This document shows positions 1-48,742 of a DNA stretch of 48,742 nucleotides, one piece after another. Position 1 is the first letter of the stretch. Every line of letters starts with the position of its first letter. The DNA is from a virus: positions 1 through 48,742 of IMG/VR virus record IMGVR_UViG_3300032562_000046. The stretch is one strand, 5' to 3'. The translations under genes and the position numbers were made by a program. A model generated the notes under the pieces. The model had not been told where the DNA came from and made no database searches. It saw only the letters and a list, made by a program, of their open reading frames with translations.

Positions 1-288
1 GACCCGGCCTCGATGGACGACCCGGCCTTGATGAACTCCCCGGCCTTGATGGACGACCCGGCCTTGATGAACTCCCCGGCCTCGATGGACCACCCGGCCT
101 TGATGAACTCCCCGGCCTCGATGGACGACCCGGCCTTGATGAACTCCCCGGCCTTGATGGACCACCCGGCCTTGATGGACGACCCGGCCTTGATGAACTC
201 CCCGGCCTTGATGGACGACCCGGCCTTGATGAACTCCCCGGCCTCGATGGACTCCCCGGCCTTGATGGACGACCCGGCCTTGATGAAC
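1..288. repeat. 18-bp tandem repeat array (16 units)
   Basis: Sixteen head-to-tail 18-bp units with core CCCGGCC(T/C)TGATG(G/A)AC vary only at a few positions. The 18-bp period keeps the minus frame open and encodes hexapeptides. Alternating unit types (ending GGAC or GAAC) suggest expansion by two-unit slippage. The array reaches the window edge, so its full length is unknown. Confidence 0.9.
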
Positions 289-437
289 AACCCGCCGGCG
301 GCTCGGATAAATCCGAGCACGCTGACCAGCCCGAGCGATGCTTCAACTTCGATGTGGCCTTCAAATTCAAGGTCGCGTGAGCGGGTGTATTCGTTCCGCT
401 CGTTTAGATCAGCCTTTGTGATCTTGAGAATTTCCAT
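1..437 (-). CDS. Hexapeptide-repeat protein (3' end outside the window)
   Basis: The minus frame opens at ATG 437, preceded by a good Shine-Dalgarno (AAGGAG), and stays open to the window edge, so at least 145 residues are present and the C-terminus is missing. The first ~48 residues are ordinary sequence ([20 protein letters not shown]...). From about residue 50 the protein becomes an uninterrupted series of six-residue repeats of the form F/S-I-K/E-A-G-E/S/W. Regular isoleucine every six residues with small Ala-Gly is what left-handed beta-helix or similar solenoid folds look like; that fold is an inference. It is first in a series of small minus-strand genes. The function is unknown. A plus-strand frame over the same DNA is a by-product of the repeat. 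Confidence 0.8.
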
Positions 438-455
438 GGTCGGTCTCCTTGCTGG

Positions 456-737
456 TTAGTAGGTGATGGAGGTGTGGCGAACTTCGCCCTTGATGATTGC
501 GACTGTGACGGCGCGGGCGACCGCTGTTATCTGGTCAGCGTCGAGGTTGGTGTTGGCGCTCACGATGGCCTGGACGATGCCTTCGAGGGCCTCGGAGTTG
601 ATCTTCCGGGAGTGCTCTTTGTTGGCTTCGCGGGCGGCCTTCTCTTCGGCTTCCTTGCGCGCCGCCGTTGCTTGCCGTTCCTGCTCAGCCTCTACGGCTT
701 GGATTGCAGCCCGTTCGGCAGCTTCCTCAGCCCGCAC
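456..737 (-). CDS. Small coiled-coil protein, unknown function
   Basis: The C-terminal 93 residues of this frame look genuine: an Ala/Glu/Arg-rich amphipathic helix (RAEEAAERAAIQAVEAEQER...) followed by a compact C-terminal domain (SEALEGIVQAIVSANTNLDADQ...). The frame extends upstream to 905, but that part lies in the shadow of the neighbouring gene. I place the start at GTG 737, the first usable start after the upstream gene ends at 791. There is no convincing Shine-Dalgarno, so the start is uncertain. It sits between the 170-residue gene and the hexapeptide-repeat gene in the same direction. I do not recognise a family. Confidence 0.6.
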   Translation of the reverse strand: MRAEEAAERAAIQAVEAEQERQATAARKEAEEKAAREANKEHSRKINSEALEGIVQAIVSANTNLDADQITAVARAVTVAIIKGEVRHTSITY

Positions 738-790
738 TCTGGCGGCGCTGGTGCTGATGAGGGTTACCCCGGTACGCCCGGGGCGGGCGG

Positions 791-1303
791 TTAGGCCGCG
801 ATCTGCGCGACGTACTCTTTGAACCCCTGACCCTCTCCGATAACCTTCGCCTGATCGGTCACGGTGACCTTCAGGGCCGGTTTCTTGGGGCTGATCTTGA
901 AGCATCCGGCAAACATCTTGCCGATACGCACAGAGAGCCTCTTGGGCAGGTTGGCGATGGTCTCCTGTGGGTTCTGCACCGCCTCATAGGAGATGCGCTC
1001 ACGGAACAGGCCATCGAAGGCAGAGTCTTTCTTGTTGGCTTCGAGGGCCTTTTTCAGGTCGAGGACACGCTCGGTGACGACCGAGACGGCATCGGCATGG
1101 GTGACGGTGATGTCGCAGCCGAGCCCGGAGAGACGCCGGGATTTTTCAGCCTTTGCCGGGCAGTGGCCATACTTCTCGACCATGGCGACGGCCTCGGCCT
1201 CGATCTGGCTCAGGGCTTCCTGCGCCAGGTTCCGGGCGGAACGGGCCTTGTCGTAGCGGAGAGCCAGTTCAGTGATCTGGCCGACGGTGGGTGTGTTTTC
1301 CAT
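791..1303 (-). CDS. Phage protein of unknown function (170 aa)
   Basis: ATG 1303 follows a strong Shine-Dalgarno (GGAAGGAGG, 8 nt upstream). The protein has a helical, charged N-terminal half (residues 1-100, including a likely coiled coil around LVxxEALSQIEAEAVAMVEKY and VVTERVLDLKKALEANKKD). The C-terminal half is more compact and beta-like (KISPKKPALKVTVTDQ). The helical start followed by a small domain resembles phage nuclease-inhibitor (Gam-type) proteins in outline only; I cannot confirm it. It lies in the minus-strand cluster next to the coiled-coil gene, possibly co-transcribed. Confidence 0.8.
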   Translation of the reverse strand: MENTPTVGQITELALRYDKARSARNLAQEALSQIEAEAVAMVEKYGHCPAKAEKSRRLSGLGCDITVTHADAVSVVTERVLDLKKALEANKKDSAFDGLFRERISYEAVQNPQETIANLPKRLSVRIGKMFAGCFKISPKKPALKVTVTDQAKVIGEGQGFKEYVAQIAA

Positions 1304-1412
1304 TGGGTGAATCCTCCTTCCGGGATAGCCCCCCGGTGGGCAATTTGGAGCTTTGGGCTCCCGTCAGGATTACGACTTGCGCCGGAACCCTGACGGCAGC
1401 CCATGCTGCCGG

Positions 1413-1565
1413 TTAGGAGAGCAGGTGGGCCAGAATGGCCATCAGCCGTCCGAAGATCCAATAGAGGGCCAACCCCCCTATCACAAGGGTGGAGTTGTTC
1501 CGGGCCCTTCTGACTGCCCAGATTGAAACTCCACCCGCCACAAGCAGAAACGCCGTGAATACCAA
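1413..1565 (-). CDS. Small two-helix membrane protein (50 aa)
   Basis: This short gene starts at TTG 1565 and has a strong Shine-Dalgarno (GGGAGGTGAG) a few bases upstream. The 50-residue product has two hydrophobic segments (about residues 2-18, VFTAFLLVAGGVSIWAV, and 27-49, LVIGGLALYWIFGRLMAILA) separated by a short polar Arg/Asn turn. That is a helical hairpin in the inner membrane with both ends on the same side. Holins and other phage membrane peptides have this outline, but nothing here proves lysis function. A GGCAGC/GCTGCC hairpin (1394-1410) follows the stop codon. Confidence 0.6.
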   Translation of the reverse strand: MVFTAFLLVAGGVSIWAVRRARNNSTLVIGGLALYWIFGRLMAILAHLLS

Positions 1566-1638
1566 ACCTCACCTCCCTCGATGTCACAAACCACTCTACA
1601 GGGTGTCTGATTGACTGTCTACATCACGAAAGTAACGG

Positions 1639-1968
1639 TTACCGTTTGCGCCAGTCGGTTACTTTGGCGTAGTGGGTTTCGAACTCCGACTGGTCGGCTT
1701 TCCAGATGGAGAGGTTCTGTTCCAGGTCGCCAGCGCCGCCGATAAAGACACCGCCGCCGTCCGATGCTGTGCTGGATGCGATGACGAATCCATCGCTGGT
1801 AATGGAGATCCCGGTGGGGCGTCTGCCCCTGCGGTCCTTAACGCCGTAATCGTGGCCGATGATAGCGCCGACGATGGCGGCCATCTTGGGCGAGAATCCC
1901 ATGGTCATGGGATTGATTCGAGTGGCGAAACTGCCAAGATCGGCGACCTTGTGGTTTTTCCTTGTCAT
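1639..1968 (-). CDS. Phage protein of unknown function (109 aa)
   Basis: The open frame extends further upstream, but the coding start is ATG 1968, directly after a good Shine-Dalgarno (AAAGAGGAG). The protein begins with a basic segment (MTRKNHKVADLG). It continues with a glycine- and serine-rich middle (GAIIGHDYGVKDRRGRRPTG, then ASSTASDGGGVFIGG) and ends in a polar helix (IWKADQSEFETHYAKVTDWRKR). No catalytic motif or family is evident. It is separated from the upstream DUF3846-type gene by about 100 bp containing the TCCGTATACGGA palindrome. Confidence 0.75.
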   Translation of the reverse strand: MTRKNHKVADLGSFATRINPMTMGFSPKMAAIVGAIIGHDYGVKDRRGRRPTGISITSDGFVIASSTASDGGGVFIGGAGDLEQNLSIWKADQSEFETHYAKVTDWRKR

Positions 1969-2062
1969 GTGCTCCTCTTTCCCGGCAATCGGTAGGTGCT
2001 CAGGTCCGCCCCATGAAGGCTTGCCGATGGACCCTGCCGGATGCGCTCCGGCGGGCGGTTTT

Positions 2063-2076
2063 GTCCGTATACGGAC
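2063..2076. promoter_or_regulatory. GTCCGTATACGGAC palindrome at a stop codon (copy 1)
   Basis: A perfect 14-bp palindrome begins at the last base of the TAG stop of the minus-strand DUF3846-type gene. On that strand it reads TAGTCCGTATACGGACAAA, the same extended word as the copy at 21952. In RNA it could form a 5-bp hairpin with a UAUA loop; in DNA it could be a dimeric protein site. Other copies are at 21952-21965 and 48370-48382. Confidence 0.6.
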
Positions 2077-2456
2077 TAGATGACGGGGTAGGTGGGTGCA
2101 GCATCCTTCTCGACGCTGTAGACGGCAATGGCATTCCCTGCCACTCTCCAGCCAGGCCCGTACCCATTGCACCGGTAGACTTCCATGTTGGCGAATACCG
2201 GGGTGAACGGGTTGGGGCTCAGGCCCAGGAGCAACCCCTCTTCGTTGGCCCACACTTGAGAGCACTTGGGCCCCGTGGCCGTGACCTCGACCCGCCCGGT
2301 ATCCAGGTTAACTCGTCCCTTGTTCGGGATAATGCTCTCGATCAGGCCGCCGACGGCCTTCTGTAGTTCCCTGTAGTCGAACTTCTTACCGTCAACAGGC
2401 TGGACGTTCATGATGGACCCGTCCGCCTTATACCAGATTGCCCGATGGATTTTCAT
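2076..2456 (-). CDS. DUF3846-like phage protein
   Basis: The start is ATG 2456 with Shine-Dalgarno AAAGGGGA. The 126 residues show the DUF3846 pattern: an N-terminal strand with KADG, then LQKAVGGLIESI (about residues 32-43), then a conserved acidic turn WANEEGLLLGLSPNP (about 70-84), and a C-terminal hydrophobic strand (GWRVAGNAIAVYSV). DUF3846 proteins are small single-domain proteins common in phages and phage-like elements of many hosts; their biochemical role is unknown. The stop codon is part of the TAGTCCGTATACGGAC palindrome. Confidence 0.75.
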   Translation of the reverse strand: MKIHRAIWYKADGSIMNVQPVDGKKFDYRELQKAVGGLIESIIPNKGRVNLDTGRVEVTATGPKCSQVWANEEGLLLGLSPNPFTPVFANMEVYRCNGYGPGWRVAGNAIAVYSVEKDAAPTYPVI

Positions 2457-2631
2457 TGTGATTCCCCTTTCTCTGCTGTACATACAGCGCGTGGCTGGTT
2501 GGCGCTAGTCCCTGCGGACGTAGCTGCGGGTGCATCCAGAGGTACTGGATGCGGTTTCCCATGGTGTTTTGTGGCCGGTTGGGGTCACGAACCCACCCAT
2601 GGTCTACGAGGTACTTGTGATCAGGTCTCAT
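2428..2631 (-). CDS. Small protein of unknown function (67 aa)
   Basis: Two starts are possible: ATG 2658, which overlaps the upstream stop as ATGA, and ATG 2631, which has a strong Shine-Dalgarno (GAGGGGGGAGAAC) in front. I prefer 2631. The product is polar and proline/histidine-rich (MRPDHKYLVDHGWVRDPNRP, then HPQLRPQG) with no recognised domain. Its end overlaps the start of the next gene by 29 bp, suggesting coupled translation. Confidence 0.6.
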   Translation of the reverse strand: MRPDHKYLVDHGWVRDPNRPQNTMGNRIQYLWMHPQLRPQGLAPTSHALYVQQRKGNHNENPSGNLV

Positions 2632-2654
2632 GTTCTCTCCCCCCTCTGCCTTTC

Positions 2655-2897
2655 TCATGCCGACATGGGACGGCCAATCTCTTCAGCGATAAGGGCTGAT
2701 AGCTTTTGGGCAGCCTCCCTATCGTCGTCATTGTCCGGCTCAAGAATGGCGAGTGCATCTGCTATCAGGGCCGCGTCTCGATGGTCTACCACGATGGCGA
2801 GTTGAAGATCTGGAATTCCGGCAACGGTGGCAGTGAGACAACTTCCCCCGTTAAGGTCATAGGTTCGCGGTTCTGGTACTCTGATTCCCTGCTTCAT
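2655..2897 (-). CDS. Small acidic protein of unknown function (80 aa)
   Basis: ATG 2897 follows a modest Shine-Dalgarno (AGGGA). The 80-residue product has a short beta-like N-terminus (CLTATVAGIPDLQLAIVVDHRD). An amphipathic helix follows (AALIADALAIL) and then an acidic linker (EPDNDDDREAAQKLSALIAEE). It looks like a folded cytosolic protein, but I do not recognise the family. The downstream gene begins at the stop of this one. Confidence 0.7.
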   Translation of the reverse strand: MKQGIRVPEPRTYDLNGGSCLTATVAGIPDLQLAIVVDHRDAALIADALAILEPDNDDDREAAQKLSALIAEEIGRPMSA

Positions 2898-2974
2898 TGA
2901 TTCCCTGCTCTCTAGCCTGCCTTATCAGCGCCGGTAGGCTATTTCCGGCGGACCCCCATGGGGGGGTTTCGGCA
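2898..2974. other. Intercistronic hairpins, no gene
   Basis: These 77 bases between two minus-strand genes contain GCCGG...CCGGC (10-nt loop) and a CCCCCATGGGGG palindrome. They may stabilise or punctuate the polycistronic RNA. There is no run of T after either hairpin on the minus strand, so I do not call a terminator. Confidence 0.35.
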
Positions 2975-3190
2975 TTACAGGCCGGGACGCGGATCTGGGG
3001 GAGGACCATAGAAACGGCGCATCATAGCGCTGTAAACATTGTCCTTGCGTGGTAGTTCGCGGATTCTTGCCCATGCAAGATTTTGCTCCTGAAATGCTTT
3101 GATTGCGTCATCATGTTCCCGTTTATCCCGTTCCTGTTCATACTCCTCGGAATCAACGTACTGATCAATTGCCGTTCTGGTATCTTTCAT
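2975..3190 (-). CDS. Small charged protein of unknown function (71 aa)
   Basis: The start chosen is ATG 3190 (MKDTRTAIDQYVDSEEYEQ), behind AGGATAGGA; the frame itself runs up to 3241. The product is strongly charged and mostly helical (EEYEQERDKREHDDAIKAFQ) with a proline-rich tail (RRFYGPPPDPRPGL). No family is recognised. It follows the 242-residue gene in the same direction. Confidence 0.7.
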   Translation of the reverse strand: MKDTRTAIDQYVDSEEYEQERDKREHDDAIKAFQEQNLAWARIRELPRKDNVYSAMMRRFYGPPPDPRPGL

Positions 3191-3257
3191 GGTCCTATCC
3201 TCATGCCCGGATGCGCCCGAGCTCGGCTGATGTGCAAACAAAAAACGGCGCGCCCAA

Positions 3258-3986
3258 TTAAGAGCGTGCCGTCAATGACGCGAGAGAGACAAAGTTGGCT
3301 TTGCCAGATCCATGTACCTGAATTGTAATGTTTCGTTCAGATCCCGCCCCATGACAAAGGCAGCAGTTATAACACTGAACCTTGTCCCCCCCCTCGGGTG
3401 ACGAGGGACAGCGGATCTCACCGGCTATGGGTGAATTGTCGGAGTTAACTCGAAACGTCCGCCACCCCCGCCCCGCGGCAATAGCTTGCTCTGCCGGACT
3501 GTCCACACTGGCCATGGTGTATGGTTTTAACCATTCTGCCCGTTTCCACTGGTGAGTGTATCCCGCCCACTTAGCGGACGAGGAGCAAATAGCACTGACA
3601 ATGTTTTGTGGGATAAAAGCAGGGTCACCATAGGCACCTAATCGCACTCGCTTACCATTGAATACTGTGCCGTAGTCTTCGATCGCCAACGGCGCATAAG
3701 CCCCTGATTTAAAGGATATCCAGACATTTTGTGGCGATTGGCCCACATTGACGTAACAGGAACGTTTACCAGTAATGGGGTTTCTACGATGCGGACAATT
3801 CCCGCAGATAGCGTAATCACTGCCGGTTTTAACTCCATCTAGTGGAGATACTCCAGTTTGCAGGATGAATACCTGCAACATGGGTCCCGTTTTCACGTTC
3901 TCGCTCTTGCGGGATAATCCGGTGACGATAACAGTGACGTTATCATCCGAGTAGAGTACCCTTCCATTTCGATTCGATTGTCTCAT
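3258..3986 (-). CDS. Cysteine-cluster phage protein of unknown function (242 aa)
   Basis: ATG 3986 has a good Shine-Dalgarno (GAGGATC). It is the first gene of the minus-strand cluster. The N-terminal third is beta-rich (VLYSDDNVTVIVTGLS). It is followed by a putative metal site CGNCPHR...CYV (about residues 62-79) and a C-terminal Cys-rich motif CYNCCLCHGAG (about 206-216). The layout (KTGPMLQVFIL, CGNCPHR...CYVNVGQ) recurs in uncharacterised phage and plasmid proteins I have seen, but I cannot name a function. Base composition is more AT-rich than its neighbours. Confidence 0.8.
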   Translation of the reverse strand: MRQSNRNGRVLYSDDNVTVIVTGLSRKSENVKTGPMLQVFILQTGVSPLDGVKTGSDYAICGNCPHRRNPITGKRSCYVNVGQSPQNVWISFKSGAYAPLAIEDYGTVFNGKRVRLGAYGDPAFIPQNIVSAICSSSAKWAGYTHQWKRAEWLKPYTMASVDSPAEQAIAAGRGWRTFRVNSDNSPIAGEIRCPSSPEGGDKVQCYNCCLCHGAGSERNITIQVHGSGKANFVSLASLTARS

Positions 3987-4042
3987 TTGATCCTCGTAGA
4001 CTCCACGCTGATATAGGTGGAGTGGATTACTTTCATAGATTC

Positions 4043-4070
4043 ATCATACAATGGAATAGACATAATGCAA
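4043..4070 (-). promoter_or_regulatory. Promoter candidate for the minus-strand cluster
   Basis: On the minus strand TTGCAT (-35, 4065-4070) is followed after 16 bp by TATGAT (-10, 4043-4048), about 55 bp before the ATG at 3986. Both boxes are close to the sigma-70 consensus and the direction fits the cluster. Confidence 0.5.
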
Positions 4071-4502
4071 GCGAATAATACACATCCCACGCTAGTGCAA
4101 CGTCACGGAGGTAACATACCGGCCAACTCTTTGGTAACCTGCAAGTGATTACTATGGAATGACATACACGATATAGCTCGGGACCATAGCGGAGATATCC
4201 TCATCCAGATATATCTATTCAATCTCATAGAGAGTGATAGACAATTGGATGGTGAGTCTATCAGCCTCAATCAATTAGACACTGCGCGGGGAGCGTTGGA
4301 GTGTCTCTCTAGAGTGTACCCTGTTCATACCATGGGACCGTACATGAGATCATGTGGGTCCATGCAATGCAGGTACAGAGCGGGACCGGGATGGGGTACC
4401 AAGGGGTACACCCCCTATGGTGGGGGGTGATAGAAACAGTTACCCCTTCAGCGAAAAAATCCCCACTATCCGATCCAGTTGTCCGCAAAAATGTGGATGG
4501 TA

Positions 4503-4515
4503 TGTAAAATTTACA
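4503..4515. promoter_or_regulatory. TGTAAAATTTACA palindrome, possible operator
   Basis: A perfect 13-bp palindrome lies in the divergent control region, 75 bp before the first plus-strand gene. The size and symmetry suit a dimeric repressor, possibly one of the phage's own HTH proteins. No second copy was found nearby. Confidence 0.35.
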
Positions 4516-4525
4516 CGGTCTGATC

Positions 4526-4588
4526 ATAATCATCATCATCATTTTTTTCTTGACACCCGGTTATAAAAGTGATGATGATGATGATTAT
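4526..4588. repeat. 17-bp perfect inverted repeat with (CAT)n/(ATG)n arms
   Basis: ATAATCATCATCATCAT (4526-4542) and its exact reverse complement (4572-4588) flank 29 bases that contain TTGACA (4550-4555) and TATAAA. The right arm holds four consecutive in-frame ATG codons just before the zinc-ribbon gene. A transcript starting upstream would fold the start region into a strong hairpin. Confidence 0.7.
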
Positions 4589-4589
4589 T

Positions 4590-4730
4590 ATGAAGACGTG
4601 CATGCGGTGTAGGGGGACGTGGGAGCCGAAGGTGGAGAATCCCCGTTATTGTCCTTTGTGCAAGAGCCCGAGGTGGAACATTCCTCCCCGGGGGGGGCGT
4701 GAGTTGGTGGGAGGGCGGATGCCTTCTTGA
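4590..4730 (+). CDS. Small zinc-ribbon protein (46 aa)
   Basis: This short gene begins at ATG 4590, or at one of four in-frame ATGs from 4572. It reads MKTCMRCRGTWEPKVENPRY... and contains the classic small zinc-ribbon pattern C-x2-C (residues 4-7) and CPLC (21-24) followed by KSPRW. This knuckle pattern occurs in many phage and bacterial proteins of 45-60 residues that are thought to bind nucleic acid. No clear Shine-Dalgarno is visible, and the start region is buried in the inverted repeat. It is the first gene of the plus-strand cluster. Confidence 0.7.
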   Translation: MKTCMRCRGTWEPKVENPRYCPLCKSPRWNIPPRGGRELVGGRMPS

Positions 4731-4791
4731 TTGGTTGATTGGGTGTTTCTCTGATTAAAGGATTCCTGATTAAGGGTTTAAGGGATTGGCG

Positions 4792-5088
4792 ATGAAAACG
4801 GTAAGGGAGTTTCTTGTGCTGCACCCTGACGCGTCTCCCTGTCATGGGTGTGGTGTTGTGATGATCGGGGGGCCGGTGTGGAGGAGGGTGTGGCACCGGG
4901 GAGGGTTTACGCGGAGGATGGCGGACAAGAGCCCGGTTCGGATGGAGTTTACGGACCATGTTTGTACTGTCTCTTATTCGGCCGCGTTTGACTTTGAGCG
5001 CCTTGGTTGGCAAGAGGCCTGCCGCTTGGCATGGGAAGATGCGCTGTCGCAAAAAGCCGATTCACTAGAAAGGTGGAAAGACAAATGA
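4792..5088 (+). CDS. Phage protein with CxxC motif, unknown function (98 aa)
   Basis: The start is ATG 4792 behind AAGGGA; a TTG six bases earlier is in frame but less likely. The product carries a CHGC motif near residue 19 and aromatic residues through a beta-rich middle (VWRRVWHRGGFTRR, HVCTVSYSAAFDF). The end is helical (RLGWQEACRLAWEDALSQK). A single CxxC pair plus a later Cys could bind metal. The stop overlaps the next start (ATGA), so translation is coupled. I do not recognise the family. Confidence 0.7.
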   Translation: MKTVREFLVLHPDASPCHGCGVVMIGGPVWRRVWHRGGFTRRMADKSPVRMEFTDHVCTVSYSAAFDFERLGWQEACRLAWEDALSQKADSLERWKDK

Positions 5089-5369
5089 TCGAACTCCTCC
5101 TCGCCGCCGTGGCCCACTCCGGCTCAATCCTCGGAACACACCAGATCCTGCCCCAGCCGGTCGTCGCCATGGTCTGGGTGCAAACCTGCAACGGGCAATG
5201 GCAGGACATCTACGCCGACAGCAAGATGACGCTGCCAGAAGCCAACCCCTTCATCGTCAGTGCGGATGGCTCCTACCGCTACTACTCCACCAGCCGCTAC
5301 GGACAGGTGACCGTCGTATACGACGGCAAGGCAATCGTAACCAGAACCTGCAAGAAGGAGGAAAAATGA
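5085..5369 (+). CDS. Possible exported small protein (94 aa)
   Basis: ATG 5085 overlaps the previous TGA as ATGA. A short hydrophobic N-terminus (MIELLLAAVAHSGSILG) could be a signal segment or a buried strand. The rest is polar and beta-rich with two cysteines (VQTCNGQWQDIYADSK, then VTRTCKK), which could form a disulfide if exported. The stop overlaps the next start. No family is recognised. Confidence 0.65.
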   Translation: MIELLLAAVAHSGSILGTHQILPQPVVAMVWVQTCNGQWQDIYADSKMTLPEANPFIVSADGSYRYYSTSRYGQVTVVYDGKAIVTRTCKKEEK

Positions 5370-5536
5370 GGTTCACCATCGCAATCCTGAGTTCCCTCTT
5401 CGCCAGCCTCGTCGTCGGATGGGCGATTGGCGTGATCGGCGGAGGCATCGACACACAGAGGGTCGCGGCGCTCCTCGCCTTTGCCATCACTCTCTGGACG
5501 TTCTTCCGGGGGAGCGATGACTATCCACGCTTCTAA
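5366..5536 (+). CDS. Small two-helix membrane protein (56 aa)
   Basis: ATG 5366 follows a strong Shine-Dalgarno (AAGGAGGAAA) and overlaps the previous stop. The sequence holds two hydrophobic helices (about residues 3-24, FTIAILSSLFASLVVGWAIG, and 33-46, VAALLAFAITLWTF) joined by GGGIDTQR. It is an inner-membrane helical hairpin. The size is right for a holin-like or superinfection-type phage peptide, but it sits far from any lysis gene, so the function is open. Confidence 0.65.
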   Translation: MRFTIAILSSLFASLVVGWAIGVIGGGIDTQRVAALLAFAITLWTFFRGSDDYPRF

Positions 5537-5879
5537 TGTCGAATCAAACGCAAACAGCGAGGATTATGTGGACGCCAGCAACTGGGTGTCATGGGCCCTT
5601 ATCCCCCCGCCCCCAGAGATCCTCATCCAGTGGATAATCTCGAAAGAAGGGAAAATCCACACTGGGTACAGGTCGGAGGTTCACCCGCTGACCAACGTCT
5701 ACGGCGTCTACTGGCGTCTCACCGGCATCGGCCGGGAACAGATCGGCACAGCAACAACTACATCCTTCTTGGAAGAACCTGGACGGATCAGCAAAGTTTA
5801 CGAGGGGGTCCGGCAAAGTTTGCTACGGTACCCCCTGGAAGCGGATACGGTCCGCGCGGCGGACAGGTTACCGGAGTAA
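5517..5879 (+). CDS. Phage protein of unknown function (120 aa)
   Basis: The start chosen is ATG 5517, preceded by GGGGGAG; the frame itself opens at 5481. It overlaps the upstream membrane gene by 20 bp. The central part is beta-rich with aromatic and charged residues (EILIQWIISKEGKIHTGYRS, then VYWRLTGIGREQIGTATT). The C-terminus is basic. No motif is recognised. Confidence 0.65.
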   Translation: MTIHASNVESNANSEDYVDASNWVSWALIPPPPEILIQWIISKEGKIHTGYRSEVHPLTNVYGVYWRLTGIGREQIGTATTTSFLEEPGRISKVYEGVRQSLLRYPLEADTVRAADRLPE

Positions 5880-5881
5880 TC

Positions 5882-5910
5882 TTGACAACCCCTTCCGCCG
5901 TACTTACGAT
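5882..5910 (+). promoter_or_regulatory. Sigma-70-type promoter
   Basis: TTGACA (5882-5887), a 17-bp spacer and TACGAT (5905-5910) lie just after a gene end and about 20 bp before the ATG at 5931, leaving room for a short leader with GGAGG. It would drive the 5931-8144 gene group. Confidence 0.6.
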
Positions 5911-5930
5911 GGTCGTCGAATGGAGGAAAC

Positions 5931-6191
5931 ATGGAACACAATTGGATCCTGAATCCAACACAGGAAGATCCTCTCACGCACAAGCAAATCTGCTACATGT
6001 GCTGGCACCGGGACCACAAAGAGGGCGGATGCCAGAACGTCGGATGCGACTGCCTCTGCATTGAGGAAGCCCAGCAGGAGATTGTGCAGCGCAAGGAACG
6101 TTCGGCCCGCAGGCGCGAGAGAAGAAAGATGAAACGCGCCATGCTGGAAAACTCGCCCCTCAAGTCGCTCAACCCCATGAGGATCACATAG
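5931..6191 (+). CDS. Cysteine-rich basic protein (86 aa)
   Basis: ATG 5931 has a strong Shine-Dalgarno (TGGAGGAAAC). The N-terminal half holds a Cys/His cluster, CYMCWHRDHKEGGCQNVGCDC (about residues 21-41, with a further Cys at 43), which looks like a zinc-binding knuckle. The second half is a long basic helix (RKERSARRRERRKMKRAMLE). A metal knuckle plus a basic helix suggests nucleic-acid binding; this is inference. The TAG stop shares bases with the next GTG start. Confidence 0.75.
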   Translation: MEHNWILNPTQEDPLTHKQICYMCWHRDHKEGGCQNVGCDCLCIEEAQQEIVQRKERSARRRERRKMKRAMLENSPLKSLNPMRIT

Positions 6192-6484
6192 TGGACACCA
6201 CAACAGAAAGCTACTTTGAGCAGCGAGGAAAAAAAAACTCGGAAGAGTCGATCCGCATCGAGCTGATCTACCAGGAGAAGAGGCAGATCCTGGCGGATAT
6301 GTCCCTGCTGCACCCCAAGAGCGCCGAGTACAAGGCCAAGGCAAAGCTGGTATGCAACTGCGCGGGTCCGGGCATGATCAACGCCGGATGCTGCGCCCAT
6401 GGCCTCTCGACACTCGTCGTCCCCAAATCCATTGCCAACAAGAAACACCGCGCTGAATCATGGAACTCAAGGGAGCTGGTATGA
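6191..6484 (+). CDS. Phage protein of unknown function (97 aa)
   Basis: GTG 6191 overlaps the previous stop (TAGTG) and lies 9 nt after GAGGAT. The N-terminal half is a helical charged segment (RIELIYQEKRQILADMSLLH). The middle contains CNCAGPGMINAGCCAHG (about residues 55-71), four cysteines and a histidine that could hold a metal. The stop overlaps the start of the HNH gene (ATGA). Family unknown. Confidence 0.7.
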   Translation: MDTTTESYFEQRGKKNSEESIRIELIYQEKRQILADMSLLHPKSAEYKAKAKLVCNCAGPGMINAGCCAHGLSTLVVPKSIANKKHRAESWNSRELV

Positions 6485-7020
6485 GCATCCACAAGGCCTG
6501 CCTGGTGCTGAACGCATCCTACGAGCCGATTGCAGTGTGCTCCGCGCGTAGAGCCATCACGCTCTACGTCAAGGAGGCCTGCGTCATTGTGGAGGACTAC
6601 GGCCGGGAGGTGTACCCGGGGATCATGCTTCCTTCCGTGATCAGATTGGCTCATCTGGCAAAAGTCCCCATACGCATCAACATGCTCACCCGCGAGAACA
6701 TCTACTCCCGGGACAGGAAGGTGTGCCAGTATTGCGGCCGGAAGGCAGGGGAGATTGTCGTCTCCGGAGGGAAAAAGACGTCCCTGAGAATGACGCTCGA
6801 CCATATCGTTCCCAAATCGAGGGGCGGCCAGAACAAGTGGGAGAACCTGGTCACCTGCTGCCATCTCTGCAACCACAAGAAGGCCGACAGAACTCCCGAG
6901 GAGGCCGACATGAAGCTGATCAAGAGGCCGAGGCGCTTGACCATTCACACCTCCAGGGCGCTGCTGAGGCTGGTGGGGCTCGAAGAGGATAGCTGTTGGG
7001 AGAAATACATCTATGCGTGA
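6481..7020 (+). CDS. HNH endonuclease
   Basis: The start is ATG 6481 behind GGGAGCTGGT, overlapping the previous stop. The 179-residue protein begins with the typical VLNASYEPIAVCSARRAITL module. Then come a zinc knuckle CQYC (82-85), the HNH core DHIVPKSRGGQNKWENLV (108-125), and the second zinc pair CCHLCNHKKADRTPEEA. This is the compact HNH family (VLNASYEP...DRTPEEA) spread widely in bacteria and phages. Such proteins nick or cleave DNA with one divalent metal; near packaging genes they can assist terminase, but here it lies in the early cluster, so the role is uncertain. Confidence 0.9.
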   Translation: MSIHKACLVLNASYEPIAVCSARRAITLYVKEACVIVEDYGREVYPGIMLPSVIRLAHLAKVPIRINMLTRENIYSRDRKVCQYCGRKAGEIVVSGGKKTSLRMTLDHIVPKSRGGQNKWENLVTCCHLCNHKKADRTPEEADMKLIKRPRRLTIHTSRALLRLVGLEEDSCWEKYIYA

Positions 7021-7027
7021 GGAGACC

Positions 7028-7389
7028 ATGACGTCCGCAGAAAAGATCAACAGCCTCGCTGAAGAGGTTCATGAAAACAACAAAAAGTGGTGGGTGGATC
7101 TGGAGACAGGTCAACCCGTCGAGCGCAATGTCGGCGAGATGCTCATGCTTTGCGTGTCCGAGCTGGCGGAGGCAATGGAGGGTCATCGCAAGAACCTGAT
7201 GGATGACAAGCTGCCCCACCGGACAATGCTGGAGGTCGAGATGGCGGATTGCCTGATCCGCATCCTGGATATGTCTGCGGGCTCAGAATTGACCTGGGTG
7301 GGGCGTTTCAGGAGAAGATGGCCTACAACCTTACCCGCAAGGACCACACGCGCGAGGAGCGCCTTAAACCAAACGGGAAGAAATACTGA
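7028..7389 (+). pseudogene. MazG-like pyrophosphohydrolase gene with -1 nt frameshift
   Basis: The gene starts at ATG 7028 (Shine-Dalgarno GAGGAG). It encodes a MazG-like helical protein: EEVHENNKKWW, then MLMLCVSELAEAMEGHRK with the acidic metal-binding helix, then EVEMADCLIRILDMSAG. At about 7283 one base appears missing. The original frame becomes nonsense and ends at 7402, while the next frame continues exactly as the family does (IDLGGAFQEKMAYNLTRKDH...) to a TGA at 7389, nine bases before the next gene. No slippery heptamer is visible, so a mutation or an assembly error is more likely than programmed frameshifting. The intact enzyme would hydrolyse nucleoside triphosphates to monophosphates. 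Confidence 0.75.
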
Positions 7390-7398
7390 GGAGGATCG

Positions 7399-7680
7399 AT
7401 GAGCGACAGGGATCGCTATGAAAAGGCCATGCAGGCCATGCAGGCCGGTGTGGCGGCAGAGAGGGAGTTGGGATCAAAGGATGCGGAGCCGAAGCATTTG
7501 CGCGTCGGCGTCAACTCGGCGCTTTGCGAGAACACGGCGCTGCTGCGCCTTCTTATCGGAAAGGGCATCATCACGATAGAGGAATACTGGAAGGAGCTTG
7601 CCGACGAGGTGGAGCGCGAGGTTGGTCGCTACGAGGCAAGGCTCACCGCGCAAACAGGGAAAAAGATTGTTTTGCATTGA
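7399..7680 (+). CDS. Phage protein of unknown function (93 aa)
   Basis: ATG 7399 has a strong Shine-Dalgarno (GAGGAGGAT). The whole protein is predicted helical: an N-terminal segment with repeated KAMQAMQAG, a middle helix (VNSALCENTALLRLLIGKGI) and a C-terminal charged helix (TIEEYWKELADEVEREVGRYE). Proteins with this small all-helical outline are common in tailed phages and have no assigned function. Confidence 0.75.
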   Translation: MSDRDRYEKAMQAMQAGVAAERELGSKDAEPKHLRVGVNSALCENTALLRLLIGKGIITIEEYWKELADEVEREVGRYEARLTAQTGKKIVLH

Positions 7681-7700
7681 CGAGCAAGGGAGATGATGGG

Positions 7701-8144
7701 ATGACGGCGAAAAAGATCAAGGTACCCGAGGGGATGTTGAAGGCGGCTGAGGTAGAGTGGGAGTCCACTGGAGCGAGATCGAAAAGCTCGGTAAGGGGAA
7801 TCGTTGAAGCCGCTCTTCGCTGGCAGTCAGAGAACCCAATCGTGCCGAGCGAGAGCCAGGCAAGAGAATTCTGGACATATTTTAGCTGCCTGCCGCCAAG
7901 CGAATTTATCCAAAAGTGTATTCAGAAATGGCAGCGGGAAATGTATGACGTTCCCGTGGACGAATCAGGAGCCGACGCGGTAAAAGACCTGTTTGTCGAT
8001 GATGCGTGGGATGACGGCAATCCCTGGCCCGCGTTGAAACACATGAAAATCTACAATCACAATGTCCTCGAAGCCTATCGTCGCGGCCGGGATAGCATGC
8101 GGGCAGCAGGATTTGGGGATGCGGCGATGGATCCCAAAAAATAA
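7701..8144 (+). CDS. Phage protein of unknown function (147 aa)
   Basis: The coding start is ATG 7701; the frame runs upstream to 7524 through the previous gene. Residues 1-45 (MTAKKIKVPEGMLKAAEVEW...RGIVEAALRWQ) resemble the start of several phage proteins that pair with the MazG region. The middle is helical with an acidic stretch (VPVDESGADAVKDLFVDDAWD). No catalytic motif is certain. It ends the plus-strand small-gene cluster about 120 bp before a terminator. Confidence 0.7.
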   Translation: MTAKKIKVPEGMLKAAEVEWESTGARSKSSVRGIVEAALRWQSENPIVPSESQAREFWTYFSCLPPSEFIQKCIQKWQREMYDVPVDESGADAVKDLFVDDAWDDGNPWPALKHMKIYNHNVLEAYRRGRDSMRAAGFGDAAMDPKK

Positions 8145-8266
8145 ACCTTGTCATGCGGTTGCTCTTGTGAGAAGGTGGAACACATGAAGAACTTGTCGCT
8201 CAGTTCGTATCTGTCATCCTGCGGGGATGGGTGCGCCTGACACGATAAGAGATTCGTGAGGAAGCG

Positions 8267-8301
8267 CCCTCCAGCCGAAAGGTTTGGAGGGTTTTTCTTT
8301 T
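8267..8301 (+). terminator. Rho-independent terminator before the plus-strand tRNA array
   Basis: CCCTCCA...TGGAGGG closes over a GCC-GAAA-GGT inner helix (GNRA tetraloop) and is followed by TTTTTCTTTT. It lies directly upstream of the first tRNA. The 122 bp between the last gene (8144) and this hairpin contain only a doubtful 18-codon frame (8184, with Shine-Dalgarno AAGGTGG). Confidence 0.8.
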
Positions 8302-8376
8302 GTGGGAACACGCCGAATGGATCGAGCGGACGGTCTTAAAAACCGTTGTCTCCGGGTTCGACTCCCGGTTCCCACA
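8302..8376 (+). tRNA. tRNA-Leu(TAA), short variable loop
   Basis: The acceptor is GTGGGAA/TTCCCAC, anticodon loop CTTAAAA on an ACGGT/ACCGT stem, T-arm CCGGG/CCCGG. The anticodon is TAA (Leu), yet the variable region is only 5 nt, whereas bacterial tRNA-Leu normally has a long arm. No CCA is encoded. Confidence 0.7.
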
Positions 8377-8377
8377 C

Positions 8378-8451
8378 GAGCGCGTGGCAGAGTGGTCATG
8401 CAGCGGCCTGCAAAGCCGTTTACGGAGGTCCGATTCCTCTCGCGCTCTCCA
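8378..8451 (+). tRNA. tRNA-Cys(GCA)
   Basis: The acceptor is GAGCGCG/CGCGCTC with T73 and encoded CCA. The loop CTGCAAA gives anticodon GCA. U73 is the usual cysteine discriminator. It starts two bases after the preceding tRNA. Confidence 0.85.
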
Positions 8452-8530
8452 ACGTGGGTGCAGATGTGATGCTTGCAAGAAAGCTCACAATTTTACTATT
8501 AACGAGTGGAAGAAAAAACAAAAACGTGGG
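8449..8530 (+). pseudogene. Relic of a Cys-motif endonuclease C-terminus
   Basis: Between tRNA-Cys and tRNA-Leu one frame reads QRGCRCDACKKAHNFTINEW followed by a Lys-rich tail. It matches the RGL-RHCDGCTRANREY motif at the end of the endonuclease-like protein coded at 9866-10465. It has no start and merges into the next tRNA. It is probably what remains of an older endonuclease gene in this array. Confidence 0.45.
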
Positions 8531-8619
8531 CGTGACGGCGAATTGGATCAGCCAGCAGTCTTAGAAACTGCCGTACCCTAAACGGTCACCTGTGGGTTCG
8601 ACCCCCACCACGCCTACCA
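8528..8619 (+). tRNA. tRNA-Leu(TAG)
   Basis: The acceptor is GGGCGTG/CACGCCT with A73 and CCA. The loop CTTAGAA on GCAGT/ACTGC gives anticodon TAG. A full class II variable arm is present. Confidence 0.9.
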
Positions 8620-8626
8620 AAATTGT

Positions 8627-8707
8627 GCCGCACTACGCAAATAGGTAAAGCGGACAGTTTCAAAAACTGTTGATTGTTTGTCAGTTCGATTCTGACGTGC
8701 GGCACCA
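8627..8707 (+). tRNA. tRNA-Leu(CAA), reduced variable arm
   Basis: The acceptor is GCCGCAC/GTGCGGC with A73 and CCA, D-stem CGC/GCG, loop TTCAAAA giving CAA, T-arm GTCAG/CTGAC. The variable region is only 9 nt. Confidence 0.85.
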
Positions 8708-8731
8708 AATACGTCGAAAGATGGGCAGAAA

Positions 8732-8758
8732 ATCGACATGTTTTGGTGATATGTCGAT
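8732..8758. repeat. ATCGACAT/ATGTCGAT inverted repeat
   Basis: A perfect 8-bp inverted repeat with an 11-nt loop lies in the 65-bp gap between tRNA-Leu(CAA) and tRNA-Ser(GCT). It may be a processing hairpin or protein site. Confidence 0.4.
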
Positions 8759-8772
8759 GCAGTAGATATTTT

Positions 8773-8859
8773 GGAGAGTCAACCCGTCAGGGCATGGGCG
8801 CGGTTTGCTAAACCGATGGCTCCTTCGGGAGTGGGGATCAAGACCTCGGCTCTCCGCCA
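8773..8859 (+). tRNA. tRNA-Ser(GCT)
   Basis: The acceptor is GGAGAGT/GCTCTCC with G73 and CCA. The loop TTGCTAA gives GCT. A long variable arm (GGCTCCTTCGGGAG) confirms class II. The T-loop (ATCAAGA) departs from the usual TTC start. Confidence 0.85.
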
Positions 8860-8864
8860 GTTTG

Positions 8865-8950
8865 GGAAGGTAAACCACTGAGGTTGTGGTCTCGCTTGGA
8901 AAGCGATGAGGTCCGTAAGGACTGGTCTTCGAGTGACCTGCCTTCCTCCA
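8865..8950 (+). tRNA. tRNA-Ser(GGA)
   Basis: The acceptor is GGAAGGT/GCCTTCC with T73 and CCA. The loop TTGGAAA gives GGA, and a class II variable arm (GAGGTCCGTAAGGACT) is present. Confidence 0.85.
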
Positions 8951-8951
8951 C

Positions 8952-9038
8952 GGTAGCGTTGGGCATTGCCAAGCCCACCCGCCTCGAAAGCGGACACGGT
9001 GAAAGCCGTTGCGTGTTGGACTCACGCCGCTACCGCCA
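8952..9038 (+). tRNA. tRNA-Ser(CGA)
   Basis: The acceptor is GGTAGCG/CGCTACC with G73 and CCA. The loop CTCGAAA gives CGA, and a class II variable arm (CACGGTGAAAGCCGT) is present. Confidence 0.87.
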
Positions 9039-9043
9039 AGTTT

Positions 9044-9130
9044 GGAGGGTACCGCCGATGCTGAGGCAAACGGTCCTGAACACCGTGGCTCCCGTAAGGG
9101 ATGATGGATGGATACCATTACCCTCCACCA
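9044..9130 (+). tRNA. tRNA-Ser(TGA) with C33
   Basis: The acceptor is GGAGGGT/ACCCTCC with A73 and CCA. The stem ACGGT/ACCGT encloses CCTGAAC, giving TGA with C instead of U at position 33. A class II variable arm is present. Confidence 0.85.
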
Positions 9131-9136
9131 TATTGT

Positions 9137-9227
9137 GCGTTCGCTGGTGAGACGGTGGACACTGTCCGGCTGTAACCCGGAATCCTCTTTGAGGACGCTG
9201 CAGGTTCGAATCCTGCCGAACGCACCA
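9137..9227 (+). tRNA. tRNA-Tyr(GTA)
   Basis: The acceptor is GCGTTCG/CGAACGC with A73 and CCA. The loop CTGTAAC gives GTA; the variable arm ATCCTCTTTGAGGA is long, as in bacterial tRNA-Tyr; the T-arm is GCAGG/CCTGC. Confidence 0.9.
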
Positions 9228-9354
9228 TTGACATCGCAGCCCATCCATGGGAAGATTAACAACATGATGACCAAGACCAAACCGATAACCAGGATGACCA
9301 AGCGGGTCATTTGGGGAGTCGTGTCTTAGGGGTCTGCGTGTTGGCACCACCAGA

Positions 9355-9378
9355 CCTCCACTCAGGTGGGGGTTTTTT
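9355..9378 (+). terminator. Rho-independent terminator inside the plus tRNA array
   Basis: CCTCCAC-TCA-GGTGGGGG is followed by TTTTTT. It sits in the 167-bp gap after tRNA-Tyr, which otherwise shows no supported gene, and may split the array into two transcripts. Confidence 0.7.
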
Positions 9379-9394
9379 AATGCTCTTTGAAAAT

Positions 9395-9465
9395 GCGGGA
9401 CGATCCGAGATCAGGCAGCACTCCAAACGCCGCCGTGCGGAGTTCGACTCTCCGGTCCCGCGCCA
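9395..9465 (+). tRNA. tRNA-Trp(CCA), weak anticodon stem
   Basis: The acceptor is GCGGGAC/GTCCCGC with G73 and CCA; the T-arm CGGAG/CTCCG is perfect. The loop CTCCAAA gives CCA, but its stem has two mismatches and the D-arm is degenerate, so function is less certain. Confidence 0.7.
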
Positions 9466-9470
9466 GACTC

Positions 9471-9543
9471 GCCGCATATCCAAGAGGAACGCTGCCCTCA
9501 TAAAGCAGACGGAGTAGGGGATCGTTTCCCCCGTGCGGCACCA
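9471..9543 (+). tRNA. tRNA-Met(CAT)
   Basis: The acceptor is GCCGCAT/GTGCGGC with A73 and CCA. The loop CTCATAA gives CAT, closed by a C-A mismatch at 31-39. The T-arm has one mismatch. Confidence 0.75.
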
Positions 9544-9547
9544 AGGT

Positions 9548-9649
9548 TGTTGTGCGGGTGAAACGCGGCAGCAGAAGGGCGAGAGCCTGACTAGCGAGTA
9601 ACCGGAATATCCTGCATCTTTTCCGATGTAAGGGCCGGATCGCACAACA
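9548..9649 (+). ncRNA. Unassigned structured RNA in the tRNA array
   Basis: TGTTGTGCG (9548-9556) pairs perfectly with CGCACAACA (9641-9649), enclosing 84 nt with further helices. These are GGC-GAGA-GCC (GNRA tetraloop) and CCGG...CCT...GCATC-TTTTCC-GATGT...AGG...CCGG. There is no TTC-type T-loop, so it is not an ordinary tRNA. It lies between tRNA-Met and an atypical class II tRNA and could be co-transcribed. I do not recognise the class. Confidence 0.5.
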
Positions 9650-9657
9650 GCAGTTTT

Positions 9658-9752
9658 GCCGGAAAGCATAGGTTGCCGCGAGGTCTTATAAGCCTTGTAG
9701 TTGTCGGTAGATTACCGATGCGAGACGGGTTCGATTCCCTCTTCCGGCCCCA
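9658..9752 (+). tRNA. Atypical class II tRNA with TAT anticodon (Ile?)
   Basis: The acceptor is GCCGGAA/TTCCGGC with encoded CCA. The loop CTTATAA on GAGGT/GCCTT gives TAT, an ATA-reading isoleucine anticodon. The variable arm is long (GTCGGTA/TACCGAT), which is unknown for tRNA-Ile, and the D-arm is short. The T-stem holds only three pairs. Identity is uncertain. Confidence 0.55.
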
Positions 9753-9754
9753 GT

Positions 9755-9830
9755 GGATGCGTAGTACAACGGCTAGTATGCACGGCCCTTACCCGTGAAG
9801 ATGAAGGTTCAAATCCTTCCGCATCCACCA
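9755..9830 (+). tRNA. tRNA-Lys(CTT) with C33
   Basis: The acceptor is GGATGCG/CGCATCC with A73 and CCA; the T-arm is GAAGG/CCTTC. The loop CCCTTAC on CACGG/CCGTG gives CTT with C33 in place of U33. Confidence 0.85.
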
Positions 9831-9859
9831 TTGACACGTAGGCAAGATTATTTTAAGTT
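9831..9859 (+). promoter_or_regulatory. Leaderless-type promoter of the 9866 endonuclease gene
   Basis: TTGACA (9831-9836), a 17-bp spacer and TAAGTT (9854-9859) end 6 bp before ATG 9866. No Shine-Dalgarno is present, so transcription would begin at or next to the start codon. Confidence 0.6.
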
Positions 9860-9865
9860 TAAGAC

Positions 9866-10465
9866 ATGATTGCCTACAAAAGCCCGGAGATTCATCGCAC
9901 CCCTCTTTATCGAGCAAAAGCAGCGTATTATGGGATGTTGAAAAGGTGTCTTAATAAAGATGGGAAGAACCCCTCTTACGCGAATGTGGAATTACGAATG
10001 ACGTGGGATGAATGGCTGAAATGGGCCATCCCTGAATACGAGAAGTTTCAAAAAGAGAATCCTGACGTTACACCTAACGCGGCAAGGATTGGCGATTCTG
10101 GTCACTACGAACTTGGAAACATAAGGATTGTTTCACAGATGCAGAATTGCGCGGAACAATCCGGCAGGTACAGAAACGCTCTCCAAGAAGACGGGACAAA
10201 ACGATGCTCAACCTGCAAAAAGCCTCAGCCAGTTGCGATGTTCAGCAAGAACAAAAGCCGTTGGGATGGTTTAGCATCTGACTGCAAGGATTGCGTTCGT
10301 AAATATCAAAAGAAGAACAACGGTGGTCCGAGAAAACTGCTTGAAATTCAGCACGGAACAAGGTCGGGATACTTAGCAGAAGCTCGTCGCGGTCTTCGGC
10401 ATTGCGATGGTTGTACAAGAGCAAACAGAGAATATACCAAGAATTTACGAGAGACGGTCGCCTAG
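9866..10465 (+). CDS. HNH-type homing endonuclease-like protein overlapping tRNA-Lys
   Basis: The 199-residue protein starts at ATG 9866, right after a leaderless-type promoter. Residues 15-95 match the phage endonuclease-like module with YRAKAAYYGMLKRCLNK, a short NPSYAN turn, WDEWLKW and G-HYELGNIRIVSQMQN. Residues 113-148 form a zinc knuckle (CSTC...CKDC). Residues 162-190 carry the HGTRSGY...RGLRHCDGC motif common in phage DNA-binding proteins. The final codons and the TAG stop lie inside tRNA-Lys(TTT), overlapping it by 15 bp. It is less GC-rich than most structural genes, fitting a mobile gene. Cleavage activity is inferred. Confidence 0.75.
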   Translation: MIAYKSPEIHRTPLYRAKAAYYGMLKRCLNKDGKNPSYANVELRMTWDEWLKWAIPEYEKFQKENPDVTPNAARIGDSGHYELGNIRIVSQMQNCAEQSGRYRNALQEDGTKRCSTCKKPQPVAMFSKNKSRWDGLASDCKDCVRKYQKKNNGGPRKLLEIQHGTRSGYLAEARRGLRHCDGCTRANREYTKNLRETVA

Positions 10466-10529
10466 TCTGGTTCGGCAACGACCTTTTAAGTCGTCATAAA
10501 CGTGAGTTCAAATCTCACCCGTCTCACCA
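10451..10529 (+). tRNA. tRNA-Lys(TTT)
   Basis: The acceptor is GAGACGG/CCGTCTC with A73 and CCA. The loop CTTTTAA on ACGAC/GTCGT gives TTT; the T-arm is GTGAG/CTCAC. Its first 15 bases are also the end of the upstream endonuclease gene. Confidence 0.92.
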
Positions 10530-10531
10530 AT

Positions 10532-10606
10532 GGACCTATAGCTCAAAGGGATAGAGCCTCGCCTTCTAAGCGAATGATTCCCGTTCGATCCGGGATAGGT
10601 CTTCCA
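10532..10606 (+). tRNA. tRNA-Arg(TCT)
   Basis: The acceptor is GGACCTA/TAGGTCT with T73 and CCA. The D-stem is GCTC/GAGC; the loop CTTCTAA gives TCT; the T-arm is TCCCG/CGGGA. Confidence 0.9.
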
Positions 10607-10623
10607 TTAGGATCACCAGATTT

Positions 10624-10700
10624 GGTCGCATAGCTCAGACGGATAGAGCGATGGTTTCCTAAACCGTAGGCCGGAAGTTCGACTCTTCCTGCGACCACCA
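10624..10700 (+). tRNA. tRNA-Arg(CCT)
   Basis: The acceptor is GGTCGCA/TGCGACC with A73 and CCA. The D-stem is GCTC/GAGC; the loop TTCCTAA on ATGGT/ACCGT gives CCT. Confidence 0.9.
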
Positions 10701-10704
10701 GTTT

Positions 10705-10781
10705 GCTGCCGTACCGGGTCGCCCTCCGAAGGCGAACACCGTAGGTGGATAAGGCAGGTTCGAGTCCTGTCGGCAGCTCCA
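10705..10781 (+). tRNA. D-arm-deficient tRNA with CCG anticodon (Arg)
   Basis: The acceptor is GCTGCCG/CGGCAGC with T73 and CCA; the T-arm is GCAGG/CCTGT. A perfect anticodon arm TCGCC-CTCCGAA-GGCGA gives CCG. Only seven bases (TACCGGG) separate acceptor and anticodon arm, so no D-arm can form. The variable region instead has a CACC/GGTG hairpin. Confidence 0.65.
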
Positions 10782-10854
10782 GTTGCTTTGTATCTTGGGC
10801 GTGTTCCGGTTTTTTGATGTATACGCCTAAGTTATAAGTTGTTTAGGGTATTTT

Positions 10855-10930
10855 GCGGAGTTTGATCAGCGGCTAGATCGTCTGCCTTACAAGCAGGTCG
10901 TCGGGGGTTCGAGTCCCTCACTCCGCACCA
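10855..10930 (+). tRNA. tRNA-Val(TAC)
   Basis: The acceptor is GCGGAGT/ACTCCGC with A73 and CCA. The loop CTTACAA gives TAC; the T-arm is GGGGG/CCCTC. The 73 bp before it hold no supported gene. Confidence 0.9.
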
Positions 10931-10934
10931 GGTT

Positions 10935-11548
10935 TGCCGGATTAGCTCACCGATGGCTTAGAGCGTTCGGTATACAGGAGTAATGTGTTATATGATTGTA
11001 GCGTAGATAAATTTGGAATAGGATTCCATCGATAATGGAAAGGTTGTGAGTTCGATGATTAACGCGACAACAAAAATTAACACCAAGCAGACAGGCGACA
11101 TATCTGAGATGAGGTTTGCTCTATGGTGTGTTGAACAAGGATTAGCGGTATCTGTTCCACTTGGAGACCGCCACCGCTACGATATGATCGTAGACACTGG
11201 AAAACGACTGCTACGAGTGCAGGTAAAAACAACATGGCGTAATAATGGTAAGACATTCTCGGTATCATTTGTAAATAATACAACTGACCACGGAAAAGTT
11301 GTTCATCGTAGCTACGAAAATCAAGTAGATGCACTCGTAGCTTACGAACCGAATGATCGGAAGTTCTATCTATTCGGACCAGATTTATTGAGACAATTGA
11401 AAAGGGATATTGCCTTGAGATTCAAGCCGTCAGCCAACAATCAAGTGCGAGGAGTTAGATTGGCATCAGACTATGAATTAAAATCGGTTGATCAATTGGA
11501 TACGATATAAGCGAGAGGTAGCTGGTTCAAGCCCAGCATCCGGCACCA
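10935..11548 (+). tRNA. Split tRNA locus interrupted by a PD-(D/E)XK gene
   Basis: The 5' part (10935-10980) has acceptor GCCGGAT, TA, D-arm GCTC/GAGC and TTCGG of an anticodon stem. The 3' part (11511-11548) has CGAG, AGGTA, T-arm GCTGG/CCAGC, acceptor ATCCGGC and ACCA. The acceptor halves pair perfectly. Between them lies a second tRNA fragment (11024-11057) with anticodon arm TTCCA-TCGATAA-TGGAA (GAT, Ile, C33) and half a T-arm, then the endonuclease frame. The mature anticodon cannot be reconstructed. No group I intron core was found. Confidence 0.6.
11055..11510 (+). CDS. PD-(D/E)XK homing endonuclease-like protein inside a tRNA locus
   Basis: The start is ATG 11055, or GTG 11046, nine bases earlier and in frame; both fall in a T-arm-like segment. 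The 151-residue protein has the order expected of the I-Ssp6803I-like group of intron-associated PD-(D/E)XK nucleases. TKQTGDISEMRFALWCVEQG (with the early Glu) is followed by SVPLGDRHRYDMIVD (catalytic Asp) and RLLRVQVKT (Q-x-K motif). A C-terminal basic part follows. I-Ssp6803I itself lives in an intron of a cyanobacterial tRNA gene, which matches this position. The TAA stop abuts the 3' half of the tRNA. DNA cleavage is inferred. Confidence 0.78.
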   Translation: MINATTKINTKQTGDISEMRFALWCVEQGLAVSVPLGDRHRYDMIVDTGKRLLRVQVKTTWRNNGKTFSVSFVNNTTDHGKVVHRSYENQVDALVAYEPNDRKFYLFGPDLLRQLKRDIALRFKPSANNQVRGVRLASDYELKSVDQLDTI

Positions 11549-11553
11549 AATTT

Positions 11554-11627
11554 GCGGCCGTCGTCCAATGATAGGGCCTCGGACTTCCAATCCGATGACG
11601 GGAGTTTGAATCTCCTCGGCCGCTCCA
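11554..11627 (+). tRNA. tRNA-Gly(TCC)
   Basis: The acceptor is GCGGCCG/CGGCCGC with T73 and CCA. The loop CTTCCAA on TCGGA/TCCGA gives TCC. It is the last tRNA of the plus-strand array. Confidence 0.9.
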
Positions 11628-11651
11628 CAATCAGACTCCTCGAAGTCCTCT

Positions 11652-11984
11652 TTAGATCCCATTCAAAATCTCGACCTTGATGTTTTCTGGCCTCATAGCC
11701 TCATCAACGGCCCGGTCAACGCTCTTCATGAGGCCCATGCGGCGCATAGTTTCAGCCCTGTGCCAAGCCTTAAACTGAGGGGTCTCGGCGCATTTGCGGA
11801 AGGCTTCTTCCTTATTCTTCCGCTGATCGCGTCCGTCGCGGTGTTCGGCCCTGGCCCCAGAGGCTGTATGGATACACCGCACACCGTTTTGCTTTGCGTT
11901 GCGGTGTTGGCCGCCGTTGCCGCCAGTGCAAAAAGTCTGAAACTCGAAATCTTTTGAAGTAAGGGAAAACAAGAGGGTTTTCAT
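11652..11984 (-). CDS. GGQ-domain release-factor-like protein
   Basis: The start is ATG 11984, three bases after the stop of the upstream 60-residue gene. The 110-residue product is a single RF-1-type domain with GGNGGQHRNAKQNGVRCIH (residues 21-39), including the GGQ tripeptide that enters the peptidyl-transferase centre. An ArfB-like tail (RDQRKNKEEAFRKCAETPQF) follows. There is no codon-recognition domain, so it resembles ArfB/YaeJ-type peptidyl-tRNA hydrolases, which free stalled ribosomes, rather than RF1/RF2. It lies between the two tRNA arrays near the phage tmRNA. Function is inferred from the motif. Confidence 0.8.
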   Translation of the reverse strand: MKTLLFSLTSKDFEFQTFCTGGNGGQHRNAKQNGVRCIHTASGARAEHRDGRDQRKNKEEAFRKCAETPQFKAWHRAETMRRMGLMKSVDRAVDEAMRPENIKVEILNGI

Positions 11985-11986
11985 TT

Positions 11987-12169
11987 TTATGCTTTGACTG
12001 GCCGGAGAGGAACAACCGATACCGTCCACCCAAACTCGCCGGTGGATTTGTCTTTTCCGGCATAGCGTTTGGCCTTGATGGCGTATTTGGGATAAAAAAG
12101 AATCTTGCCGTTCTTGATCTGATCAGCTACCTCGATTGCGGCGACGATGTGACTCCTTGCAACCTTCAC
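11987..12169 (-). CDS. Small basic protein of unknown function (60 aa)
   Basis: GTG 12169 follows a strong Shine-Dalgarno (GAGGAGGAATC). The product begins with a short helix (MKVARSHIVAAIEVADQIKN) and continues as a basic, beta-rich stretch (KAKRYAGKDKSTGEFGWTVSV). No motif is recognised. Three bases separate its stop from the GGQ-domain gene, so the two are probably translated together and may act in the same process. Confidence 0.75.
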   Translation of the reverse strand: MKVARSHIVAAIEVADQIKNGKILFYPKYAIKAKRYAGKDKSTGEFGWTVSVVPLRPVKA

Positions 12170-12187
12170 GATTCCTCCTCATAGAAC

Positions 12188-12265
12188 TGGCGAGATGGAC
12201 GGGAGTCGAACCCGCGTAGCACGGTGTGAAAGACCGTGGGCCAAACCGACGCAGCCTGCCATCTC
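12188..12265 (-). tRNA. tRNA-Glu(TTC)
   Basis: The acceptor is GAGATGG/CCATCTC with G73 and CCA. The loop CTTTCAC on ACGGT/ACCGT gives TTC; the T-arm is GCGGG/CCCGT. Confidence 0.92.
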
Positions 12266-12298
12266 AAAACAAATGGGACTTATATACTTGAGTCCCTT

Positions 12299-12772
12299 TC
12301 ACAGTTTCGGCTCCAAAATGAAAGCTGCAATATGCCTTCCAGTACCTTTGCCGATGGACATGTCCTCAGTTGCAAGCCATCGAACGTCGCCAAGGTTTCG
12401 GACTTTAGTCCCGATAGCCTTGAGCATCATGAGCACCCATTTATCGACGGGGTAGACAAGCACAACGAGGTTCCCTTTTTGCTGCTCTTCAATGGACTTA
12501 CGGACCCAAGCGGTCGGACCTTTCTTCTTGCCTTGATGAATGATGGACCCAAACGGCGGATTGACGTAATTAGACTTACCCCATTCGCAAGTGAGGCCGT
12601 CAAAGCCTACCGGAAGCGGGAAGGGGCATGGGTCAAAATCGAAGTGAAACTCTGTGTCCAGCGCCGAATAGAGATCAGGCGGAGTGATCCAGTAATGTTT
12701 TCCATCTTCGCTATTGCCGACGTGAAACTTGTTCTCGGCTGGCATCAACTGACTTTGATGAACGATGCTCAT
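12299..12772 (-). CDS. Phage DNA N6-adenine methyltransferase (Dam-like)
   Basis: ATG 12772 has Shine-Dalgarno GGAGGGTAA. The 157 residues match the small phage DNA N6-adenine methyltransferase family: YWITPPDLYSALDTEFHFDFDPCP (27-50), then GLTCEWGKSNYVNPPFG (59-75), where NPPF is the catalytic D/N-PP-Y/F motif. A hydrophobic strand (NLVVLVYPVDKWVL) follows. It transfers a methyl group from S-adenosylmethionine to adenine N6, which can protect phage DNA from host restriction. It sits among the minus-strand tRNAs. Confidence 0.88.
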   Translation of the reverse strand: MSIVHQSQLMPAENKFHVGNSEDGKHYWITPPDLYSALDTEFHFDFDPCPFPLPVGFDGLTCEWGKSNYVNPPFGSIIHQGKKKGPTAWVRKSIEEQQKGNLVVLVYPVDKWVLMMLKAIGTKVRNLGDVRWLATEDMSIGKGTGRHIAAFILEPKL

Positions 12773-12819
12773 TTACCCTCCAAGGGAGTTAAGTACGTAA
12801 TTCCCAAACAAATGCAACT

Positions 12820-12896
12820 TGGTAGCCCTGGCGGGATTCGAACCCGTCATTTCCGGAGTGAGAGTCCAGTTGCCTATCCACTTAGCAGACAGGGCC
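12820..12896 (-). tRNA. tRNA-Glu(CTC)
   Basis: The acceptor is GGCCCTG/CAGGGCT with A73 and CCA. The loop CTCTCAC on CTGGA/TCCGG gives CTC; the T-arm is ACGGG/CCCGC with one weak pair. Confidence 0.88.
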
Positions 12897-12902
12897 AAAA
12901 CC

Positions 12903-13215
12903 TTGCCGGGTGTTTTTTTACATGGAACCCGGCCGTCCACGGGTTACCGTTGTTTAGGCGGCAACCGGGAGCGCAAATGCTGCTGCACTTATGGTTTGAT
13001 TCTCGTTGCGGTGAGCATCAATCCCGGCATGAAACTGTAGATCCCTGATCCCGTCGAAACCGTGACGGGCCCACAAGAGAGGGTTGACATTAACCGCTCA
13101 CTTTTTCCAAGGGGGTAAGTCCTAAAGCAGCTTCCAACCCTCTCTGGTGGACCCGGTGGGAATTGAACCCGCGTCCGAAACCACATCCCTACAGCGTTGA
13201 CATGCTTAACCCTTG
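12903..13215 (-). ncRNA. ssrA: Circularly permuted two-piece tmRNA
   Basis: Read on the minus strand, the acceptor piece comes first (about 13215-13145): GGGTTAAGCATG, CTGTAG (13194-13189), TTTCGGACGCGGGTTCAATTC and CGGGTCC-ACCA. Next comes an intervening loop closed by GAGAGGGTTG/CAACCCTCTC (13144-13135 with 13086-13077). The coding piece starts with GGGCCCG (13072-13066), which pairs with the acceptor CGGGTCC, then CGGTTTCGACGGG and CTACAG (13040-13035), which pairs with CTGTAG. The tag frame ends NENQTISAAAFALPVAA-stop (13007-12954). This order and these pairings define the permuted tmRNA class. The outer ends of both pieces, and the resume codon, are approximate. Confidence 0.88.
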
Positions 13216-13391
13216 CGGCGGTTTGCGTTGCGCCCATGGGGAACATGGCGGCCCCTGGAAGTTTTGTTGGCGTAGTTTTTGCGCCGCTTCCCGGGTGGCC
13301 CATCCTTGGGGCGCATCGCGCAATAAAGGCAACCGATGGAACATGGCTTTCCGAGCCCACGACGGTGCCTTGAAGCGTGTGCATTGCCCAT
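13206..13391 (-). CDS. Small basic Cys-containing protein (61 aa)
   Basis: ATG 13391 has a strong Shine-Dalgarno (AAAGGAG) located in the loop of a 9-bp hairpin. The product is very basic with a CSIGCLYC cluster (residues 18-25) and a C-terminal run of Arg, Lys and Gly (KRRKNYANKTSRGRHVPHGR). This suits nucleic-acid binding. Its last codons overlap the 5' end of the permuted tmRNA. I cannot name a family. Confidence 0.6.
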   Translation of the reverse strand: MGNAHASRHRRGLGKPCSIGCLYCAMRPKDGPPGKRRKNYANKTSRGRHVPHGRNANRRKG

Positions 13392-13422
13392 GACAAGTCT
13401 CCTTTCACTATGTACTTGTCAT
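13390..13422 (-). promoter_or_regulatory. Hairpin enclosing a Shine-Dalgarno and start codon
   Basis: ATGACAAGT (13422-13414) and ACTTGTCAT (13398-13390) are perfect complements around a 15-nt loop that contains AAAGGAG. The right arm includes the ATG of the 61-residue gene. Upstream an 11-codon frame (MIHAEDAMTST, with GGAGGAACA in front) ends inside the left arm, as in a translational leader. Confidence 0.5.
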
Positions 13423-13520
13423 GGCATCCTCCGCGTGAATCATTGTTCCTCCAAAACTTGTGCCCACTTTGTCCCCTCCGGTGGGCGCGGAGGAAAGGAG
13501 GCCTACACCAGCCCGGACAT

Positions 13521-13594
13521 TGGCGGACCATGCGAGACTCGAACTCGCTCTGTTCGGTAGACAGCCGAACATCATACCCATAGAACAATGGTCC
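13521..13594 (-). tRNA. tRNA-Asp(GTC)
   Basis: The acceptor is GGACCAT/ATGGTCC with G73 and CCA. The loop CTGTCTA on TTCGG/CCGAA gives GTC; the T-arm is GCGAG/CTCGC. Confidence 0.9.
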
Positions 13595-13599
13595 AAACT

Positions 13600-13676
13600 T
13601 GGTTGCGGATCCGGACCCCGACTCCGGCGATATTCAGCTTATGAGGCTGACGAGACTCCCTTTCTCCATATCCGCT
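13600..13676 (-). tRNA. tRNA-Met(CAT), unpaired 1-72
   Basis: Six acceptor pairs GCGGAT/ATCCGC are flanked by an A-A opposition at 1-72, then A73 and CCA. The loop CTCATAA on TCAGC/GCTGA gives CAT; the T-stem is CCGGA/TCCGG. An unpaired 1-72 is an initiator trait, but the three G-C pairs of an initiator anticodon stem are absent. The T-loop is atypical (GTCGGGG). Confidence 0.7.
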
Positions 13677-13730
13677 GGAGACAAGTATAACGCCGGTCTG
13701 GGGGAAGATTGCAAGAGAACTTTGGTAACC

Positions 13731-13806
13731 TGGGGCACCTGGCAGGATTCGAACCCGCGTCTTCCTGTTTCGAATACAGGAGCATAATCCACTCTGCCAC
13801 AGGTGC
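13731..13806 (-). tRNA. tRNA-Arg(TCG)
   Basis: The acceptor is GCACCTG/CAGGTGC with C73 and CCA. The loop ATTCGAA on CCTGT/ACAGG gives TCG. Confidence 0.9.
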
Positions 13807-13812
13807 GAAGTA

Positions 13813-13889
13813 TGGTGGGGCTGGCAAGGTTCGAACTTGCTGCCTCCGGTTCCGCAAACCGGCGCTCTATCCAGATGAGCTACAGCCCC
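13813..13889 (-). tRNA. tRNA-Arg(GCG)
   Basis: The acceptor is GGGGCTG/CAGCCCC with A73 and CCA. The D-stem is GCTC/GAGC; the loop TTGCGGA on CCGGT/ACCGG gives GCG. Confidence 0.9.
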
Positions 13890-13893
13890 TCAA

Positions 13894-13970
13894 TGGTCCG
13901 CGTGATCAGATTCGAACTGATGACCCCCTGATCCCAAATCAGGTGCGCTTCCTGGCTGCGCCACACACGG
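13894..13970 (-). tRNA. tRNA-Pro(TGG)
   Basis: The acceptor is CCGTGTG/CACGCGG with A73 and CCA. The loop TTTGGGA on CCTGA/TCAGG gives TGG; the T-arm is ATCAG/CTGAT. Confidence 0.9.
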
Positions 13971-13976
13971 TTAAGC

Positions 13977-14053
13977 TGGTCCGGACCCGGCGAGTTGAAC
14001 GCCGCTCATCCTGTTCCCGAAACAGGTGCCTGAAGCCGCTAGGCTAGGCCCGG
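13977..14053 (-). tRNA. tRNA-Pro(CGG)
   Basis: The acceptor is CCGGGCC/GGTCCGG with A73 and CCA. The loop TTCGGGA on CCTGT/ACAGG gives CGG; the T-arm is CGGCG/CGCCG. Confidence 0.9.
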
Positions 14054-14061
14054 ATAAACTA

Positions 14062-14136
14062 TGGTGGACTCGACTGGACTTGAACCAGCACCGCACACGG
14101 CTTCAACGTGTCGCTCTACATTGGAGCTACGAGTCC
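14062..14136 (-). tRNA. tRNA-Phe(GAA)
   Basis: The acceptor is GGACTCG/CGAGTCC with A73 and CCA. The loop TTGAAGC on ACACG/CGTGT gives GAA. Its first 21 bases are also the end of the upstream endonuclease gene. Confidence 0.92.
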
Positions 14137-15120
14137 ATGAACTTTCAAACGCTTCGCAATCGCACTAAATGATACCCCTAGCCGTTTTGCAACTTGATTT
14201 CGGTTACTTAAACCAATCATATCGATCAACTGTTCATTTGTCGGCCATTGAATCTTATACTTCGCACTCTTCAATCCAGCACATCTTGCACAGCGCGGAG
14301 CATTATTTGTTACGGCAGTGCCACAATCACAACATCTGTATTCTGGCGGTTGTTGATAAGCAGCAGAAACGAAATCAGTACCAAACCTTTCAACCGCATA
14401 TAACAAATACGGCTTTATTTCTTTTTCGCCTAAAACCGTTAATCCTTCAACTGCTGCTATCTTTGCATTGTTGCGTCGGTCAAAATACCCCTTGACTTCG
14501 ACTAGGTTTCCAGCACCCAAAAGAAAGTCTGGATAAAACTTGGATCGCTTACCCTCAAACTCATATTCATAACCAAGCGTATTTCTGCTGAAAGAAATTG
14601 AATGATCGATAGCGTGTATTACCCAAGCCAACTCCCAAGACGAATCACACCAAAATCCTTGATACCACCCACTTTTACCACGTCCAGCCCCCTTTCTTGG
14701 GCCACCTTTAGTCGGACTTTTTCTCCTTCCAATTTCAGATCGCTTCTTGCGGTCCTCATCGGTCATGTTGGCAACGTATCGCCTTACTCCTTCACTGACA
14801 TTGGCACAGGCTCTCGCTATCCTTTCGTCCGTTTCCTTTGTCAGACCTCTGTTCCAAGATTTCCCTTTTGCTGGCCCAGTGCCTAACGGTCTTCCAGCAT
14901 AATCGCCACGATGAGCAATCCTCCAGTGAGTTGCAGCGCCATATTTGCTGCACTTCTTACCGCAATCTGGACAAATCTTCTTGCCGTCTACATCGGTCTC
15001 GAAAATCACTGTTTTCCTGCGGCGGGCAGGTCCAAAACCATCGCACAGACGTTCATGCGTCTTGATACGATTCATCCCTATTTCTGTCCCACATTTACTA
15101 CATGGTATAGTTCTGAACAT
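14116..15120 (-). CDS. PD-(D/E)XK homing endonuclease-like protein overlapping tRNA-Phe
   Basis: The start is ATG 15120, six bases after a perfect TATAAT box and without Shine-Dalgarno. The 334-residue protein has an N-terminal zinc knuckle (PCSKCG, about 6-11) and a second one (CPDCGKKC, 50-57). It then has the nuclease core, FWCDSSWELAWVIHAID (157-172), GYEYEFEG, PDF (197-199) and LVEVKGYF (206-213), the PD...E-x-K signature. A third Cys cluster (CCDCG...CARC) and an HTH-like C-terminus (NRNQVAKRLGVSFSAIAKRL) complete it. The last seven residues and the stop are coded by tRNA-Phe. AT-richness fits a mobile gene. Confidence 0.8.
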   Translation of the reverse strand: MFRTIPCSKCGTEIGMNRIKTHERLCDGFGPARRRKTVIFETDVDGKKICPDCGKKCSKYGAATHWRIAHRGDYAGRPLGTGPAKGKSWNRGLTKETDERIARACANVSEGVRRYVANMTDEDRKKRSEIGRRKSPTKGGPRKGAGRGKSGWYQGFWCDSSWELAWVIHAIDHSISFSRNTLGYEYEFEGKRSKFYPDFLLGAGNLVEVKGYFDRRNNAKIAAVEGLTVLGEKEIKPYLLYAVERFGTDFVSAAYQQPPEYRCCDCGTAVTNNAPRCARCAGLKSAKYKIQWPTNEQLIDMIGLSNRNQVAKRLGVSFSAIAKRLKVHGLVAPM

Positions 15121-15126
15121 GCAAGC

Positions 15127-15132
15127 ATTATA
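15127..15132 (-). promoter_or_regulatory. Leaderless-type -10 box of the 15120 endonuclease gene
   Basis: On the minus strand TATAAT is followed by GCTTGC and then the ATG at 15120. A -35 box at the usual distance is poor. The spacing matches other leaderless starts in this genome. Confidence 0.5.
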
Positions 15133-15182
15133 CCATTAAAATCAAACCACTGCTATGACCGCACTAGCTCAATCGGCAAAAC

Positions 15183-15258
15183 TGGTGGACCCTGTCGGCT
15201 TCGATCCGACCGCCTCCTCGGTGCAAACGAGGCGCTCTCCCAAATGAGCTAAGGGCCC
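15183..15258 (-). tRNA. tRNA-Ala(TGC)
   Basis: The acceptor is GGGCCCT/AGGGTCC with A73 and CCA. The D-stem is GCTC/GAGC; the loop TTTGCAC on CCTCG/CGAGG gives TGC. Confidence 0.9.
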
Positions 15259-15265
15259 GCGTAAA

Positions 15266-15345
15266 TGGGGTGGCCGGTGGAAATCGAATCCACAAGAGAC
15301 ATGTTCCACAGACATGCCCGACATACCAATAGTCGGCACGGCCAC
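15266..15345 (-). tRNA. tRNA-His(GTG)
   Basis: The acceptor is GTGGCCG/CGGCCAC with C73, typical for histidine, and CCA. The loop CTGTGGA on CATGT/ACATG gives GTG. Confidence 0.88.
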
Positions 15346-15348
15346 ACT

Positions 15349-15423
15349 TGGAGCCCTGCTGCCGAGTCTAACGGCATTGTCCGGGGTACAGGCCCGGTGC
15401 ATCGACGGCAATGCTTGCAGGGC
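15349..15423 (-). tRNA. tRNA-Thr(TGT) with C33
   Basis: The acceptor is GCCCTGC/GCAGGGC with T73 and CCA. The stem CCGGG/CCCGG encloses CCTGTAC, giving TGT with C33. The T-loop does not have the usual TTC start. Confidence 0.85.
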
Positions 15424-15429
15424 AAAAAC

Positions 15430-16194
15430 TTACATTAAAAACCTTGGAGCCGAAATGGGGCCTCGAACCCCAGTCGTATCATTACCGATGATATGCTCTT
15501 CCTGTTGAGCTATTCCGGCATCCTTTTTGCGCCTCATTCCGTTAACGTCTCTTCCATTGCCCCGATTAAGCGACATGTATGTCGGAGTTAAAGAATGGCA
15601 ATTAGGGCACAAAACGATCAAATTGCTTTCACTGCAATTGCGAAAATCCCCGTCGATATGCTCGATCTGAACCGGCACCTTTCCACTTTTATGGTTAACC
15701 TCGCACCATCCACACCTAGAGCACTTGTTGTCGTATTTCCCAAGAAGGTACCGTCTTACGGTTTCACAAAGAAAGCCATTCTTTGTTAACCCACTACGCG
15801 CTCCGGATCGCCATTCTACGAGCACCGCTTTCTCTTTGTTTTTCTGATTGCATCCATGGCTACAAAATTTTTTGTTCGAGTGCTTTACTCCACACTCAAG
15901 GCACTTTTTCTTCTTGTTAGCCTTGAGGGGGTTGTTGAATAACGCAGAACACCTGTGAGAACAAAAAATCTTGCGGCAATCTTTTCCGCACTGCTTGCAA
16001 GGCTTTGGCTTATTCCTCCTCTGTGAATCATTTGAGCAAAGAGGAGAGCAGTACGTTTTTCCTGTTCCGCGTTTTGCTCTCCTCATCGCCTCGTGCTTCG
16101 GTAACCAGAAAATCCTGTCGCAAAAATCGCAACGTAAGTCGATAAGGTCGCGACTGCGAGCGGAATTAAACTGCTGCTTTGATACGAGTCTCAT
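15430..16194 (-). CDS. HNH homing endonuclease whose frame runs through tRNA-Thr
   Basis: The start is ATG 16194, seven bases after TACGAT and without Shine-Dalgarno. The 254-residue protein is packed with zinc knuckles in its first half: CDFC (22-25), CSPLC, CKQCGKDC, CSHRC, CLECG and CSHGC. The HNH core is CSRCGWCEVNH (158-168) and QIEHIDGDFRNCSESNLIVLCPNCH (176-200). From about residue 225 the sequence is simply the translation of the entire tRNA-Thr(GGT) gene, which lies wholly inside the frame. The functional protein may end before this tail. The AT-rich composition suggests recent arrival. Confidence 0.8.
   Translation of the reverse strand: MRLVSKQQFNSARSRDLIDLRCDFCDRIFWLPKHEAMRRAKRGTGKTYCSPLCSNDSQRRNKPKPCKQCGKDCRKIFCSHRCSALFNNPLKANKKKKCLECGVKHSNKKFCSHGCNQKNKEKAVLVEWRSGARSGLTKNGFLCETVRRYLLGKYDNKCSRCGWCEVNHKSGKVPVQIEHIDGDFRNCSESNLIVLCPNCHSLTPTYMSLNRGNGRDVNGMRRKKDAGIAQQEEHIIGNDTTGVRGPISAPRFLM
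15445..15519 (-). tRNA. tRNA-Thr(GGT) with C33, inside an HNH reading frame
   Basis: The acceptor is GCCGGAA/TTTCGGC with T73 and CCA. The D-stem is GCTC/GAGC; the loop TCGGTAA on TATCA/TGATA gives GGT with C33; the T-arm is TGGGG/CCCCA. The whole tRNA gene is also read as codons of the HNH gene. Confidence 0.9.
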
Positions 16195-16214
16195 AAATTA
16201 AATCGTATCATAGT

Positions 16215-16288
16215 TGGAGCCGGGTAGGCGATTCAAACGCCTGCTTGCGGGGTACGGACCCGCCGTTATGTCACTAAACCAACCCGGC
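16215..16288 (-). tRNA. tRNA-Thr(CGT) with C33
   Basis: The acceptor is GCCGGGT/ACCCGGC with T73 and CCA. The stem GCGGG/CCCGC encloses TCCGTAC, giving CGT with C33; the T-arm is AGGCG/CGCCT. Confidence 0.88.
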
Positions 16289-16294
16289 AAAACC

Positions 16295-16370
16295 TGGAGC
16301 GGACGACCGGCAATGATCCGGCAACCTTCGCGCTGGCAGCGCAATGCTCTACCAATTGAGCTACGTCCGC
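16295..16370 (-). tRNA. tRNA-Gly(GCC)
   Basis: The acceptor is GCGGACG/CGTCCGC with T73 and CCA. The D-stem is GCTC/GAGC; the loop CTGCCAG on TTGCG/CGCGA gives GCC. The T-loop is unusual (ATCATTG). Confidence 0.87.
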
Positions 16371-16371
16371 A

Positions 16372-16445
16372 TGGCAGCGGGAACAGGAATTGAACCTGTC
16401 TTACTGGTGCCAAAGGCCAGTGCCTAACCAATCGGCCATCCCGCT
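16372..16445 (-). tRNA. tRNA-Gln(TTG)
   Basis: The acceptor is AGCGGGA/TCCCGCT with G73 and CCA. The loop CTTTGGC gives TTG, closed by a C-A mismatch at 31-39. Confidence 0.85.
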
Positions 16446-16451
16446 ATAACT

Positions 16452-16526
16452 TGGCTGCGCGTGGAGGTTTTGATCCCCCTACTGATGGTTCAGAGCCATC
16501 TGTGATTCCAATTTCACCAACGCGCA
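16452..16526 (-). tRNA. tRNA-Gln(CTG)
   Basis: The acceptor is TGCGCGT/ACGCGCA with G73 and CCA. The loop CTCTGAA on GATGG/CCATC gives CTG. Confidence 0.88.
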
Positions 16527-16539
16527 ACATACTTCTAAA

Positions 16540-16612
16540 GGCTCACGGGGAGGGATTCGAACCCACACCTTTTCCGTTAACAGCGGAATGCTCGCCATAG
16601 AGCTTCCCGTGA
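16540..16612 (-). tRNA. tRNA-Asn(GTT), inside an HNH reading frame
   Basis: The acceptor is TCACGGG/CCCGTGA with G73; only CC, not CCA, is encoded. The D-stem is GCTC/GAGC; the loop CTGTTAA on TTCCG/CGGAA gives GTT. All but the last three bases are also codons of the HNH gene, whose TGA stop is in the acceptor stem. Confidence 0.88.
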
Positions 16613-17019
16613 ATAAACTTTTTCTTGCCAACATTTACAAACCCTAACCGCCACTGATTCTTGACCGCACAAGATCTGGAGCAGTGGTTGTTCGTGTATC
16701 GCCTTCTGAAAGCAAAATTTCTGCGAAGAATCTGAAAAGTTTTTTCACACCAAGCGCATTTCAATTCAACGTAACCAGGAGGTCCCATTCTTTCTTTGGT
16801 ATGGTCGCTACTATGCTTGGCGCGTTCTTTCTTCTCCAAATTTTCAAAACGATTGTCGCGCTTTTGGTCATTCTTGTGGTGAATGAGCATTGGCTCGACT
16901 ACCAATTCCCCAGTGTTTTTCCACCACACTAAGTGGTGTTCATAGCAGTATCTTCCTCGATACAGCTTCCCGGGATATCCTTCTGGAGCGATGACGAGTT
17001 CATAGAGGCCGTTTCGCAT
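16543..17019 (-). CDS. HNH homing endonuclease whose frame runs through tRNA-Asn
   Basis: ATG 17019 has no Shine-Dalgarno; a GTTAAT word lies seven bases upstream. The 158-residue protein has the HNH-3-like layout: YRGRYCYEHHLVWWKNTGEL (about 20-39), then LIHHKNDQKRDNRFENLE (45-62). A zinc knuckle follows, CAWCEKTF...CSRSC (about 89-117). The last ~23 residues are the translation of the tRNA-Asn(GTT) gene, and the stop lies in its acceptor stem. The gene is markedly more AT-rich than the phage structural genes. Nuclease activity is inferred. Confidence 0.8.
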   Translation of the reverse strand: MRNGLYELVIAPEGYPGKLYRGRYCYEHHLVWWKNTGELVVEPMLIHHKNDQKRDNRFENLEKKERAKHSSDHTKERMGPPGYVELKCAWCEKTFQILRRNFAFRRRYTNNHCSRSCAVKNQWRLGFVNVGKKKFIHGKLYGEHSAVNGKGVGSNPSP

Positions 17020-17061
17020 GCCTTACATTAACACGCATGCTACCATTATTCAACCCCAACT

Positions 17062-17090
17062 AAAAACCCTCGAACCTTGCGGCCGAGGGT
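17062..17090 (-). terminator. Rho-independent terminator upstream of the minus tRNA array
   Basis: On the minus strand CCCTCG-GCC-GCAA-GGT-T-CGAGGG (GNRA loop) is followed by TTTTTAGTT. It mirrors the terminator at 8267-8301, with the same inner GCC/GGT helix, and again sits just upstream of a tRNA array. The 180 bp between it and the 17274 gene carry no supported minus-strand gene. Confidence 0.7.
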
Positions 17091-17237
17091 CTCGAAACTT
17101 GGAGATCTCCCGGCGCTTACATATCGTTACCCTGGCGCGGCTGTGCCGTCGCTGGTGTAAATGCGGTATGGGCGCGGAAGCTCATGGTTCACATCATCAC
17201 ATATCGGACGATGGATGTCAACCAAACAAAAAAACAG

Positions 17238-17266
17238 TTGCCATGTACCACAAGGAAGGGTATACT
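17238..17266 (+). promoter_or_regulatory. Leaderless-type promoter of the 17274 regulator
   Basis: TTGCCA (17238-17243), a 17-bp spacer and TATACT (17261-17266) lie 7 bp before ATG 17274. There is no Shine-Dalgarno. Confidence 0.65.
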
Positions 17267-17273
17267 CAAAATC

Positions 17274-17576
17274 ATGTACAACACCGACGTCAAGGGACTC
17301 CTTGAAATCATGAGAATCATGCAGGGGGGTAAGACGCAGGCCGAGTACGCAAGAAGTATTGGCGTGACACCTCAATATCTTTGCGACGTCTACAAACAGC
17401 GCCGCGAACCTGGACCTGCGATCCTTAGCTCCATGGGGGCGACGAGATCGTACCTTGTTCCAGAAACATTCACCAGCAGTATCGGAGGAAGCAATGCCAG
17501 CAAAGAAGGCAGTCAAAAAGCCAGCAACAAAAAGCCCAAGGAAGTCTCCAGCAAAAAGCGCAAAAGCCGCCGGTAA
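17274..17576 (+). CDS. HTH (XRE-like) regulator
   Basis: The start is ATG 17274, immediately after a leaderless-type promoter. Residues 10-50 form a helix-turn-helix (GLLEIMRIMQGGKTQAEYAR, then SIGVTPQYLCDVYKQRREPG), as in XRE/Cro repressors. A linker (AILSSMGATRSYLVPE) follows, resembling the equivalent part of the 22587 regulator (MLASIGLERVIMYRR). The C-terminal 35 residues are a Lys/Ser-rich tail that overlaps the next gene in another frame. It probably binds phage operators; the target is unknown. Confidence 0.75.
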   Translation: MYNTDVKGLLEIMRIMQGGKTQAEYARSIGVTPQYLCDVYKQRREPGPAILSSMGATRSYLVPETFTSSIGGSNASKEGSQKASNKKPKEVSSKKRKSRR

Positions 17577-18210
17577 GATGCTGGTCAACTTTGTGCTCGA
17601 CAGGTCGGGATCGATGCAATCGTGCATCAACGACACCATCGGCGGATTCAACTCCTACATCAACACGCTGAAGGCGGACAAGAAGAACGAGTACGCGTTC
17701 AGCCTCACCTTATTCGATACCTCTTACGAGACCCGCTATGTCTCGGTGGATCTCAAGGATGTCCAGGAACTCAACCTGAAGACCTATACCCCCAACGGGT
17801 GGACGGCTCTGTATGACGCCATCGGAAAAACGGTTGCGGCGGTAGACGACCTGGGCAAGAAGTACGACAAGGTGTTGACCGTGATCCTGACCGACGGGGA
17901 AGAGAATTCTTCGCGGGAGTTTACGTTGTCCGCGATCAAGTCCCTGATCAAATCCAAGGAGGATTTGGGCAACTGGACCTTCGTTTTCCTTGGAGCGGAT
18001 ATCTCTGCCTACCAAGTGGGAGATCAGATGGGAATCAGGACGGCGAACTCAATTATGTACAACCAGGCCAACATGGGGATGACCATGAGCTGTCTGGCTG
18101 ATGCGACCTCCGCATACACATCCAGCCTGCAATCAAACACACAGGACTTCCTGACGCATGTGCGTGGCGGGAAGGTGGCTGCTGCCGGGATGAGCCGTCG
18201 CGTAAAATAA
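17494..18210 (+). CDS. von Willebrand factor A (vWA) domain protein
   Basis: The start is ATG 17494 after GGAGGAAGC; a second ATG at 17578 just follows the regulator's stop but lacks a Shine-Dalgarno. Residues 1-28 are a Lys/Ala/Pro-rich tail. The vWA fold follows with a complete metal-ion-dependent adhesion site: DRSGSM (36-41), T in GWTALYDAIG (102-111) and TDGEEN (133-138). A last strand is NWTFVFLGADIS. vWA proteins bind partner proteins through a bridging metal. In phages this type is uncharacterised. It overlaps the regulator gene by 83 bp. Confidence 0.88.
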   Translation: MPAKKAVKKPATKSPRKSPAKSAKAAGKMLVNFVLDRSGSMQSCINDTIGGFNSYINTLKADKKNEYAFSLTLFDTSYETRYVSVDLKDVQELNLKTYTPNGWTALYDAIGKTVAAVDDLGKKYDKVLTVILTDGEENSSREFTLSAIKSLIKSKEDLGNWTFVFLGADISAYQVGDQMGIRTANSIMYNQANMGMTMSCLADATSAYTSSLQSNTQDFLTHVRGGKVAAAGMSRRVK

Positions 18211-18231
18211 GAGCATGTTCGACGAGTGCTT

Positions 18232-18254
18232 GGGGGTATCGTACAGGTACCCCC
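18232..18254. repeat. GGGGGTA/TACCCCC hairpin after the vWA gene
   Basis: A perfect 7-bp inverted repeat with a 9-nt loop begins 22 bp after the vWA stop. No T-run follows, so it may stabilise the transcript end rather than terminate. Confidence 0.45.
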
Positions 18255-18302
18255 TCGCTGTCCACAGAAACGTGGTACACTGAGCAGGTGGGCGCGTTAT
18301 GG

Positions 18303-18333
18303 TTCCGGAAGAGAGTTCCGGACGGGGCTTTTT
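18303..18333 (+). terminator. Possible weak terminator
   Basis: TCCGGA (18304-18309) pairs with the second TCCGGA (18317-18322) and is followed by CGGGGCTTTTT. The stem is short. The rest of the 18211-18585 gap contains a TTGACA (18379) without a matching -10 box and no gene I can support. Confidence 0.4.
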
Positions 18334-18585
18334 CCTCTTTCTGATTCCCCCCATGAAACAGAGTGCCCACCCCCCCCTCTTGACAAAAAAACAAGCGATG
18401 ACCTAAAGTGGTCACTGTCGGGCTTGATCACCCGATGCCTAGCCGATGGAGTGGTTTCGGGGGTTGGTTGCCCAATCAGCCCCCGCAATACCCCGAGCTG
18501 GGAAATCCATTGGCACATCCTTATCCGCAGACCGAAAGTCCAGCGCCTACGGGAGAGTTGTGCTCAAAAGAAGCTGGGAGCGGTA

Positions 18586-19452
18586 ATGGCTGACAGTATT
18601 CGTGATCTTCGCGATGGGGATTTTGCGTGGTTCAATAAATCGATCTTGAAAATGGGTTTGGGGTGGAAGGCCAACCTCGTGTACATGGGGCTGGTTGCAT
18701 TTGCCAACGGAACGAGTCAGGCCTGCTTCCCGTCCAAATCAACCCTAGCCTCCCTCTTGGGGGTGTCGAAGGATACCGTGTCTGATGGATTGAAGGATCT
18801 CGAAAAACACCTCCTGATAAGCGTTGAGGTGAGGCAGTCGGATGGGGCGCGAGACTCCAACCAGTACATCCTCCTTCAGGTCAATATCGGCTCTATTGGC
18901 AAGGGGGTGGGTGCTAATAGCTACCACCCCCCGGTTGCTAATAGCAAGGGGGTGGGTGCTAATAGCTACCCTAACAATAAGAATGAAAAAGAAGGAAAGA
19001 AGAACTATTCCGCTGAAGCGGTCACGTCCCGGTTCTCTCCCTTCAAGGAAGCCTTCTGCGGGTACTACCAAAGCAGGAACGGAATCCCCGCTCCTTGGAA
19101 CGGGCGCGAGGCAAAAGATTTGAAGGTGTGGCTGGAGTCCAACCCAACCGTTTCGCTGGAACAGTGGGGGGCAATTCTTCGGAATCGGGCACGGAGTCCT
19201 GTGGCCCACGGCAATCCGTTGAGTGCCTGGATCCGGTATGCGGCAAGTTGGTTGAATGGGGCCGCCGGGGAGTTTGGTCGGCCAATCGAAGGGGGAATGA
19301 ATGGAAAATCAGGAAAAATCAATCACAACATCCAAATGCTCCGCGATTCACTTGGGCAAGATCAAGTGTGCGTTGACGGAGATGGCGTGTTACCGCCAGG
19401 CAACGATACCAGAGAACTTTCTGCCGCTCTTCTCGAAAGCTCTATCGAGTGA
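18586..19452 (+). CDS. Replication initiation-like protein with winged HTH
   Basis: The start is ATG 18586 with GGGAG in front; the frame runs further upstream without support. Residues 1-90 form a winged-helix domain: FAWFNKSILKMGLGWKANLVY, then FPSKSTLASLLGVSKDTVSDGLKDLEKHLL, as in phage DnaD/RepO-type initiators. A repeated linker (KGVGANSYHPPVANSKGVGANSYP) follows. The C-terminal part (FKEAFCGYYQSRNGIPAPW...NPLSAWIRYAASWL) resembles initiator C-domains that contact the helicase loader. Its place just before a loader-like gene and DnaB supports a replication role. The final 50 codons overlap the next gene. Confidence 0.75.
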   Translation: MADSIRDLRDGDFAWFNKSILKMGLGWKANLVYMGLVAFANGTSQACFPSKSTLASLLGVSKDTVSDGLKDLEKHLLISVEVRQSDGARDSNQYILLQVNIGSIGKGVGANSYHPPVANSKGVGANSYPNNKNEKEGKKNYSAEAVTSRFSPFKEAFCGYYQSRNGIPAPWNGREAKDLKVWLESNPTVSLEQWGAILRNRARSPVAHGNPLSAWIRYAASWLNGAAGEFGRPIEGGMNGKSGKINHNIQMLRDSLGQDQVCVDGDGVLPPGNDTRELSAALLESSIE

Positions 19453-19630
19453 GCCCTTGGATGAGGTTCTCGCGGCCCTGGAGTGCTTGGGAAAAAGGCC
19501 GCGCCAGCAGGGGGAGTTTGCGCTTCCCGATCTTGGAACGATTCTTGTGGAGGTTCGCCGGGTAAGGGCCGCCAAGATGGGGTTCTCTAATCCAGAGATG
19601 GCGAATGTCTCGTTTGTGGGGGGCAAATGA
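19301..19630 (+). CDS. Helicase-loader-like protein (109 aa)
   Basis: ATG 19301 lies behind AAGGGGGAA. It overlaps the upstream gene by 152 bp in another frame. After a polar start the protein is all-helical (IKCALTEMACYRQATIPENF, then LPLFSKALSSEPLDEVLAALECL). It ends PDLGTILVEVRRVRAAKMG, a layout seen in small phage proteins between initiator and helicase genes. The stop overlaps the DnaB start (ATGA), so translation is coupled. The loader function is inferred from shape and position. Confidence 0.65.
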   Translation: MENQEKSITTSKCSAIHLGKIKCALTEMACYRQATIPENFLPLFSKALSSEPLDEVLAALECLGKRPRQQGEFALPDLGTILVEVRRVRAAKMGFSNPEMANVSFVGGK

Positions 19631-20979
19631 AATACGATGACTGGTCGGTTCCCGAGGAGGCCCCGGAGATTGTTGATGTTTCTTACAAGTCTCTTCCCAT
19701 GAACGAACACGCCGAGAAGACGATTCTCGGGGCGGTGTTGTTGGACAACAATGCTTTGTTGGAGGCGTCTGAGGTTCTTTGTTCGGACGACTTCGCATAC
19801 GACTCGCATCGCCGCATCTTCCACGCAATGGTTGGCTTGGTGGATGGACAGAAGTCGGTCGATCTTGTGACCTTGGTCAATGAGCTGTCTCGCAGGAAGG
19901 AGATCGATGCTATTGGCGGGGTTGCGTACCTGGCATCCCTGACAGAGGGCCTTCCGCGCCGTCCGGTTATTGCGGAGTACATCGACATCGTGAAGGATCG
20001 CGCCATGTTGCGCGAGTTGATGCGCGTGTCGGGTGCCATGGCGGACCGGGCTCAGGACCAATCGGAACCAGCTCTCGACATCGCCTCATGGGCGGGCGAG
20101 AAGATCGGTTCGATAGTTGAGGGTGCCGGAAGCGTTGATCGTGTCAGCACGGACGTTTCTGAGGCAACAATGGCCGCCCTGAATGAGTTTGAGTCCAGGC
20201 GGCAGGCGGAAAGCGACGAAACTCTTTCCTATGGCATGACCCCAGAGATGGATGAGTTGACTGGGGGTATGTTTGCCGGAGAGGTTACGGTGGTTGGCGG
20301 CGAGTCGGGGGTTGGCAAGAGTTCCGCTCTGGCACAGGCTTTGATTCGCACCGGCCGGAACGGCTATCCTTCGGTTTGCTATTCACTGGAGATGACCAAG
20401 AGCCAGCTTCTTGGCAAGATGTGGTCAATTGTCGCCGAGGTTCCATATCGGTTTGTCAGGTTCCCAAGGACGGCAACCGAGGAGCAGGTGAGGAGGATTC
20501 GTTCTGCGGCTTTGGAGATTGCAGAGTGGCCTCTGGATATCTATGATCGCGGCGGCATGAGTCTGAATGAGATTTTGGCTACAGCCCGTCTTCACATCAA
20601 GCGCAAGGGAGTTCGTTTTGTCGGCGTGGACTATCTTCAGAGGATTACGGTTCCCGGCAACAAGGATGAGCGCCTGAAGGTGGCGGAGTGTTCCAAGAGG
20701 CTTGCGGATCTAATCAAGGGAACGGGGGCCCATCTGATGCTTTTGAGTCAACTGCGCCGCCGCGACGACAATTCTTTTCCAACCATGCGCGACTTGAGGG
20801 AGAGTGGGCAGATTGAGAACGACGCCCACTGTATCGCCCTTCTCTGGAGGGAGTACGACAAAGAGAAGGGGTACCACTCAACCAGCGGAATGATTGTGGT
20901 TCCCAAGCAGCGTTTTGGGTTTACGGGCAACGTGAAAACAAAATTCAACACCGACTTTGCGACGTTTGAAAGAGGGTAG
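19627..20979 (+). CDS. dnaB: DnaB-type replicative helicase
   Basis: The 450-residue protein has the two DnaB domains. The N-terminal helical domain (about 20-130, PMNEHAEKTILGAVLLDNNA) is followed by a linker and the RecA-like ATPase. Walker A is GGESGVGKSS (224-233), the following helix holds CYSLEMTKSQL, Walker B is VGVDYLQ (332-338), and the sensor is LLSQLRRR. The DnaB arginine-finger region (DLRESGQIENDA, WREY) is present. It unwinds DNA 5' to 3' as a hexamer at the phage fork. It starts with a 4-nt overlap with the loader-like gene. Length is normal for phage DnaB. Confidence 0.95.
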   Translation: MKYDDWSVPEEAPEIVDVSYKSLPMNEHAEKTILGAVLLDNNALLEASEVLCSDDFAYDSHRRIFHAMVGLVDGQKSVDLVTLVNELSRRKEIDAIGGVAYLASLTEGLPRRPVIAEYIDIVKDRAMLRELMRVSGAMADRAQDQSEPALDIASWAGEKIGSIVEGAGSVDRVSTDVSEATMAALNEFESRRQAESDETLSYGMTPEMDELTGGMFAGEVTVVGGESGVGKSSALAQALIRTGRNGYPSVCYSLEMTKSQLLGKMWSIVAEVPYRFVRFPRTATEEQVRRIRSAALEIAEWPLDIYDRGGMSLNEILATARLHIKRKGVRFVGVDYLQRITVPGNKDERLKVAECSKRLADLIKGTGAHLMLLSQLRRRDDNSFPTMRDLRESGQIENDAHCIALLWREYDKEKGYHSTSGMIVVPKQRFGFTGNVKTKFNTDFATFERG

Positions 20980-20981
20980 CG

Positions 20982-21299
20982 ATGAGTCTGCTTCCGCGCT
21001 TTGTTCCGAGTTACGGCAAGAAAGAGGCGTCGTGTATGGAGTGTCTTGGAAAAAGGACATTTGTGAATCACGCCGAGTTTACTGATCACCTGGTTAACGA
21101 GCATGGATACATTCGTCTCGGGGAGTCGGCATACAAGCACCGCCTCTGTCATTGCGGAAAAACCGGCTTGTACAAGGTGGGGGTTCTTGTGTTTTGCTCG
21201 GACCACTATCGCGAGGCCGAGGCGAAGAGGGTTAAGTGCAGGGAGCGTTTCGAGGCGAGGGCTGCAATTATCGAAAAACAGAAAAAAAGAAAGGGATGA
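20982..21299 (+). CDS. Zinc-finger-like small protein (105 aa)
   Basis: ATG 20982 has GAGGGTAGCG in front and comes two bases after the helicase stop. A C2H2-like element CMECLGKRTFVNHAEFTDHL (18-37, extending to H41) is followed by CHCGKTGLYKVGVLVFCSDHY (56-76). The C-terminus is a basic helix. The two Cys/His clusters suggest two zinc sites and nucleic-acid binding. Its position directly after DnaB suggests a replication accessory role; this is inference. Confidence 0.75.
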   Translation: MSLLPRFVPSYGKKEASCMECLGKRTFVNHAEFTDHLVNEHGYIRLGESAYKHRLCHCGKTGLYKVGVLVFCSDHYREAEAKRVKCRERFEARAAIIEKQKKRKG

Positions 21300-21356
21300 T
21301 GCCCTGTTTTCGAAGGACGCCTTACGCAAGGCAAAGAAGGGCCACTGAGGTTGTTT

Positions 21357-21367
21357 GTTACCAAAGT
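21357..21367. promoter_or_regulatory. ACTTTGGTAAC motif (minus orientation)
   Basis: GTTACCAAAGT lies just upstream of the leaderless promoter at 21372. The same 11-12 bp word occurs at 13719-13730 and 23485-23496, with a close version at 4129-4139. It may be a regulator site. Confidence 0.35.
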
Positions 21368-21371
21368 TTTG

Positions 21372-21400
21372 TTGATTACAAATCGATGAGGGGGTAGACT
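21372..21400 (+). promoter_or_regulatory. Leaderless-type promoter of the 21407 gene
   Basis: TTGATT (21372-21377), a 17-bp spacer and TAGACT (21395-21400) lie 6 bp before ATG 21407. No Shine-Dalgarno is present. Confidence 0.6.
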
Positions 21401-21406
21401 TTCACC

Positions 21407-21952
21407 ATGTCTGATATGAGGTTTGAATCATTCAAAGATGCCATCTGGAGTATGCGTAGGCGGGGCCTGGAGATCGAGCGCCTTGTGGTTCATCCATCCA
21501 GCGCTTCCCAGCTTGTTGCATACCTGATTGAGTGGGGAGCTGATCCATTCCCATGCTCTCACTTTTCCATTCTTCATCCGTTTCGCAAGCTGGATAAGAG
21601 ATTGTTTTTTTGTGGGGTTCCCGTGGAGTTTTCTATGGCCTGTCCTGCGGGGTGTATTGGGTCTTCGAATCACGGCGATATACTCCAAGGCTTACTGAAC
21701 GCCCAGGAGGAGGAGGATGCCAAGCCAGCAGAGGGAGACGAAGTGTTGACCGAGCTGAAGAGCGACAGAAGCCTGACGGGGTTAATGATTAAGGCCATGG
21801 AGAACATGGATGCCGTCAAGGATGTCATTGTCTTCAGGTTTATGGATCATGGTGGAAGCGGACGCGTGGAAACCCTTACAACCTTCAATCCACTGGAACT
21901 CTCTGCTGTAATGCAGAAGACAGTGATGAGCATTTTACAAAACGGACAGTAG
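21407..21952 (+). CDS. Phage protein of unknown function (181 aa)
   Basis: The start is ATG 21407 after a leaderless-type promoter. The N-terminal 110 residues (MSDMRFESFKDAIWSMRRRG, then WGADPFPCSHFSILHPFRKL) look like a compact alpha/beta domain with three cysteines. An acidic linker (EEEDAKPAEGDEVLTELKSD) leads to a helical-beta C-terminal part (IVFRFMDHGGSGRVETLTTF). No family is recognised. The TAG stop begins the TCCGTATACGGAC palindrome before ssb. Confidence 0.75.
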   Translation: MSDMRFESFKDAIWSMRRRGLEIERLVVHPSSASQLVAYLIEWGADPFPCSHFSILHPFRKLDKRLFFCGVPVEFSMACPAGCIGSSNHGDILQGLLNAQEEEDAKPAEGDEVLTELKSDRSLTGLMIKAMENMDAVKDVIVFRFMDHGGSGRVETLTTFNPLELSAVMQKTVMSILQNGQ

Positions 21953-21965
21953 TCCGTATACGGAC
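21952..21965. promoter_or_regulatory. GTCCGTATACGGAC palindrome at a stop codon (copy 2)
   Basis: The palindrome starts on the last base of the TAG stop of the 21407 gene and lies 14 bp before the ssb start, just upstream of its AGGAGGAAG ribosome site. It could regulate ssb or mark an RNA processing point. Confidence 0.6.
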
Positions 21966-21979
21966 AAACAGGAGGAAGA

Positions 21980-22381
21980 ATGAGCAAGACAGTGAACAAG
22001 GTGCAGATTCTTGGCCATGTGGGCAAGGATCCAGACGTCAAGGTAACTCCCGGGGGTACGGTTGTTGCCAACTTTTCTATTGCCACCACGGAGCGCGAAA
22101 AGGATTCTGGTGGTAACTGGACAGACAGGACCGAGTGGCACAACATCGTGACCTTCTCGAAGACGGCCGAAGTGATCAGGGATTATGTCCACAAGGGCGA
22201 CAAGATTTACATCGAGGGGAAGCTCCGCACCCAGAGCTGGAACGACAAGAATACGGGCGAGAAAAAGTACCGGACGGAGATTATGGCGTTCGAGCTGGTG
22301 CTTCTCGGCAACAAACCCAAGGATGCTCAAGACGACCCTCAGTCGTCGGGGTCAGATTGGGATGCAGGCTTCCCCGAGTAG
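21980..22381 (+). CDS. ssb: Single-stranded DNA-binding protein
   Basis: ATG 21980 has an excellent Shine-Dalgarno (AGGAGGAAGA). Residues 4-112 are a full OB fold: VNKVQILGHVGKDPDVKVTP, then VANFSIATTERE, WHNIVTFSKTAEVIRDYVHKGDKIYIEG and KYRTEIMAFELVLLG. The C-terminal tail is short and acidic (DDPQSSGSDWDAGFPE). It ends in FPE rather than the host-type DIPF, so it may use its own partner set. It coats single-stranded DNA in phage replication and recombination. Confidence 0.95.
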   Translation: MSKTVNKVQILGHVGKDPDVKVTPGGTVVANFSIATTEREKDSGGNWTDRTEWHNIVTFSKTAEVIRDYVHKGDKIYIEGKLRTQSWNDKNTGEKKYRTEIMAFELVLLGNKPKDAQDDPQSSGSDWDAGFPE

Positions 22382-22587
22382 CGAAGGCGGCGGTACATGA
22401 TTACCCGCTCCAAACCAATCGAGGCAAGCATTTCTTTTGAGGGGCCACGGTTTCCTGTCAAGACATCGGACATGAATTGGCGGGAAACCCCCATGGCCCT
22501 GGCATAGGCCGACGAGCTTCTTGCTCCCATCCTGGACCGAATCATAAGAACAGCATCTTCTGGACTGAAAAACTTTTTTGATTCCAC
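22339..22587 (-). CDS. HTH (XRE-like) regulator, antisense to the ssb end
   Basis: GTG 22587 follows a leaderless-type promoter. The 82 residues hold a helix-turn-helix (SPEDAVLMIRSRMGARSSSA, then YARAMGVSRQFMSDVLTGNRGPS), typical of XRE repressors. The next part (MLASIGLERVIMYRR) parallels the 17274 regulator. Its 3' end overlaps ssb by 43 bp on the opposite strand. It is divergent from the Phd-like gene at 22632, a common arrangement for a repressor and its target. Confidence 0.8.
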   Translation of the reverse strand: MESKKFFSPEDAVLMIRSRMGARSSSAYARAMGVSRQFMSDVLTGNRGPSKEMLASIGLERVIMYRRLRYSGKPASQSDPDD

Positions 22588-22593
22588 ATGGTA

Positions 22594-22622
22594 ATAGTAC
22601 CCCGTTTGTGCGGATACTTCAA
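22594..22622 (-). promoter_or_regulatory. Leaderless-type promoter of the 22587 regulator
   Basis: On the minus strand TTGAAG (22617-22622), a 17-bp spacer and TACTAT (22594-22599) lie 6 bp before GTG 22587. Confidence 0.6.
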
Positions 22623-22631
22623 GGAGTGGTT

Positions 22632-22793
22632 ATGCCCAGCGTGTACACGATTTCTCAGGCCAAGAAGATCCTGCACAAGATTCTCAGGGAGGTGGAGTCT
22701 GGAAAAACTGTAATCATTTGCCATGGTGGCGCTGGCGTGAGACCCGTAAAAACTCCAATCGTAAAGATCATCCCCTACAAAGAGGAAAAATGA
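22632..22793 (+). CDS. Phd/YefM-like small protein (53 aa)
   Basis: ATG 22632 has AAGGAG seven bases upstream. The sequence (MPSVYTISQAKKILHKILRE, then VESGKTVIICHGGAGVRPVK) follows the Phd/YefM antitoxin pattern. There a short strand and helix dimerise on DNA and the C-terminal strand reads VKIIPY. At 53 residues it is shorter than most antitoxins and lacks the toxin-binding tail. No toxin is evident next to it. It may act only as a DNA-binding protein. Confidence 0.65.
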   Translation: MPSVYTISQAKKILHKILREVESGKTVIICHGGAGVRPVKTPIVKIIPYKEEK

Positions 22794-22987
22794 AGAAGAG
22801 CGGCTATTTCTGCTATCGCCATCGCGTGTTTGGTTTTCTTTGGAGGTCTCGTGTTCGCCTGGTTCGTCTTGGGCGGGTATACGAGTGTCCGGCGTGTGGC
22901 GAGAAAAAGTTGCTTTCTGAGTGGTCCAAGGATGCCAGGGGGTTTCTTGGGTCCAGCCAGATGCACTTTAGGTTTCCCGAATTCTGA
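22790..22987 (+). CDS. Small zinc-binding-like protein (65 aa)
   Basis: The start is ATG 22790 (Shine-Dalgarno AGAGGAAA), overlapping the previous stop. The N-terminal half is basic and aromatic (MKKSGYFCYRHRVFGFLWRS). A CPAC motif (about residues 37-40) follows EYxV-type residues, and the C-terminus is polar. A second Cys pair is not obvious, so a partial or dimeric zinc site is possible. No family is recognised. It converges on the DUF1064-type gene and overlaps its end. Confidence 0.6.
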   Translation: MKKSGYFCYRHRVFGFLWRSRVRLVRLGRVYECPACGEKKLLSEWSKDARGFLGSSQMHFRFPEF

Positions 22988-23285
22988 TCTTGTAAAAGTA
23001 AAGCATCATCTTCCGCTTCAAGATGTAATCCGGAGTGCGGAACCCCTTGCAGTCCTCGACAACAATCCTTCCATCCTCCACATATTGGAAGTCGGCGACA
23101 TAGGAGCAGGCCCTCTCGATGGTCTTTCCTTTGTCGTCCACTTGTTTTGGGATGAGAACGAAGGTGATCTGAAACTCCAAACCAGAGATGGCTCCTGCCT
23201 TTTCCAGGAGCCTGAGTTCCTGAGCCCGATTGAACTCTTTCTTGCTGTCAAAGCCGCCGGTCTTACGATTGCGGAACTTGTTCAA
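22968..23285 (-). CDS. DUF1064-like phage nuclease-fold protein
   Basis: The start is ATG 23285. The 105 residues follow the DUF1064 pattern: MNKFRNRKTGGFDSKKEFNR (1-20), AQELRLLEKAGAISGLEFQI, SYVADFQYVEDGRIVVEDCKG (61-81) and TPDYILKRKMMLYFY. The Asp, Glu and Lys placed as ADF...VEDCKG match a PD-(D/E)XK-type nuclease core, and these proteins are thought to act like Holliday-junction resolvases or recombination nucleases. Activity is not proven for this one. The upstream small gene overlaps its start by 23 bp. Confidence 0.85.
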   Translation of the reverse strand: MNKFRNRKTGGFDSKKEFNRAQELRLLEKAGAISGLEFQITFVLIPKQVDDKGKTIERACSYVADFQYVEDGRIVVEDCKGFRTPDYILKRKMMLYFYKIRIRET

Positions 23286-23454
23286 GTAGCTCCTCGATCT
23301 TTACCTTGAGTTCATTGAGGGCGGCAATGCCAGACTGAGTTCCAACAAGAGGAATAGTTCCTCGCGCGGCGATTTTTTTCAGCCTGATAATTTCTTGGTC
23401 GATGATGTGGAAAAGCTCGCCTTTGTTCATGTTCACATTTTCTACCGGGCACAT
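23263..23454 (-). CDS. Small helical protein of unknown function
   Basis: Two starts are possible: ATG 23454 (MCPVENVNMNKG) and ATG 23430 (MNKGELFHII). A weak leaderless-type promoter (TTGCCA, 17 bp, GAAAAT, then 6 bp) fits 23430. The product is a helical pair (GELFHIIDQEIIRLKKIAAR and IAALNELKVKIEELLEQV), probably a coiled coil. It overlaps the DUF1064-type start by 23 bp, suggesting coupled translation. The two could work together. Confidence 0.6.
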   Translation of the reverse strand: MCPVENVNMNKGELFHIIDQEIIRLKKIAARGTIPLVGTQSGIAALNELKVKIEELLEQVPQS

Positions 23455-23484
23455 CTAATTGGCAAGGTATTTCTGGTAATTGTT

Positions 23485-23496
23485 ACTTTGGTAACC
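23485..23496. promoter_or_regulatory. ACTTTGGTAACC motif between divergent genes
   Basis: GTTACTTTGGTAACC is itself partly palindromic and lies between the divergent 23454 and 23646 genes. The 191-bp gap also holds an AGCGGGG/CCCCGCT inverted repeat (about 23538-23602). Confidence 0.4.
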
Positions 23497-23609
23497 ATAT
23501 CTCTTGCGTGGATGGTTGTGGTGGGGCAGACTGTTTTTAGCGGGGGCACCGAGAGACGCCGACCTCCCTGCTGGGCATCCTCCCCCAGCCATGTCCCCGC
23601 TTAAACCCG

Positions 23610-23638
23610 TTGCGATGCCGCACAAGTGCTGCTATTTT
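23610..23638 (+). promoter_or_regulatory. Leaderless-type promoter of the 23646 gene
   Basis: TTGCGA (23610-23615), a 17-bp spacer and TATTTT (23633-23638) lie 7 bp before ATG 23646. No Shine-Dalgarno is present. Confidence 0.5.
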
Positions 23639-23645
23639 GTAACCT

Positions 23646-24236
23646 ATGAACACTATCGGCGTTGTTGCTCTTGCCTTTATCGGGGGGATCTTTCTCATCG
23701 TGGTCTGCTTGGCCCTGGCGGCCTCCCTGTGGATCTCGTGGTTTGTATACAAGCAGGTGAAGGCTTTGAGGGTTGCTCTGGAGGCTTATGACGCCCTTCA
23801 GGTTCAACACTTGGAGGCCCAGAGCAAAGCCATGGAGTCGGGGAAGGGTGTGTTCCAGGGCATCAGGGCGGATATGAAGTCCATTCTGGATGCCCAGTCC
23901 AGCGAAATGCGTCAAACCTTCAAGATGTTTGAAGATGCGTTTCGTGGGGCCTTGAGGAACCTGAACGGCAAGGCCATGATGGAGGCGTCAAAGCAAAACG
24001 TTTCAGCCGTGAAGCGTCTTGAATTTGTGGCCCAGTCTCTTGGCGAGTTGATATCTTCAGCGGGAGCTGCGGATGGAACCCCCTCAGAGTGGTCAGAGTC
24101 GGCGCGGGCTACGGAGTCAGCTTCTCCAGAGCAGTCGAGGGTTGGCCGTTCTGTCTATGACCGCGATGCGGTGGATGAGACTGAGACCGGGGAGGCTTTT
24201 GATCGCATGGTTGGCGGGGAGCTGTTTACTCAATGA
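23646..24236 (+). CDS. Membrane-anchored coiled-coil protein (196 aa)
   Basis: The start is ATG 23646 behind a leaderless-type promoter. Residues 4-36 are a single strong transmembrane helix (IGVVALAFIGGIFLIVVCLA, LAASLWISWFVYK). A long helical region follows (QVKALRVALEAYDALQVQHL through FEDAFRGALRNLNGKAMMEA), then a Ser/Glu/Thr-rich disordered tail. An N-terminal anchor with a cytoplasmic coiled coil is the likely topology. No known family fits. It overlaps the packaging operon start (ATGA), so it may be made with the terminase. Confidence 0.75.
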   Translation: MNTIGVVALAFIGGIFLIVVCLALAASLWISWFVYKQVKALRVALEAYDALQVQHLEAQSKAMESGKGVFQGIRADMKSILDAQSSEMRQTFKMFEDAFRGALRNLNGKAMMEASKQNVSAVKRLEFVAQSLGELISSAGAADGTPSEWSESARATESASPEQSRVGRSVYDRDAVDETETGEAFDRMVGGELFTQ

Positions 24237-24859
24237 CAATGGCCCTACAAAAGCCCACGGTGCGCGACAGGCAGCGCTGGTATCTCTGGCGCAGCGAGAA
24301 GCCTCTTGAGGAGATTGCGGCCCGGGAACGGGCATCCGTAGAGACCATTCGAAAGTCCATCGACAGGGTTGAGGCATATCGCTTCATCGCCTCCGTGGAG
24401 GAGGTGGATGTTGCTTACAATCATCTCGCCTTGAATCTGATTGAAGATCAGGAAAACACCCTTCGCAGCGCGATGGTGGCTGAGACGTGGAGGACATTTC
24501 CTGACGGCAGGCAGGAGTCGATTCCTGACCATCTGACGAGGCTGAAGGCAATCGATACCGCGAGGGAGTTGATTGAGGTGACCCGGCCGAGGGTTCCATC
24601 CACGCAGGTCAATGTGCAGCAAAATGTGGCGAGTGGGGTTGGGGCAAGCGGCGGCATGAGTTTTGAGCAGCGGCTTCGCGAGATAAGGGCAAAGCGGGAG
24701 GTTCAGCAGATTCCGGGGAATAATCCGATGCTCTTGGAGGCTCCTCCACAAATGACTCGCGCCGAGAAAATTGTTGCAGAGTTTGAGGAGGCTGGAATAG
24801 ATTTGGAGGACGGCGACCTGGAGGACTTGGAGGAAGGGGACGACGATGAGGCTTCCTAG
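24233..24859 (+). CDS. Terminase small subunit-like protein
   Basis: The start is ATG 24233, overlapping the previous stop; ATG 24239 is also possible. Residues 8-45 form an HTH-like DNA-binding unit (RDRQRWYLWRSEKPLEEIAA, then RERASVETIRKSIDRVEAYR). The middle is a helical oligomerisation-type region, and the C-terminus is an acidic tail (EEAGIDLEDGDLEDLEEGDD). This order, and the position directly before the large subunit with a 14-bp overlap, fit a small terminase that recognises packaging sites. The family match is by layout only. Confidence 0.7.
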   Translation: MTMALQKPTVRDRQRWYLWRSEKPLEEIAARERASVETIRKSIDRVEAYRFIASVEEVDVAYNHLALNLIEDQENTLRSAMVAETWRTFPDGRQESIPDHLTRLKAIDTARELIEVTRPRVPSTQVNVQQNVASGVGASGGMSFEQRLREIRAKREVQQIPGNNPMLLEAPPQMTRAEKIVAEFEEAGIDLEDGDLEDLEEGDDDEAS

Positions 24860-27059
24860 ACAAGACCCCGACCTGAACGACGCCATCGAGGAGCTGGAGC
24901 GCCACTTCGCAAGATTCCACGGGAACAATGCTGTTGATGAGGCCAGCGCCGCCTTGTCTCGCTCGGAAAACGATTGGATCAACGAGGAGCTGGAGAGGTG
25001 CATTGATCCCGACTACTGGACGAAAAACTACTTTACAATCACAACCGAAAATGGCGAACTGAAAACCCTGTATCCGTACTGGGATCAGCAGGAGATCGTC
25101 AGCGCGGCAATGAAGGAGGAGTGGGAGAACAACGGATGCTGCAAGCTGATTCTTCTCAAGGGGCGTCAGTTTGGCGGCAGCACACATATTCAGGCGCACA
25201 TGTTCCACCGCACGATCTTCTATCCCCACACCTTCACCTTGATTGTCGCTCAGGATAAAGTTGTGTCCACACACATCTACAAGATGTCTGTGAAGGCGTA
25301 TGAGAATCTCCCGTGGTGGATGAGGCCGGAGTGGAGATACAAGTCGGTCGCGGAAGGTATTGACTTTCAACGCGAGGGTGAGGACCAGGTTATGTCCGAT
25401 CCCGGCTTGGGATCTGTGTTGAAGATCTCTCACGCTCAAAAGATGAGCGGCGTGGCTATCGGCCGCAGCATACGGAGTGGCCACTATAGCGAGGTTTCGC
25501 GCTGGCCTGATGCTCAGGTTTTTGAGGCTGACATTCTTCCCTCAATGAACGCTATTGATGGGTTCTATGTGATGGAATCAACTGGTCTGGGAAAGAATGG
25601 CCTTTTCTACGATTGGTGGCAAGATACGGTGGCTGGCGATACCGGATGGCGTCCGGTATTTGTTCCTACCTATCGGGTTAGGAAGTATTTTCTTCCGGTT
25701 TCAAAGTCGGACAATATCGTCCTCAGCGAGACTGAGCAGGTGTTTCATGACCGGGTGAAAAAGGAGCAAAAATACGAAATTCCTCTCGGTTTTTGGAAGT
25801 TTCGCCATTTTGGCCTGAAGCGTTCCAAAAAGAACAAAGCCGGTTTTCTGGAGTCCTACCCGATTACCCCGGAAGAGGCGTTCCAGAACTCCGGCCTGTG
25901 CGCCTTTGATCGCGATGCTATGGATGAGCAGAGAATGAGGGCCCCTAAGAATCCTGCTTATGCGGGAGAGATTCGTCTCAGAGGAAAGCGCGAGGAGCTT
26001 GATATTCGCGCCGTGGATCCGGGGGAAGATCTTCCTGTTCGCAAGCGTGGAAAAGGTGGTCACCGTCTTCATGTTTGGCATTTGCCTGAGCCGGGAAGGT
26101 CTTACTATGTCGGCTCGGATGCTGCTCTTGGAAATGGCGGAGACTATAGCGTGGCTGAGGTGTTTATGGCCGGGTCTCTGGGGCAGAAAGACGTTCAGGT
26201 TGCCGAGTGGTGGGGCTGGGAATCGCCGAAGAGATTTGCCGGAATCGTGGCCGCCCTGGGGTATTGGTATAACGGGGCTGAGGTGACAAATGAATACAAT
26301 GGACCCGGAATCACCACCGGAGACGCCTTGGTCGATATGGACTATCCAAACCTGTGGAGGCCGAGACATAAGGACAGGGTTCAAACAACCTTCACCCCCT
26401 ACCTTCACTGGGTGACTTCAATCAAGACGCGCGACCTGGTGATTGACGAGATGCGCGATGCCCTTCTGACTGATTCGATTGTCATCTACTCACATGATCT
26501 TTTGGATGAGATGGGCGACTTCGCAACCCTCGACGAGGGGCCGGGGCGCAAGAGATACGAGGGTGTTGATTCCAACGACGACGGAGTGCTGGCTTCGACA
26601 ATTTGTCTCTATTGCCTGCGTGAGACGCTACAGTCGGTGAGAGAGTCTCCAGGTTTGGCGATGGCGCAGCCACGCGATGCCGAGGGGAAGATTTGGGGAT
26701 CTCTGCCTTTTTCGTGGCAGGGTCCGTGGGTTATCCGCGACTCAGCGATGCGTCCAATTGCGGATGGTGTTTTCCAGCGCCGGGAGGACGCCGAGAGGGC
26801 GATCAAGGGGCTGAAGGGGGTATACACAGTCAGTCCTCACTGGGCTTTTGCGGCAGCGAACCCCCTGGTTTCCCCGATTCACCAATCCTCTCCGCCGGGC
26901 TACTCCGGAAGTAGCATACAGTATCAGGCAAAGAGGGTTCTAGGTGTTCCAGATCAAGAGATAACGCCCGAGATGGTTTCTGCGTTCCGCAACTGGAGGG
27001 AGTCCGCCCGTTCCGGATCGAGCGCGGAGGAGTTGGTCGGCTACAATGATGATTGGTAG
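24846..27059 (+). CDS. terL: Terminase large subunit
   Basis: The 737-residue protein is the packaging motor. The N-terminal ATPase has Walker A GRQFGGST (106-113), Walker B-region residues at YSEVSRWPDA (214-223) and a coupling motif VMESTGLG (242-249). The RNase H-like nuclease domain starts near 415 with SYYVGSDAALGNGGDYSVAE (419-438), where Asp residues bind metal, and continues with VTNEYNGPG. It pumps DNA into the prohead and cuts the concatemer. A C-terminal extension (about 640-737) is longer than in many phages. It starts 14 bp inside the small-subunit gene. Confidence 0.93.
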   Translation: MRLPRQDPDLNDAIEELERHFARFHGNNAVDEASAALSRSENDWINEELERCIDPDYWTKNYFTITTENGELKTLYPYWDQQEIVSAAMKEEWENNGCCKLILLKGRQFGGSTHIQAHMFHRTIFYPHTFTLIVAQDKVVSTHIYKMSVKAYENLPWWMRPEWRYKSVAEGIDFQREGEDQVMSDPGLGSVLKISHAQKMSGVAIGRSIRSGHYSEVSRWPDAQVFEADILPSMNAIDGFYVMESTGLGKNGLFYDWWQDTVAGDTGWRPVFVPTYRVRKYFLPVSKSDNIVLSETEQVFHDRVKKEQKYEIPLGFWKFRHFGLKRSKKNKAGFLESYPITPEEAFQNSGLCAFDRDAMDEQRMRAPKNPAYAGEIRLRGKREELDIRAVDPGEDLPVRKRGKGGHRLHVWHLPEPGRSYYVGSDAALGNGGDYSVAEVFMAGSLGQKDVQVAEWWGWESPKRFAGIVAALGYWYNGAEVTNEYNGPGITTGDALVDMDYPNLWRPRHKDRVQTTFTPYLHWVTSIKTRDLVIDEMRDALLTDSIVIYSHDLLDEMGDFATLDEGPGRKRYEGVDSNDDGVLASTICLYCLRETLQSVRESPGLAMAQPRDAEGKIWGSLPFSWQGPWVIRDSAMRPIADGVFQRREDAERAIKGLKGVYTVSPHWAFAAANPLVSPIHQSSPPGYSGSSIQYQAKRVLGVPDQEITPEMVSAFRNWRESARSGSSAEELVGYNDDW

Positions 27060-27071
27060 TTTGGAGGAGTA

Positions 27072-27605
27072 ATGGCGACGACGGGTCAGTTTTTACCGCC
27101 CATGAGTGCGGAAAGTGGTATGTATTGCCCAATGTGCAGGGATACGCGCGGGGTGAGAGATGTCAACCTGAAGCGCTCTGCCCACCTGTTTAAGTGTGAT
27201 GTTGGCCACGAGATTCCCTATATGCAGCTTCAGTCTATGCACCCTGACATGGTGCCGTTCGTCACCAAGGAGATTCCGAATCCTACCCTGGACGTGAAGG
27301 CGGAGTGCTGGCTGCGGAAGGATATCTGGAATCGCTTTTCCTCTAAATTCTCGGGGCGCGTGAACTCTACCTTGAACTCTGTTCTCTCAACCATGCTGGA
27401 TGACGACTTTTTGTTTCTGACCGGGGATACGGTGAGGAAGCTGCAAAAGTCCAACATTCGCAAGCAGGAGGACATTTTGGCTGTGGTTGAGGACAACGCT
27501 CGTCTGGTTGCCGAGAACGAGCAGGTTACGCGCGACTCCCAGCGTTTGGCGGCCCTGTTTGCCAATGCGGCCAAGGGTCTACAGGGGCAGGGTTCACAGG
27601 AATAG
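27072..27605 (+). CDS. Phage protein with zinc knuckle and coiled coil (177 aa)
   Basis: ATG 27072 has TTTGGAGGAGTA in front. Residues 19-48 hold CPMCRDTRGVRD...LFKCDVGHEIPY, a zinc-ribbon-like knuckle. The rest is helical, with a C-terminal coiled coil (ILAVVEDNARLVAENEQVTR). It lies between terminase and portal genes, so a packaging or head-assembly helper role is plausible but not shown. Confidence 0.75.
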   Translation: MATTGQFLPPMSAESGMYCPMCRDTRGVRDVNLKRSAHLFKCDVGHEIPYMQLQSMHPDMVPFVTKEIPNPTLDVKAECWLRKDIWNRFSSKFSGRVNSTLNSVLSTMLDDDFLFLTGDTVRKLQKSNIRKQEDILAVVEDNARLVAENEQVTRDSQRLAALFANAAKGLQGQGSQE

Positions 27606-27614
27606 ACGTAACTC

Positions 27615-27643
27615 GCGACAAAACAGTGATGTCAGGATAAAAT
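27615..27643 (+). promoter_or_regulatory. Leaderless-type promoter of the portal gene
   Basis: GCGACA (27615-27620), a 17-bp spacer and TAAAAT (27638-27643) lie 6 bp before GTG 27650. There is no Shine-Dalgarno before the portal start. Confidence 0.55.
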
Positions 27644-27649
27644 CCAAGC

Positions 27650-29473
27650 GTGAACGCCTCCCTACAAGAGCGCCCCGAAGTTAAGCTGGAAGCCGAAGTC
27701 CTCGATTGGGCAAATTCTGTCTATGAGGAAGCCGATTCAGAGCTTATGTCGTCTCCCGAATCGAAACAGGTTCAGAGAGTCATCGACTTCCTTGAGGGAA
27801 AACAGTGGGCTTCAACGGCCAGGCACGGACGCTCACGTCCGGTGGCTAATCGCGTTGTTCGTCAGTTTGTCGAGATGGCGTCGATGCTCACCGATATTCA
27901 GCCGGATGTCCGGGTCAAGTTCACCGATGCGGACGAGAACTACTCTGAAGTCGAAAGCCTGATGAATCGGATGCTCACGGATTGGACGTATATGTCCGAT
28001 TTCGAGCAGGAACTGGTTCAGGTGGTCATGTATGGCCTGATCTCCTATGGTCCCGTCAAGGTTCAGTGGAACCCCTATCTGCGAAACGGCATGGGAAGCA
28101 ACGATTTCCAGCCGCTGTCGCCCCTCGATTTTCTTCAGATTGGCGCTTCTGGCCGTCTTCAGGCCGAGGCTGAGGTTTGCATTGTTCGCCGGGTGGTTAC
28201 CAAGCCATGGCTGGTCCGCCGGTTTGGGGAGGTTGCTTACGGAGTTCAGCCTGACATCGAGTCGGAGATGTCGGCTACCCCGCAAAGGCCGAACGCTGTG
28301 TCTTCTCGCCGCTGGGCCAAATTGAGTCCTTTGATGAGGAACATCCACTCCAAATTGGCCAACTCTGGGGCCGGGGCTCCAACCACCAAGTTTCCCAAGG
28401 TGATTTACAAGGAGTTCTGGTTTAAGGACGACAGCATTTGGGATGGGTCGGAGTCGATAATCATTGGAGATCCGAACGCCTGCTGGTCGTATCGGGTTGA
28501 ACCGGGCATGCCGAAGTATCCTCGTGGCCGCGTGTTGGCGGTGGCCGGAGGAAGGGTTCTTGAGGATGCGCCGAATCCATATTGGCACGGCCGGTTTCCG
28601 TTCGCGATCTATCGCCCACTCCGCGTTCCGTGGAAGTTTGCCGGTCAAAGCATCATGGATCCCCTGTGCGCCATGCAGGCTATTTTGAATCGGATTGAGG
28701 GAGGAGTTCTGGATGTAATCAACTCCACTATAGAGCCGACGATGATGGCCCCTATGGCGGCGTTTAGCGATCAGGACAAAGACTCAATTGACCCCGGAGC
28801 CCCTGGTGGCAAGATTTTCTACCGCAACAACTCTCCTCGTCCTCCTGAGTTTCGCAAGCCTCCCGAGCTTGGCAACTACACCATGCCGATGCGTGACGGA
28901 ATCGACAAGGAGATGGCGATGAACTCTGGCGCGGCGGCAGTGAACCAGACCCTCCAGAAGAAACAGATTCCGGGCGGCGATTCCCTGGAAATGATTGTCA
29001 ACTCGCGGGCGGGAAACATTCGCCTGTATGGGCGCGGCCTCCAGTCTTTTATGGAAGAGGTCGGCGTGATGGTTGTCAGCAACATGTTGCAGTTTGAGAC
29101 GGCCGATAAGCGCGTGGCTCAGTATGGATCGAAGGGATTGACCGACTCCGACTTCCACCCCTACTACAAGCACCTCTGCCCAGCCACCATGGAGCCCGAG
29201 GATTTCGTTCGCAACGTGTCGTTTACGATTCGCCGTGGTTCTTTGCTGGCGATTGAGCGCACGGATGAGCTGGCGCAGATGTCGCAGCTTCGCAGGGCGG
29301 GTGAGATTGATCACACCACCTTCCTTGAGTTCCTGAACTCCAAGTTCAACGCGAACCTGAACATCTCACTGATTCAGCGCCGCCTCGACGAAGAGTCCGC
29401 GAAGAAGGCGCAGATGGCCATGGCTATGGGGCAGGCTGCCCACCAAGCAAAGGAATCTGGGAAGAAGAAGTAG
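27650..29473 (+). CDS. Portal protein
   Basis: GTG 27650 is the start; it has no Shine-Dalgarno but a leaderless-type promoter. The 607-residue protein has the phage portal layout. The clip/wing start is VIDFLEGKQWASTARHGRSR (46-65) and VVRQFVEMASMLTDIQPDVR. A middle domain contains the conserved FPKVIYKEFWFKDDS and PFAIYRPLRVPWKFAGQSI (about 323-341). The helical stem is LCAMQAILNRIEGGVLDVIN, followed by an alanine-rich barrel with AAVNQTLQKKQIPGGDSLEM. It forms the dodecameric channel for DNA. Its length is close to podovirus portals. Confidence 0.9.
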   Translation: MNASLQERPEVKLEAEVLDWANSVYEEADSELMSSPESKQVQRVIDFLEGKQWASTARHGRSRPVANRVVRQFVEMASMLTDIQPDVRVKFTDADENYSEVESLMNRMLTDWTYMSDFEQELVQVVMYGLISYGPVKVQWNPYLRNGMGSNDFQPLSPLDFLQIGASGRLQAEAEVCIVRRVVTKPWLVRRFGEVAYGVQPDIESEMSATPQRPNAVSSRRWAKLSPLMRNIHSKLANSGAGAPTTKFPKVIYKEFWFKDDSIWDGSESIIIGDPNACWSYRVEPGMPKYPRGRVLAVAGGRVLEDAPNPYWHGRFPFAIYRPLRVPWKFAGQSIMDPLCAMQAILNRIEGGVLDVINSTIEPTMMAPMAAFSDQDKDSIDPGAPGGKIFYRNNSPRPPEFRKPPELGNYTMPMRDGIDKEMAMNSGAAAVNQTLQKKQIPGGDSLEMIVNSRAGNIRLYGRGLQSFMEEVGVMVVSNMLQFETADKRVAQYGSKGLTDSDFHPYYKHLCPATMEPEDFVRNVSFTIRRGSLLAIERTDELAQMSQLRRAGEIDHTTFLEFLNSKFNANLNISLIQRRLDEESAKKAQMAMAMGQAAHQAKESGKKK

Positions 29474-30124
29474 TTAGACTCCGAATGGGGTTGTAAATGC
29501 TTCGTGCCCCGGCTCTCCGCCCCACTTGCGGATGTAGTAGTCCCTGTAGAGCATGAAGGTTGCATTGTTCTTCAGTTTTATGGCTGGATCGCTGTTGATG
29601 GTCTGGCTTCCGGGGTGGTTCACCTGAAGACCAGTGTCAATGCACTCGTATCCAGCCAGACGAACCCTCCGATAGAAGTCGTTGTCGCAAAAATACTGCC
29701 AAAAGGTTGTGTCCCACTCGACGCCTGCCGACAGTAAATCTGTGTTGATAGCCGACAGCGTGTCGTAGTGGGTCCACAGGACTCCCCACTTTCTGCCTTG
29801 AAGGTTGGACTGACGCGCGATCTTGAGAAGCTCTTCGCATACGCCTGGGTGGGGCTCGGCGTCGTTGTGCATCCAGATGCAGATGTTTGCTCCCTGTTCT
29901 TGTGTCGTCCTCATGATGTAGTTGAAGGTTTGGGGGCATGAAAGGGGAACCAGGGGGCGAAGAACGTAGACTCCATGCCAGTGCATCCAGGTGTCTGTTG
30001 GCAGGCCTTCTGGGGAGTTGTCAATAATGATACGGTTTGAACCGTAGGCTTCAGATGACCTTACGGCCGTATCGAGAAGGTCGGGACGGTTAAGGTATGG
30101 AATCCACATCTTGTAATCGCTCAC
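29474..30124 (-). CDS. GT-A fold glycosyltransferase (family 2-like)
   Basis: GTG 30124 overlaps the upstream methyltransferase stop (GTGA). The 216 residues begin with a GT-A start (MWIPYLNRPDLLDTAVRS). The N-terminal strand IIIDNSPEGLP is followed by the metal motif WMHNDAEPHPG (DxE/DxD-like, about 83-93). The acceptor-side motif FCDNDFYRRVRLAGYE (about 145-160) comes later. The fold transfers a sugar from a nucleotide donor to an acceptor. It is the last gene of the coupled operon. The substrate is unknown. Confidence 0.82.
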   Translation of the reverse strand: MSDYKMWIPYLNRPDLLDTAVRSSEAYGSNRIIIDNSPEGLPTDTWMHWHGVYVLRPLVPLSCPQTFNYIMRTTQEQGANICIWMHNDAEPHPGVCEELLKIARQSNLQGRKWGVLWTHYDTLSAINTDLLSAGVEWDTTFWQYFCDNDFYRRVRLAGYECIDTGLQVNHPGSQTINSDPAIKLKNNATFMLYRDYYIRKWGGEPGHEAFTTPFGV

Positions 30125-30654
30125 TCTTCCTCCGTAGTCCAGATTGAATCGATAATGCGAAACTTGGGTACCAGCTCATCCACCGCCTGCTTGACTCCAT
30201 CCCAAGGCGGGGCTCCGTAATCGTGTCCGCAGAGGATTCCTCCGGGGCGAAGTTTGGGTCTCCATGCCAGGATGTCGTCTCTCACTCCTTCATAGGTGTG
30301 ATACCCATCGATGAAGATCAGGTCGGCGGTGATGTCTGGAAAGGATGCGGCGATATCTGCCGATGGCCCCTTGCAGATGATGATATTTGCCGCGCATGAG
30401 GTGTATTTTCTGAATTCTCCAAGGAGCCAGTCCGGATCCTTGTCTGCCAAAAAGTCGCCCTGCTGTTCGGTTCCTTGCCATGTATCCACGGCATAGATTG
30501 TTCCGGCGGTATTGCAGGCCAGGGCCAGGGTGCTGCGTCCCATCCACGACCCTACTTCAACGATGGTTGAGGATTTGGATGCGGCATGGGCAAGGTACTC
30601 CAGGTCCCTTTCCCCCATCCATCCGGGTGTTGCGAGGGCTTTCTCAATGTTCAT
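30121..30654 (-). CDS. SAM-dependent methyltransferase (class I)
   Basis: ATG 30654 overlaps the radical SAM stop (ATGA). Residues 30-45 hold motif I (VEVGSWMGRSTLAL) for S-adenosylmethionine, then TIYAVDTWQG (acidic residue for the ribose). Later LIFIDGYHTYEGVRDDILAW (112-131) and LRPGGILCGHDYG (133-145) follow the Methyltransf_24 family pattern. Members commonly methylate sugars or other small groups in polysaccharide pathways. Together with two glycosyltransferases a sugar substrate is likely. Confidence 0.88.
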   Translation of the reverse strand: MNIEKALATPGWMGERDLEYLAHAASKSSTIVEVGSWMGRSTLALACNTAGTIYAVDTWQGTEQQGDFLADKDPDWLLGEFRKYTSCAANIIICKGPSADIAASFPDITADLIFIDGYHTYEGVRDDILAWRPKLRPGGILCGHDYGAPPWDGVKQAVDELVPKFRIIDSIWTTEEE

Positions 30655-32060
30655 TTTGTCCTCAATATGTTGGTGGGCAGGCTCATGCCCATGCTGTGTT
30701 CATAGGCTACTGCTTCCGCCGCCGTGGGGTAAGGGATGGACAGTTTTGACCGCACCTCATCTTCTATCTCATCTCGCATCTGCGCCAGGCGTTCGCGCGA
30801 AATGAAGTCTGTCCACACATAGGAGCGGTATTCTCCCGGCTTTCCCTTGTAAAAGGCTTGCTCTTTGTTGAAGTCAACGCTCTCAAAGTAGAGAGAATCG
30901 CCAAACGTGTCGAACCTGTATATCGGGTGCGCGACCTCGATAGCGCTGTCATGGTACGGAGTTCCCGGATACACAGTGATCACGGTTACGTCGAAGTCGT
31001 CGGGCTTTTCGTCGAGCAGCCAGTCGCGCATGGCGAGGATTGTCTCTTCGCTCTCTGCGGGGTGGCCGACGCTCATGAGGGCTTTGACCTTTAAGCCGTG
31101 CTTGTGGGCGATTCTTAGCATGTTAGTGTTGTCTTGGACGGTGGCGTTTTTGGCGATATTGCGGAGGATGCGCGGATGCGCCGCCTCGAATCCACAGAGA
31201 AGCCAGCGAAAACCGGCCGCATACATCGACTCCGCCTGCTCTTCGGTGAACAATTCAGACTTCACGAATCCGCGCAGACGCCAGTCAACCCCGGTGTTGG
31301 CAATTTGCCTCATCAGTGGGATGATGCTTTTGTTGATATTGAGTTCGTCGTCGTAAAACATGGCTCCATCGGCACCATACACGTCGTGAAGGTGCATCAT
31401 TTCGGCGACGATGTTTTCTGTGGACCGCTTGCGAATCTGCCTCAACATGGGAGAGTTTCTTCCTCCGCAGAAGTTGCAGTGCATCGGGCACCCGGTTTGG
31501 CCGATCAGAGAGTATGACTTTCTTCCGTCTACCGTGTAGTGGTAGGAAGACATGTCCACCAGGTGACGGGCTGGCCATGGGTCATCTGTGAAGTCTTTGG
31601 AGGTATTCCAGAGGATCGACTTGGGGTCGTCGGCGTCAATAAGCCCCCGCTGGTGTATGGCGGTGAAAATTGACTTCTCTCCATCTCCGGCGACCACTGT
31701 TCCAAATATGGAGACCAGCTCTGACAGCATCTCTGCTGACCTCTGGTTGCCCTTCTTGGCCGCTGCGTTGATTAGGGTGGTATGTGGGCCTCCCAGGATG
31801 GTGCGAGAGCCTGCAAGGGCAGATCTGATGGCTATCGCGGATGGCATTTGAGGGGTGGTTGCCGTGAGGGCGAAGATTGCGTCTTTGTGGGGGTAGTCCC
31901 TTATAGCCTCCTCGTAGTTGGAGACTCCAGTCAGGTCAACGTGGTCAACGGAGAACCCTTGGCGCTCAAGTACGGCTCCGACCTTCAGGATTCCGAGAGA
32001 GACAAAGACCCGCTGGTCGAGGAGGAATGGGCTGGGTGGAGTAACCAGACAGATTCTCAC
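30651..32060 (-). CDS. Cobalamin-binding radical SAM enzyme
   Basis: GTG 32060 overlaps the glycosyltransferase stop (GTGA); a GTG at 32084 is less likely. Residues 1-140 form a B12-binding-type domain (VRICLVTPPSPFLLDQRVFV...LGGPHTT). The radical SAM core follows with the cluster motif GCPMHCNFC (190-198; Cys 191, 195, 198), then FYDDELNINK and GFVKSELF. Later motifs are LLCGFEAAHPRIL and VKALMSVGHPAESEETI. The B12 domain lacks a DxHxxG motif, as in many base-off cobalamin radical SAM proteins. Such enzymes do difficult methylations or rearrangements. The substrate here is unknown. Confidence 0.9.
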   Translation of the reverse strand: MRICLVTPPSPFLLDQRVFVSLGILKVGAVLERQGFSVDHVDLTGVSNYEEAIRDYPHKDAIFALTATTPQMPSAIAIRSALAGSRTILGGPHTTLINAAAKKGNQRSAEMLSELVSIFGTVVAGDGEKSIFTAIHQRGLIDADDPKSILWNTSKDFTDDPWPARHLVDMSSYHYTVDGRKSYSLIGQTGCPMHCNFCGGRNSPMLRQIRKRSTENIVAEMMHLHDVYGADGAMFYDDELNINKSIIPLMRQIANTGVDWRLRGFVKSELFTEEQAESMYAAGFRWLLCGFEAAHPRILRNIAKNATVQDNTNMLRIAHKHGLKVKALMSVGHPAESEETILAMRDWLLDEKPDDFDVTVITVYPGTPYHDSAIEVAHPIYRFDTFGDSLYFESVDFNKEQAFYKGKPGEYRSYVWTDFISRERLAQMRDEIEDEVRSKLSIPYPTAAEAVAYEHSMGMSLPTNILRTK

Positions 32061-33232
32061 TTGGCAATTCCTCTCTTCAGCCACTCTTCCCAGCTCGCCC
32101 AGCAGTTGTCCCAGTAGAACTTGGGATCGAGGAGAGATTTTCCGGTTCCGAGCGATGCCGCGAAGATGGTTTTGTCTGCCCAGTCTGACACATTGAAGAC
32201 CGGCCTCTGGTGTCCGTAGAAGTCGTCGTTGAAAAGCGCTATGGGCTCAACGAGCATATTGGGCGGTATGAATTCGGTGGCTCCGGCGTATTTTCCATGA
32301 ACAACCGGAGTCCCGGCCGCAAGAGATTCGCTTAGGGGTAATCCCCACCCCTCGCCCCTACCTATTCCAAAGGTGACGTCGCAGGCGGAAAAGCAGGTAG
32401 CCACCTCGTTGTCGGTGAGGTGTTTGTTGGAGACGATAACCCTCCCATCCAACCCGTATTCGGCAATAAGGGCGGGGATATCCCAGTATTTTACATAGGC
32501 ATCCGTGTGGCACCAGAGGCCGATATTGAGTCCGCGATTCACGAGTTCCCGCCCAACTTGGAACGCCAGTTGCCAATCCTTTCTGGCGCTGTTTGTGGCC
32601 ACAACCCCAATCATCAGGGTTCCATCTTTGATTGGATAGTCGCCTTTTTCTGTGACCAAGTTGACCAGGGAGGACCGGGATGACTCTCTGTCTCGCGGAT
32701 AGAAGATTGACGAGTCGGTTCCATGTGGAAGATGTTCTATGTTGCCGCCGATGGTCTTGTCGATCATGTCGGCCTCCCATTGCGTGTAAGCCAGGGGCCG
32801 GTCGAACCTCTTGATGATATTCGCAATTCCCAGTGGTACGCGGCCGTCCGGGCCTTCGGCGTCCAGGGGGAGGTATGCCCAAACATCAAATGGATCGGAT
32901 TGGATGAAGTTTTTCAGCTTCCCGTCCGGCAGAAGCTCTGGATGCGTAAGCCACCCGAGCCATCCCGGATTCCATATCGTAAGCAGGGTTCCTCTTTCAT
33001 TTCCGGCGAAGTCTGTCCATGCTTCTGGGAGATTTTGAGGGGCAAGAGCATTTGGACCAGCCAGTTCGTATTGTGGCCACGGGAAGCGCTTGGAGGCGAT
33101 TCCTCCAGACCCATAACTGGCAACCTCGAAATCTTCCATCTTATTGATTCTGCACGCCAGTTCGCGCGATATTTTCGCTAATCCAGAGCTGGATGTCGGT
33201 AAGTCCGAGAGAACAAGGATTTTATGTGGCAC
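32057..33232 (-). CDS. GT-B fold glycosyltransferase (family 1/4-like)
   Basis: The start chosen is GTG 33232, right after GGAGGAGAC; the open frame runs to 33427 but its first part has no protein-like character. The 391 residues begin with VPHKILVLSDLPTSSSGLAK (1-20), a GT-B N-terminal loop. In the C-terminal half LMIGVVATNSARKDWQLAFQ is followed by VIVSNKHLTDNEV and FGIGRGEGWGLPLSESLAAG, with the E-x7-E motif (EGWGLPLSE). It uses a nucleotide-sugar donor. It is the first gene of the four-gene coupled minus operon. Confidence 0.88.
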   Translation of the reverse strand: MPHKILVLSDLPTSSSGLAKISRELACRINKMEDFEVASYGSGGIASKRFPWPQYELAGPNALAPQNLPEAWTDFAGNERGTLLTIWNPGWLGWLTHPELLPDGKLKNFIQSDPFDVWAYLPLDAEGPDGRVPLGIANIIKRFDRPLAYTQWEADMIDKTIGGNIEHLPHGTDSSIFYPRDRESSRSSLVNLVTEKGDYPIKDGTLMIGVVATNSARKDWQLAFQVGRELVNRGLNIGLWCHTDAYVKYWDIPALIAEYGLDGRVIVSNKHLTDNEVATCFSACDVTFGIGRGEGWGLPLSESLAAGTPVVHGKYAGATEFIPPNMLVEPIALFNDDFYGHQRPVFNVSDWADKTIFAASLGTGKSLLDPKFYWDNCWASWEEWLKRGIAK

Positions 33233-33306
33233 GTCTCCTCCGCAAGAACATTTTACTCTGGCGCAGAACGGGTCGAGGAAAAAAGATGTCAATTTGGACG
33301 TATCTC

Positions 33307-33334
33307 TTGACACGCCAATCTGATTGGGTACAGT
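33307..33334 (+). promoter_or_regulatory. Promoter for the head-gene block, with palindromic spacer
   Basis: TTGACA (33307-33312), a 16-bp spacer and TACAGT (33329-33334) read toward 33432. The spacer contains CCAATCTGATTGG, a 13-bp palindrome lying between the two boxes, which is a classic place for a repressor operator. Confidence 0.6.
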
Positions 33335-33344
33335 TAAATCAACT

Positions 33345-33372
33345 CCAAGGTAACCATGTTTGGTTACTTTGG
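33345..33372. promoter_or_regulatory. CCAAGGTAACC/GGTTACTTTGG inverted repeat
   Basis: Two 11-bp arms match at 10 of 11 positions around a 6-bp centre, 10-40 bp downstream of the -10 box. The right arm resembles the ACTTTGGTAACC motif found elsewhere. It may be an operator or transcript hairpin. Confidence 0.45.
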
Positions 33373-33431
33373 TGTTCGTGGAGACGGGCACGTTAAAAAC
33401 GCCGATCCTTTCACGAAAGGAGTACATCCAT

Positions 33432-33500
33432 ATGGCACGTCACAAGGGCCGCAAGGGTGGAAAGCGCCACGGCAAGCGTAGCGCAAAGCGCGTGAAGTAA
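33432..33500 (+). CDS. Tiny basic protein (22 aa)
   Basis: ATG 33432 follows GAAAGGAGTACATCC (Shine-Dalgarno AAAGGAG). The product is only 22 residues and over half are Lys, Arg or His (MARHKGRKGGKRHGKRSAKR). It comes first after the head-block promoter. Such a peptide would bind nucleic acid or acidic protein surfaces. A perfect hairpin follows 23 bp after its stop. Confidence 0.55.
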   Translation: MARHKGRKGGKRHGKRSAKRVK

Positions 33501-33523
33501 TCACGCAGCAGATTTAAAACCAA

Positions 33524-33547
33524 GAGGGGGATGGAGACATCCCCCTC
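33524..33547 (+). terminator. Strong hairpin between early head genes
   Basis: GAGGGGGATG-GAGA-CATCCCCCTC is a perfect 10-bp stem with a GNRA loop and no T-run after it. It could slow or partly stop transcription, or protect the short upstream message from decay. Confidence 0.45.
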
Positions 33548-33564
33548 ACAACTGGAGAATCCAG

Positions 33565-33744
33565 ATGAAGAAGTTTGTTGAGACCAACAAGGCGACGGAA
33601 GACACCTTCGGACCAGCAGCCAAGACGGCAAAGCTGAAGAAGGGTGTGTTTCATGCAATTGGCGTGTCCTATCACGATGCCGGAAAGATCCCGGCCAAGG
33701 GTATCTCTCCCAACGTGAAGAACGCCTACCCGGATAACCAGTAA
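33565..33744 (+). CDS. Small phage protein (59 aa)
   Basis: ATG 33565 lies behind TGGAGAATC. The product (MKKFVETNKATEDTFGPAAK, then TAKLKKGVFHAIGVSYHDAG) is basic and short. It has no recognised motif. It sits between the tiny basic gene and the head genes and is probably co-transcribed with them. Confidence 0.65.
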   Translation: MKKFVETNKATEDTFGPAAKTAKLKKGVFHAIGVSYHDAGKIPAKGISPNVKNAYPDNQ

Positions 33745-33752
33745 GGGACAAG

Positions 33753-34142
33753 ATGGCAAACGCAAACGTAGTAGCGGACAGCTTCGGCGGCGGCAGCGGT
33801 GGGGGGCCTTCTGGGTCCACCCCCCCGGACTACTACTCCAGGGTCGCGTCCATGCGTCAAGCGCCTCCTCCGGCTAAGAAGGGTGGGGCAGGTGACGAGG
33901 TTATCGAGGCATTGAAGGCCGTGTTTGAGGTTTTCAAGAAGCTCGAAGCCAAACTTGGCGGAAAGCCGGATCCAAATCTGGATGCGGCCAAGGATAGCCT
34001 CAAGAAATTTGTTGCAACCTCTATGAAGCAGGATCCCTCCGTTCTTGATGGCGGCGGCGCTCCTGGCGGACAAGCACCCCCACCGGCTGAGGCTTCGGCT
34101 CCTCCGCCGCAACCAGGTCCCGAGGCTGTTCCGGGCGCGTAA
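33753..34142 (+). CDS. Proline/glycine-rich structural-region protein (129 aa)
   Basis: ATG 33753 has AGGGACAAG in front. Both ends are low-complexity and Gly/Pro-rich (FGGGSGGGPSGSTPPDYYS; PPPAEASAPPPQPGPEAVPG). The middle is a helix (GDEVIEALKAVFEVFKKLEA). It lies just before the scaffold-like gene, so a head-assembly or minor head role is likely. No family is recognised. Confidence 0.65.
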   Translation: MANANVVADSFGGGSGGGPSGSTPPDYYSRVASMRQAPPPAKKGGAGDEVIEALKAVFEVFKKLEAKLGGKPDPNLDAAKDSLKKFVATSMKQDPSVLDGGGAPGGQAPPPAEASAPPPQPGPEAVPGA

Positions 34143-34159
34143 CAGGAGGATAGGATTTT

Positions 34160-34819
34160 ATGGCAATCATTGACGAGCTGAAGGGTGTTCTCGGGGAAGA
34201 CGCAATCGCCAAGATTCAGGCGGCAGGCCTTGCGGACAAGTTGGTGCGCGGCGAAGAGCTGGTCACCTATCTGGACGATGGAAGGGGTATTCCTGAGTCT
34301 GGCTCTATTTCTGGTTTCACCTTGGAAGATTTGACCAAGACCCTGAAGACATCGTTTACAGATTTTGAGACATCTCTGACGCCGAAGTTTAGCGAGATCG
34401 CAAAAGAGCAAGCCAAGGCTGTTGTTCAGGCTGAGGGCTCTGCCTTTCTCGGCCGCGCGATCAGGATGGCTGACGACACCATGCAGATCCGCAACGAGCA
34501 CAAGCAGCTCTTTGGCGAGGATCTTGATTTGGAAGCCTTGAACAAGTTTGTGGGTGACTCGGGGAGGACTTTCTCGTCTCCGAAGGAAGCCTACAAGGAG
34601 TGGACCCGCGACCGCCACACGGAGCTTGAGGTTGAGCGCCGCGCGGAGGAGAAAGCGAAGGAGAAGAGTTCTTCTCAGTCGATTCCCGGGGTTACTCCTG
34701 CGGCAGCAACCGGGGTCCGTGGGGCCCTGAAGGCTTTTGGGCGGGCCGTGAACGCTGATGGCAAGACGCGGGCTGAAGTATTGAACGAGAAGCTGTCCCA
34801 GTTGGAACGGGCAAGCTAA
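34160..34819 (+). CDS. Scaffolding-like protein
   Basis: ATG 34160 comes after an AGGAGGATAGG ribosome site. The 219-residue protein is helical and charged throughout. The middle has TLEDLTKTLKTSFTDFETSL, and a C-terminal coiled coil is HTELEVERRAEEKAKEKSSS. It ends with a basic tail. Scaffolds of tailed phages look like this and lie directly before the major capsid gene, as here. The call rests on shape and position. Confidence 0.7.
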   Translation: MAIIDELKGVLGEDAIAKIQAAGLADKLVRGEELVTYLDDGRGIPESGSISGFTLEDLTKTLKTSFTDFETSLTPKFSEIAKEQAKAVVQAEGSAFLGRAIRMADDTMQIRNEHKQLFGEDLDLEALNKFVGDSGRTFSSPKEAYKEWTRDRHTELEVERRAEEKAKEKSSSQSIPGVTPAAATGVRGALKAFGRAVNADGKTRAEVLNEKLSQLERAS

Positions 34820-34835
34820 CCAAGGAGAATGAGCA

Positions 34836-35810
34836 ATGGCGCTGAATTACAACAACATCAATGCGATCACCCTCCCATTCATCGTGCCGGAGATGGCGGA
34901 CAACTATTATAAGTATTCGCCAGTTTTCTACTTGATGTTCAAGGGTGATCGGACAGCCGATTACAACGGCGGCACCTGGATTCAGCAGCCGTTCCAGTAT
35001 GCACCGCTGAAGGGCGGGGCGACTACCTTCGGCTCAACCTTCGACATTTCGCAGGTTCAGGTTGACACTGCGATGACCTTCAACCCGAAGCAGTATTACG
35101 TCAACGTGACCATCGACGAGGCGCAGCTTGCCATTAACCATGGCGGCGCTGGTGTGATGGGCTACGTCGAGCAGCAGATGGTGAACGGCGGTCAGGCGAT
35201 GGCAACCAACCTGGTTACCGACTTCTATCTGGATGGCCAGGGAACAAACTCCTCGATCATCGCGCTGGACGGCCTACAGGCCGCATATGACGACGGCACC
35301 AACTATCCCTCCTACGGCAACGTGTCGCGGTCGCTGGTTGGTACTGGAGCCTCAGCTGGAATCAACGGTTACTACCTGAACGTGGGTGGAATCGTCTCCC
35401 TGAACACGCTTCAGAAGGCATACGGTCAGGCGACGTTTGGCCCCATGCAGCCGAACCTGTTCTCAACCACGCAGATCATCTACAACGCCCTGTGGGCCAA
35501 GATGCTCCCGGCGCAGCGCGTTATGGATAACTTTGGCGAGGACAACACCCAGAACATCGGCTTCAACTCGTTCCGCTTCAACGGCCAGCGTGTTGTGGTT
35601 GACCAGTATTGCCCGGCTGGCTATCTGTTCGGCATGAACACCAACGCTCTCACGGTGTACATCTCGACGCAGGAGCAGTTTGCTTTCGGATTCACCGGCT
35701 TCAAGGAGCTTCCGAACGCATGGCAGGCCGCTGGACAGCTTTGCTTTATCGGCGACGTCGTTGTTTCGATGCCGCGCACCGGCTTTGTGCTGACGGGTAT
35801 AACTGGCTAA
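34836..35810 (+). CDS. Major capsid protein
   Basis: ATG 34836 has AAGGAGAATGAG in front. The 324 residues are beta-rich without low-complexity segments. They include a long N-terminal arm (MALNYNNINAITLPFIVPEM), a middle with TIDEAQLAINHGGAGVMGYV, and a P-domain-like end (SLNTLQKAYGQATFG, then GQRVVVDQYCPAGYLFGMNT). HK97-type folds fit this length and order, and the place after the scaffold supports it. A -1 frame continues for 34 codons past the stop (see findings). Confidence 0.82.
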   Translation: MALNYNNINAITLPFIVPEMADNYYKYSPVFYLMFKGDRTADYNGGTWIQQPFQYAPLKGGATTFGSTFDISQVQVDTAMTFNPKQYYVNVTIDEAQLAINHGGAGVMGYVEQQMVNGGQAMATNLVTDFYLDGQGTNSSIIALDGLQAAYDDGTNYPSYGNVSRSLVGTGASAGINGYYLNVGGIVSLNTLQKAYGQATFGPMQPNLFSTTQIIYNALWAKMLPAQRVMDNFGEDNTQNIGFNSFRFNGQRVVVDQYCPAGYLFGMNTNALTVYISTQEQFAFGFTGFKELPNAWQAAGQLCFIGDVVVSMPRTGFVLTGITG

Positions 35811-35908
35811 AAACAACTGTTGTTCCGACTATTGTAGATGGAGAAAACCTTCTCGACTACAAGAAGTCAGAAGAGGTTGAACAGTTGGAACAACTAATGG
35901 GACAGTAG
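35804..35908 (+). other. Possible C-terminal extension frame of the capsid gene
   Basis: In the -1 frame relative to the capsid gene, codons from 35804 read WLKTTVVPTIVDGENLLDYK and then an acidic end (KSEEVEQLEQLMGQ) before a stop at 35908. No in-frame start or Shine-Dalgarno is present, so it would need frameshifting, or the assembly has a one-base error. Otherwise it is untranslated spacer. Confidence 0.4.
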
Positions 35909-35927
35909 ACCTTCAAGGAGACATGTA

Positions 35928-36812
35928 ATGAGCTACGGAATTGATTTCCCGAATATCTCGACTGGAAACCTGTATACCGCCATCGACCCCTATGTGGCGA
36001 CCGGCAGCCAGACCAGCCAAACCCAGTGGCCGAATGGCGCACTGAATCCTCCGGGCGCGGTGTATGCTGGCCTTCCGTGGCAGTATTTCACCCAATACTC
36101 CGGGTTCAGCACGAACTATGCCCCGGCAACCACGGTGCTTGGCACGACCAGCACATCCGTGAACGTGACGGCCGTAACCAACACCACCCAGTTGTCTGTC
36201 GGAATGACGGTCACCGGATCCGGTGTGCCTACCGGCACCACGATTGCGGCCATCCCGAGCACGACAACCCTGACGCTCTCAAAGGCGACGACGACCAGCG
36301 TTACCTTGGCCCAGTTGACCTGCTTCTTTGGCTCCAAGGTTCCGAACGGCGTTCCTCCGGTTGTGAAGTATGTGCGCTATTCGAGCCAGAACAACCCGAC
36401 GTTGCTGGCCTACTCGGCCGGTGTTTACTACACCGACTCGACATGCACGACGGTTTCTGGATACGCGAACGAAGCGTATGGCGTAACAACCAACAACGCC
36501 GCCATGATCCCGAACGCATGCGCCGGGGTTCTTTTGGCCAACACGACCTCTGGTGCAACAGCGGCTGCCTTGAATGGCAACTGGTGCTGGATCGCGGTCG
36601 GCGGACTGGTGCCAAACGTTTCGGCTGTGGCCTCGGTGGTCATCGGAGACTCTTTGTCTATGTCGGTGACATCGACGAACGCGTTTACGGTGGTACGCAC
36701 AGCCCAGGGAACAGCCAACCCGTATCAGAACTACCTCGGCGTGGCGTGGTCCAATCTTTCGACCAACACCACCTGCGACGTGCTTCTGAACCCGGCGTTG
36801 CAACAGATTTAA
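35928..36812 (+). CDS. Structural protein with Ig-like domain (294 aa)
   Basis: ATG 35928 follows AAGGAGACATGTA. The protein is Thr/Ala/Gly-rich and beta-rich. Residues ~65-125 match the phage Ig-like unit (TTSTSVNVTAVTNTTQLSVG, then MTVTGSGVPTGTTIAAIPST, TTLTLSKATTTSV). A second beta domain (TNAFTVVRTAQGT) ends the protein. Such proteins decorate capsids or tails. It follows the major capsid gene, which favours a capsid decoration or head-fibre role. Confidence 0.7.
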   Translation: MSYGIDFPNISTGNLYTAIDPYVATGSQTSQTQWPNGALNPPGAVYAGLPWQYFTQYSGFSTNYAPATTVLGTTSTSVNVTAVTNTTQLSVGMTVTGSGVPTGTTIAAIPSTTTLTLSKATTTSVTLAQLTCFFGSKVPNGVPPVVKYVRYSSQNNPTLLAYSAGVYYTDSTCTTVSGYANEAYGVTTNNAAMIPNACAGVLLANTTSGATAAALNGNWCWIAVGGLVPNVSAVASVVIGDSLSMSVTSTNAFTVVRTAQGTANPYQNYLGVAWSNLSTNTTCDVLLNPALQQI

Positions 36813-36821
36813 GGAGAAGTC

Positions 36822-37196
36822 ATGGCGCTTACGATCACAATTGTTCCCGATACCCTGTTCTATGTGGGGCCCTCGATGAAGGCACAGATGGTCACCTGTG
36901 CTCCGGCAGTCTCGGATTATCCGACTGGCGGGTGGGTGATCACTCCGACCCAGGTTGGATTTGGGAACGGAAACATCTTTGGGGCTCAGTTGTTGGGCCA
37001 GAAGTATGTGTCCGGTGGATCATATGACTTCATGGTCAACATGCCCTCCTCCTTCTACACGAGTCAGCAGCCGACAGGCACGAGCTTCGCGGTTAGCGCG
37101 TATGGCGATGCGTCTTCTGCCGGATTGCAGCCGGAAGTTTCGGCCAGCACCGATCTCAGCGGATTCCCGTTTGGTCTGATCGTGTACGGCTACTAA
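36822..37196 (+). CDS. Structural-region protein (124 aa)
   Basis: ATG 36822 has AAGGAGAAGTC in front. The sequence is beta-rich with little charge (MALTITIVPDTLFYVGPSMK, then GGWVITPTQVGFGNGNIFGA) and a C-terminus of similar style. It resembles small head-completion or decoration proteins without a clear family match. It is the last gene before the pseudoknot-like element and an HNH gene. Confidence 0.65.
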   Translation: MALTITIVPDTLFYVGPSMKAQMVTCAPAVSDYPTGGWVITPTQVGFGNGNIFGAQLLGQKYVSGGSYDFMVNMPSSFYTSQQPTGTSFAVSAYGDASSAGLQPEVSASTDLSGFPFGLIVYGY

Positions 37197-37208
37197 CTGG
37201 CATCTTTA

Positions 37209-37245
37209 ACCGCTTCGGGGCTGGCTGCGATAAGCGGTCAGCCCC
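37209..37245 (+). ncRNA. H-type pseudoknot-like RNA element
   Basis: ACCGCTT (37209-37215) pairs with AAGCGGT (37232-37238) and GGGGCTG (37217-37223) pairs with CAGCCCC (37239-37245). The four arms are in the order a-b-a'-b' with loops of 1, 8 and 0 nt, which is the H-type pseudoknot layout. It starts 12 bp after the 36822 gene. It may instead end the transcript using only one helix. Confidence 0.5.
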
Positions 37246-37291
37246 TTGGTGTATGAGGACGAAACATGCCTCAGGAGTAATTGTTTTGTTG

Positions 37292-37297
37292 TAAAAT
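37292..37297 (+). promoter_or_regulatory. Leaderless-type -10 box of the 37304 HNH gene
   Basis: TAAAAT is followed by AACCTC and then ATG 37304. No -35 box is obvious and no Shine-Dalgarno is present; the spacing is the same as in the other endonuclease genes. Confidence 0.4.
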
Positions 37298-37303
37298 AAC
37301 CTC

Positions 37304-38209
37304 ATGGCTAAGATGGTAGAAAAACGCTGTGAGGTATGTGGTAACAATTTTATTGTTGCCGAAAGAGATGCAGATCGCCCCACTTGCGGTAAGTCGTGTT
37401 CTTATAGGTGGAGGGCAAGAAATAGTGTCGAGATTCCATGCTTGGGATGCGGGGTTATGATGCGCGTTGTTCCGAGCCATATTGGAAGGAGGAAGTATCA
37501 CAGCAAATCCTGCGCGAATCGCAATTATCGTCGCCTATACAGGCCGGGAAGCGGCAAGAAGATCGAAAAGAAGTGCCTCGCGTGCGGGGGTAGTTTTTGG
37601 ATAAGCCAGTGTGAGGATAACTTAAGAAAAACATGCAGCAGAAAGTGCCGTTCTGTGATTATGAGAAAGATTGAAACCCGCGAGTGTGTGGAGTGTGGGG
37701 ATAAGTTCGATGTTATACCTTCCTCGGAAAAGGTGTGCTGTAAGGTGCGGTGCGCGGTGCTGTTGAAGAAGAGGATTGCAGAGCAAAAGTGGCATGACGC
37801 CTACCCGGAAAAGAAGTGCATATACTGCGGGAATCCTATACCTAAAGACAGGAGCAAGTCGTGGAAGAGGAATAATATGCTCTGCGGTAAGGAGTGCCAA
37901 GGGAAGTACCAATCAAGCCTTTCGAGCGGAACAATTGGATCTCGCAGGTGGTGGCCAAGCAGTAACGAGTGGTGCGTTAGGGCGGAGGATGGGAAATGGA
38001 TTCCAGAGCATAGGTATATCATGGAGGTCCATATCGGAAGAAAACTAAAGCCTAGCGAACATATCCATCACATCAATGGAGATCACCAGGACAACCGCGT
38101 GGAGAACTTTAAGATAGTTACAAATTCGGAGCACAAGAAGCTTCATCATGAAGCTGAAAAGATTGGTTTTCTGGTAATGTGCGGTAAACTTCAAGTAGTG
38201 GCAGGATAG
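37304..38209 (+). CDS. HNH homing endonuclease with zinc knuckles (301 aa)
   Basis: The start is ATG 37304, six bases after TAAAAT. The first 200 residues are a series of zinc knuckles: CEVCGNNF...CGKSC, CLGCG...SKSC, CLACGGSF...CSRKC, CVECGDKF and CIYCGNP...CGKEC. The C-terminal HNH_3 domain has WIPEHRYIMEVHIGRKL (229-245) and HIHHINGDHQDNRVENFKI (255-273). It is AT-richer than its neighbours and sits between structural genes, as free-standing homing endonucleases often do. Confidence 0.85.
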   Translation: MAKMVEKRCEVCGNNFIVAERDADRPTCGKSCSYRWRARNSVEIPCLGCGVMMRVVPSHIGRRKYHSKSCANRNYRRLYRPGSGKKIEKKCLACGGSFWISQCEDNLRKTCSRKCRSVIMRKIETRECVECGDKFDVIPSSEKVCCKVRCAVLLKKRIAEQKWHDAYPEKKCIYCGNPIPKDRSKSWKRNNMLCGKECQGKYQSSLSSGTIGSRRWWPSSNEWCVRAEDGKWIPEHRYIMEVHIGRKLKPSEHIHHINGDHQDNRVENFKIVTNSEHKKLHHEAEKIGFLVMCGKLQVVAG

Positions 38210-38219
38210 GAGGTAAGAC

Positions 38220-39230
38220 ATGCCGTTACCAGCACCACCACAACCAAGTGGTCAATTATTGCCTAACTCTTCGCCTCCTTACAGTCAGCAATATAATTAT
38301 GGACAATTGCAGGGAAGAGTGGCGTCAGAGAATCCAGACACCGGGGGATCGCAGGCTGGCATCTTTGTGAACGAGGCGGTGCGCGTCATCTATGACCGGC
38401 GCAACTGGTTCGGCTTGATGATCAACGGGCAGGTCAATTCTCCGCAGGTCTACAATATCGGCACAGCCACGGTGGCGAATGGATCCCAATCGGTTACCGG
38501 AACGGGAACCACCTGGACGAGTTCAATGGTTGGCAGGCAGTTTCGCGTTGGCTATAACGCGCCGATCTACACCATCACGGCCGTGAACTCGACCACCTCC
38601 CTGACCATAAATCTGCCGTGGGGATGGAATAGCGGCACCTGGGGATACTTCATTGCCCAGTATTATTACAACATCGGCGGGAACATCAAATACGTCTACG
38701 AAATGAAGAACCTGTTGCTGGGTTACAGGATGTGGACGAATCTCAATCAGAAGACCCTGGATTCGACTGATCCATGGAGGGCGCAGCAGTTCTCTCCGTA
38801 TGGCATTGCTCCGACCGCCCCCGACCAATACGGCAACTATGTCATCGAGATGTATCCGGTGCCGATTATCCAGCAGAGCTTCCCCTACTCGGCCTACATA
38901 CAGCCTCCGAATCTGGTCTACGATACCGATAACCTGCCTCCGTTTATTCGCGGAGACATTGTTGCCAAGCATGCGATAGCCCAGGCGCTAACCTGGCGCG
39001 GCCCCAAGAAGAATCCGTACTATAATCTTCAGAGAGCGGCTCAGTTGATGGGGGAGTTCAATTCTGAACTCGACCAGATGGCAAGGGCTGATGAGAATCT
39101 GTACCGCCAGAATGTGGAGTGGAAGTCGGAGCAGTTGCCGATGTTCAACCCCGGCGGGGCTTATTGGGATGCGACTCACGCCTCACCCGCCACCATGGGT
39201 GGATGGGGACCGTTGGGAGAGGGTTGGTAA
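38220..39230 (+). CDS. Head-tail connector-like protein (336 aa)
   Basis: ATG 38220 has GATAGGAGGTAAGAC in front. A proline-rich start (MPLPAPPQPSGQLLP) is followed by NEAVRVIYDRRNWFGLMING. An inserted Ig-like unit (TVANGSQSVTGTGTTWTSSM to TLTINLPWGW, about 83-138) follows. The helical C-terminal segment is RGDIVAKHAIAQALTWRGPK, then YNLQRAAQLMGEFNSELDQM. Head-tail adaptors of podoviruses have such helical bundles with inserted beta domains. The call rests on this layout and on the position in the tail block. Confidence 0.65.
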   Translation: MPLPAPPQPSGQLLPNSSPPYSQQYNYGQLQGRVASENPDTGGSQAGIFVNEAVRVIYDRRNWFGLMINGQVNSPQVYNIGTATVANGSQSVTGTGTTWTSSMVGRQFRVGYNAPIYTITAVNSTTSLTINLPWGWNSGTWGYFIAQYYYNIGGNIKYVYEMKNLLLGYRMWTNLNQKTLDSTDPWRAQQFSPYGIAPTAPDQYGNYVIEMYPVPIIQQSFPYSAYIQPPNLVYDTDNLPPFIRGDIVAKHAIAQALTWRGPKKNPYYNLQRAAQLMGEFNSELDQMARADENLYRQNVEWKSEQLPMFNPGGAYWDATHASPATMGGWGPLGEGW

Positions 39231-39616
39231 TGCAGGTTTGCGATAGATGTCAGGTGCCACAATACCGCCGGGCCCTTCGTGGCAAAGAGTGGATTGGAAC
39301 CGATTGCGGATGCTTGGGAAAAGACCACTCTGCCGACAACGTGAATTCTCCGTATCAGGGCCTGGTTCTTGAGCATGCTCACGATGAAAACGGAAGGCCG
39401 ATAGTCGTGAACAGCTTGAGGGATATGAGCAAGGCTGAGGAGAAGTATCACTTTGTCCACGCCGTGACATCTTACGGTGAGAACTATATCCCTCCGGACC
39501 AGAAGGCAAACACCTTTGACTCTGGGCTGTACAAGAACATCAGGGACCGCAGGGAATATGTAACTTCGCGGCTGGTTGAGCGCGGAATCGACACGAAGTA
39601 TCTAAGGAGAAGCTGA
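39230..39616 (+). CDS. Phage protein with CxxC zinc knuckle (128 aa)
   Basis: ATG 39230 shares bases with the previous stop (TAATG). Residues 4-7 (CDRC) and 28-30 (CGC) could form a zinc knuckle. The middle (LEHAHDENGRPIVVNSLRDM) and a helical end follow (KAEEKYHFVHAVTSYGENYI). Many tail-region gene clusters carry small proteins with an N-terminal knuckle like this; their function is not established. Confidence 0.7.
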   Translation: MQVCDRCQVPQYRRALRGKEWIGTDCGCLGKDHSADNVNSPYQGLVLEHAHDENGRPIVVNSLRDMSKAEEKYHFVHAVTSYGENYIPPDQKANTFDSGLYKNIRDRREYVTSRLVERGIDTKYLRRS

Positions 39617-39945
39617 TGCCGAAGATTGATGACTTTTACGGGCTCCGCAACCGCCGCAACGCCTCCGATTGGGGCGTTGAGGCAACCAGGGATTCTATTT
39701 CTCCGGAGTCGAGCTTCGCGATTGACCAGAGCCGCTTGAAGACCAAGTTGAAGTGGGAGACCAATCCTGCCTATCAGAAAAAAGCGGAGAAGATGGACAG
39801 GTCTGGGGTTTGGACATCAATTGGCGTGCCGCCGGGGAAGATGATTGAAGTCAAAGCCAGCGTCATGGACAACGTGAGAGAGAGCATGGGCGGCGTACTG
39901 AACGGGACCAGCTATAAGTCTGAGCCCAGGCGCAAGGAGCGGTAA
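39616..39945 (+). CDS. Phage protein of unknown function (109 aa)
   Basis: ATG 39616 overlaps the previous TGA (4-nt overlap). The product is charged, with short aromatic patches (MPKIDDFYGLRNRRNASDWG, then SRLKTKLKWETNPAYQKKAE). No motif is recognised. It is in the tail-gene block, two bases before the next start. Confidence 0.68.
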   Translation: MPKIDDFYGLRNRRNASDWGVEATRDSISPESSFAIDQSRLKTKLKWETNPAYQKKAEKMDRSGVWTSIGVPPGKMIEVKASVMDNVRESMGGVLNGTSYKSEPRRKER

Positions 39946-39946
39946 G

Positions 39947-40531
39947 ATGCCGATTTATGGTTTTGGTGGATTGTTGACATTGAATGGGTCGGCGCAGCCG
40001 TTGTTTGGCACGACGACGAGCGCGGCAGCTACGCCGGTATACGATCAATTCGCGGGAAACGTGACTGGCGCAAACCAGTCCCAGACAACCCTGGCCCTGA
40101 CCTCGATGATGGGGTTCCGCATCGGGCAGATGATCATATGCGGAACGAGCAGCACTCTTTACAACTCCAGCATCCAGCCGAACGTTGGTCTGATTACGGG
40201 CCTCAATTCGGCTGCCTCGACCATCTCGGTAAAAGGCTTGAACGCCTCTGTTCCGAGTGGTGCGTATGTTCTTCTCAATGAGGCGATCCAGACGGTGACA
40301 GTCGCCCCGGTTCAGGGAAACTCCGCCCTTATTTACTTGGGCAGGGATTGGACAACTGGAGCCGCGAGTACGCAGACCTATTCGATTTTGACCAATCCCT
40401 CGACCGGAACCTATGTGTTCAATGTCTTTCAGACTCCGACCACGGATAAGGCGCATGCGTACAACACGACGGAGTTCTGGATCAACGGCGCAAACGGGGA
40501 CAAGGTTGTTGTGCAGATGACGCAGGGCTAA
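39947..40531 (+). CDS. Beta-rich structural protein (194 aa)
   Basis: ATG 39947 follows GAGCGGTAAG. The sequence is Thr/Ser/Gly/Ala-rich with strand-length hydrophobic stretches (FGGLLTLNGSAQPLFGTTTS, GFRIGQMIICGTSSTLYNSS, TVTAPVQGNSALIYLGRDWT) and few helices, as in tail or fibre proteins. Its C-terminal part (TYVFNVFQTPTTDKAHAYNT) is similar in style. Probably a tail or decoration protein; no family is recognised. Confidence 0.68.
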   Translation: MPIYGFGGLLTLNGSAQPLFGTTTSAAATPVYDQFAGNVTGANQSQTTLALTSMMGFRIGQMIICGTSSTLYNSSIQPNVGLITGLNSAASTISVKGLNASVPSGAYVLLNEAIQTVTVAPVQGNSALIYLGRDWTTGAASTQTYSILTNPSTGTYVFNVFQTPTTDKAHAYNTTEFWINGANGDKVVVQMTQG

Positions 40532-40533
40532 TC

Positions 40534-41232
40534 ATGTCGATAACGGTGCAGCAGTCCGCGTATCTTGTTGAGGATCGCGTTGAGGAAGTACGCGGGGCTC
40601 CCGTTTTCTGGAGCGAGTCCTTCGAGATATTCACCGCAATCAATGAGGCTCTATGTGAGGCCACCCTTCTTGTCGGCCGCCCCACCCAAACTGTGACACA
40701 GGTGATGTCCATCGCCCCCAATACTCCCTGGCAGACAATGCCGACAGGGGTGTTGGCGATTACCGATATTCAGGGCCCGGCGTCTCAGGTGTGGAAGTGG
40801 ACCTTGAGGGACATGGATTTTCTTCAGTCGGGGAATGGGTCTGACTGGGAGAATGACGTGACGCCCGGCCAGACAATCATGCGGTGGGGGCCCTTGGGGT
40901 TCACCAAATTTTTCGTGTGGCCATGTGTCCCACAGGCTCAGAATGTGACCATTACCGGCATCCAGAGCCCCATACAGACGGCGTGGCCGTTCCTGGGTAC
41001 CCAGACCATCAATCTTCACGATGAATTCGTCCAGGCGGTAGAGAAGTATGCCGCCCACTACCTTCGCTTCAAGGAGAGCGGAATTGAGTTTCAGACAGCC
41101 ATCAGCCTGTATGATGGGTTCTTGGCGGATATGAAGCGCATGACCGCCATCGAGGATCGCCGCGACCCCTACATTTTCACGCGCGGGGTTGGCGCGGCAG
41201 CAGACCGGGGACAGGCTCCGGATCAAAGGTAA
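40534..41232 (+). CDS. Tail-region structural protein (232 aa)
   Basis: ATG 40534 comes right after the previous stop. The N-terminal helix (QSAYLVEDRVEEVRGAPVFW) and EIFTAINEALCEATLLVGRP lead into a beta-rich middle. The C-terminal helix (DEFVQAVEKYAAHYLRFKES) is followed by AISLYDGFLADMKRMTAIED. This helix-beta-helix layout is typical of connector or tail-completion proteins, and some residues match the 38220 protein's C-terminal style. Assignment is tentative. Confidence 0.65.
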   Translation: MSITVQQSAYLVEDRVEEVRGAPVFWSESFEIFTAINEALCEATLLVGRPTQTVTQVMSIAPNTPWQTMPTGVLAITDIQGPASQVWKWTLRDMDFLQSGNGSDWENDVTPGQTIMRWGPLGFTKFFVWPCVPQAQNVTITGIQSPIQTAWPFLGTQTINLHDEFVQAVEKYAAHYLRFKESGIEFQTAISLYDGFLADMKRMTAIEDRRDPYIFTRGVGAAADRGQAPDQR

Positions 41233-41244
41233 CGAGGAGGAAGT

Positions 41245-41601
41245 ATGAATCTGAGCGATTATCGTGGGCCGGTCAGTAAGTGTGGACTGTGCCTTCCCAA
41301 CCAGGGAGTGAGCCATGTGTTTTGTCAGCACTGTTTTGACCGTGGCTATGTGGCTCTTTGCCTGAACTGTGATGGCAAGGGGAAGACAGTGGTTTCGGTT
41401 GGCGGATCTGTTGGAACCATGGAGTCCACCTGCAATCTTTGTGGCGGCAAGGGGCACTTCCCGGCCTCCAAGGAGGCATATCTGGCAGAGCACCCCGATG
41501 CGGTCAGCGCTGAGGAAAAGGAAGGCGCTCCGCTTTTTCCCGAGGTTACCAACTCCGAGAAGCAGAGGCTGATCATGCCGGAGACGGTTGCCAGTCTCTA
41601 A
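41245..41601 (+). CDS. DnaJ-type zinc-finger-like protein (118 aa)
   Basis: ATG 41245 has CGAGGAGGAAGT in front. Residues 13-80 hold three CxxC-type elements, CGLC, CQHC and the DnaJ-like CLNCDGKGKTV and CNLCGGKGHFP, that is two CxxCxGxG repeats. DnaJ cysteine-rich repeats bind zinc and unfolded chains. Here there is no J domain. It may assist folding of a tail protein; this is inference from position. Confidence 0.75.
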   Translation: MNLSDYRGPVSKCGLCLPNQGVSHVFCQHCFDRGYVALCLNCDGKGKTVVSVGGSVGTMESTCNLCGGKGHFPASKEAYLAEHPDAVSAEEKEGAPLFPEVTNSEKQRLIMPETVASL

Positions 41602-41626
41602 CCGCAACTGACATTCGAGGTGCAAG

Positions 41627-42739
41627 GTGATCCCCGGCAATGGATACAGGCTGGCGAACGATGTTTTGATCGAGTGCTCTCTTCACCTCGTTCAGCCGAT
41701 AGTCTATGCAACATTGTCCAATCCTGTAACGGTGGGTCCAAATGTCTTTGCGTTGTCGTCTTTTGGGATCCCCACATATGCGGTGTATGTGGGGGCTCAA
41801 CTTCTGGTCACTGATGCGACGAACGGCAACGAGGTTATCACCTTGACTGCGGTGTCTTCGAGCACTGTATCTGCAAGTTTTGTTTATGCTCATGCCGCCG
41901 GAGTGGTGGTCAGTGGGGCCACTTGGCCGCTTCAGCAGGCAACCGATCCAATCTACACCCAGGCCGAGTTTTTAAGCTACCTGTCTCGCGCCCAAAATGA
42001 GATTCTTTCCCAGCTCCCCGTGGTGTATTCGCAGTCTCCGGCGACGGCTGTGTTTGGTCAGATATTCCAGAGTTCTCCGGCGAACATGGTGGAGATGGAG
42101 CGGGTGTCCTTGTCCACGCAATCGCTGACAATGGTTGCTCTGACAAGGAACGGAACGGGAACCGTGACCGCCGTGTTTCCTTATAATCACGGCATGACTC
42201 AAGGGCAGACGTTCACGGTTTACGCGTCGTCTCCCGATACGTCGTTCCTGGGTGCGTTCAGTGTCGCCTCTGTCGTTTCCTTGACGACAATAACCTATAT
42301 CCAATATGGATCGGCATCATCGGCTACGGCATCCTTCGCATTGTTTAACCGCCTCTATGAGATTACCCAGGAGGAGCAGACAATGCAGGAGAGGACATGG
42401 AGGAACGATACGTTTATCCCGCCGACATCTTGGTTTGAGGATAGGGCTGGGAATTATAAGTGGGGCTTGAACGCGAAGCCGCAGAGTAATTTTCCCATAA
42501 ACCTGACGTACAGCATCCGCGACAACGACACACTGACCCTGGCTGACGGGTTCGTTCTTCCTGACTGCTTGGTGTATCTGGCGAAATGGAAGGCGCTGGA
42601 GTATGCCTGTTCGAAGGATGGAATATGGGCTTCTCCGCAACGCGCGGGGTATTGCAAGATGAGAGTGGATCGCGGGATTGCTATCGTACAGAGGTTTTTC
42701 GAGGGTGAGCAGGGAGCGGCGATGGGGGTAAAGAAATGA
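41627..42739 (+). CDS. Tail-region protein with beta insertion (370 aa)
   Basis: GTG 41627 has GAGGTGCAAG in front. The N-terminal 70 residues are beta-rich (LANDVLIECSLHLVQPIVYA). A helix (AEFLSYLSRAQNEILSQLPV) begins a central part with an Ig-like insertion (RNGTGTVTAVFPYNHGMTQG to TITYIQYGSASS). The C-terminal part (ITQEEQTMQERTWRNDTFIP and TLADGFVLPDCLVYLAKWKA) matches the 40534 protein in style. It is probably a connector or tube component; the exact role is open. Confidence 0.65.
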   Translation: MIPGNGYRLANDVLIECSLHLVQPIVYATLSNPVTVGPNVFALSSFGIPTYAVYVGAQLLVTDATNGNEVITLTAVSSSTVSASFVYAHAAGVVVSGATWPLQQATDPIYTQAEFLSYLSRAQNEILSQLPVVYSQSPATAVFGQIFQSSPANMVEMERVSLSTQSLTMVALTRNGTGTVTAVFPYNHGMTQGQTFTVYASSPDTSFLGAFSVASVVSLTTITYIQYGSASSATASFALFNRLYEITQEEQTMQERTWRNDTFIPPTSWFEDRAGNYKWGLNAKPQSNFPINLTYSIRDNDTLTLADGFVLPDCLVYLAKWKALEYACSKDGIWASPQRAGYCKMRVDRGIAIVQRFFEGEQGAAMGVKK

Positions 42740-45700
42740 CAGACACAGCCTACCGGCCGGTATCGTACCTTTATTCATCGAAGGGTTTGATTGCGCGGGA
42801 TATCACGGACCGCGCTCCCGAGTACACATATCTGACGACCCTGAACTGTCAGGTTCGCGAAGAGACGTCCATGTCCTCGCGGTACGGTACGCTTGTGATC
42901 AATCGCAACGCCGTCACCGCCAACAACTACTACTTCTCATACCCTGTGACATCGCTTGCCCGGCTGACCTATCAAGGCAGCGCGTGGCGGTATGCGGGGA
43001 CATCTGACGGGAGTCTTTACCGCATCTCCGGAAACTCTCAGGGAAGCTACACGTCTATTTACTCAGGGATGTCTGGAAAGCCATTCGATTCCCTGATTAC
43101 TGCCTGTTTTGAGACCAGCCAGCCATACCTGTTCATCTACGACCAGAGCGTTTCAATCAAAGACAACGGCAGCCTTTCAGCTTCACAGTTGACAGGCATC
43201 GACATGTCTCCGTATACGGTGAACTCTATTCCGTATGCGCCGCTTCTGTCGATGATCGACTCGTTTGCGAATATATCAAACCCGTACAGCGTATCAGCAA
43301 GCGTGACCGGGTGGGGGTGGTCGAACATTGAAACCCTTAACGCATCGTCCGGTTCTATGGTTACGGATTTCAGTCAGTTTTCGCAGATATCTCCGGCTGG
43401 CGGAGGAGGCTCTCAGTATACCCCAACATCATCGACGAACATTTCTTCTGTTTCGATAAGCGTTCCCGGGAGCGTGGGCCCGCAGGCGGGAGCAAATGTT
43501 TATGGTTTTCCTTCTCTGGTTCCGGTGTCTGGACAGACCGTCACCGTGCAGGTGTTTGGAAGCGTAAGCTTCTCATTTTCCAGCAACGCCAACGGCAACG
43601 CTACGGCGACGTATGAGTATAGCCTGGACTCTGGGGTCACATGGATACCCTTGAACAGCTACTCGAATACGATAACCGGAAATGTCGTGTCTGCCGGAGG
43701 GGCTGCGACGTTTTCCGTGGCAAACATCAATACGGTGTATTTGAATGTAACGTGTCAAGCGACAGCGTTCAGCTACAACATCATCTCGTGCAGCGCCTCA
43801 ATCACCGGGGCCGTAATCACCGTTTCCAACCCCGGAGCATTTGGTCCTGTTCAGAACGGCATGGTGTCAATTCTTAACACCAACACCACGATCAATGTTC
43901 CCATCTCCACCGTTACAGCGCAGACCTTGGTGGGGGGGCTGTATACGCAACTCCTTGTCACCACGACAACCGCCCACGGATTATCTGCTGGAAGCATGAT
44001 TGGAATTTATGCCTCCTCCAGCGATTTAGTGGATGGTTTTTATCAGGTTGCCGCCACACCGACATCGAACACATTCACCATTCCATTTACTTCGGCAACG
44101 ATCATTGGAGCCACTGGGGGGTATGTTACTGGAGGAGCGTCGTCTCCATATGCCTGCGCTTTGTCCAACCAGTACACGACTCCCTATCCATCTCAGATGA
44201 CGGCTTGGGGTTTCTATCAGTGGGTTCCTGTTGGGTCTACCGTGTCGGCGGCGATTACATCGTACTCTGTGTCGGCCGGGAATGTGGTCAGCTTTGTTAC
44301 TGCGTCCAATTCCTTTGTTTCTGGACAGGTGGTTTTGATCGCCGGACTAAGCACAACCATTGGGCTTCAGATGAATGGTCTTCTGTTCACGGTGGCCTCG
44401 ACCGGATCGACCTTTACGGCAAGCAATTCGTCGTTTACCCCGGGAGCTGTTGGGTCTACCTCTGACAGCGGAACCGCATCGAGCACGTTGAACAGTTTTC
44501 CTATTGGCGCGTGGTCTGGGACCGTGGCGGCAAGTAGCGGATCAACCCCAACAACTGGAACCATCTCAAGAACGGTTGCCCTTGACCTGAACCAGAACAA
44601 TCAGGTTACCGATGACGACCTGATTGTGTTAACGCTCCTTACATCGGCACCTATCAATGTGTCTCAGATTCAGCTTCAATTCTGGGTTGGGGCAAGCAAT
44701 CTAGGCAATCCGGTCAACTACTACACCAAGTTCATTTCGCCAGCCTATTACCAGCAGGCGGTCGCAGAGACCCAACTGGCATATTCGGCAACGGAGCAGC
44801 AGATTCTAGCTGACAGCCTCAACCTGGTTACTGGTCAGCCTCCGGGGTCTATCTCGGCACAGATTCAGCCATCTAATATCTCTTCAGGCGCTGGTTCCTG
44901 GTCTGCTTGCTACATGAGGAGGGGAGATTTTTTGCCGGTCGGACAGGCCGGTCAACCCGGATTGAATTGGTCGAACGTCACCGGGTGGACCCTTGGCGTT
45001 ACCACCAACACCAATACAGGGGGGGTTACGTTTTCTGTCAACGGCCTGTATTTGCAGTGGGGGTATGGTCTATCGTCTTTTGCTGGAGTGGGGTACGATT
45101 ACCGCCAAACCTATTACAACGCGAACACCGGAACGGAGTCTTCTCCGTGTCCAGAACAGACCTTCAATGAGGATTTCGGATATCTCGCCTCAACAGATCC
45201 GCTGACGGTTCTTCGTCAGGCTGTTCGGGTGACTGGCCAGTATTCTTCCGATCCGCAGGTGACTCATGTTCGCAACTATCGCCGTGGCGGAGTTCTTTCC
45301 CAGGACTGGGTTCAGGTGGGACAGATTCCCAACATTACCGGCGGCGGCCAATATGTGTTCAAGGATGTGATCTCCGATTCCTATGTTGGTCAGGCGCAGA
45401 TTCTGGTGGAAGACAACGACCCGCCGGTCACAAGCTCTCTCGTGAACCCGATTCAGACCACACTCGCACTGTCCACCACCCAGGCTGGTCTTAACTCCGC
45501 CTATAGCACCTTTTCTCCGCAGGCGGTGACAGTCAATGGCGTGTATTCGGGATTGGTCGTCAATCAAATTGTTATTGTCGGCAACCCTTCAAACCTGGAG
45601 GAGGTGGCAATTACTCAGGTTGGAGGAACAACCAGCACGACGACCACGTTTTATGCGATCCTCCGCCTGAAGCACAATCAGGGAGAGCCGGTAAACGTCT

Positions 45701-47064
45701 ATGCCGTTCCTCGCCAACCATGTAACCTGTGCGCCCTTGCGTACAATCGCGTGTGGCTGGCCGGAGACAAAAACAACCCCGGATATCTTTACTTCTCGAA
45801 GCCGGGGCAGCCGGAAAACTTTGGTCCAGAGAACTACCTGAACGTATCCACCCCGTCGGATCCAATCAACGCGGTGATCAACTGGCGCGGAACGCTCTTT
45901 GTTGGCACTCTGACGACCTGGTATGTCATCCAGGGTGGGGCAAACCCCATCGCGCAGCCAACGGGCTCACAGCATGGCATTGTGGCCCAGCAAGGGTGGA
46001 CTCAGACGGAGGGGGCAATCTGGTATCGTGCGGCGGACGGGCTGCGCGAGTTCAAAGGTTCGGAGGGCGCGTATATGAGCCTTCCCGTGGAGTGGGTATA
46101 CCGCAACAATCCACTCACGCCACTTCCTCTGGCCGACAACTCTCAAGCCGCAAACGATGTGATGTGCTACTACAACAACGAGGTGTATGTTTCCTACATC
46201 TCTCTGAGCGGTTTGCGTTATCGCCTGATCTACGACACGGTATACAAGCGCTTCAGGAACGACTCTTTGCCGATGACGGCGATGTTGTGGGAGCGCGACA
46301 CAAACACCTTTTTGGGCTCATATCTCATCTCCGCCGGGAACTACGCCATTGTTCAGGATCAGGTGTACTCAATGGATTACGACGATGGAGGGTGGTACTC
46401 GGGATACCTTCTCAAGAACCCAATCAACATCGCAATCCAGATGCCATATCAGGATCTTGGGAAGCCCCACTATCCGAAGCAGTGGAACGTGATCGAGACG
46501 GACGTAAACACCCAGGGTCAGGTGATGACGACTTCGCTGACCTTCGATGATGGTTCGGTTACCGTCCCGCTGGCCACGGCGTCAACAACCTCTCGCCAGA
46601 AAGTGCAGCTTGAGGTCAATGCCGGTCTTGGGCAGCAGGGGTACCGCATGTCTCTGACTCACACCATGCCGGTCACCGTGGCTCCTATTCTCTATCAGGA
46701 GAACGTATACGCGGCCGAGCTGGCGGCGTTCCGCTACACGTTTGACACTTACTGGATTCTTGGCGGGACCGAGCTTAACAAGCTGGTCAAGCAGTGCGTG
46801 TTTGATTACACGAGTGCACTGGCCGTGACGTTTGGCTTGTATGCCGACGGATCAACGGTCCCCTATTACACTTTCACTCTCCCGGCAGAACCTGGACGCG
46901 CGACGGTGCGCGTTCGTTTCCCGGCAATCAAGCTGCGCGACTTCAGAATGGTGGGAAACATCGCCTCGGGGTCTACGGGCTTCCAAATGTGGCAGTCTCC
47001 TCAGCTTTGGTGGAAGGCCTGCCTTGAGTCGGTTGGATATAAACAGGCGGATTTGACGACATGA
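42736..47064 (+). CDS. Tail nozzle/hub-like giant structural protein (1442 aa)
   Basis: ATG 42736 overlaps the previous stop. The N-terminal 220 residues resemble the start of P22 gp10/T7 gp12-type nozzle proteins, with SSRYGTLVINRNAVTANNYY and RLTYQGSAWRYAGTSDGSLY. The centre (about 250-680) is Thr/Ser-rich with Ig-like strands. The C-terminal half has the beta-propeller motifs of the nozzle family: CALAYNRVWLAGDKNNPGYL, YFSKPGQPENFGPENYLNVS, INWRGTLFVGTLTTWYVIQG and IWYRAADGLREFKGSEGAYM. It probably closes the tail tip. It is far longer than P22 gp10, mostly through inserted domains. Confidence 0.78.
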   Translation: MTDTAYRPVSYLYSSKGLIARDITDRAPEYTYLTTLNCQVREETSMSSRYGTLVINRNAVTANNYYFSYPVTSLARLTYQGSAWRYAGTSDGSLYRISGNSQGSYTSIYSGMSGKPFDSLITACFETSQPYLFIYDQSVSIKDNGSLSASQLTGIDMSPYTVNSIPYAPLLSMIDSFANISNPYSVSASVTGWGWSNIETLNASSGSMVTDFSQFSQISPAGGGGSQYTPTSSTNISSVSISVPGSVGPQAGANVYGFPSLVPVSGQTVTVQVFGSVSFSFSSNANGNATATYEYSLDSGVTWIPLNSYSNTITGNVVSAGGAATFSVANINTVYLNVTCQATAFSYNIISCSASITGAVITVSNPGAFGPVQNGMVSILNTNTTINVPISTVTAQTLVGGLYTQLLVTTTTAHGLSAGSMIGIYASSSDLVDGFYQVAATPTSNTFTIPFTSATIIGATGGYVTGGASSPYACALSNQYTTPYPSQMTAWGFYQWVPVGSTVSAAITSYSVSAGNVVSFVTASNSFVSGQVVLIAGLSTTIGLQMNGLLFTVASTGSTFTASNSSFTPGAVGSTSDSGTASSTLNSFPIGAWSGTVAASSGSTPTTGTISRTVALDLNQNNQVTDDDLIVLTLLTSAPINVSQIQLQFWVGASNLGNPVNYYTKFISPAYYQQAVAETQLAYSATEQQILADSLNLVTGQPPGSISAQIQPSNISSGAGSWSACYMRRGDFLPVGQAGQPGLNWSNVTGWTLGVTTNTNTGGVTFSVNGLYLQWGYGLSSFAGVGYDYRQTYYNANTGTESSPCPEQTFNEDFGYLASTDPLTVLRQAVRVTGQYSSDPQVTHVRNYRRGGVLSQDWVQVGQIPNITGGGQYVFKDVISDSYVGQAQILVEDNDPPVTSSLVNPIQTTLALSTTQAGLNSAYSTFSPQAVTVNGVYSGLVVNQIVIVGNPSNLEEVAITQVGGTTSTTTTFYAILRLKHNQGEPVNVYAVPRQPCNLCALAYNRVWLAGDKNNPGYLYFSKPGQPENFGPENYLNVSTPSDPINAVINWRGTLFVGTLTTWYVIQGGANPIAQPTGSQHGIVAQQGWTQTEGAIWYRAADGLREFKGSEGAYMSLPVEWVYRNNPLTPLPLADNSQAANDVMCYYNNEVYVSYISLSGLRYRLIYDTVYKRFRNDSLPMTAMLWERDTNTFLGSYLISAGNYAIVQDQVYSMDYDDGGWYSGYLLKNPINIAIQMPYQDLGKPHYPKQWNVIETDVNTQGQVMTTSLTFDDGSVTVPLATASTTSRQKVQLEVNAGLGQQGYRMSLTHTMPVTVAPILYQENVYAAELAAFRYTFDTYWILGGTELNKLVKQCVFDYTSALAVTFGLYADGSTVPYYTFTLPAEPGRATVRVRFPAIKLRDFRMVGNIASGSTGFQMWQSPQLWWKACLESVGYKQADLTT

Positions 47065-47270
47065 CCGTAAGGCTCCTTTGCTTCAAGTGCAACAATCGCC
47101 GCAAGCGCTGCGTGTGGCTTATTGACCACCACCCGTACTGCAACTCGTGCGGGGCGGCTCATATGGAGAGCCGCGATATCTTCGAACTCTCCATTCATCG
47201 CCTTACAGACTGCGAGAAGTGGTATGAGGACCGGCGTAGACCGAGCCGCAGCGTCGGCTTGATGGCGTAG
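47061..47270 (+). CDS. Small zinc-ribbon protein (69 aa)
   Basis: ATG 47061 overlaps the giant gene's stop (ATGA). Residues 7-30 read CFKCNNRRKRCVWLIDHHPY followed by CNSCG, two CxxC pairs of a zinc ribbon. A charged C-terminus follows. It may bind nucleic acid, or stabilise a structural partner. It is small and of unknown role. Confidence 0.7.
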   Translation: MTVRLLCFKCNNRRKRCVWLIDHHPYCNSCGAAHMESRDIFELSIHRLTDCEKWYEDRRRPSRSVGLMA

Positions 47271-47278
47271 GAGGATAT

Positions 47279-47755
47279 ATGGCAAAAGGCAGTGTTGCGC
47301 CCACAAAGAGCAATCCGGTTCCTATTCAAAGGCCCAACTTCCGCCCCGAGGATTTGGCTCCAGAGGGGGGGTTGGCATATTTCAACCAGTTCATGGATCA
47401 GATTGTCAACGCCGCCAATCTGGCGAATGGGGCCGTAGGCCCGTCCGTTCTTCCTGCCGGTGTGGATGTGGCCGGGGGTAAGCTAACGGGCCTGGCAAAG
47501 CCAGAGAACCCCACGGATGCCGTTTCTCTGTCTCACGCGAACAGTTCGTATAGCGCCCCAGCCCTCGGCCCCCAGTTGGACCTTGGCGGACCGAGCGCCC
47601 TGAAGGGTCTCACCGGACTCCAGCTTCAATTCAATCAGTTGACGCAGAGTGGGGCGAGTGGAACCGTGGTTCTGGCCAAGCTGACAGGCGGCGGATCGAA
47701 CGGGTCATTGACCTTCAAGAACGGCATTGTTACGGCTTTCACGGCACCGAGCTAG
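47279..47755 (+). CDS. Tail-tip or fibre-like protein (158 aa)
   Basis: ATG 47279 has TAGGAGGATAT in front. The N-terminal 60 residues (YFNQFMDQIVNAANLANGAV) suggest a trimer coiled-coil start. The C-terminal motif, TGGGSNGSLTFKNGIVTAFT, is a repeat common at the tips of phage fibre and receptor-binding proteins (often GSLTF-NGIVT). It may bind the host surface; that function is inferred. Confidence 0.68.
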   Translation: MAKGSVAPTKSNPVPIQRPNFRPEDLAPEGGLAYFNQFMDQIVNAANLANGAVGPSVLPAGVDVAGGKLTGLAKPENPTDAVSLSHANSSYSAPALGPQLDLGGPSALKGLTGLQLQFNQLTQSGASGTVVLAKLTGGGSNGSLTFKNGIVTAFTAPS

Positions 47756-47825
47756 ACAATCGATCAGACGAATTGACCGCAGAAATGTTTTGACTTTGAC
47801 GCAGCGGCCGTGCCATGCTATAGGC

Positions 47826-48098
47826 ATGTTGCGGATTCTCAATTCGGAGTTTGATCGGCAGACCGGCGAGATTGCTGTTCATGTTCATGTGAATGGCGTG
47901 TGTGAGCCTGCATGGATTGATGTGGATTCTCTGATCAGCAACTACCACGGAGCAGGATCTCCCACCAAGGAAAGCATCCAAAGGGCTATCGGGTGCTGGT
48001 TGAGGGATCGTCACGCCGGAGAGATGGGGCGCAGCCGCGAGGTTACGGCCATGTCGGATGCTGTAGAATCTCTCAAGGGAAATGTTTTGACGTTTTAG
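47826..48098 (+). CDS. Phage protein of unknown function (90 aa)
   Basis: The start is ATG 47826, with no Shine-Dalgarno; TTGACG, a 17-bp spacer and TATAGG lie just upstream. The product has a strand-rich first half (MLRILNSEFDRQTGEIAVHV, HVNGVCEPAWIDVDSL) and a helical second half (TKESIQRAIGCWLRDRHAGE). It may be read from its own promoter. No family is recognised. Confidence 0.62.
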   Translation: MLRILNSEFDRQTGEIAVHVHVNGVCEPAWIDVDSLISNYHGAGSPTKESIQRAIGCWLRDRHAGEMGRSREVTAMSDAVESLKGNVLTF

Positions 48099-48106
48099 GA
48101 GGAAAT

Positions 48107-48370
48107 GTGTCGCTTGTAACGATGCCTGTCGGTAATACTCTTCCGTCCATCACTCTGGAGCCAGGGGCATCTGTTGCCCAGATCGCCCGGGCTGTCAACC
48201 AGATCAAGCTGTTTCTTGATGATGTGGTTACCGATGCCATCGGCAAGCGTGAGCTGGCCATCGCTGACCAGAGGACGGTTCTGCTGATGAACGTTGTGGC
48301 GACTCTGAACCACGCGGTGCGCGAACTTTCCGGCCCATCGAATATCGCCATCCCCGGGCGTCCACAGTAG
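48107..48370 (+). CDS. Small helical phage protein (87 aa)
   Basis: The start chosen is GTG 48107, with a strong Shine-Dalgarno AGGAGGAAAT; an earlier in-frame start is less likely. After a polar N-terminus (MSLVTMPVGNTLPSITLEPG) the rest is helical (SVAQIARAVNQIKLFLDDVV, then RTVLLMNVVATLNHAVRELS). Its TAG stop begins the third TCCGTATACGGA palindrome. The function is unknown. Confidence 0.68.
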   Translation: MSLVTMPVGNTLPSITLEPGASVAQIARAVNQIKLFLDDVVTDAIGKRELAIADQRTVLLMNVVATLNHAVRELSGPSNIAIPGRPQ

Positions 48371-48382
48371 TCCGTATACGGA
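48370..48382. promoter_or_regulatory. GTCCGTATACGGA palindrome at a stop codon (copy 3)
   Basis: The palindrome starts on the last base of the TAG stop of the 48107 gene, as at 2076 and 21952, and touches the ATG of the next gene at 48383. In this copy the last C is replaced (CGGAAT). Confidence 0.6.
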
Positions 48383-48742
48383 ATGTCCATCTTCGACGAA
48401 CTAAAGAAAGAGAACTACCGGATTGGTGATTGGCAGGCGATCCGGTACGACCGCAATAATCCCATCTTTCCAGACGGATTCCTCGGCAACCTCTATTTTG
48501 CCTTGGCCGGTGGCAGGCGCTCTGTTTATCGCCGGGAAAACCTCCAGGCCATGTTTTGCGGCGTGAAAGATCTATCCTTCGACGCGATAACTACCTATCT
48601 AGCCATGCAGCCCATGGTGATTATGGGCAAGTGGGAGGGGGACGTCTTCAGAACCGGCGGGATGGTTTGGACGGTATCCGTGATGGGCGGCAAGGAGCGC
48701 TCCGCTTTTGGGGCCTACGGTTTCATTCGGTGGACGTGGGGG
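48383..48742 (+). CDS. Phage protein, 3' end outside the window
   Basis: ATG 48383 lies directly after the TCCGTATACGGA palindrome and the frame stays open to the window end (120 codons). The start reads MSIFDELKKENYRIGDWQAI. Later parts are mixed helix and strand with aromatic residues (GNLYFALAGGRRSVYRRENL, MAMQ-type helix, MVWTVSVMGGKERSAFGAYG). There is no Shine-Dalgarno, only the palindrome. No family is recognised from this part. Confidence 0.6.
   Translation, partial: MSIFDELKKENYRIGDWQAIRYDRNNPIFPDGFLGNLYFALAGGRRSVYRRENLQAMFCGVKDLSFDAITTYLAMQPMVIMGKWEGDVFRTGGMVWTVSVMGGKERSAFGAYGFIRWTWG

What the first reader, a model, noticed from the sequence alone, without database searches (positions are those of the whole stretch)
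12903..13215. Phage-encoded circularly permuted (two-piece) tmRNA
Seen: on the minus strand the tRNA-like 3' part (TTTCGGACGCGGGTTCAATTC...CGGGTCC-ACCA) precedes the 5' part (GGGCCCG...GGTTTCGACGGG) and the tag frame. The two are joined by a loop with a perfect 10-bp GAGAGGGTTG/CAACCCTCTC stem. GGGCCCG pairs with CGGGTCC, and CTACAG pairs with CTGTAG. Known: this order is the permuted tmRNA of Alphaproteobacteria, Cyanobacteria and some Betaproteobacteria, cut into two RNAs. Inference: the phage supplies its own trans-translation RNA with tag ending FALPVAA, which may redirect stalled host or phage proteins. Phage tmRNAs are known; permuted ones are, as far as I recall, rare. No SmpB gene is visible in this window.
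Basis: partly seen in the sequence, partly recalled or inferred. Interest (0 to 1): 0.9.

Follow-up and report, generated by a model that had tools for sequence, protein, structure and literature searches.

The report
Phage two-piece tmRNA, acidobacterial type
This phage carries its own ribosome-rescue RNA (tmRNA) in the rare rearranged, two-piece form, and it resembles the one-piece RNA of Acidobacteriota soil bacteria more than the known two-piece RNAs, so the rearrangement may have happened once more, in phages.

Summary
On the minus strand at about 12897-13245 lies a complete circularly permuted tmRNA gene (Rfam RF04321, 89.4 bits, cut-off 47; ARAGORN tag AAAFALPVAA), among 28 tRNAs. In nine family members the helices joining the two pieces show compensatory changes. 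No smpB was found in the window or in an 83-kb contig of the same phage.

Permuted tmRNAs in phages are already published. The lineage is what is new. The gene belongs to a phage family (15 viral contigs share its pseudoknot-1 motif) that matches the one-piece tmRNA of Terriglobia (Acidobacteriota) in linker and helix-2 letters; other permuted tmRNAs sampled here hardly ever do. A tree test marginally rejects grouping with other viral permuted rows (p-AU 0.045). Isolated Acidobacteriota phages Tunturi_3, 4 and 5 carry unannotated permuted tmRNAs, while 343 of 396 sampled Acidobacteriota genomes carry the one-piece form and none of the 11 permuted calls there held up. An independent permutation is the favoured reading, not proven. 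An RF-1-domain GGQ gene lies 0.9 kb away.

The parts
13145..13205 (-). 3' piece (acceptor RNA): helix-2 3' strands, TTTCGGAC, T arm, acceptor 3' strand CGGGTCC with encoded CCA
   Evidence: sequence; RF04321 alignment; covariation
13073..13144 (-). 72-nt intervening segment, hairpin with 11-bp stem, expected to be removed (inference)
   Evidence: fold (z -3.98 for 13061-13152); a stem that starts directly after CCA and ends 4 nt before G1 also in 5 other family members (the L074 stem, 7 bp, is within chance)
12897..13072 (-). 5' piece (coding RNA): acceptor 5' strand GGGCCCG, D-loop equivalent, helix-2 5' strands, pseudoknot 1, tag frame, post-tag hairpin; its 3' end is not known
12996..13026 (-). 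pseudoknot 1 (CGG/CCG and TTGAT/ATCAA)
   Evidence: 95.6-100% of cells paired, no both-sided change, so no covariation support
12954..12986 (-). tag reading frame, AAAFALPVAA + stop
   Evidence: ARAGORN; RF04321 match ends at this stop codon; similar C-termini in relatives
12905..12933 (-). post-tag hairpin GCCGGGT/ACCCGGC
   Evidence: the segment folds no better than shuffles (z -0.49), weak
12820..12896 (-). tRNA-Glu(CTC), starting 57 nt after the tag's stop codon; its 5' processing could set the 3' end of the coding piece (inference)
11652..12029 (-). RF-1-domain protein with GGNGGQ, catalytic domain only (likely start near 11984); second putative ribosome-rescue gene
   Evidence: PF00472 43.1 bits (cut-off 35); phrog_3122 1.4e-20; alignment; fold
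12188..16612 (-). stretch with the 16 minus-strand tRNAs among which the tmRNA lies (12 more tRNAs are on the plus strand, 8302-11627)

Best explanation
It is a working phage-encoded two-piece tmRNA. The gene is read with the neighbouring tRNAs, and tRNA-processing enzymes cut out the intervening hairpin; the two RNAs stay together through the acceptor stem and helix 2. Alanine is loaded through G3-U70, host SmpB delivers it to ribosomes stalled on broken mRNA, the ribosome resumes on GCA and adds (A)AAAFALPVAA, and a host protease removes the product. Shown here: anatomy, covariation between the two pieces, no phage SmpB in the sequence held. Inferred: transcription, processing, charging, SmpB use, tagging. 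Its ancestor was most likely a one-piece tmRNA of an Acidobacteriota host that became permuted separately from the alpha, beta and cyanobacterial lineages. The neighbouring GGQ protein would be a second, tag-free way to release peptides from stalled ribosomes (inference).
For: RF04321 full-length 89.4 bits and ARAGORN. Covariation in 9 distinct family sequences: 10 of 31 pairs change on both sides, 27 such cells against a shuffled mean of 8.2, 0 of 500 shuffles as high; 7 of these 10 pairs join the two pieces; sliding the partners lowers paired cells from 98.6% to 34-42% (shuffles ignore relatedness, and the structure was drawn from these sequences). No complete tRNA overlaps the T-arm piece, unlike 10 of the 11 permuted calls in bacteria. 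Lineage: each of 11 family rows has its highest MEAN identity with the 11 Terriglobia one-piece rows; family plus Terriglobia held as a clade gives lnL 1.19 higher (p-AU 0.546), family plus viral permuted rows and DLP_6/QDWS359 45.5 lower (p-AU 0.045). Linker TCAC/TCCC/TCCA: family 9 of 11, Terriglobia 10 of 11, other Acidobacteriota 0 of 10, other one-piece 0 of 23, other permuted 2 of 120; TGCCGG: 10/11, 10/11, 0/10, 0/23, 1/120; 3' GCA[TC]G: 10/11, 11/11, 1/10, 6/23, 2/120. ARAGORN tags AEPYALPMAA (L341) and ATAEPFALPMAA (L342) against AEPQFALAA in 6 of 11 Terriglobia rows. Host link: RF-1 protein 73.8% to Tunturi_4 and 66.0% to Tunturi_3.
Against: No RNA data. The careful tree leaves the family in an unresolved fork with one-piece tmRNAs of several groups, not joined to Terriglobia; p-AU 0.045 is marginal; groups and motifs were chosen after seeing sequences; only about 180 columns. 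The single best match of L342 is a viral permuted row (0.603 against 0.577 for Terriglobia). L385 (tag AKDEPFALPMAA) fell elsewhere. Tunturi_4 has the 3' motif but neither the linker nor TGCCGG and moved away from the family. Rfam's beta model still matches over its full length, below cut-off. The host of this phage is only inferred: terminase and major head protein are about 24% and 23% identical to Tunturi_1. SmpB absence rests on contigs whose completeness is not given.
Confidence: 0.72

Rival explanations
1. The gene is a real two-piece tmRNA but was taken from a known permuted lineage (beta-like), and its Terriglobia-like features came later by adaptation to the host ribosome or by gene conversion with host tmRNA.
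For: Best of the clan in the region scan is beta, over 1-331 of 331, 56.7 bits; other phages carry clearly beta-like ones, e.g. DLP_6 at 103.7 bits; L342's single best match is a viral permuted row.
Against: Below the beta cut-off of 84; tree test p-AU 0.045 against grouping with viral permuted rows and DLP_6/QDWS359; shared linker, helix 2 and, in two members, AEP in the tag with Terriglobia.
Confidence: 0.2
2. An unsampled Acidobacteriota clade has a permuted chromosomal tmRNA and the phages copied it, so the rearrangement is bacterial and not viral.
For: 50 of 396 sampled genomes gave no one-piece match at 1e-15, and the genomes shown had only 5 candidates scored each.
Against: None of 396 gave a permuted gene that held up; the 11 flagged lie on a one-piece tmRNA, on a tRNA-Asp beside one, or both.
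Confidence: 0.15
3. It is a decoy that ties up host SmpB and stops host trans-translation, as proposed for the tRNA-like-only RNA of mycobacteriophage DS6A.
For: Such an RNA inhibits tmRNA in E. coli, as told in PMC11915505 and PMC4131195 (passages).
Against: Here pseudoknot 1 and an open tag frame with a stop codon are kept in the family members read.
Confidence: 0.08
4. False call: the T arm of an ordinary tRNA beside a one-piece tmRNA imitates a permuted gene.
For: This produced RF04321 calls in Acidobacteriota.
Against: No tRNA overlaps the T-arm piece; acceptor and helix-2 strands covary between the pieces; no one-piece tmRNA is called in the window at cut-off.
Confidence: 0.01

Closest known systems
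Two-piece tmRNAs of marine phages (Melnitz and others, PMC9004378; passages read)
   Same: Phage-encoded permuted ssrA with tag; no phage smpB in the passages seen
   Different: Those are said to follow alpha, cyanobacterial and gamma lineages; this one is closest to Acidobacteriota one-piece tmRNA and lies among tRNA genes
RF04321 tmRNA_permuted and RF01849/RF01850/RF01851 (PMC11915505; passages and section 12 part 1 read)
   Same: Same order of pieces, tRNA-like domain, resume context; RF04321 passed at 89.4 bits
   Different: No clade-specific cut-off is reached (alpha 37.3/50, beta 56.7/84, cyanobacterial not listed); own pseudoknot-1 and helix-2 sequence
One-piece tmRNA of Terriglobia, e.g. 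strain X5P2 (L300)
   Same: Linker TCAC, GCATG helix 2, TGCCGG, TAAGTGC before the tag
   Different: Order of pieces; the host gene is one RNA
Permuted tmRNAs found here in isolates Tunturi_3, Tunturi_4, Tunturi_5
   Same: Permuted, acceptor strands pair, Acidobacteriota hosts
   Different: Longer tags (33 aa in Tunturi_4 by ARAGORN; about 30 in Tunturi_3 and 34 in Tunturi_5 by my reading of the frame); Tunturi_4 joins the family (83) but not; Tunturi_3 was left out of later trees as a long branch, Tunturi_5 was not in the trees
Mycobacteriophages Alice and Nanosmite
   Same: tmRNA plus RF-1-domain gene in one phage
   Different: Their tmRNA is the one-piece form (RF00023 77.1 and 111.5 bits)

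Membership tests
Permuted tmRNA (RF04321) | Curated score of 47 bits over the whole model | tested here: met
   89.4 bits, 1-213 of 213
Permuted tmRNA (RF04321) | 3' acceptor piece precedes 5' piece and both pair | tested here: met
   acceptor 100% and helix 2 98-100% of cells paired with both-sided changes in 9 sequences
Permuted tmRNA (RF04321) | Transcript cut into two RNAs | not testable with these tools
   needs RNA from infected cells
tmRNA in general | G3-U70, CCA end, resume codon and tag with stop | tested here: met
   (G-U in 9 of 9), tag
tmRNA in general | Alanylation, SmpB binding, tagging | not testable with these tools
   experiment
Betaproteobacterial permuted lineage (RF01850) | 84-bit cut-off | tested here: not met
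   56.7 bits
Alphaproteobacterial permuted lineage (RF01849) | 50-bit cut-off | tested here: not met
   37.3 bits
Cyanobacterial permuted lineage (RF01851) | Curated cut-off | tested here: not met
   not among matches at gathering score; its own score was not shown, since keeps only the best of the clan
Terriglobia tmRNA lineage | Shared linker, helix-2 and TGCCGG letters | tested here: met
   motifs chosen after seeing the sequences
Terriglobia tmRNA lineage | Joined to Terriglobia in a tree | tested here: inconclusive
   open fork; held clade not rejected, lnL 1.19 higher
ArfB/YaeJ rescue factor (for the RF-1-domain protein) | GGQ catalytic domain without codon-recognition domains | tested here: met
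   125 aa, GGQ invariant in 19 aligned rows
ArfB/YaeJ rescue factor (for the RF-1-domain protein) | Closest to ArfB, with long basic C-terminal tail | tested here: not met
   the 35 PDB sequence hits are named RF1, RF2, PrfH (factor H) or mitochondrial RF1 types, none ArfB; tail short and not strongly basic by eye

The most novel reading that the evidence does not exclude
A further, independent origin of the two-piece tmRNA: phages of Acidobacteriota took the one-piece tmRNA of their hosts and permuted it, and now bring a two-piece tmRNA into cells that use a one-piece tmRNA, in some phages together with a GGQ release protein.
Probability: 0.55. Interest if true: 0.72.

Novelty: new variant of a known kind. 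Interest (0 to 1): 0.6.

Why it matters
[quoted passage not shown] A phage family that looks derived from a one-piece host gene would let one ask directly why and how a gene becomes permuted, with the one-piece relative still present in the host. It would also show one SmpB serving two tmRNA architectures in the same cell, testable in cultured pairs (Tunturi phages and Tunturiibacter). It also adds tmRNA genes that are missing from the annotated stretches of three isolated phages.

Tried and rejected
Close relatives among named phages by DNA: in the 20 of 108 records listed only the T-arm part matched; window 24000-48742 has no near match, the portal none by tblastn. A functional coupling of RF-1-domain gene and permuted tmRNA: 10 of 30 RF-1-bearing records have a full-length or near full-length permuted match (8 over cut-off, 2 below at 42.5 bits; one of the 30 is the window's own population, and G017/G018 and G024/G025 are pairs of alike sequence), but only 1 of 40 long viral contigs chosen for a permuted tmRNA has an RF-1 domain. 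From the coordinates the two genes touch only in Tunturi_4 (4 nt between the matches) and are near in the window (0.9 kb); Tunturi_3 has 5.4 kb between them. So shared phage lineage, not a fixed operon. RF-1 protein in 396 Acidobacteriota genomes: none at 1e-12, with no positive control. Permuted tmRNA in Acidobacteriota: 11 of 396 over cut-off, all rejected: 10 overlap a one-piece tmRNA called by ARAGORN, and 10 have a tRNA-Asp where the 3' piece should be. One-piece tmRNA on plasmids as outgroup: no match. Acceptor pairing imposed GGG/TCC, so only the inner 4 bp count (4 of 4 in 12 sequences; cross-pairs mean 2.26, 12 of 126 with 4 of 4). In some bacterial artefacts the upstream tRNA strand also pairs 6-7 of 7, so acceptor pairing alone does not prove a permuted gene.

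One search lost L030 (no acceptor), L344 and L349 (tag start not found), L057_std and L085 (length); L343 and Tunturi_5 had no row. One search left out G007, G024, Tunturi_3, L085, L112, L310, L396, L400, L401, L373; one search kept every third of the ordinary viral permuted rows and left out L331, L332, L119, L429, L381, L369, L374, L420, L408, L382. One search used the set. One search used 9 family sequences; L343, L344 and L349 were not aligned.

Full report
What is there. The window is a virus record of 48,742 bp, 54% G+C, with phage replication, terminase, portal and head proteins. Its completeness is not given. ARAGORN finds 28 tRNAs and one permuted tmRNA, tag AAAFALPVAA. RF04321 matches 12954-13205 on the minus strand at 89.4 bits over the full model. 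In a search confined to the region, the beta permuted model matches full length but below cut-off, 56.7 against 84; alpha gives 37.3 against 50.

Structure. The acceptor stem is 7 of 7 with G3-U70. Helix 2 consists of CTACAG/CTGTAG and CATGC/GCATG, each strand on a different piece. The intervening hairpin, folded with the acceptor ends, is better than 200 shuffles, z -3.98. The whole RNA 12897-13237 has z -3.07. The post-tag segment is not better than shuffles.

Relatives. A 24-base pattern from pseudoknot 1 found 15 viral contigs; L346 among them lies on contig 3300032677_000017 (83,019 bp), whose L123 stretch is 99.99% identical to the window over 20,375 nt, so it is the same population. A further pattern gave L370, L406 and L427 (identical tmRNAs, tag AVPFELPMAA) and L386 (AEDNALPMAA), which lack the exact motif; L370 and L386 join the family in the tree. 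L385 (AKDEPFALPMAA) does not. ARAGORN tags in the family end LPVAA, LPMAA, LQMAA or PVLA; L344 and L349 by frame end LMAA and RLAA. In 9 distinct sequences 98.6% of cells pair, 10 of 31 pairs change on both sides, 0 of 500 shuffles reach the covariation score and 8 of 500 the number of further pair types; with slid partners 34-42% pair. The intervening stem starts directly after CCA and ends 4 nt before G1 in six members of unrelated sequence (window, L037, L074, L341, L342, L348), of which L074 is within chance; L075, L343 and L344 do not show it, and L345 has only 3 nt there.

Lineage. Pieces were put in one order and compared with one-piece Acidobacteriota tmRNAs, that of E. coli, one-piece tmRNAs from viral contigs and permuted tmRNAs from viral contigs. 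The first, quick tree, in which the only one-piece row from elsewhere was of a mycobacteriophage, put the family and Tunturi_4 with the 22 Acidobacteriota one-piece rows (95). With other one-piece rows added, the family (99/94 with L370 and L386) stays with the one-piece rows (83/94) but its exact neighbour is unresolved, Tunturi_4 moves elsewhere, and the bootstrap had not settled. Mean identity of each of the 11 family rows is highest to the 11 Terriglobia rows, 0.54-0.63; by best single row L342 is closer to a viral permuted tmRNA. Held-clade tests: with Terriglobia lnL +1.19, p-AU 0.546; with viral permuted rows and DLP_6/QDWS359 lnL -45.5, p-AU 0.045. Motif counts, chosen after looking, separate family plus Terriglobia from the rest; the few carriers among other permuted rows are L356, L402, L382 and L040. 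Terriglobia tags read AEPQFALAA in 6 of the 11 rows; L341 reads AEPYALPMAA and L342 ATAEPFALPMAA.

Hosts. Ten of ten named Acidobacteriota genomes have a one-piece tmRNA at 160-198 bits. One is Edaphobacter lichenicola X5P2, which I take from the strain code to be Tunturiibacter psychrotolerans X5P2, isolation host of Tunturi_1 to 3. Of 396 sampled Acidobacteriota 343 are over cut-off for the one-piece form. RF04321 rings over cut-off in 11 of 396, all explained by a one-piece tmRNA, a tRNA-Asp beside one, or both; Caulobacter as control rings. In contrast three of four Tunturi isolates tested carry a permuted tmRNA over cut-off: Tunturi_3 63.3, Tunturi_4 79.2, Tunturi_5 86.4 bits, Tunturi_1 none; Tunturi_2 was not tested. 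None is annotated in the record stretches seen, and the main text of the isolate paper PMC11924767 has no occurrence of 'tmRNA' (passages and section 18 seen). DLP_6, QDWS359 and PHB04 also carry permuted tmRNAs, unannotated in the stretch seen for DLP_6.

SmpB (PF01668) was found in 0 of 38 phage records, while 10 of 14 control genomes ring, so host SmpB must serve if the RNA works (inference).

Second rescue gene. ORF 11652-12029 (-) is an RF-1-domain protein with GGNGGQ, strongly conserved in 19 aligned sequences, the window included. AlphaFold2 gives mean pLDDT 78 and pTM 0.58; the best Foldseek hits are RF1, RF2 and mitochondrial RF1 types at TM-scores of about 0.4, with C12orf65 at rank 38 and ICT1 at rank 47. 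It has no codon-recognition domain, so a codon-independent hydrolase is likely, but not specifically ArfB. Mycobacteriophages Alice and Nanosmite also combine RF-1 and a tmRNA, there one-piece; WXIN has RF-1 and neither form.

Novelty. Phage two-piece tmRNAs are in print (PMC9004378, passages: 402 of 18,146 phage genomes with tmRNA, 53 of 133 unique structures two-piece, 50 of them marine or aquatic). PMC11915505 lists 79 bacteriophage tmRNAs and speaks of three main permuted clades, while also naming permuted genes in archaeal MAGs; its supplementary tables could not be read. Searches for phage or two-piece tmRNA, tmRNA with Acidobacteria and phage, soil viruses, tag peptide or independent permutation showed nothing on this lineage in the rows listed (searches list only part of their hits; open-licence papers only, seen as listings). 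I therefore call it a new variant of a known kind.

Noticed in passing
window 2911-2974 (-): Type II hammerhead ribozyme match, RF02276, 41.9 bits against a cut-off of 37.
   Followed up: no
window 11652-12029 (-): RF-1-domain GGQ protein of a conserved phage subfamily: relatives in 28 viral contigs (window population included) and in 196 phage records, 193 of them Mycobacterium and two Tunturiibacter phages.
   Followed up: partly
L161 (Tunturi_4), L162 (Tunturi_3), L327 (Tunturi_5): Unannotated permuted tmRNAs in three isolated Acidobacteriota phages with tags of about 30 residues; in Tunturi_4 the match begins 4 nt after the RF-1 gene.
   Followed up: partly
L304-L314: RF04321 gives false permuted calls where tRNA-Asp lies just upstream of a one-piece tmRNA; a trap for genome annotation.
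   Followed up: yes
L345, L370, L385: Permuted tmRNAs whose two pieces are only 3-6 nt apart, so almost nothing would be cut out.
   Followed up: no
window 29474-33427 (-): Inverted block between portal and major head genes with radical SAM and glycosyltransferase genes.
   Followed up: no
L328 2838-3215: GOLLD RNA (192 bits) beside tRNA and tmRNA genes in mycobacteriophage Nanosmite.
   Followed up: no
L382, L402, L408, L420: Permuted tmRNAs in viral contigs whose tags end AAAGR or AAAA instead of a usual LAA end.
   Followed up: no
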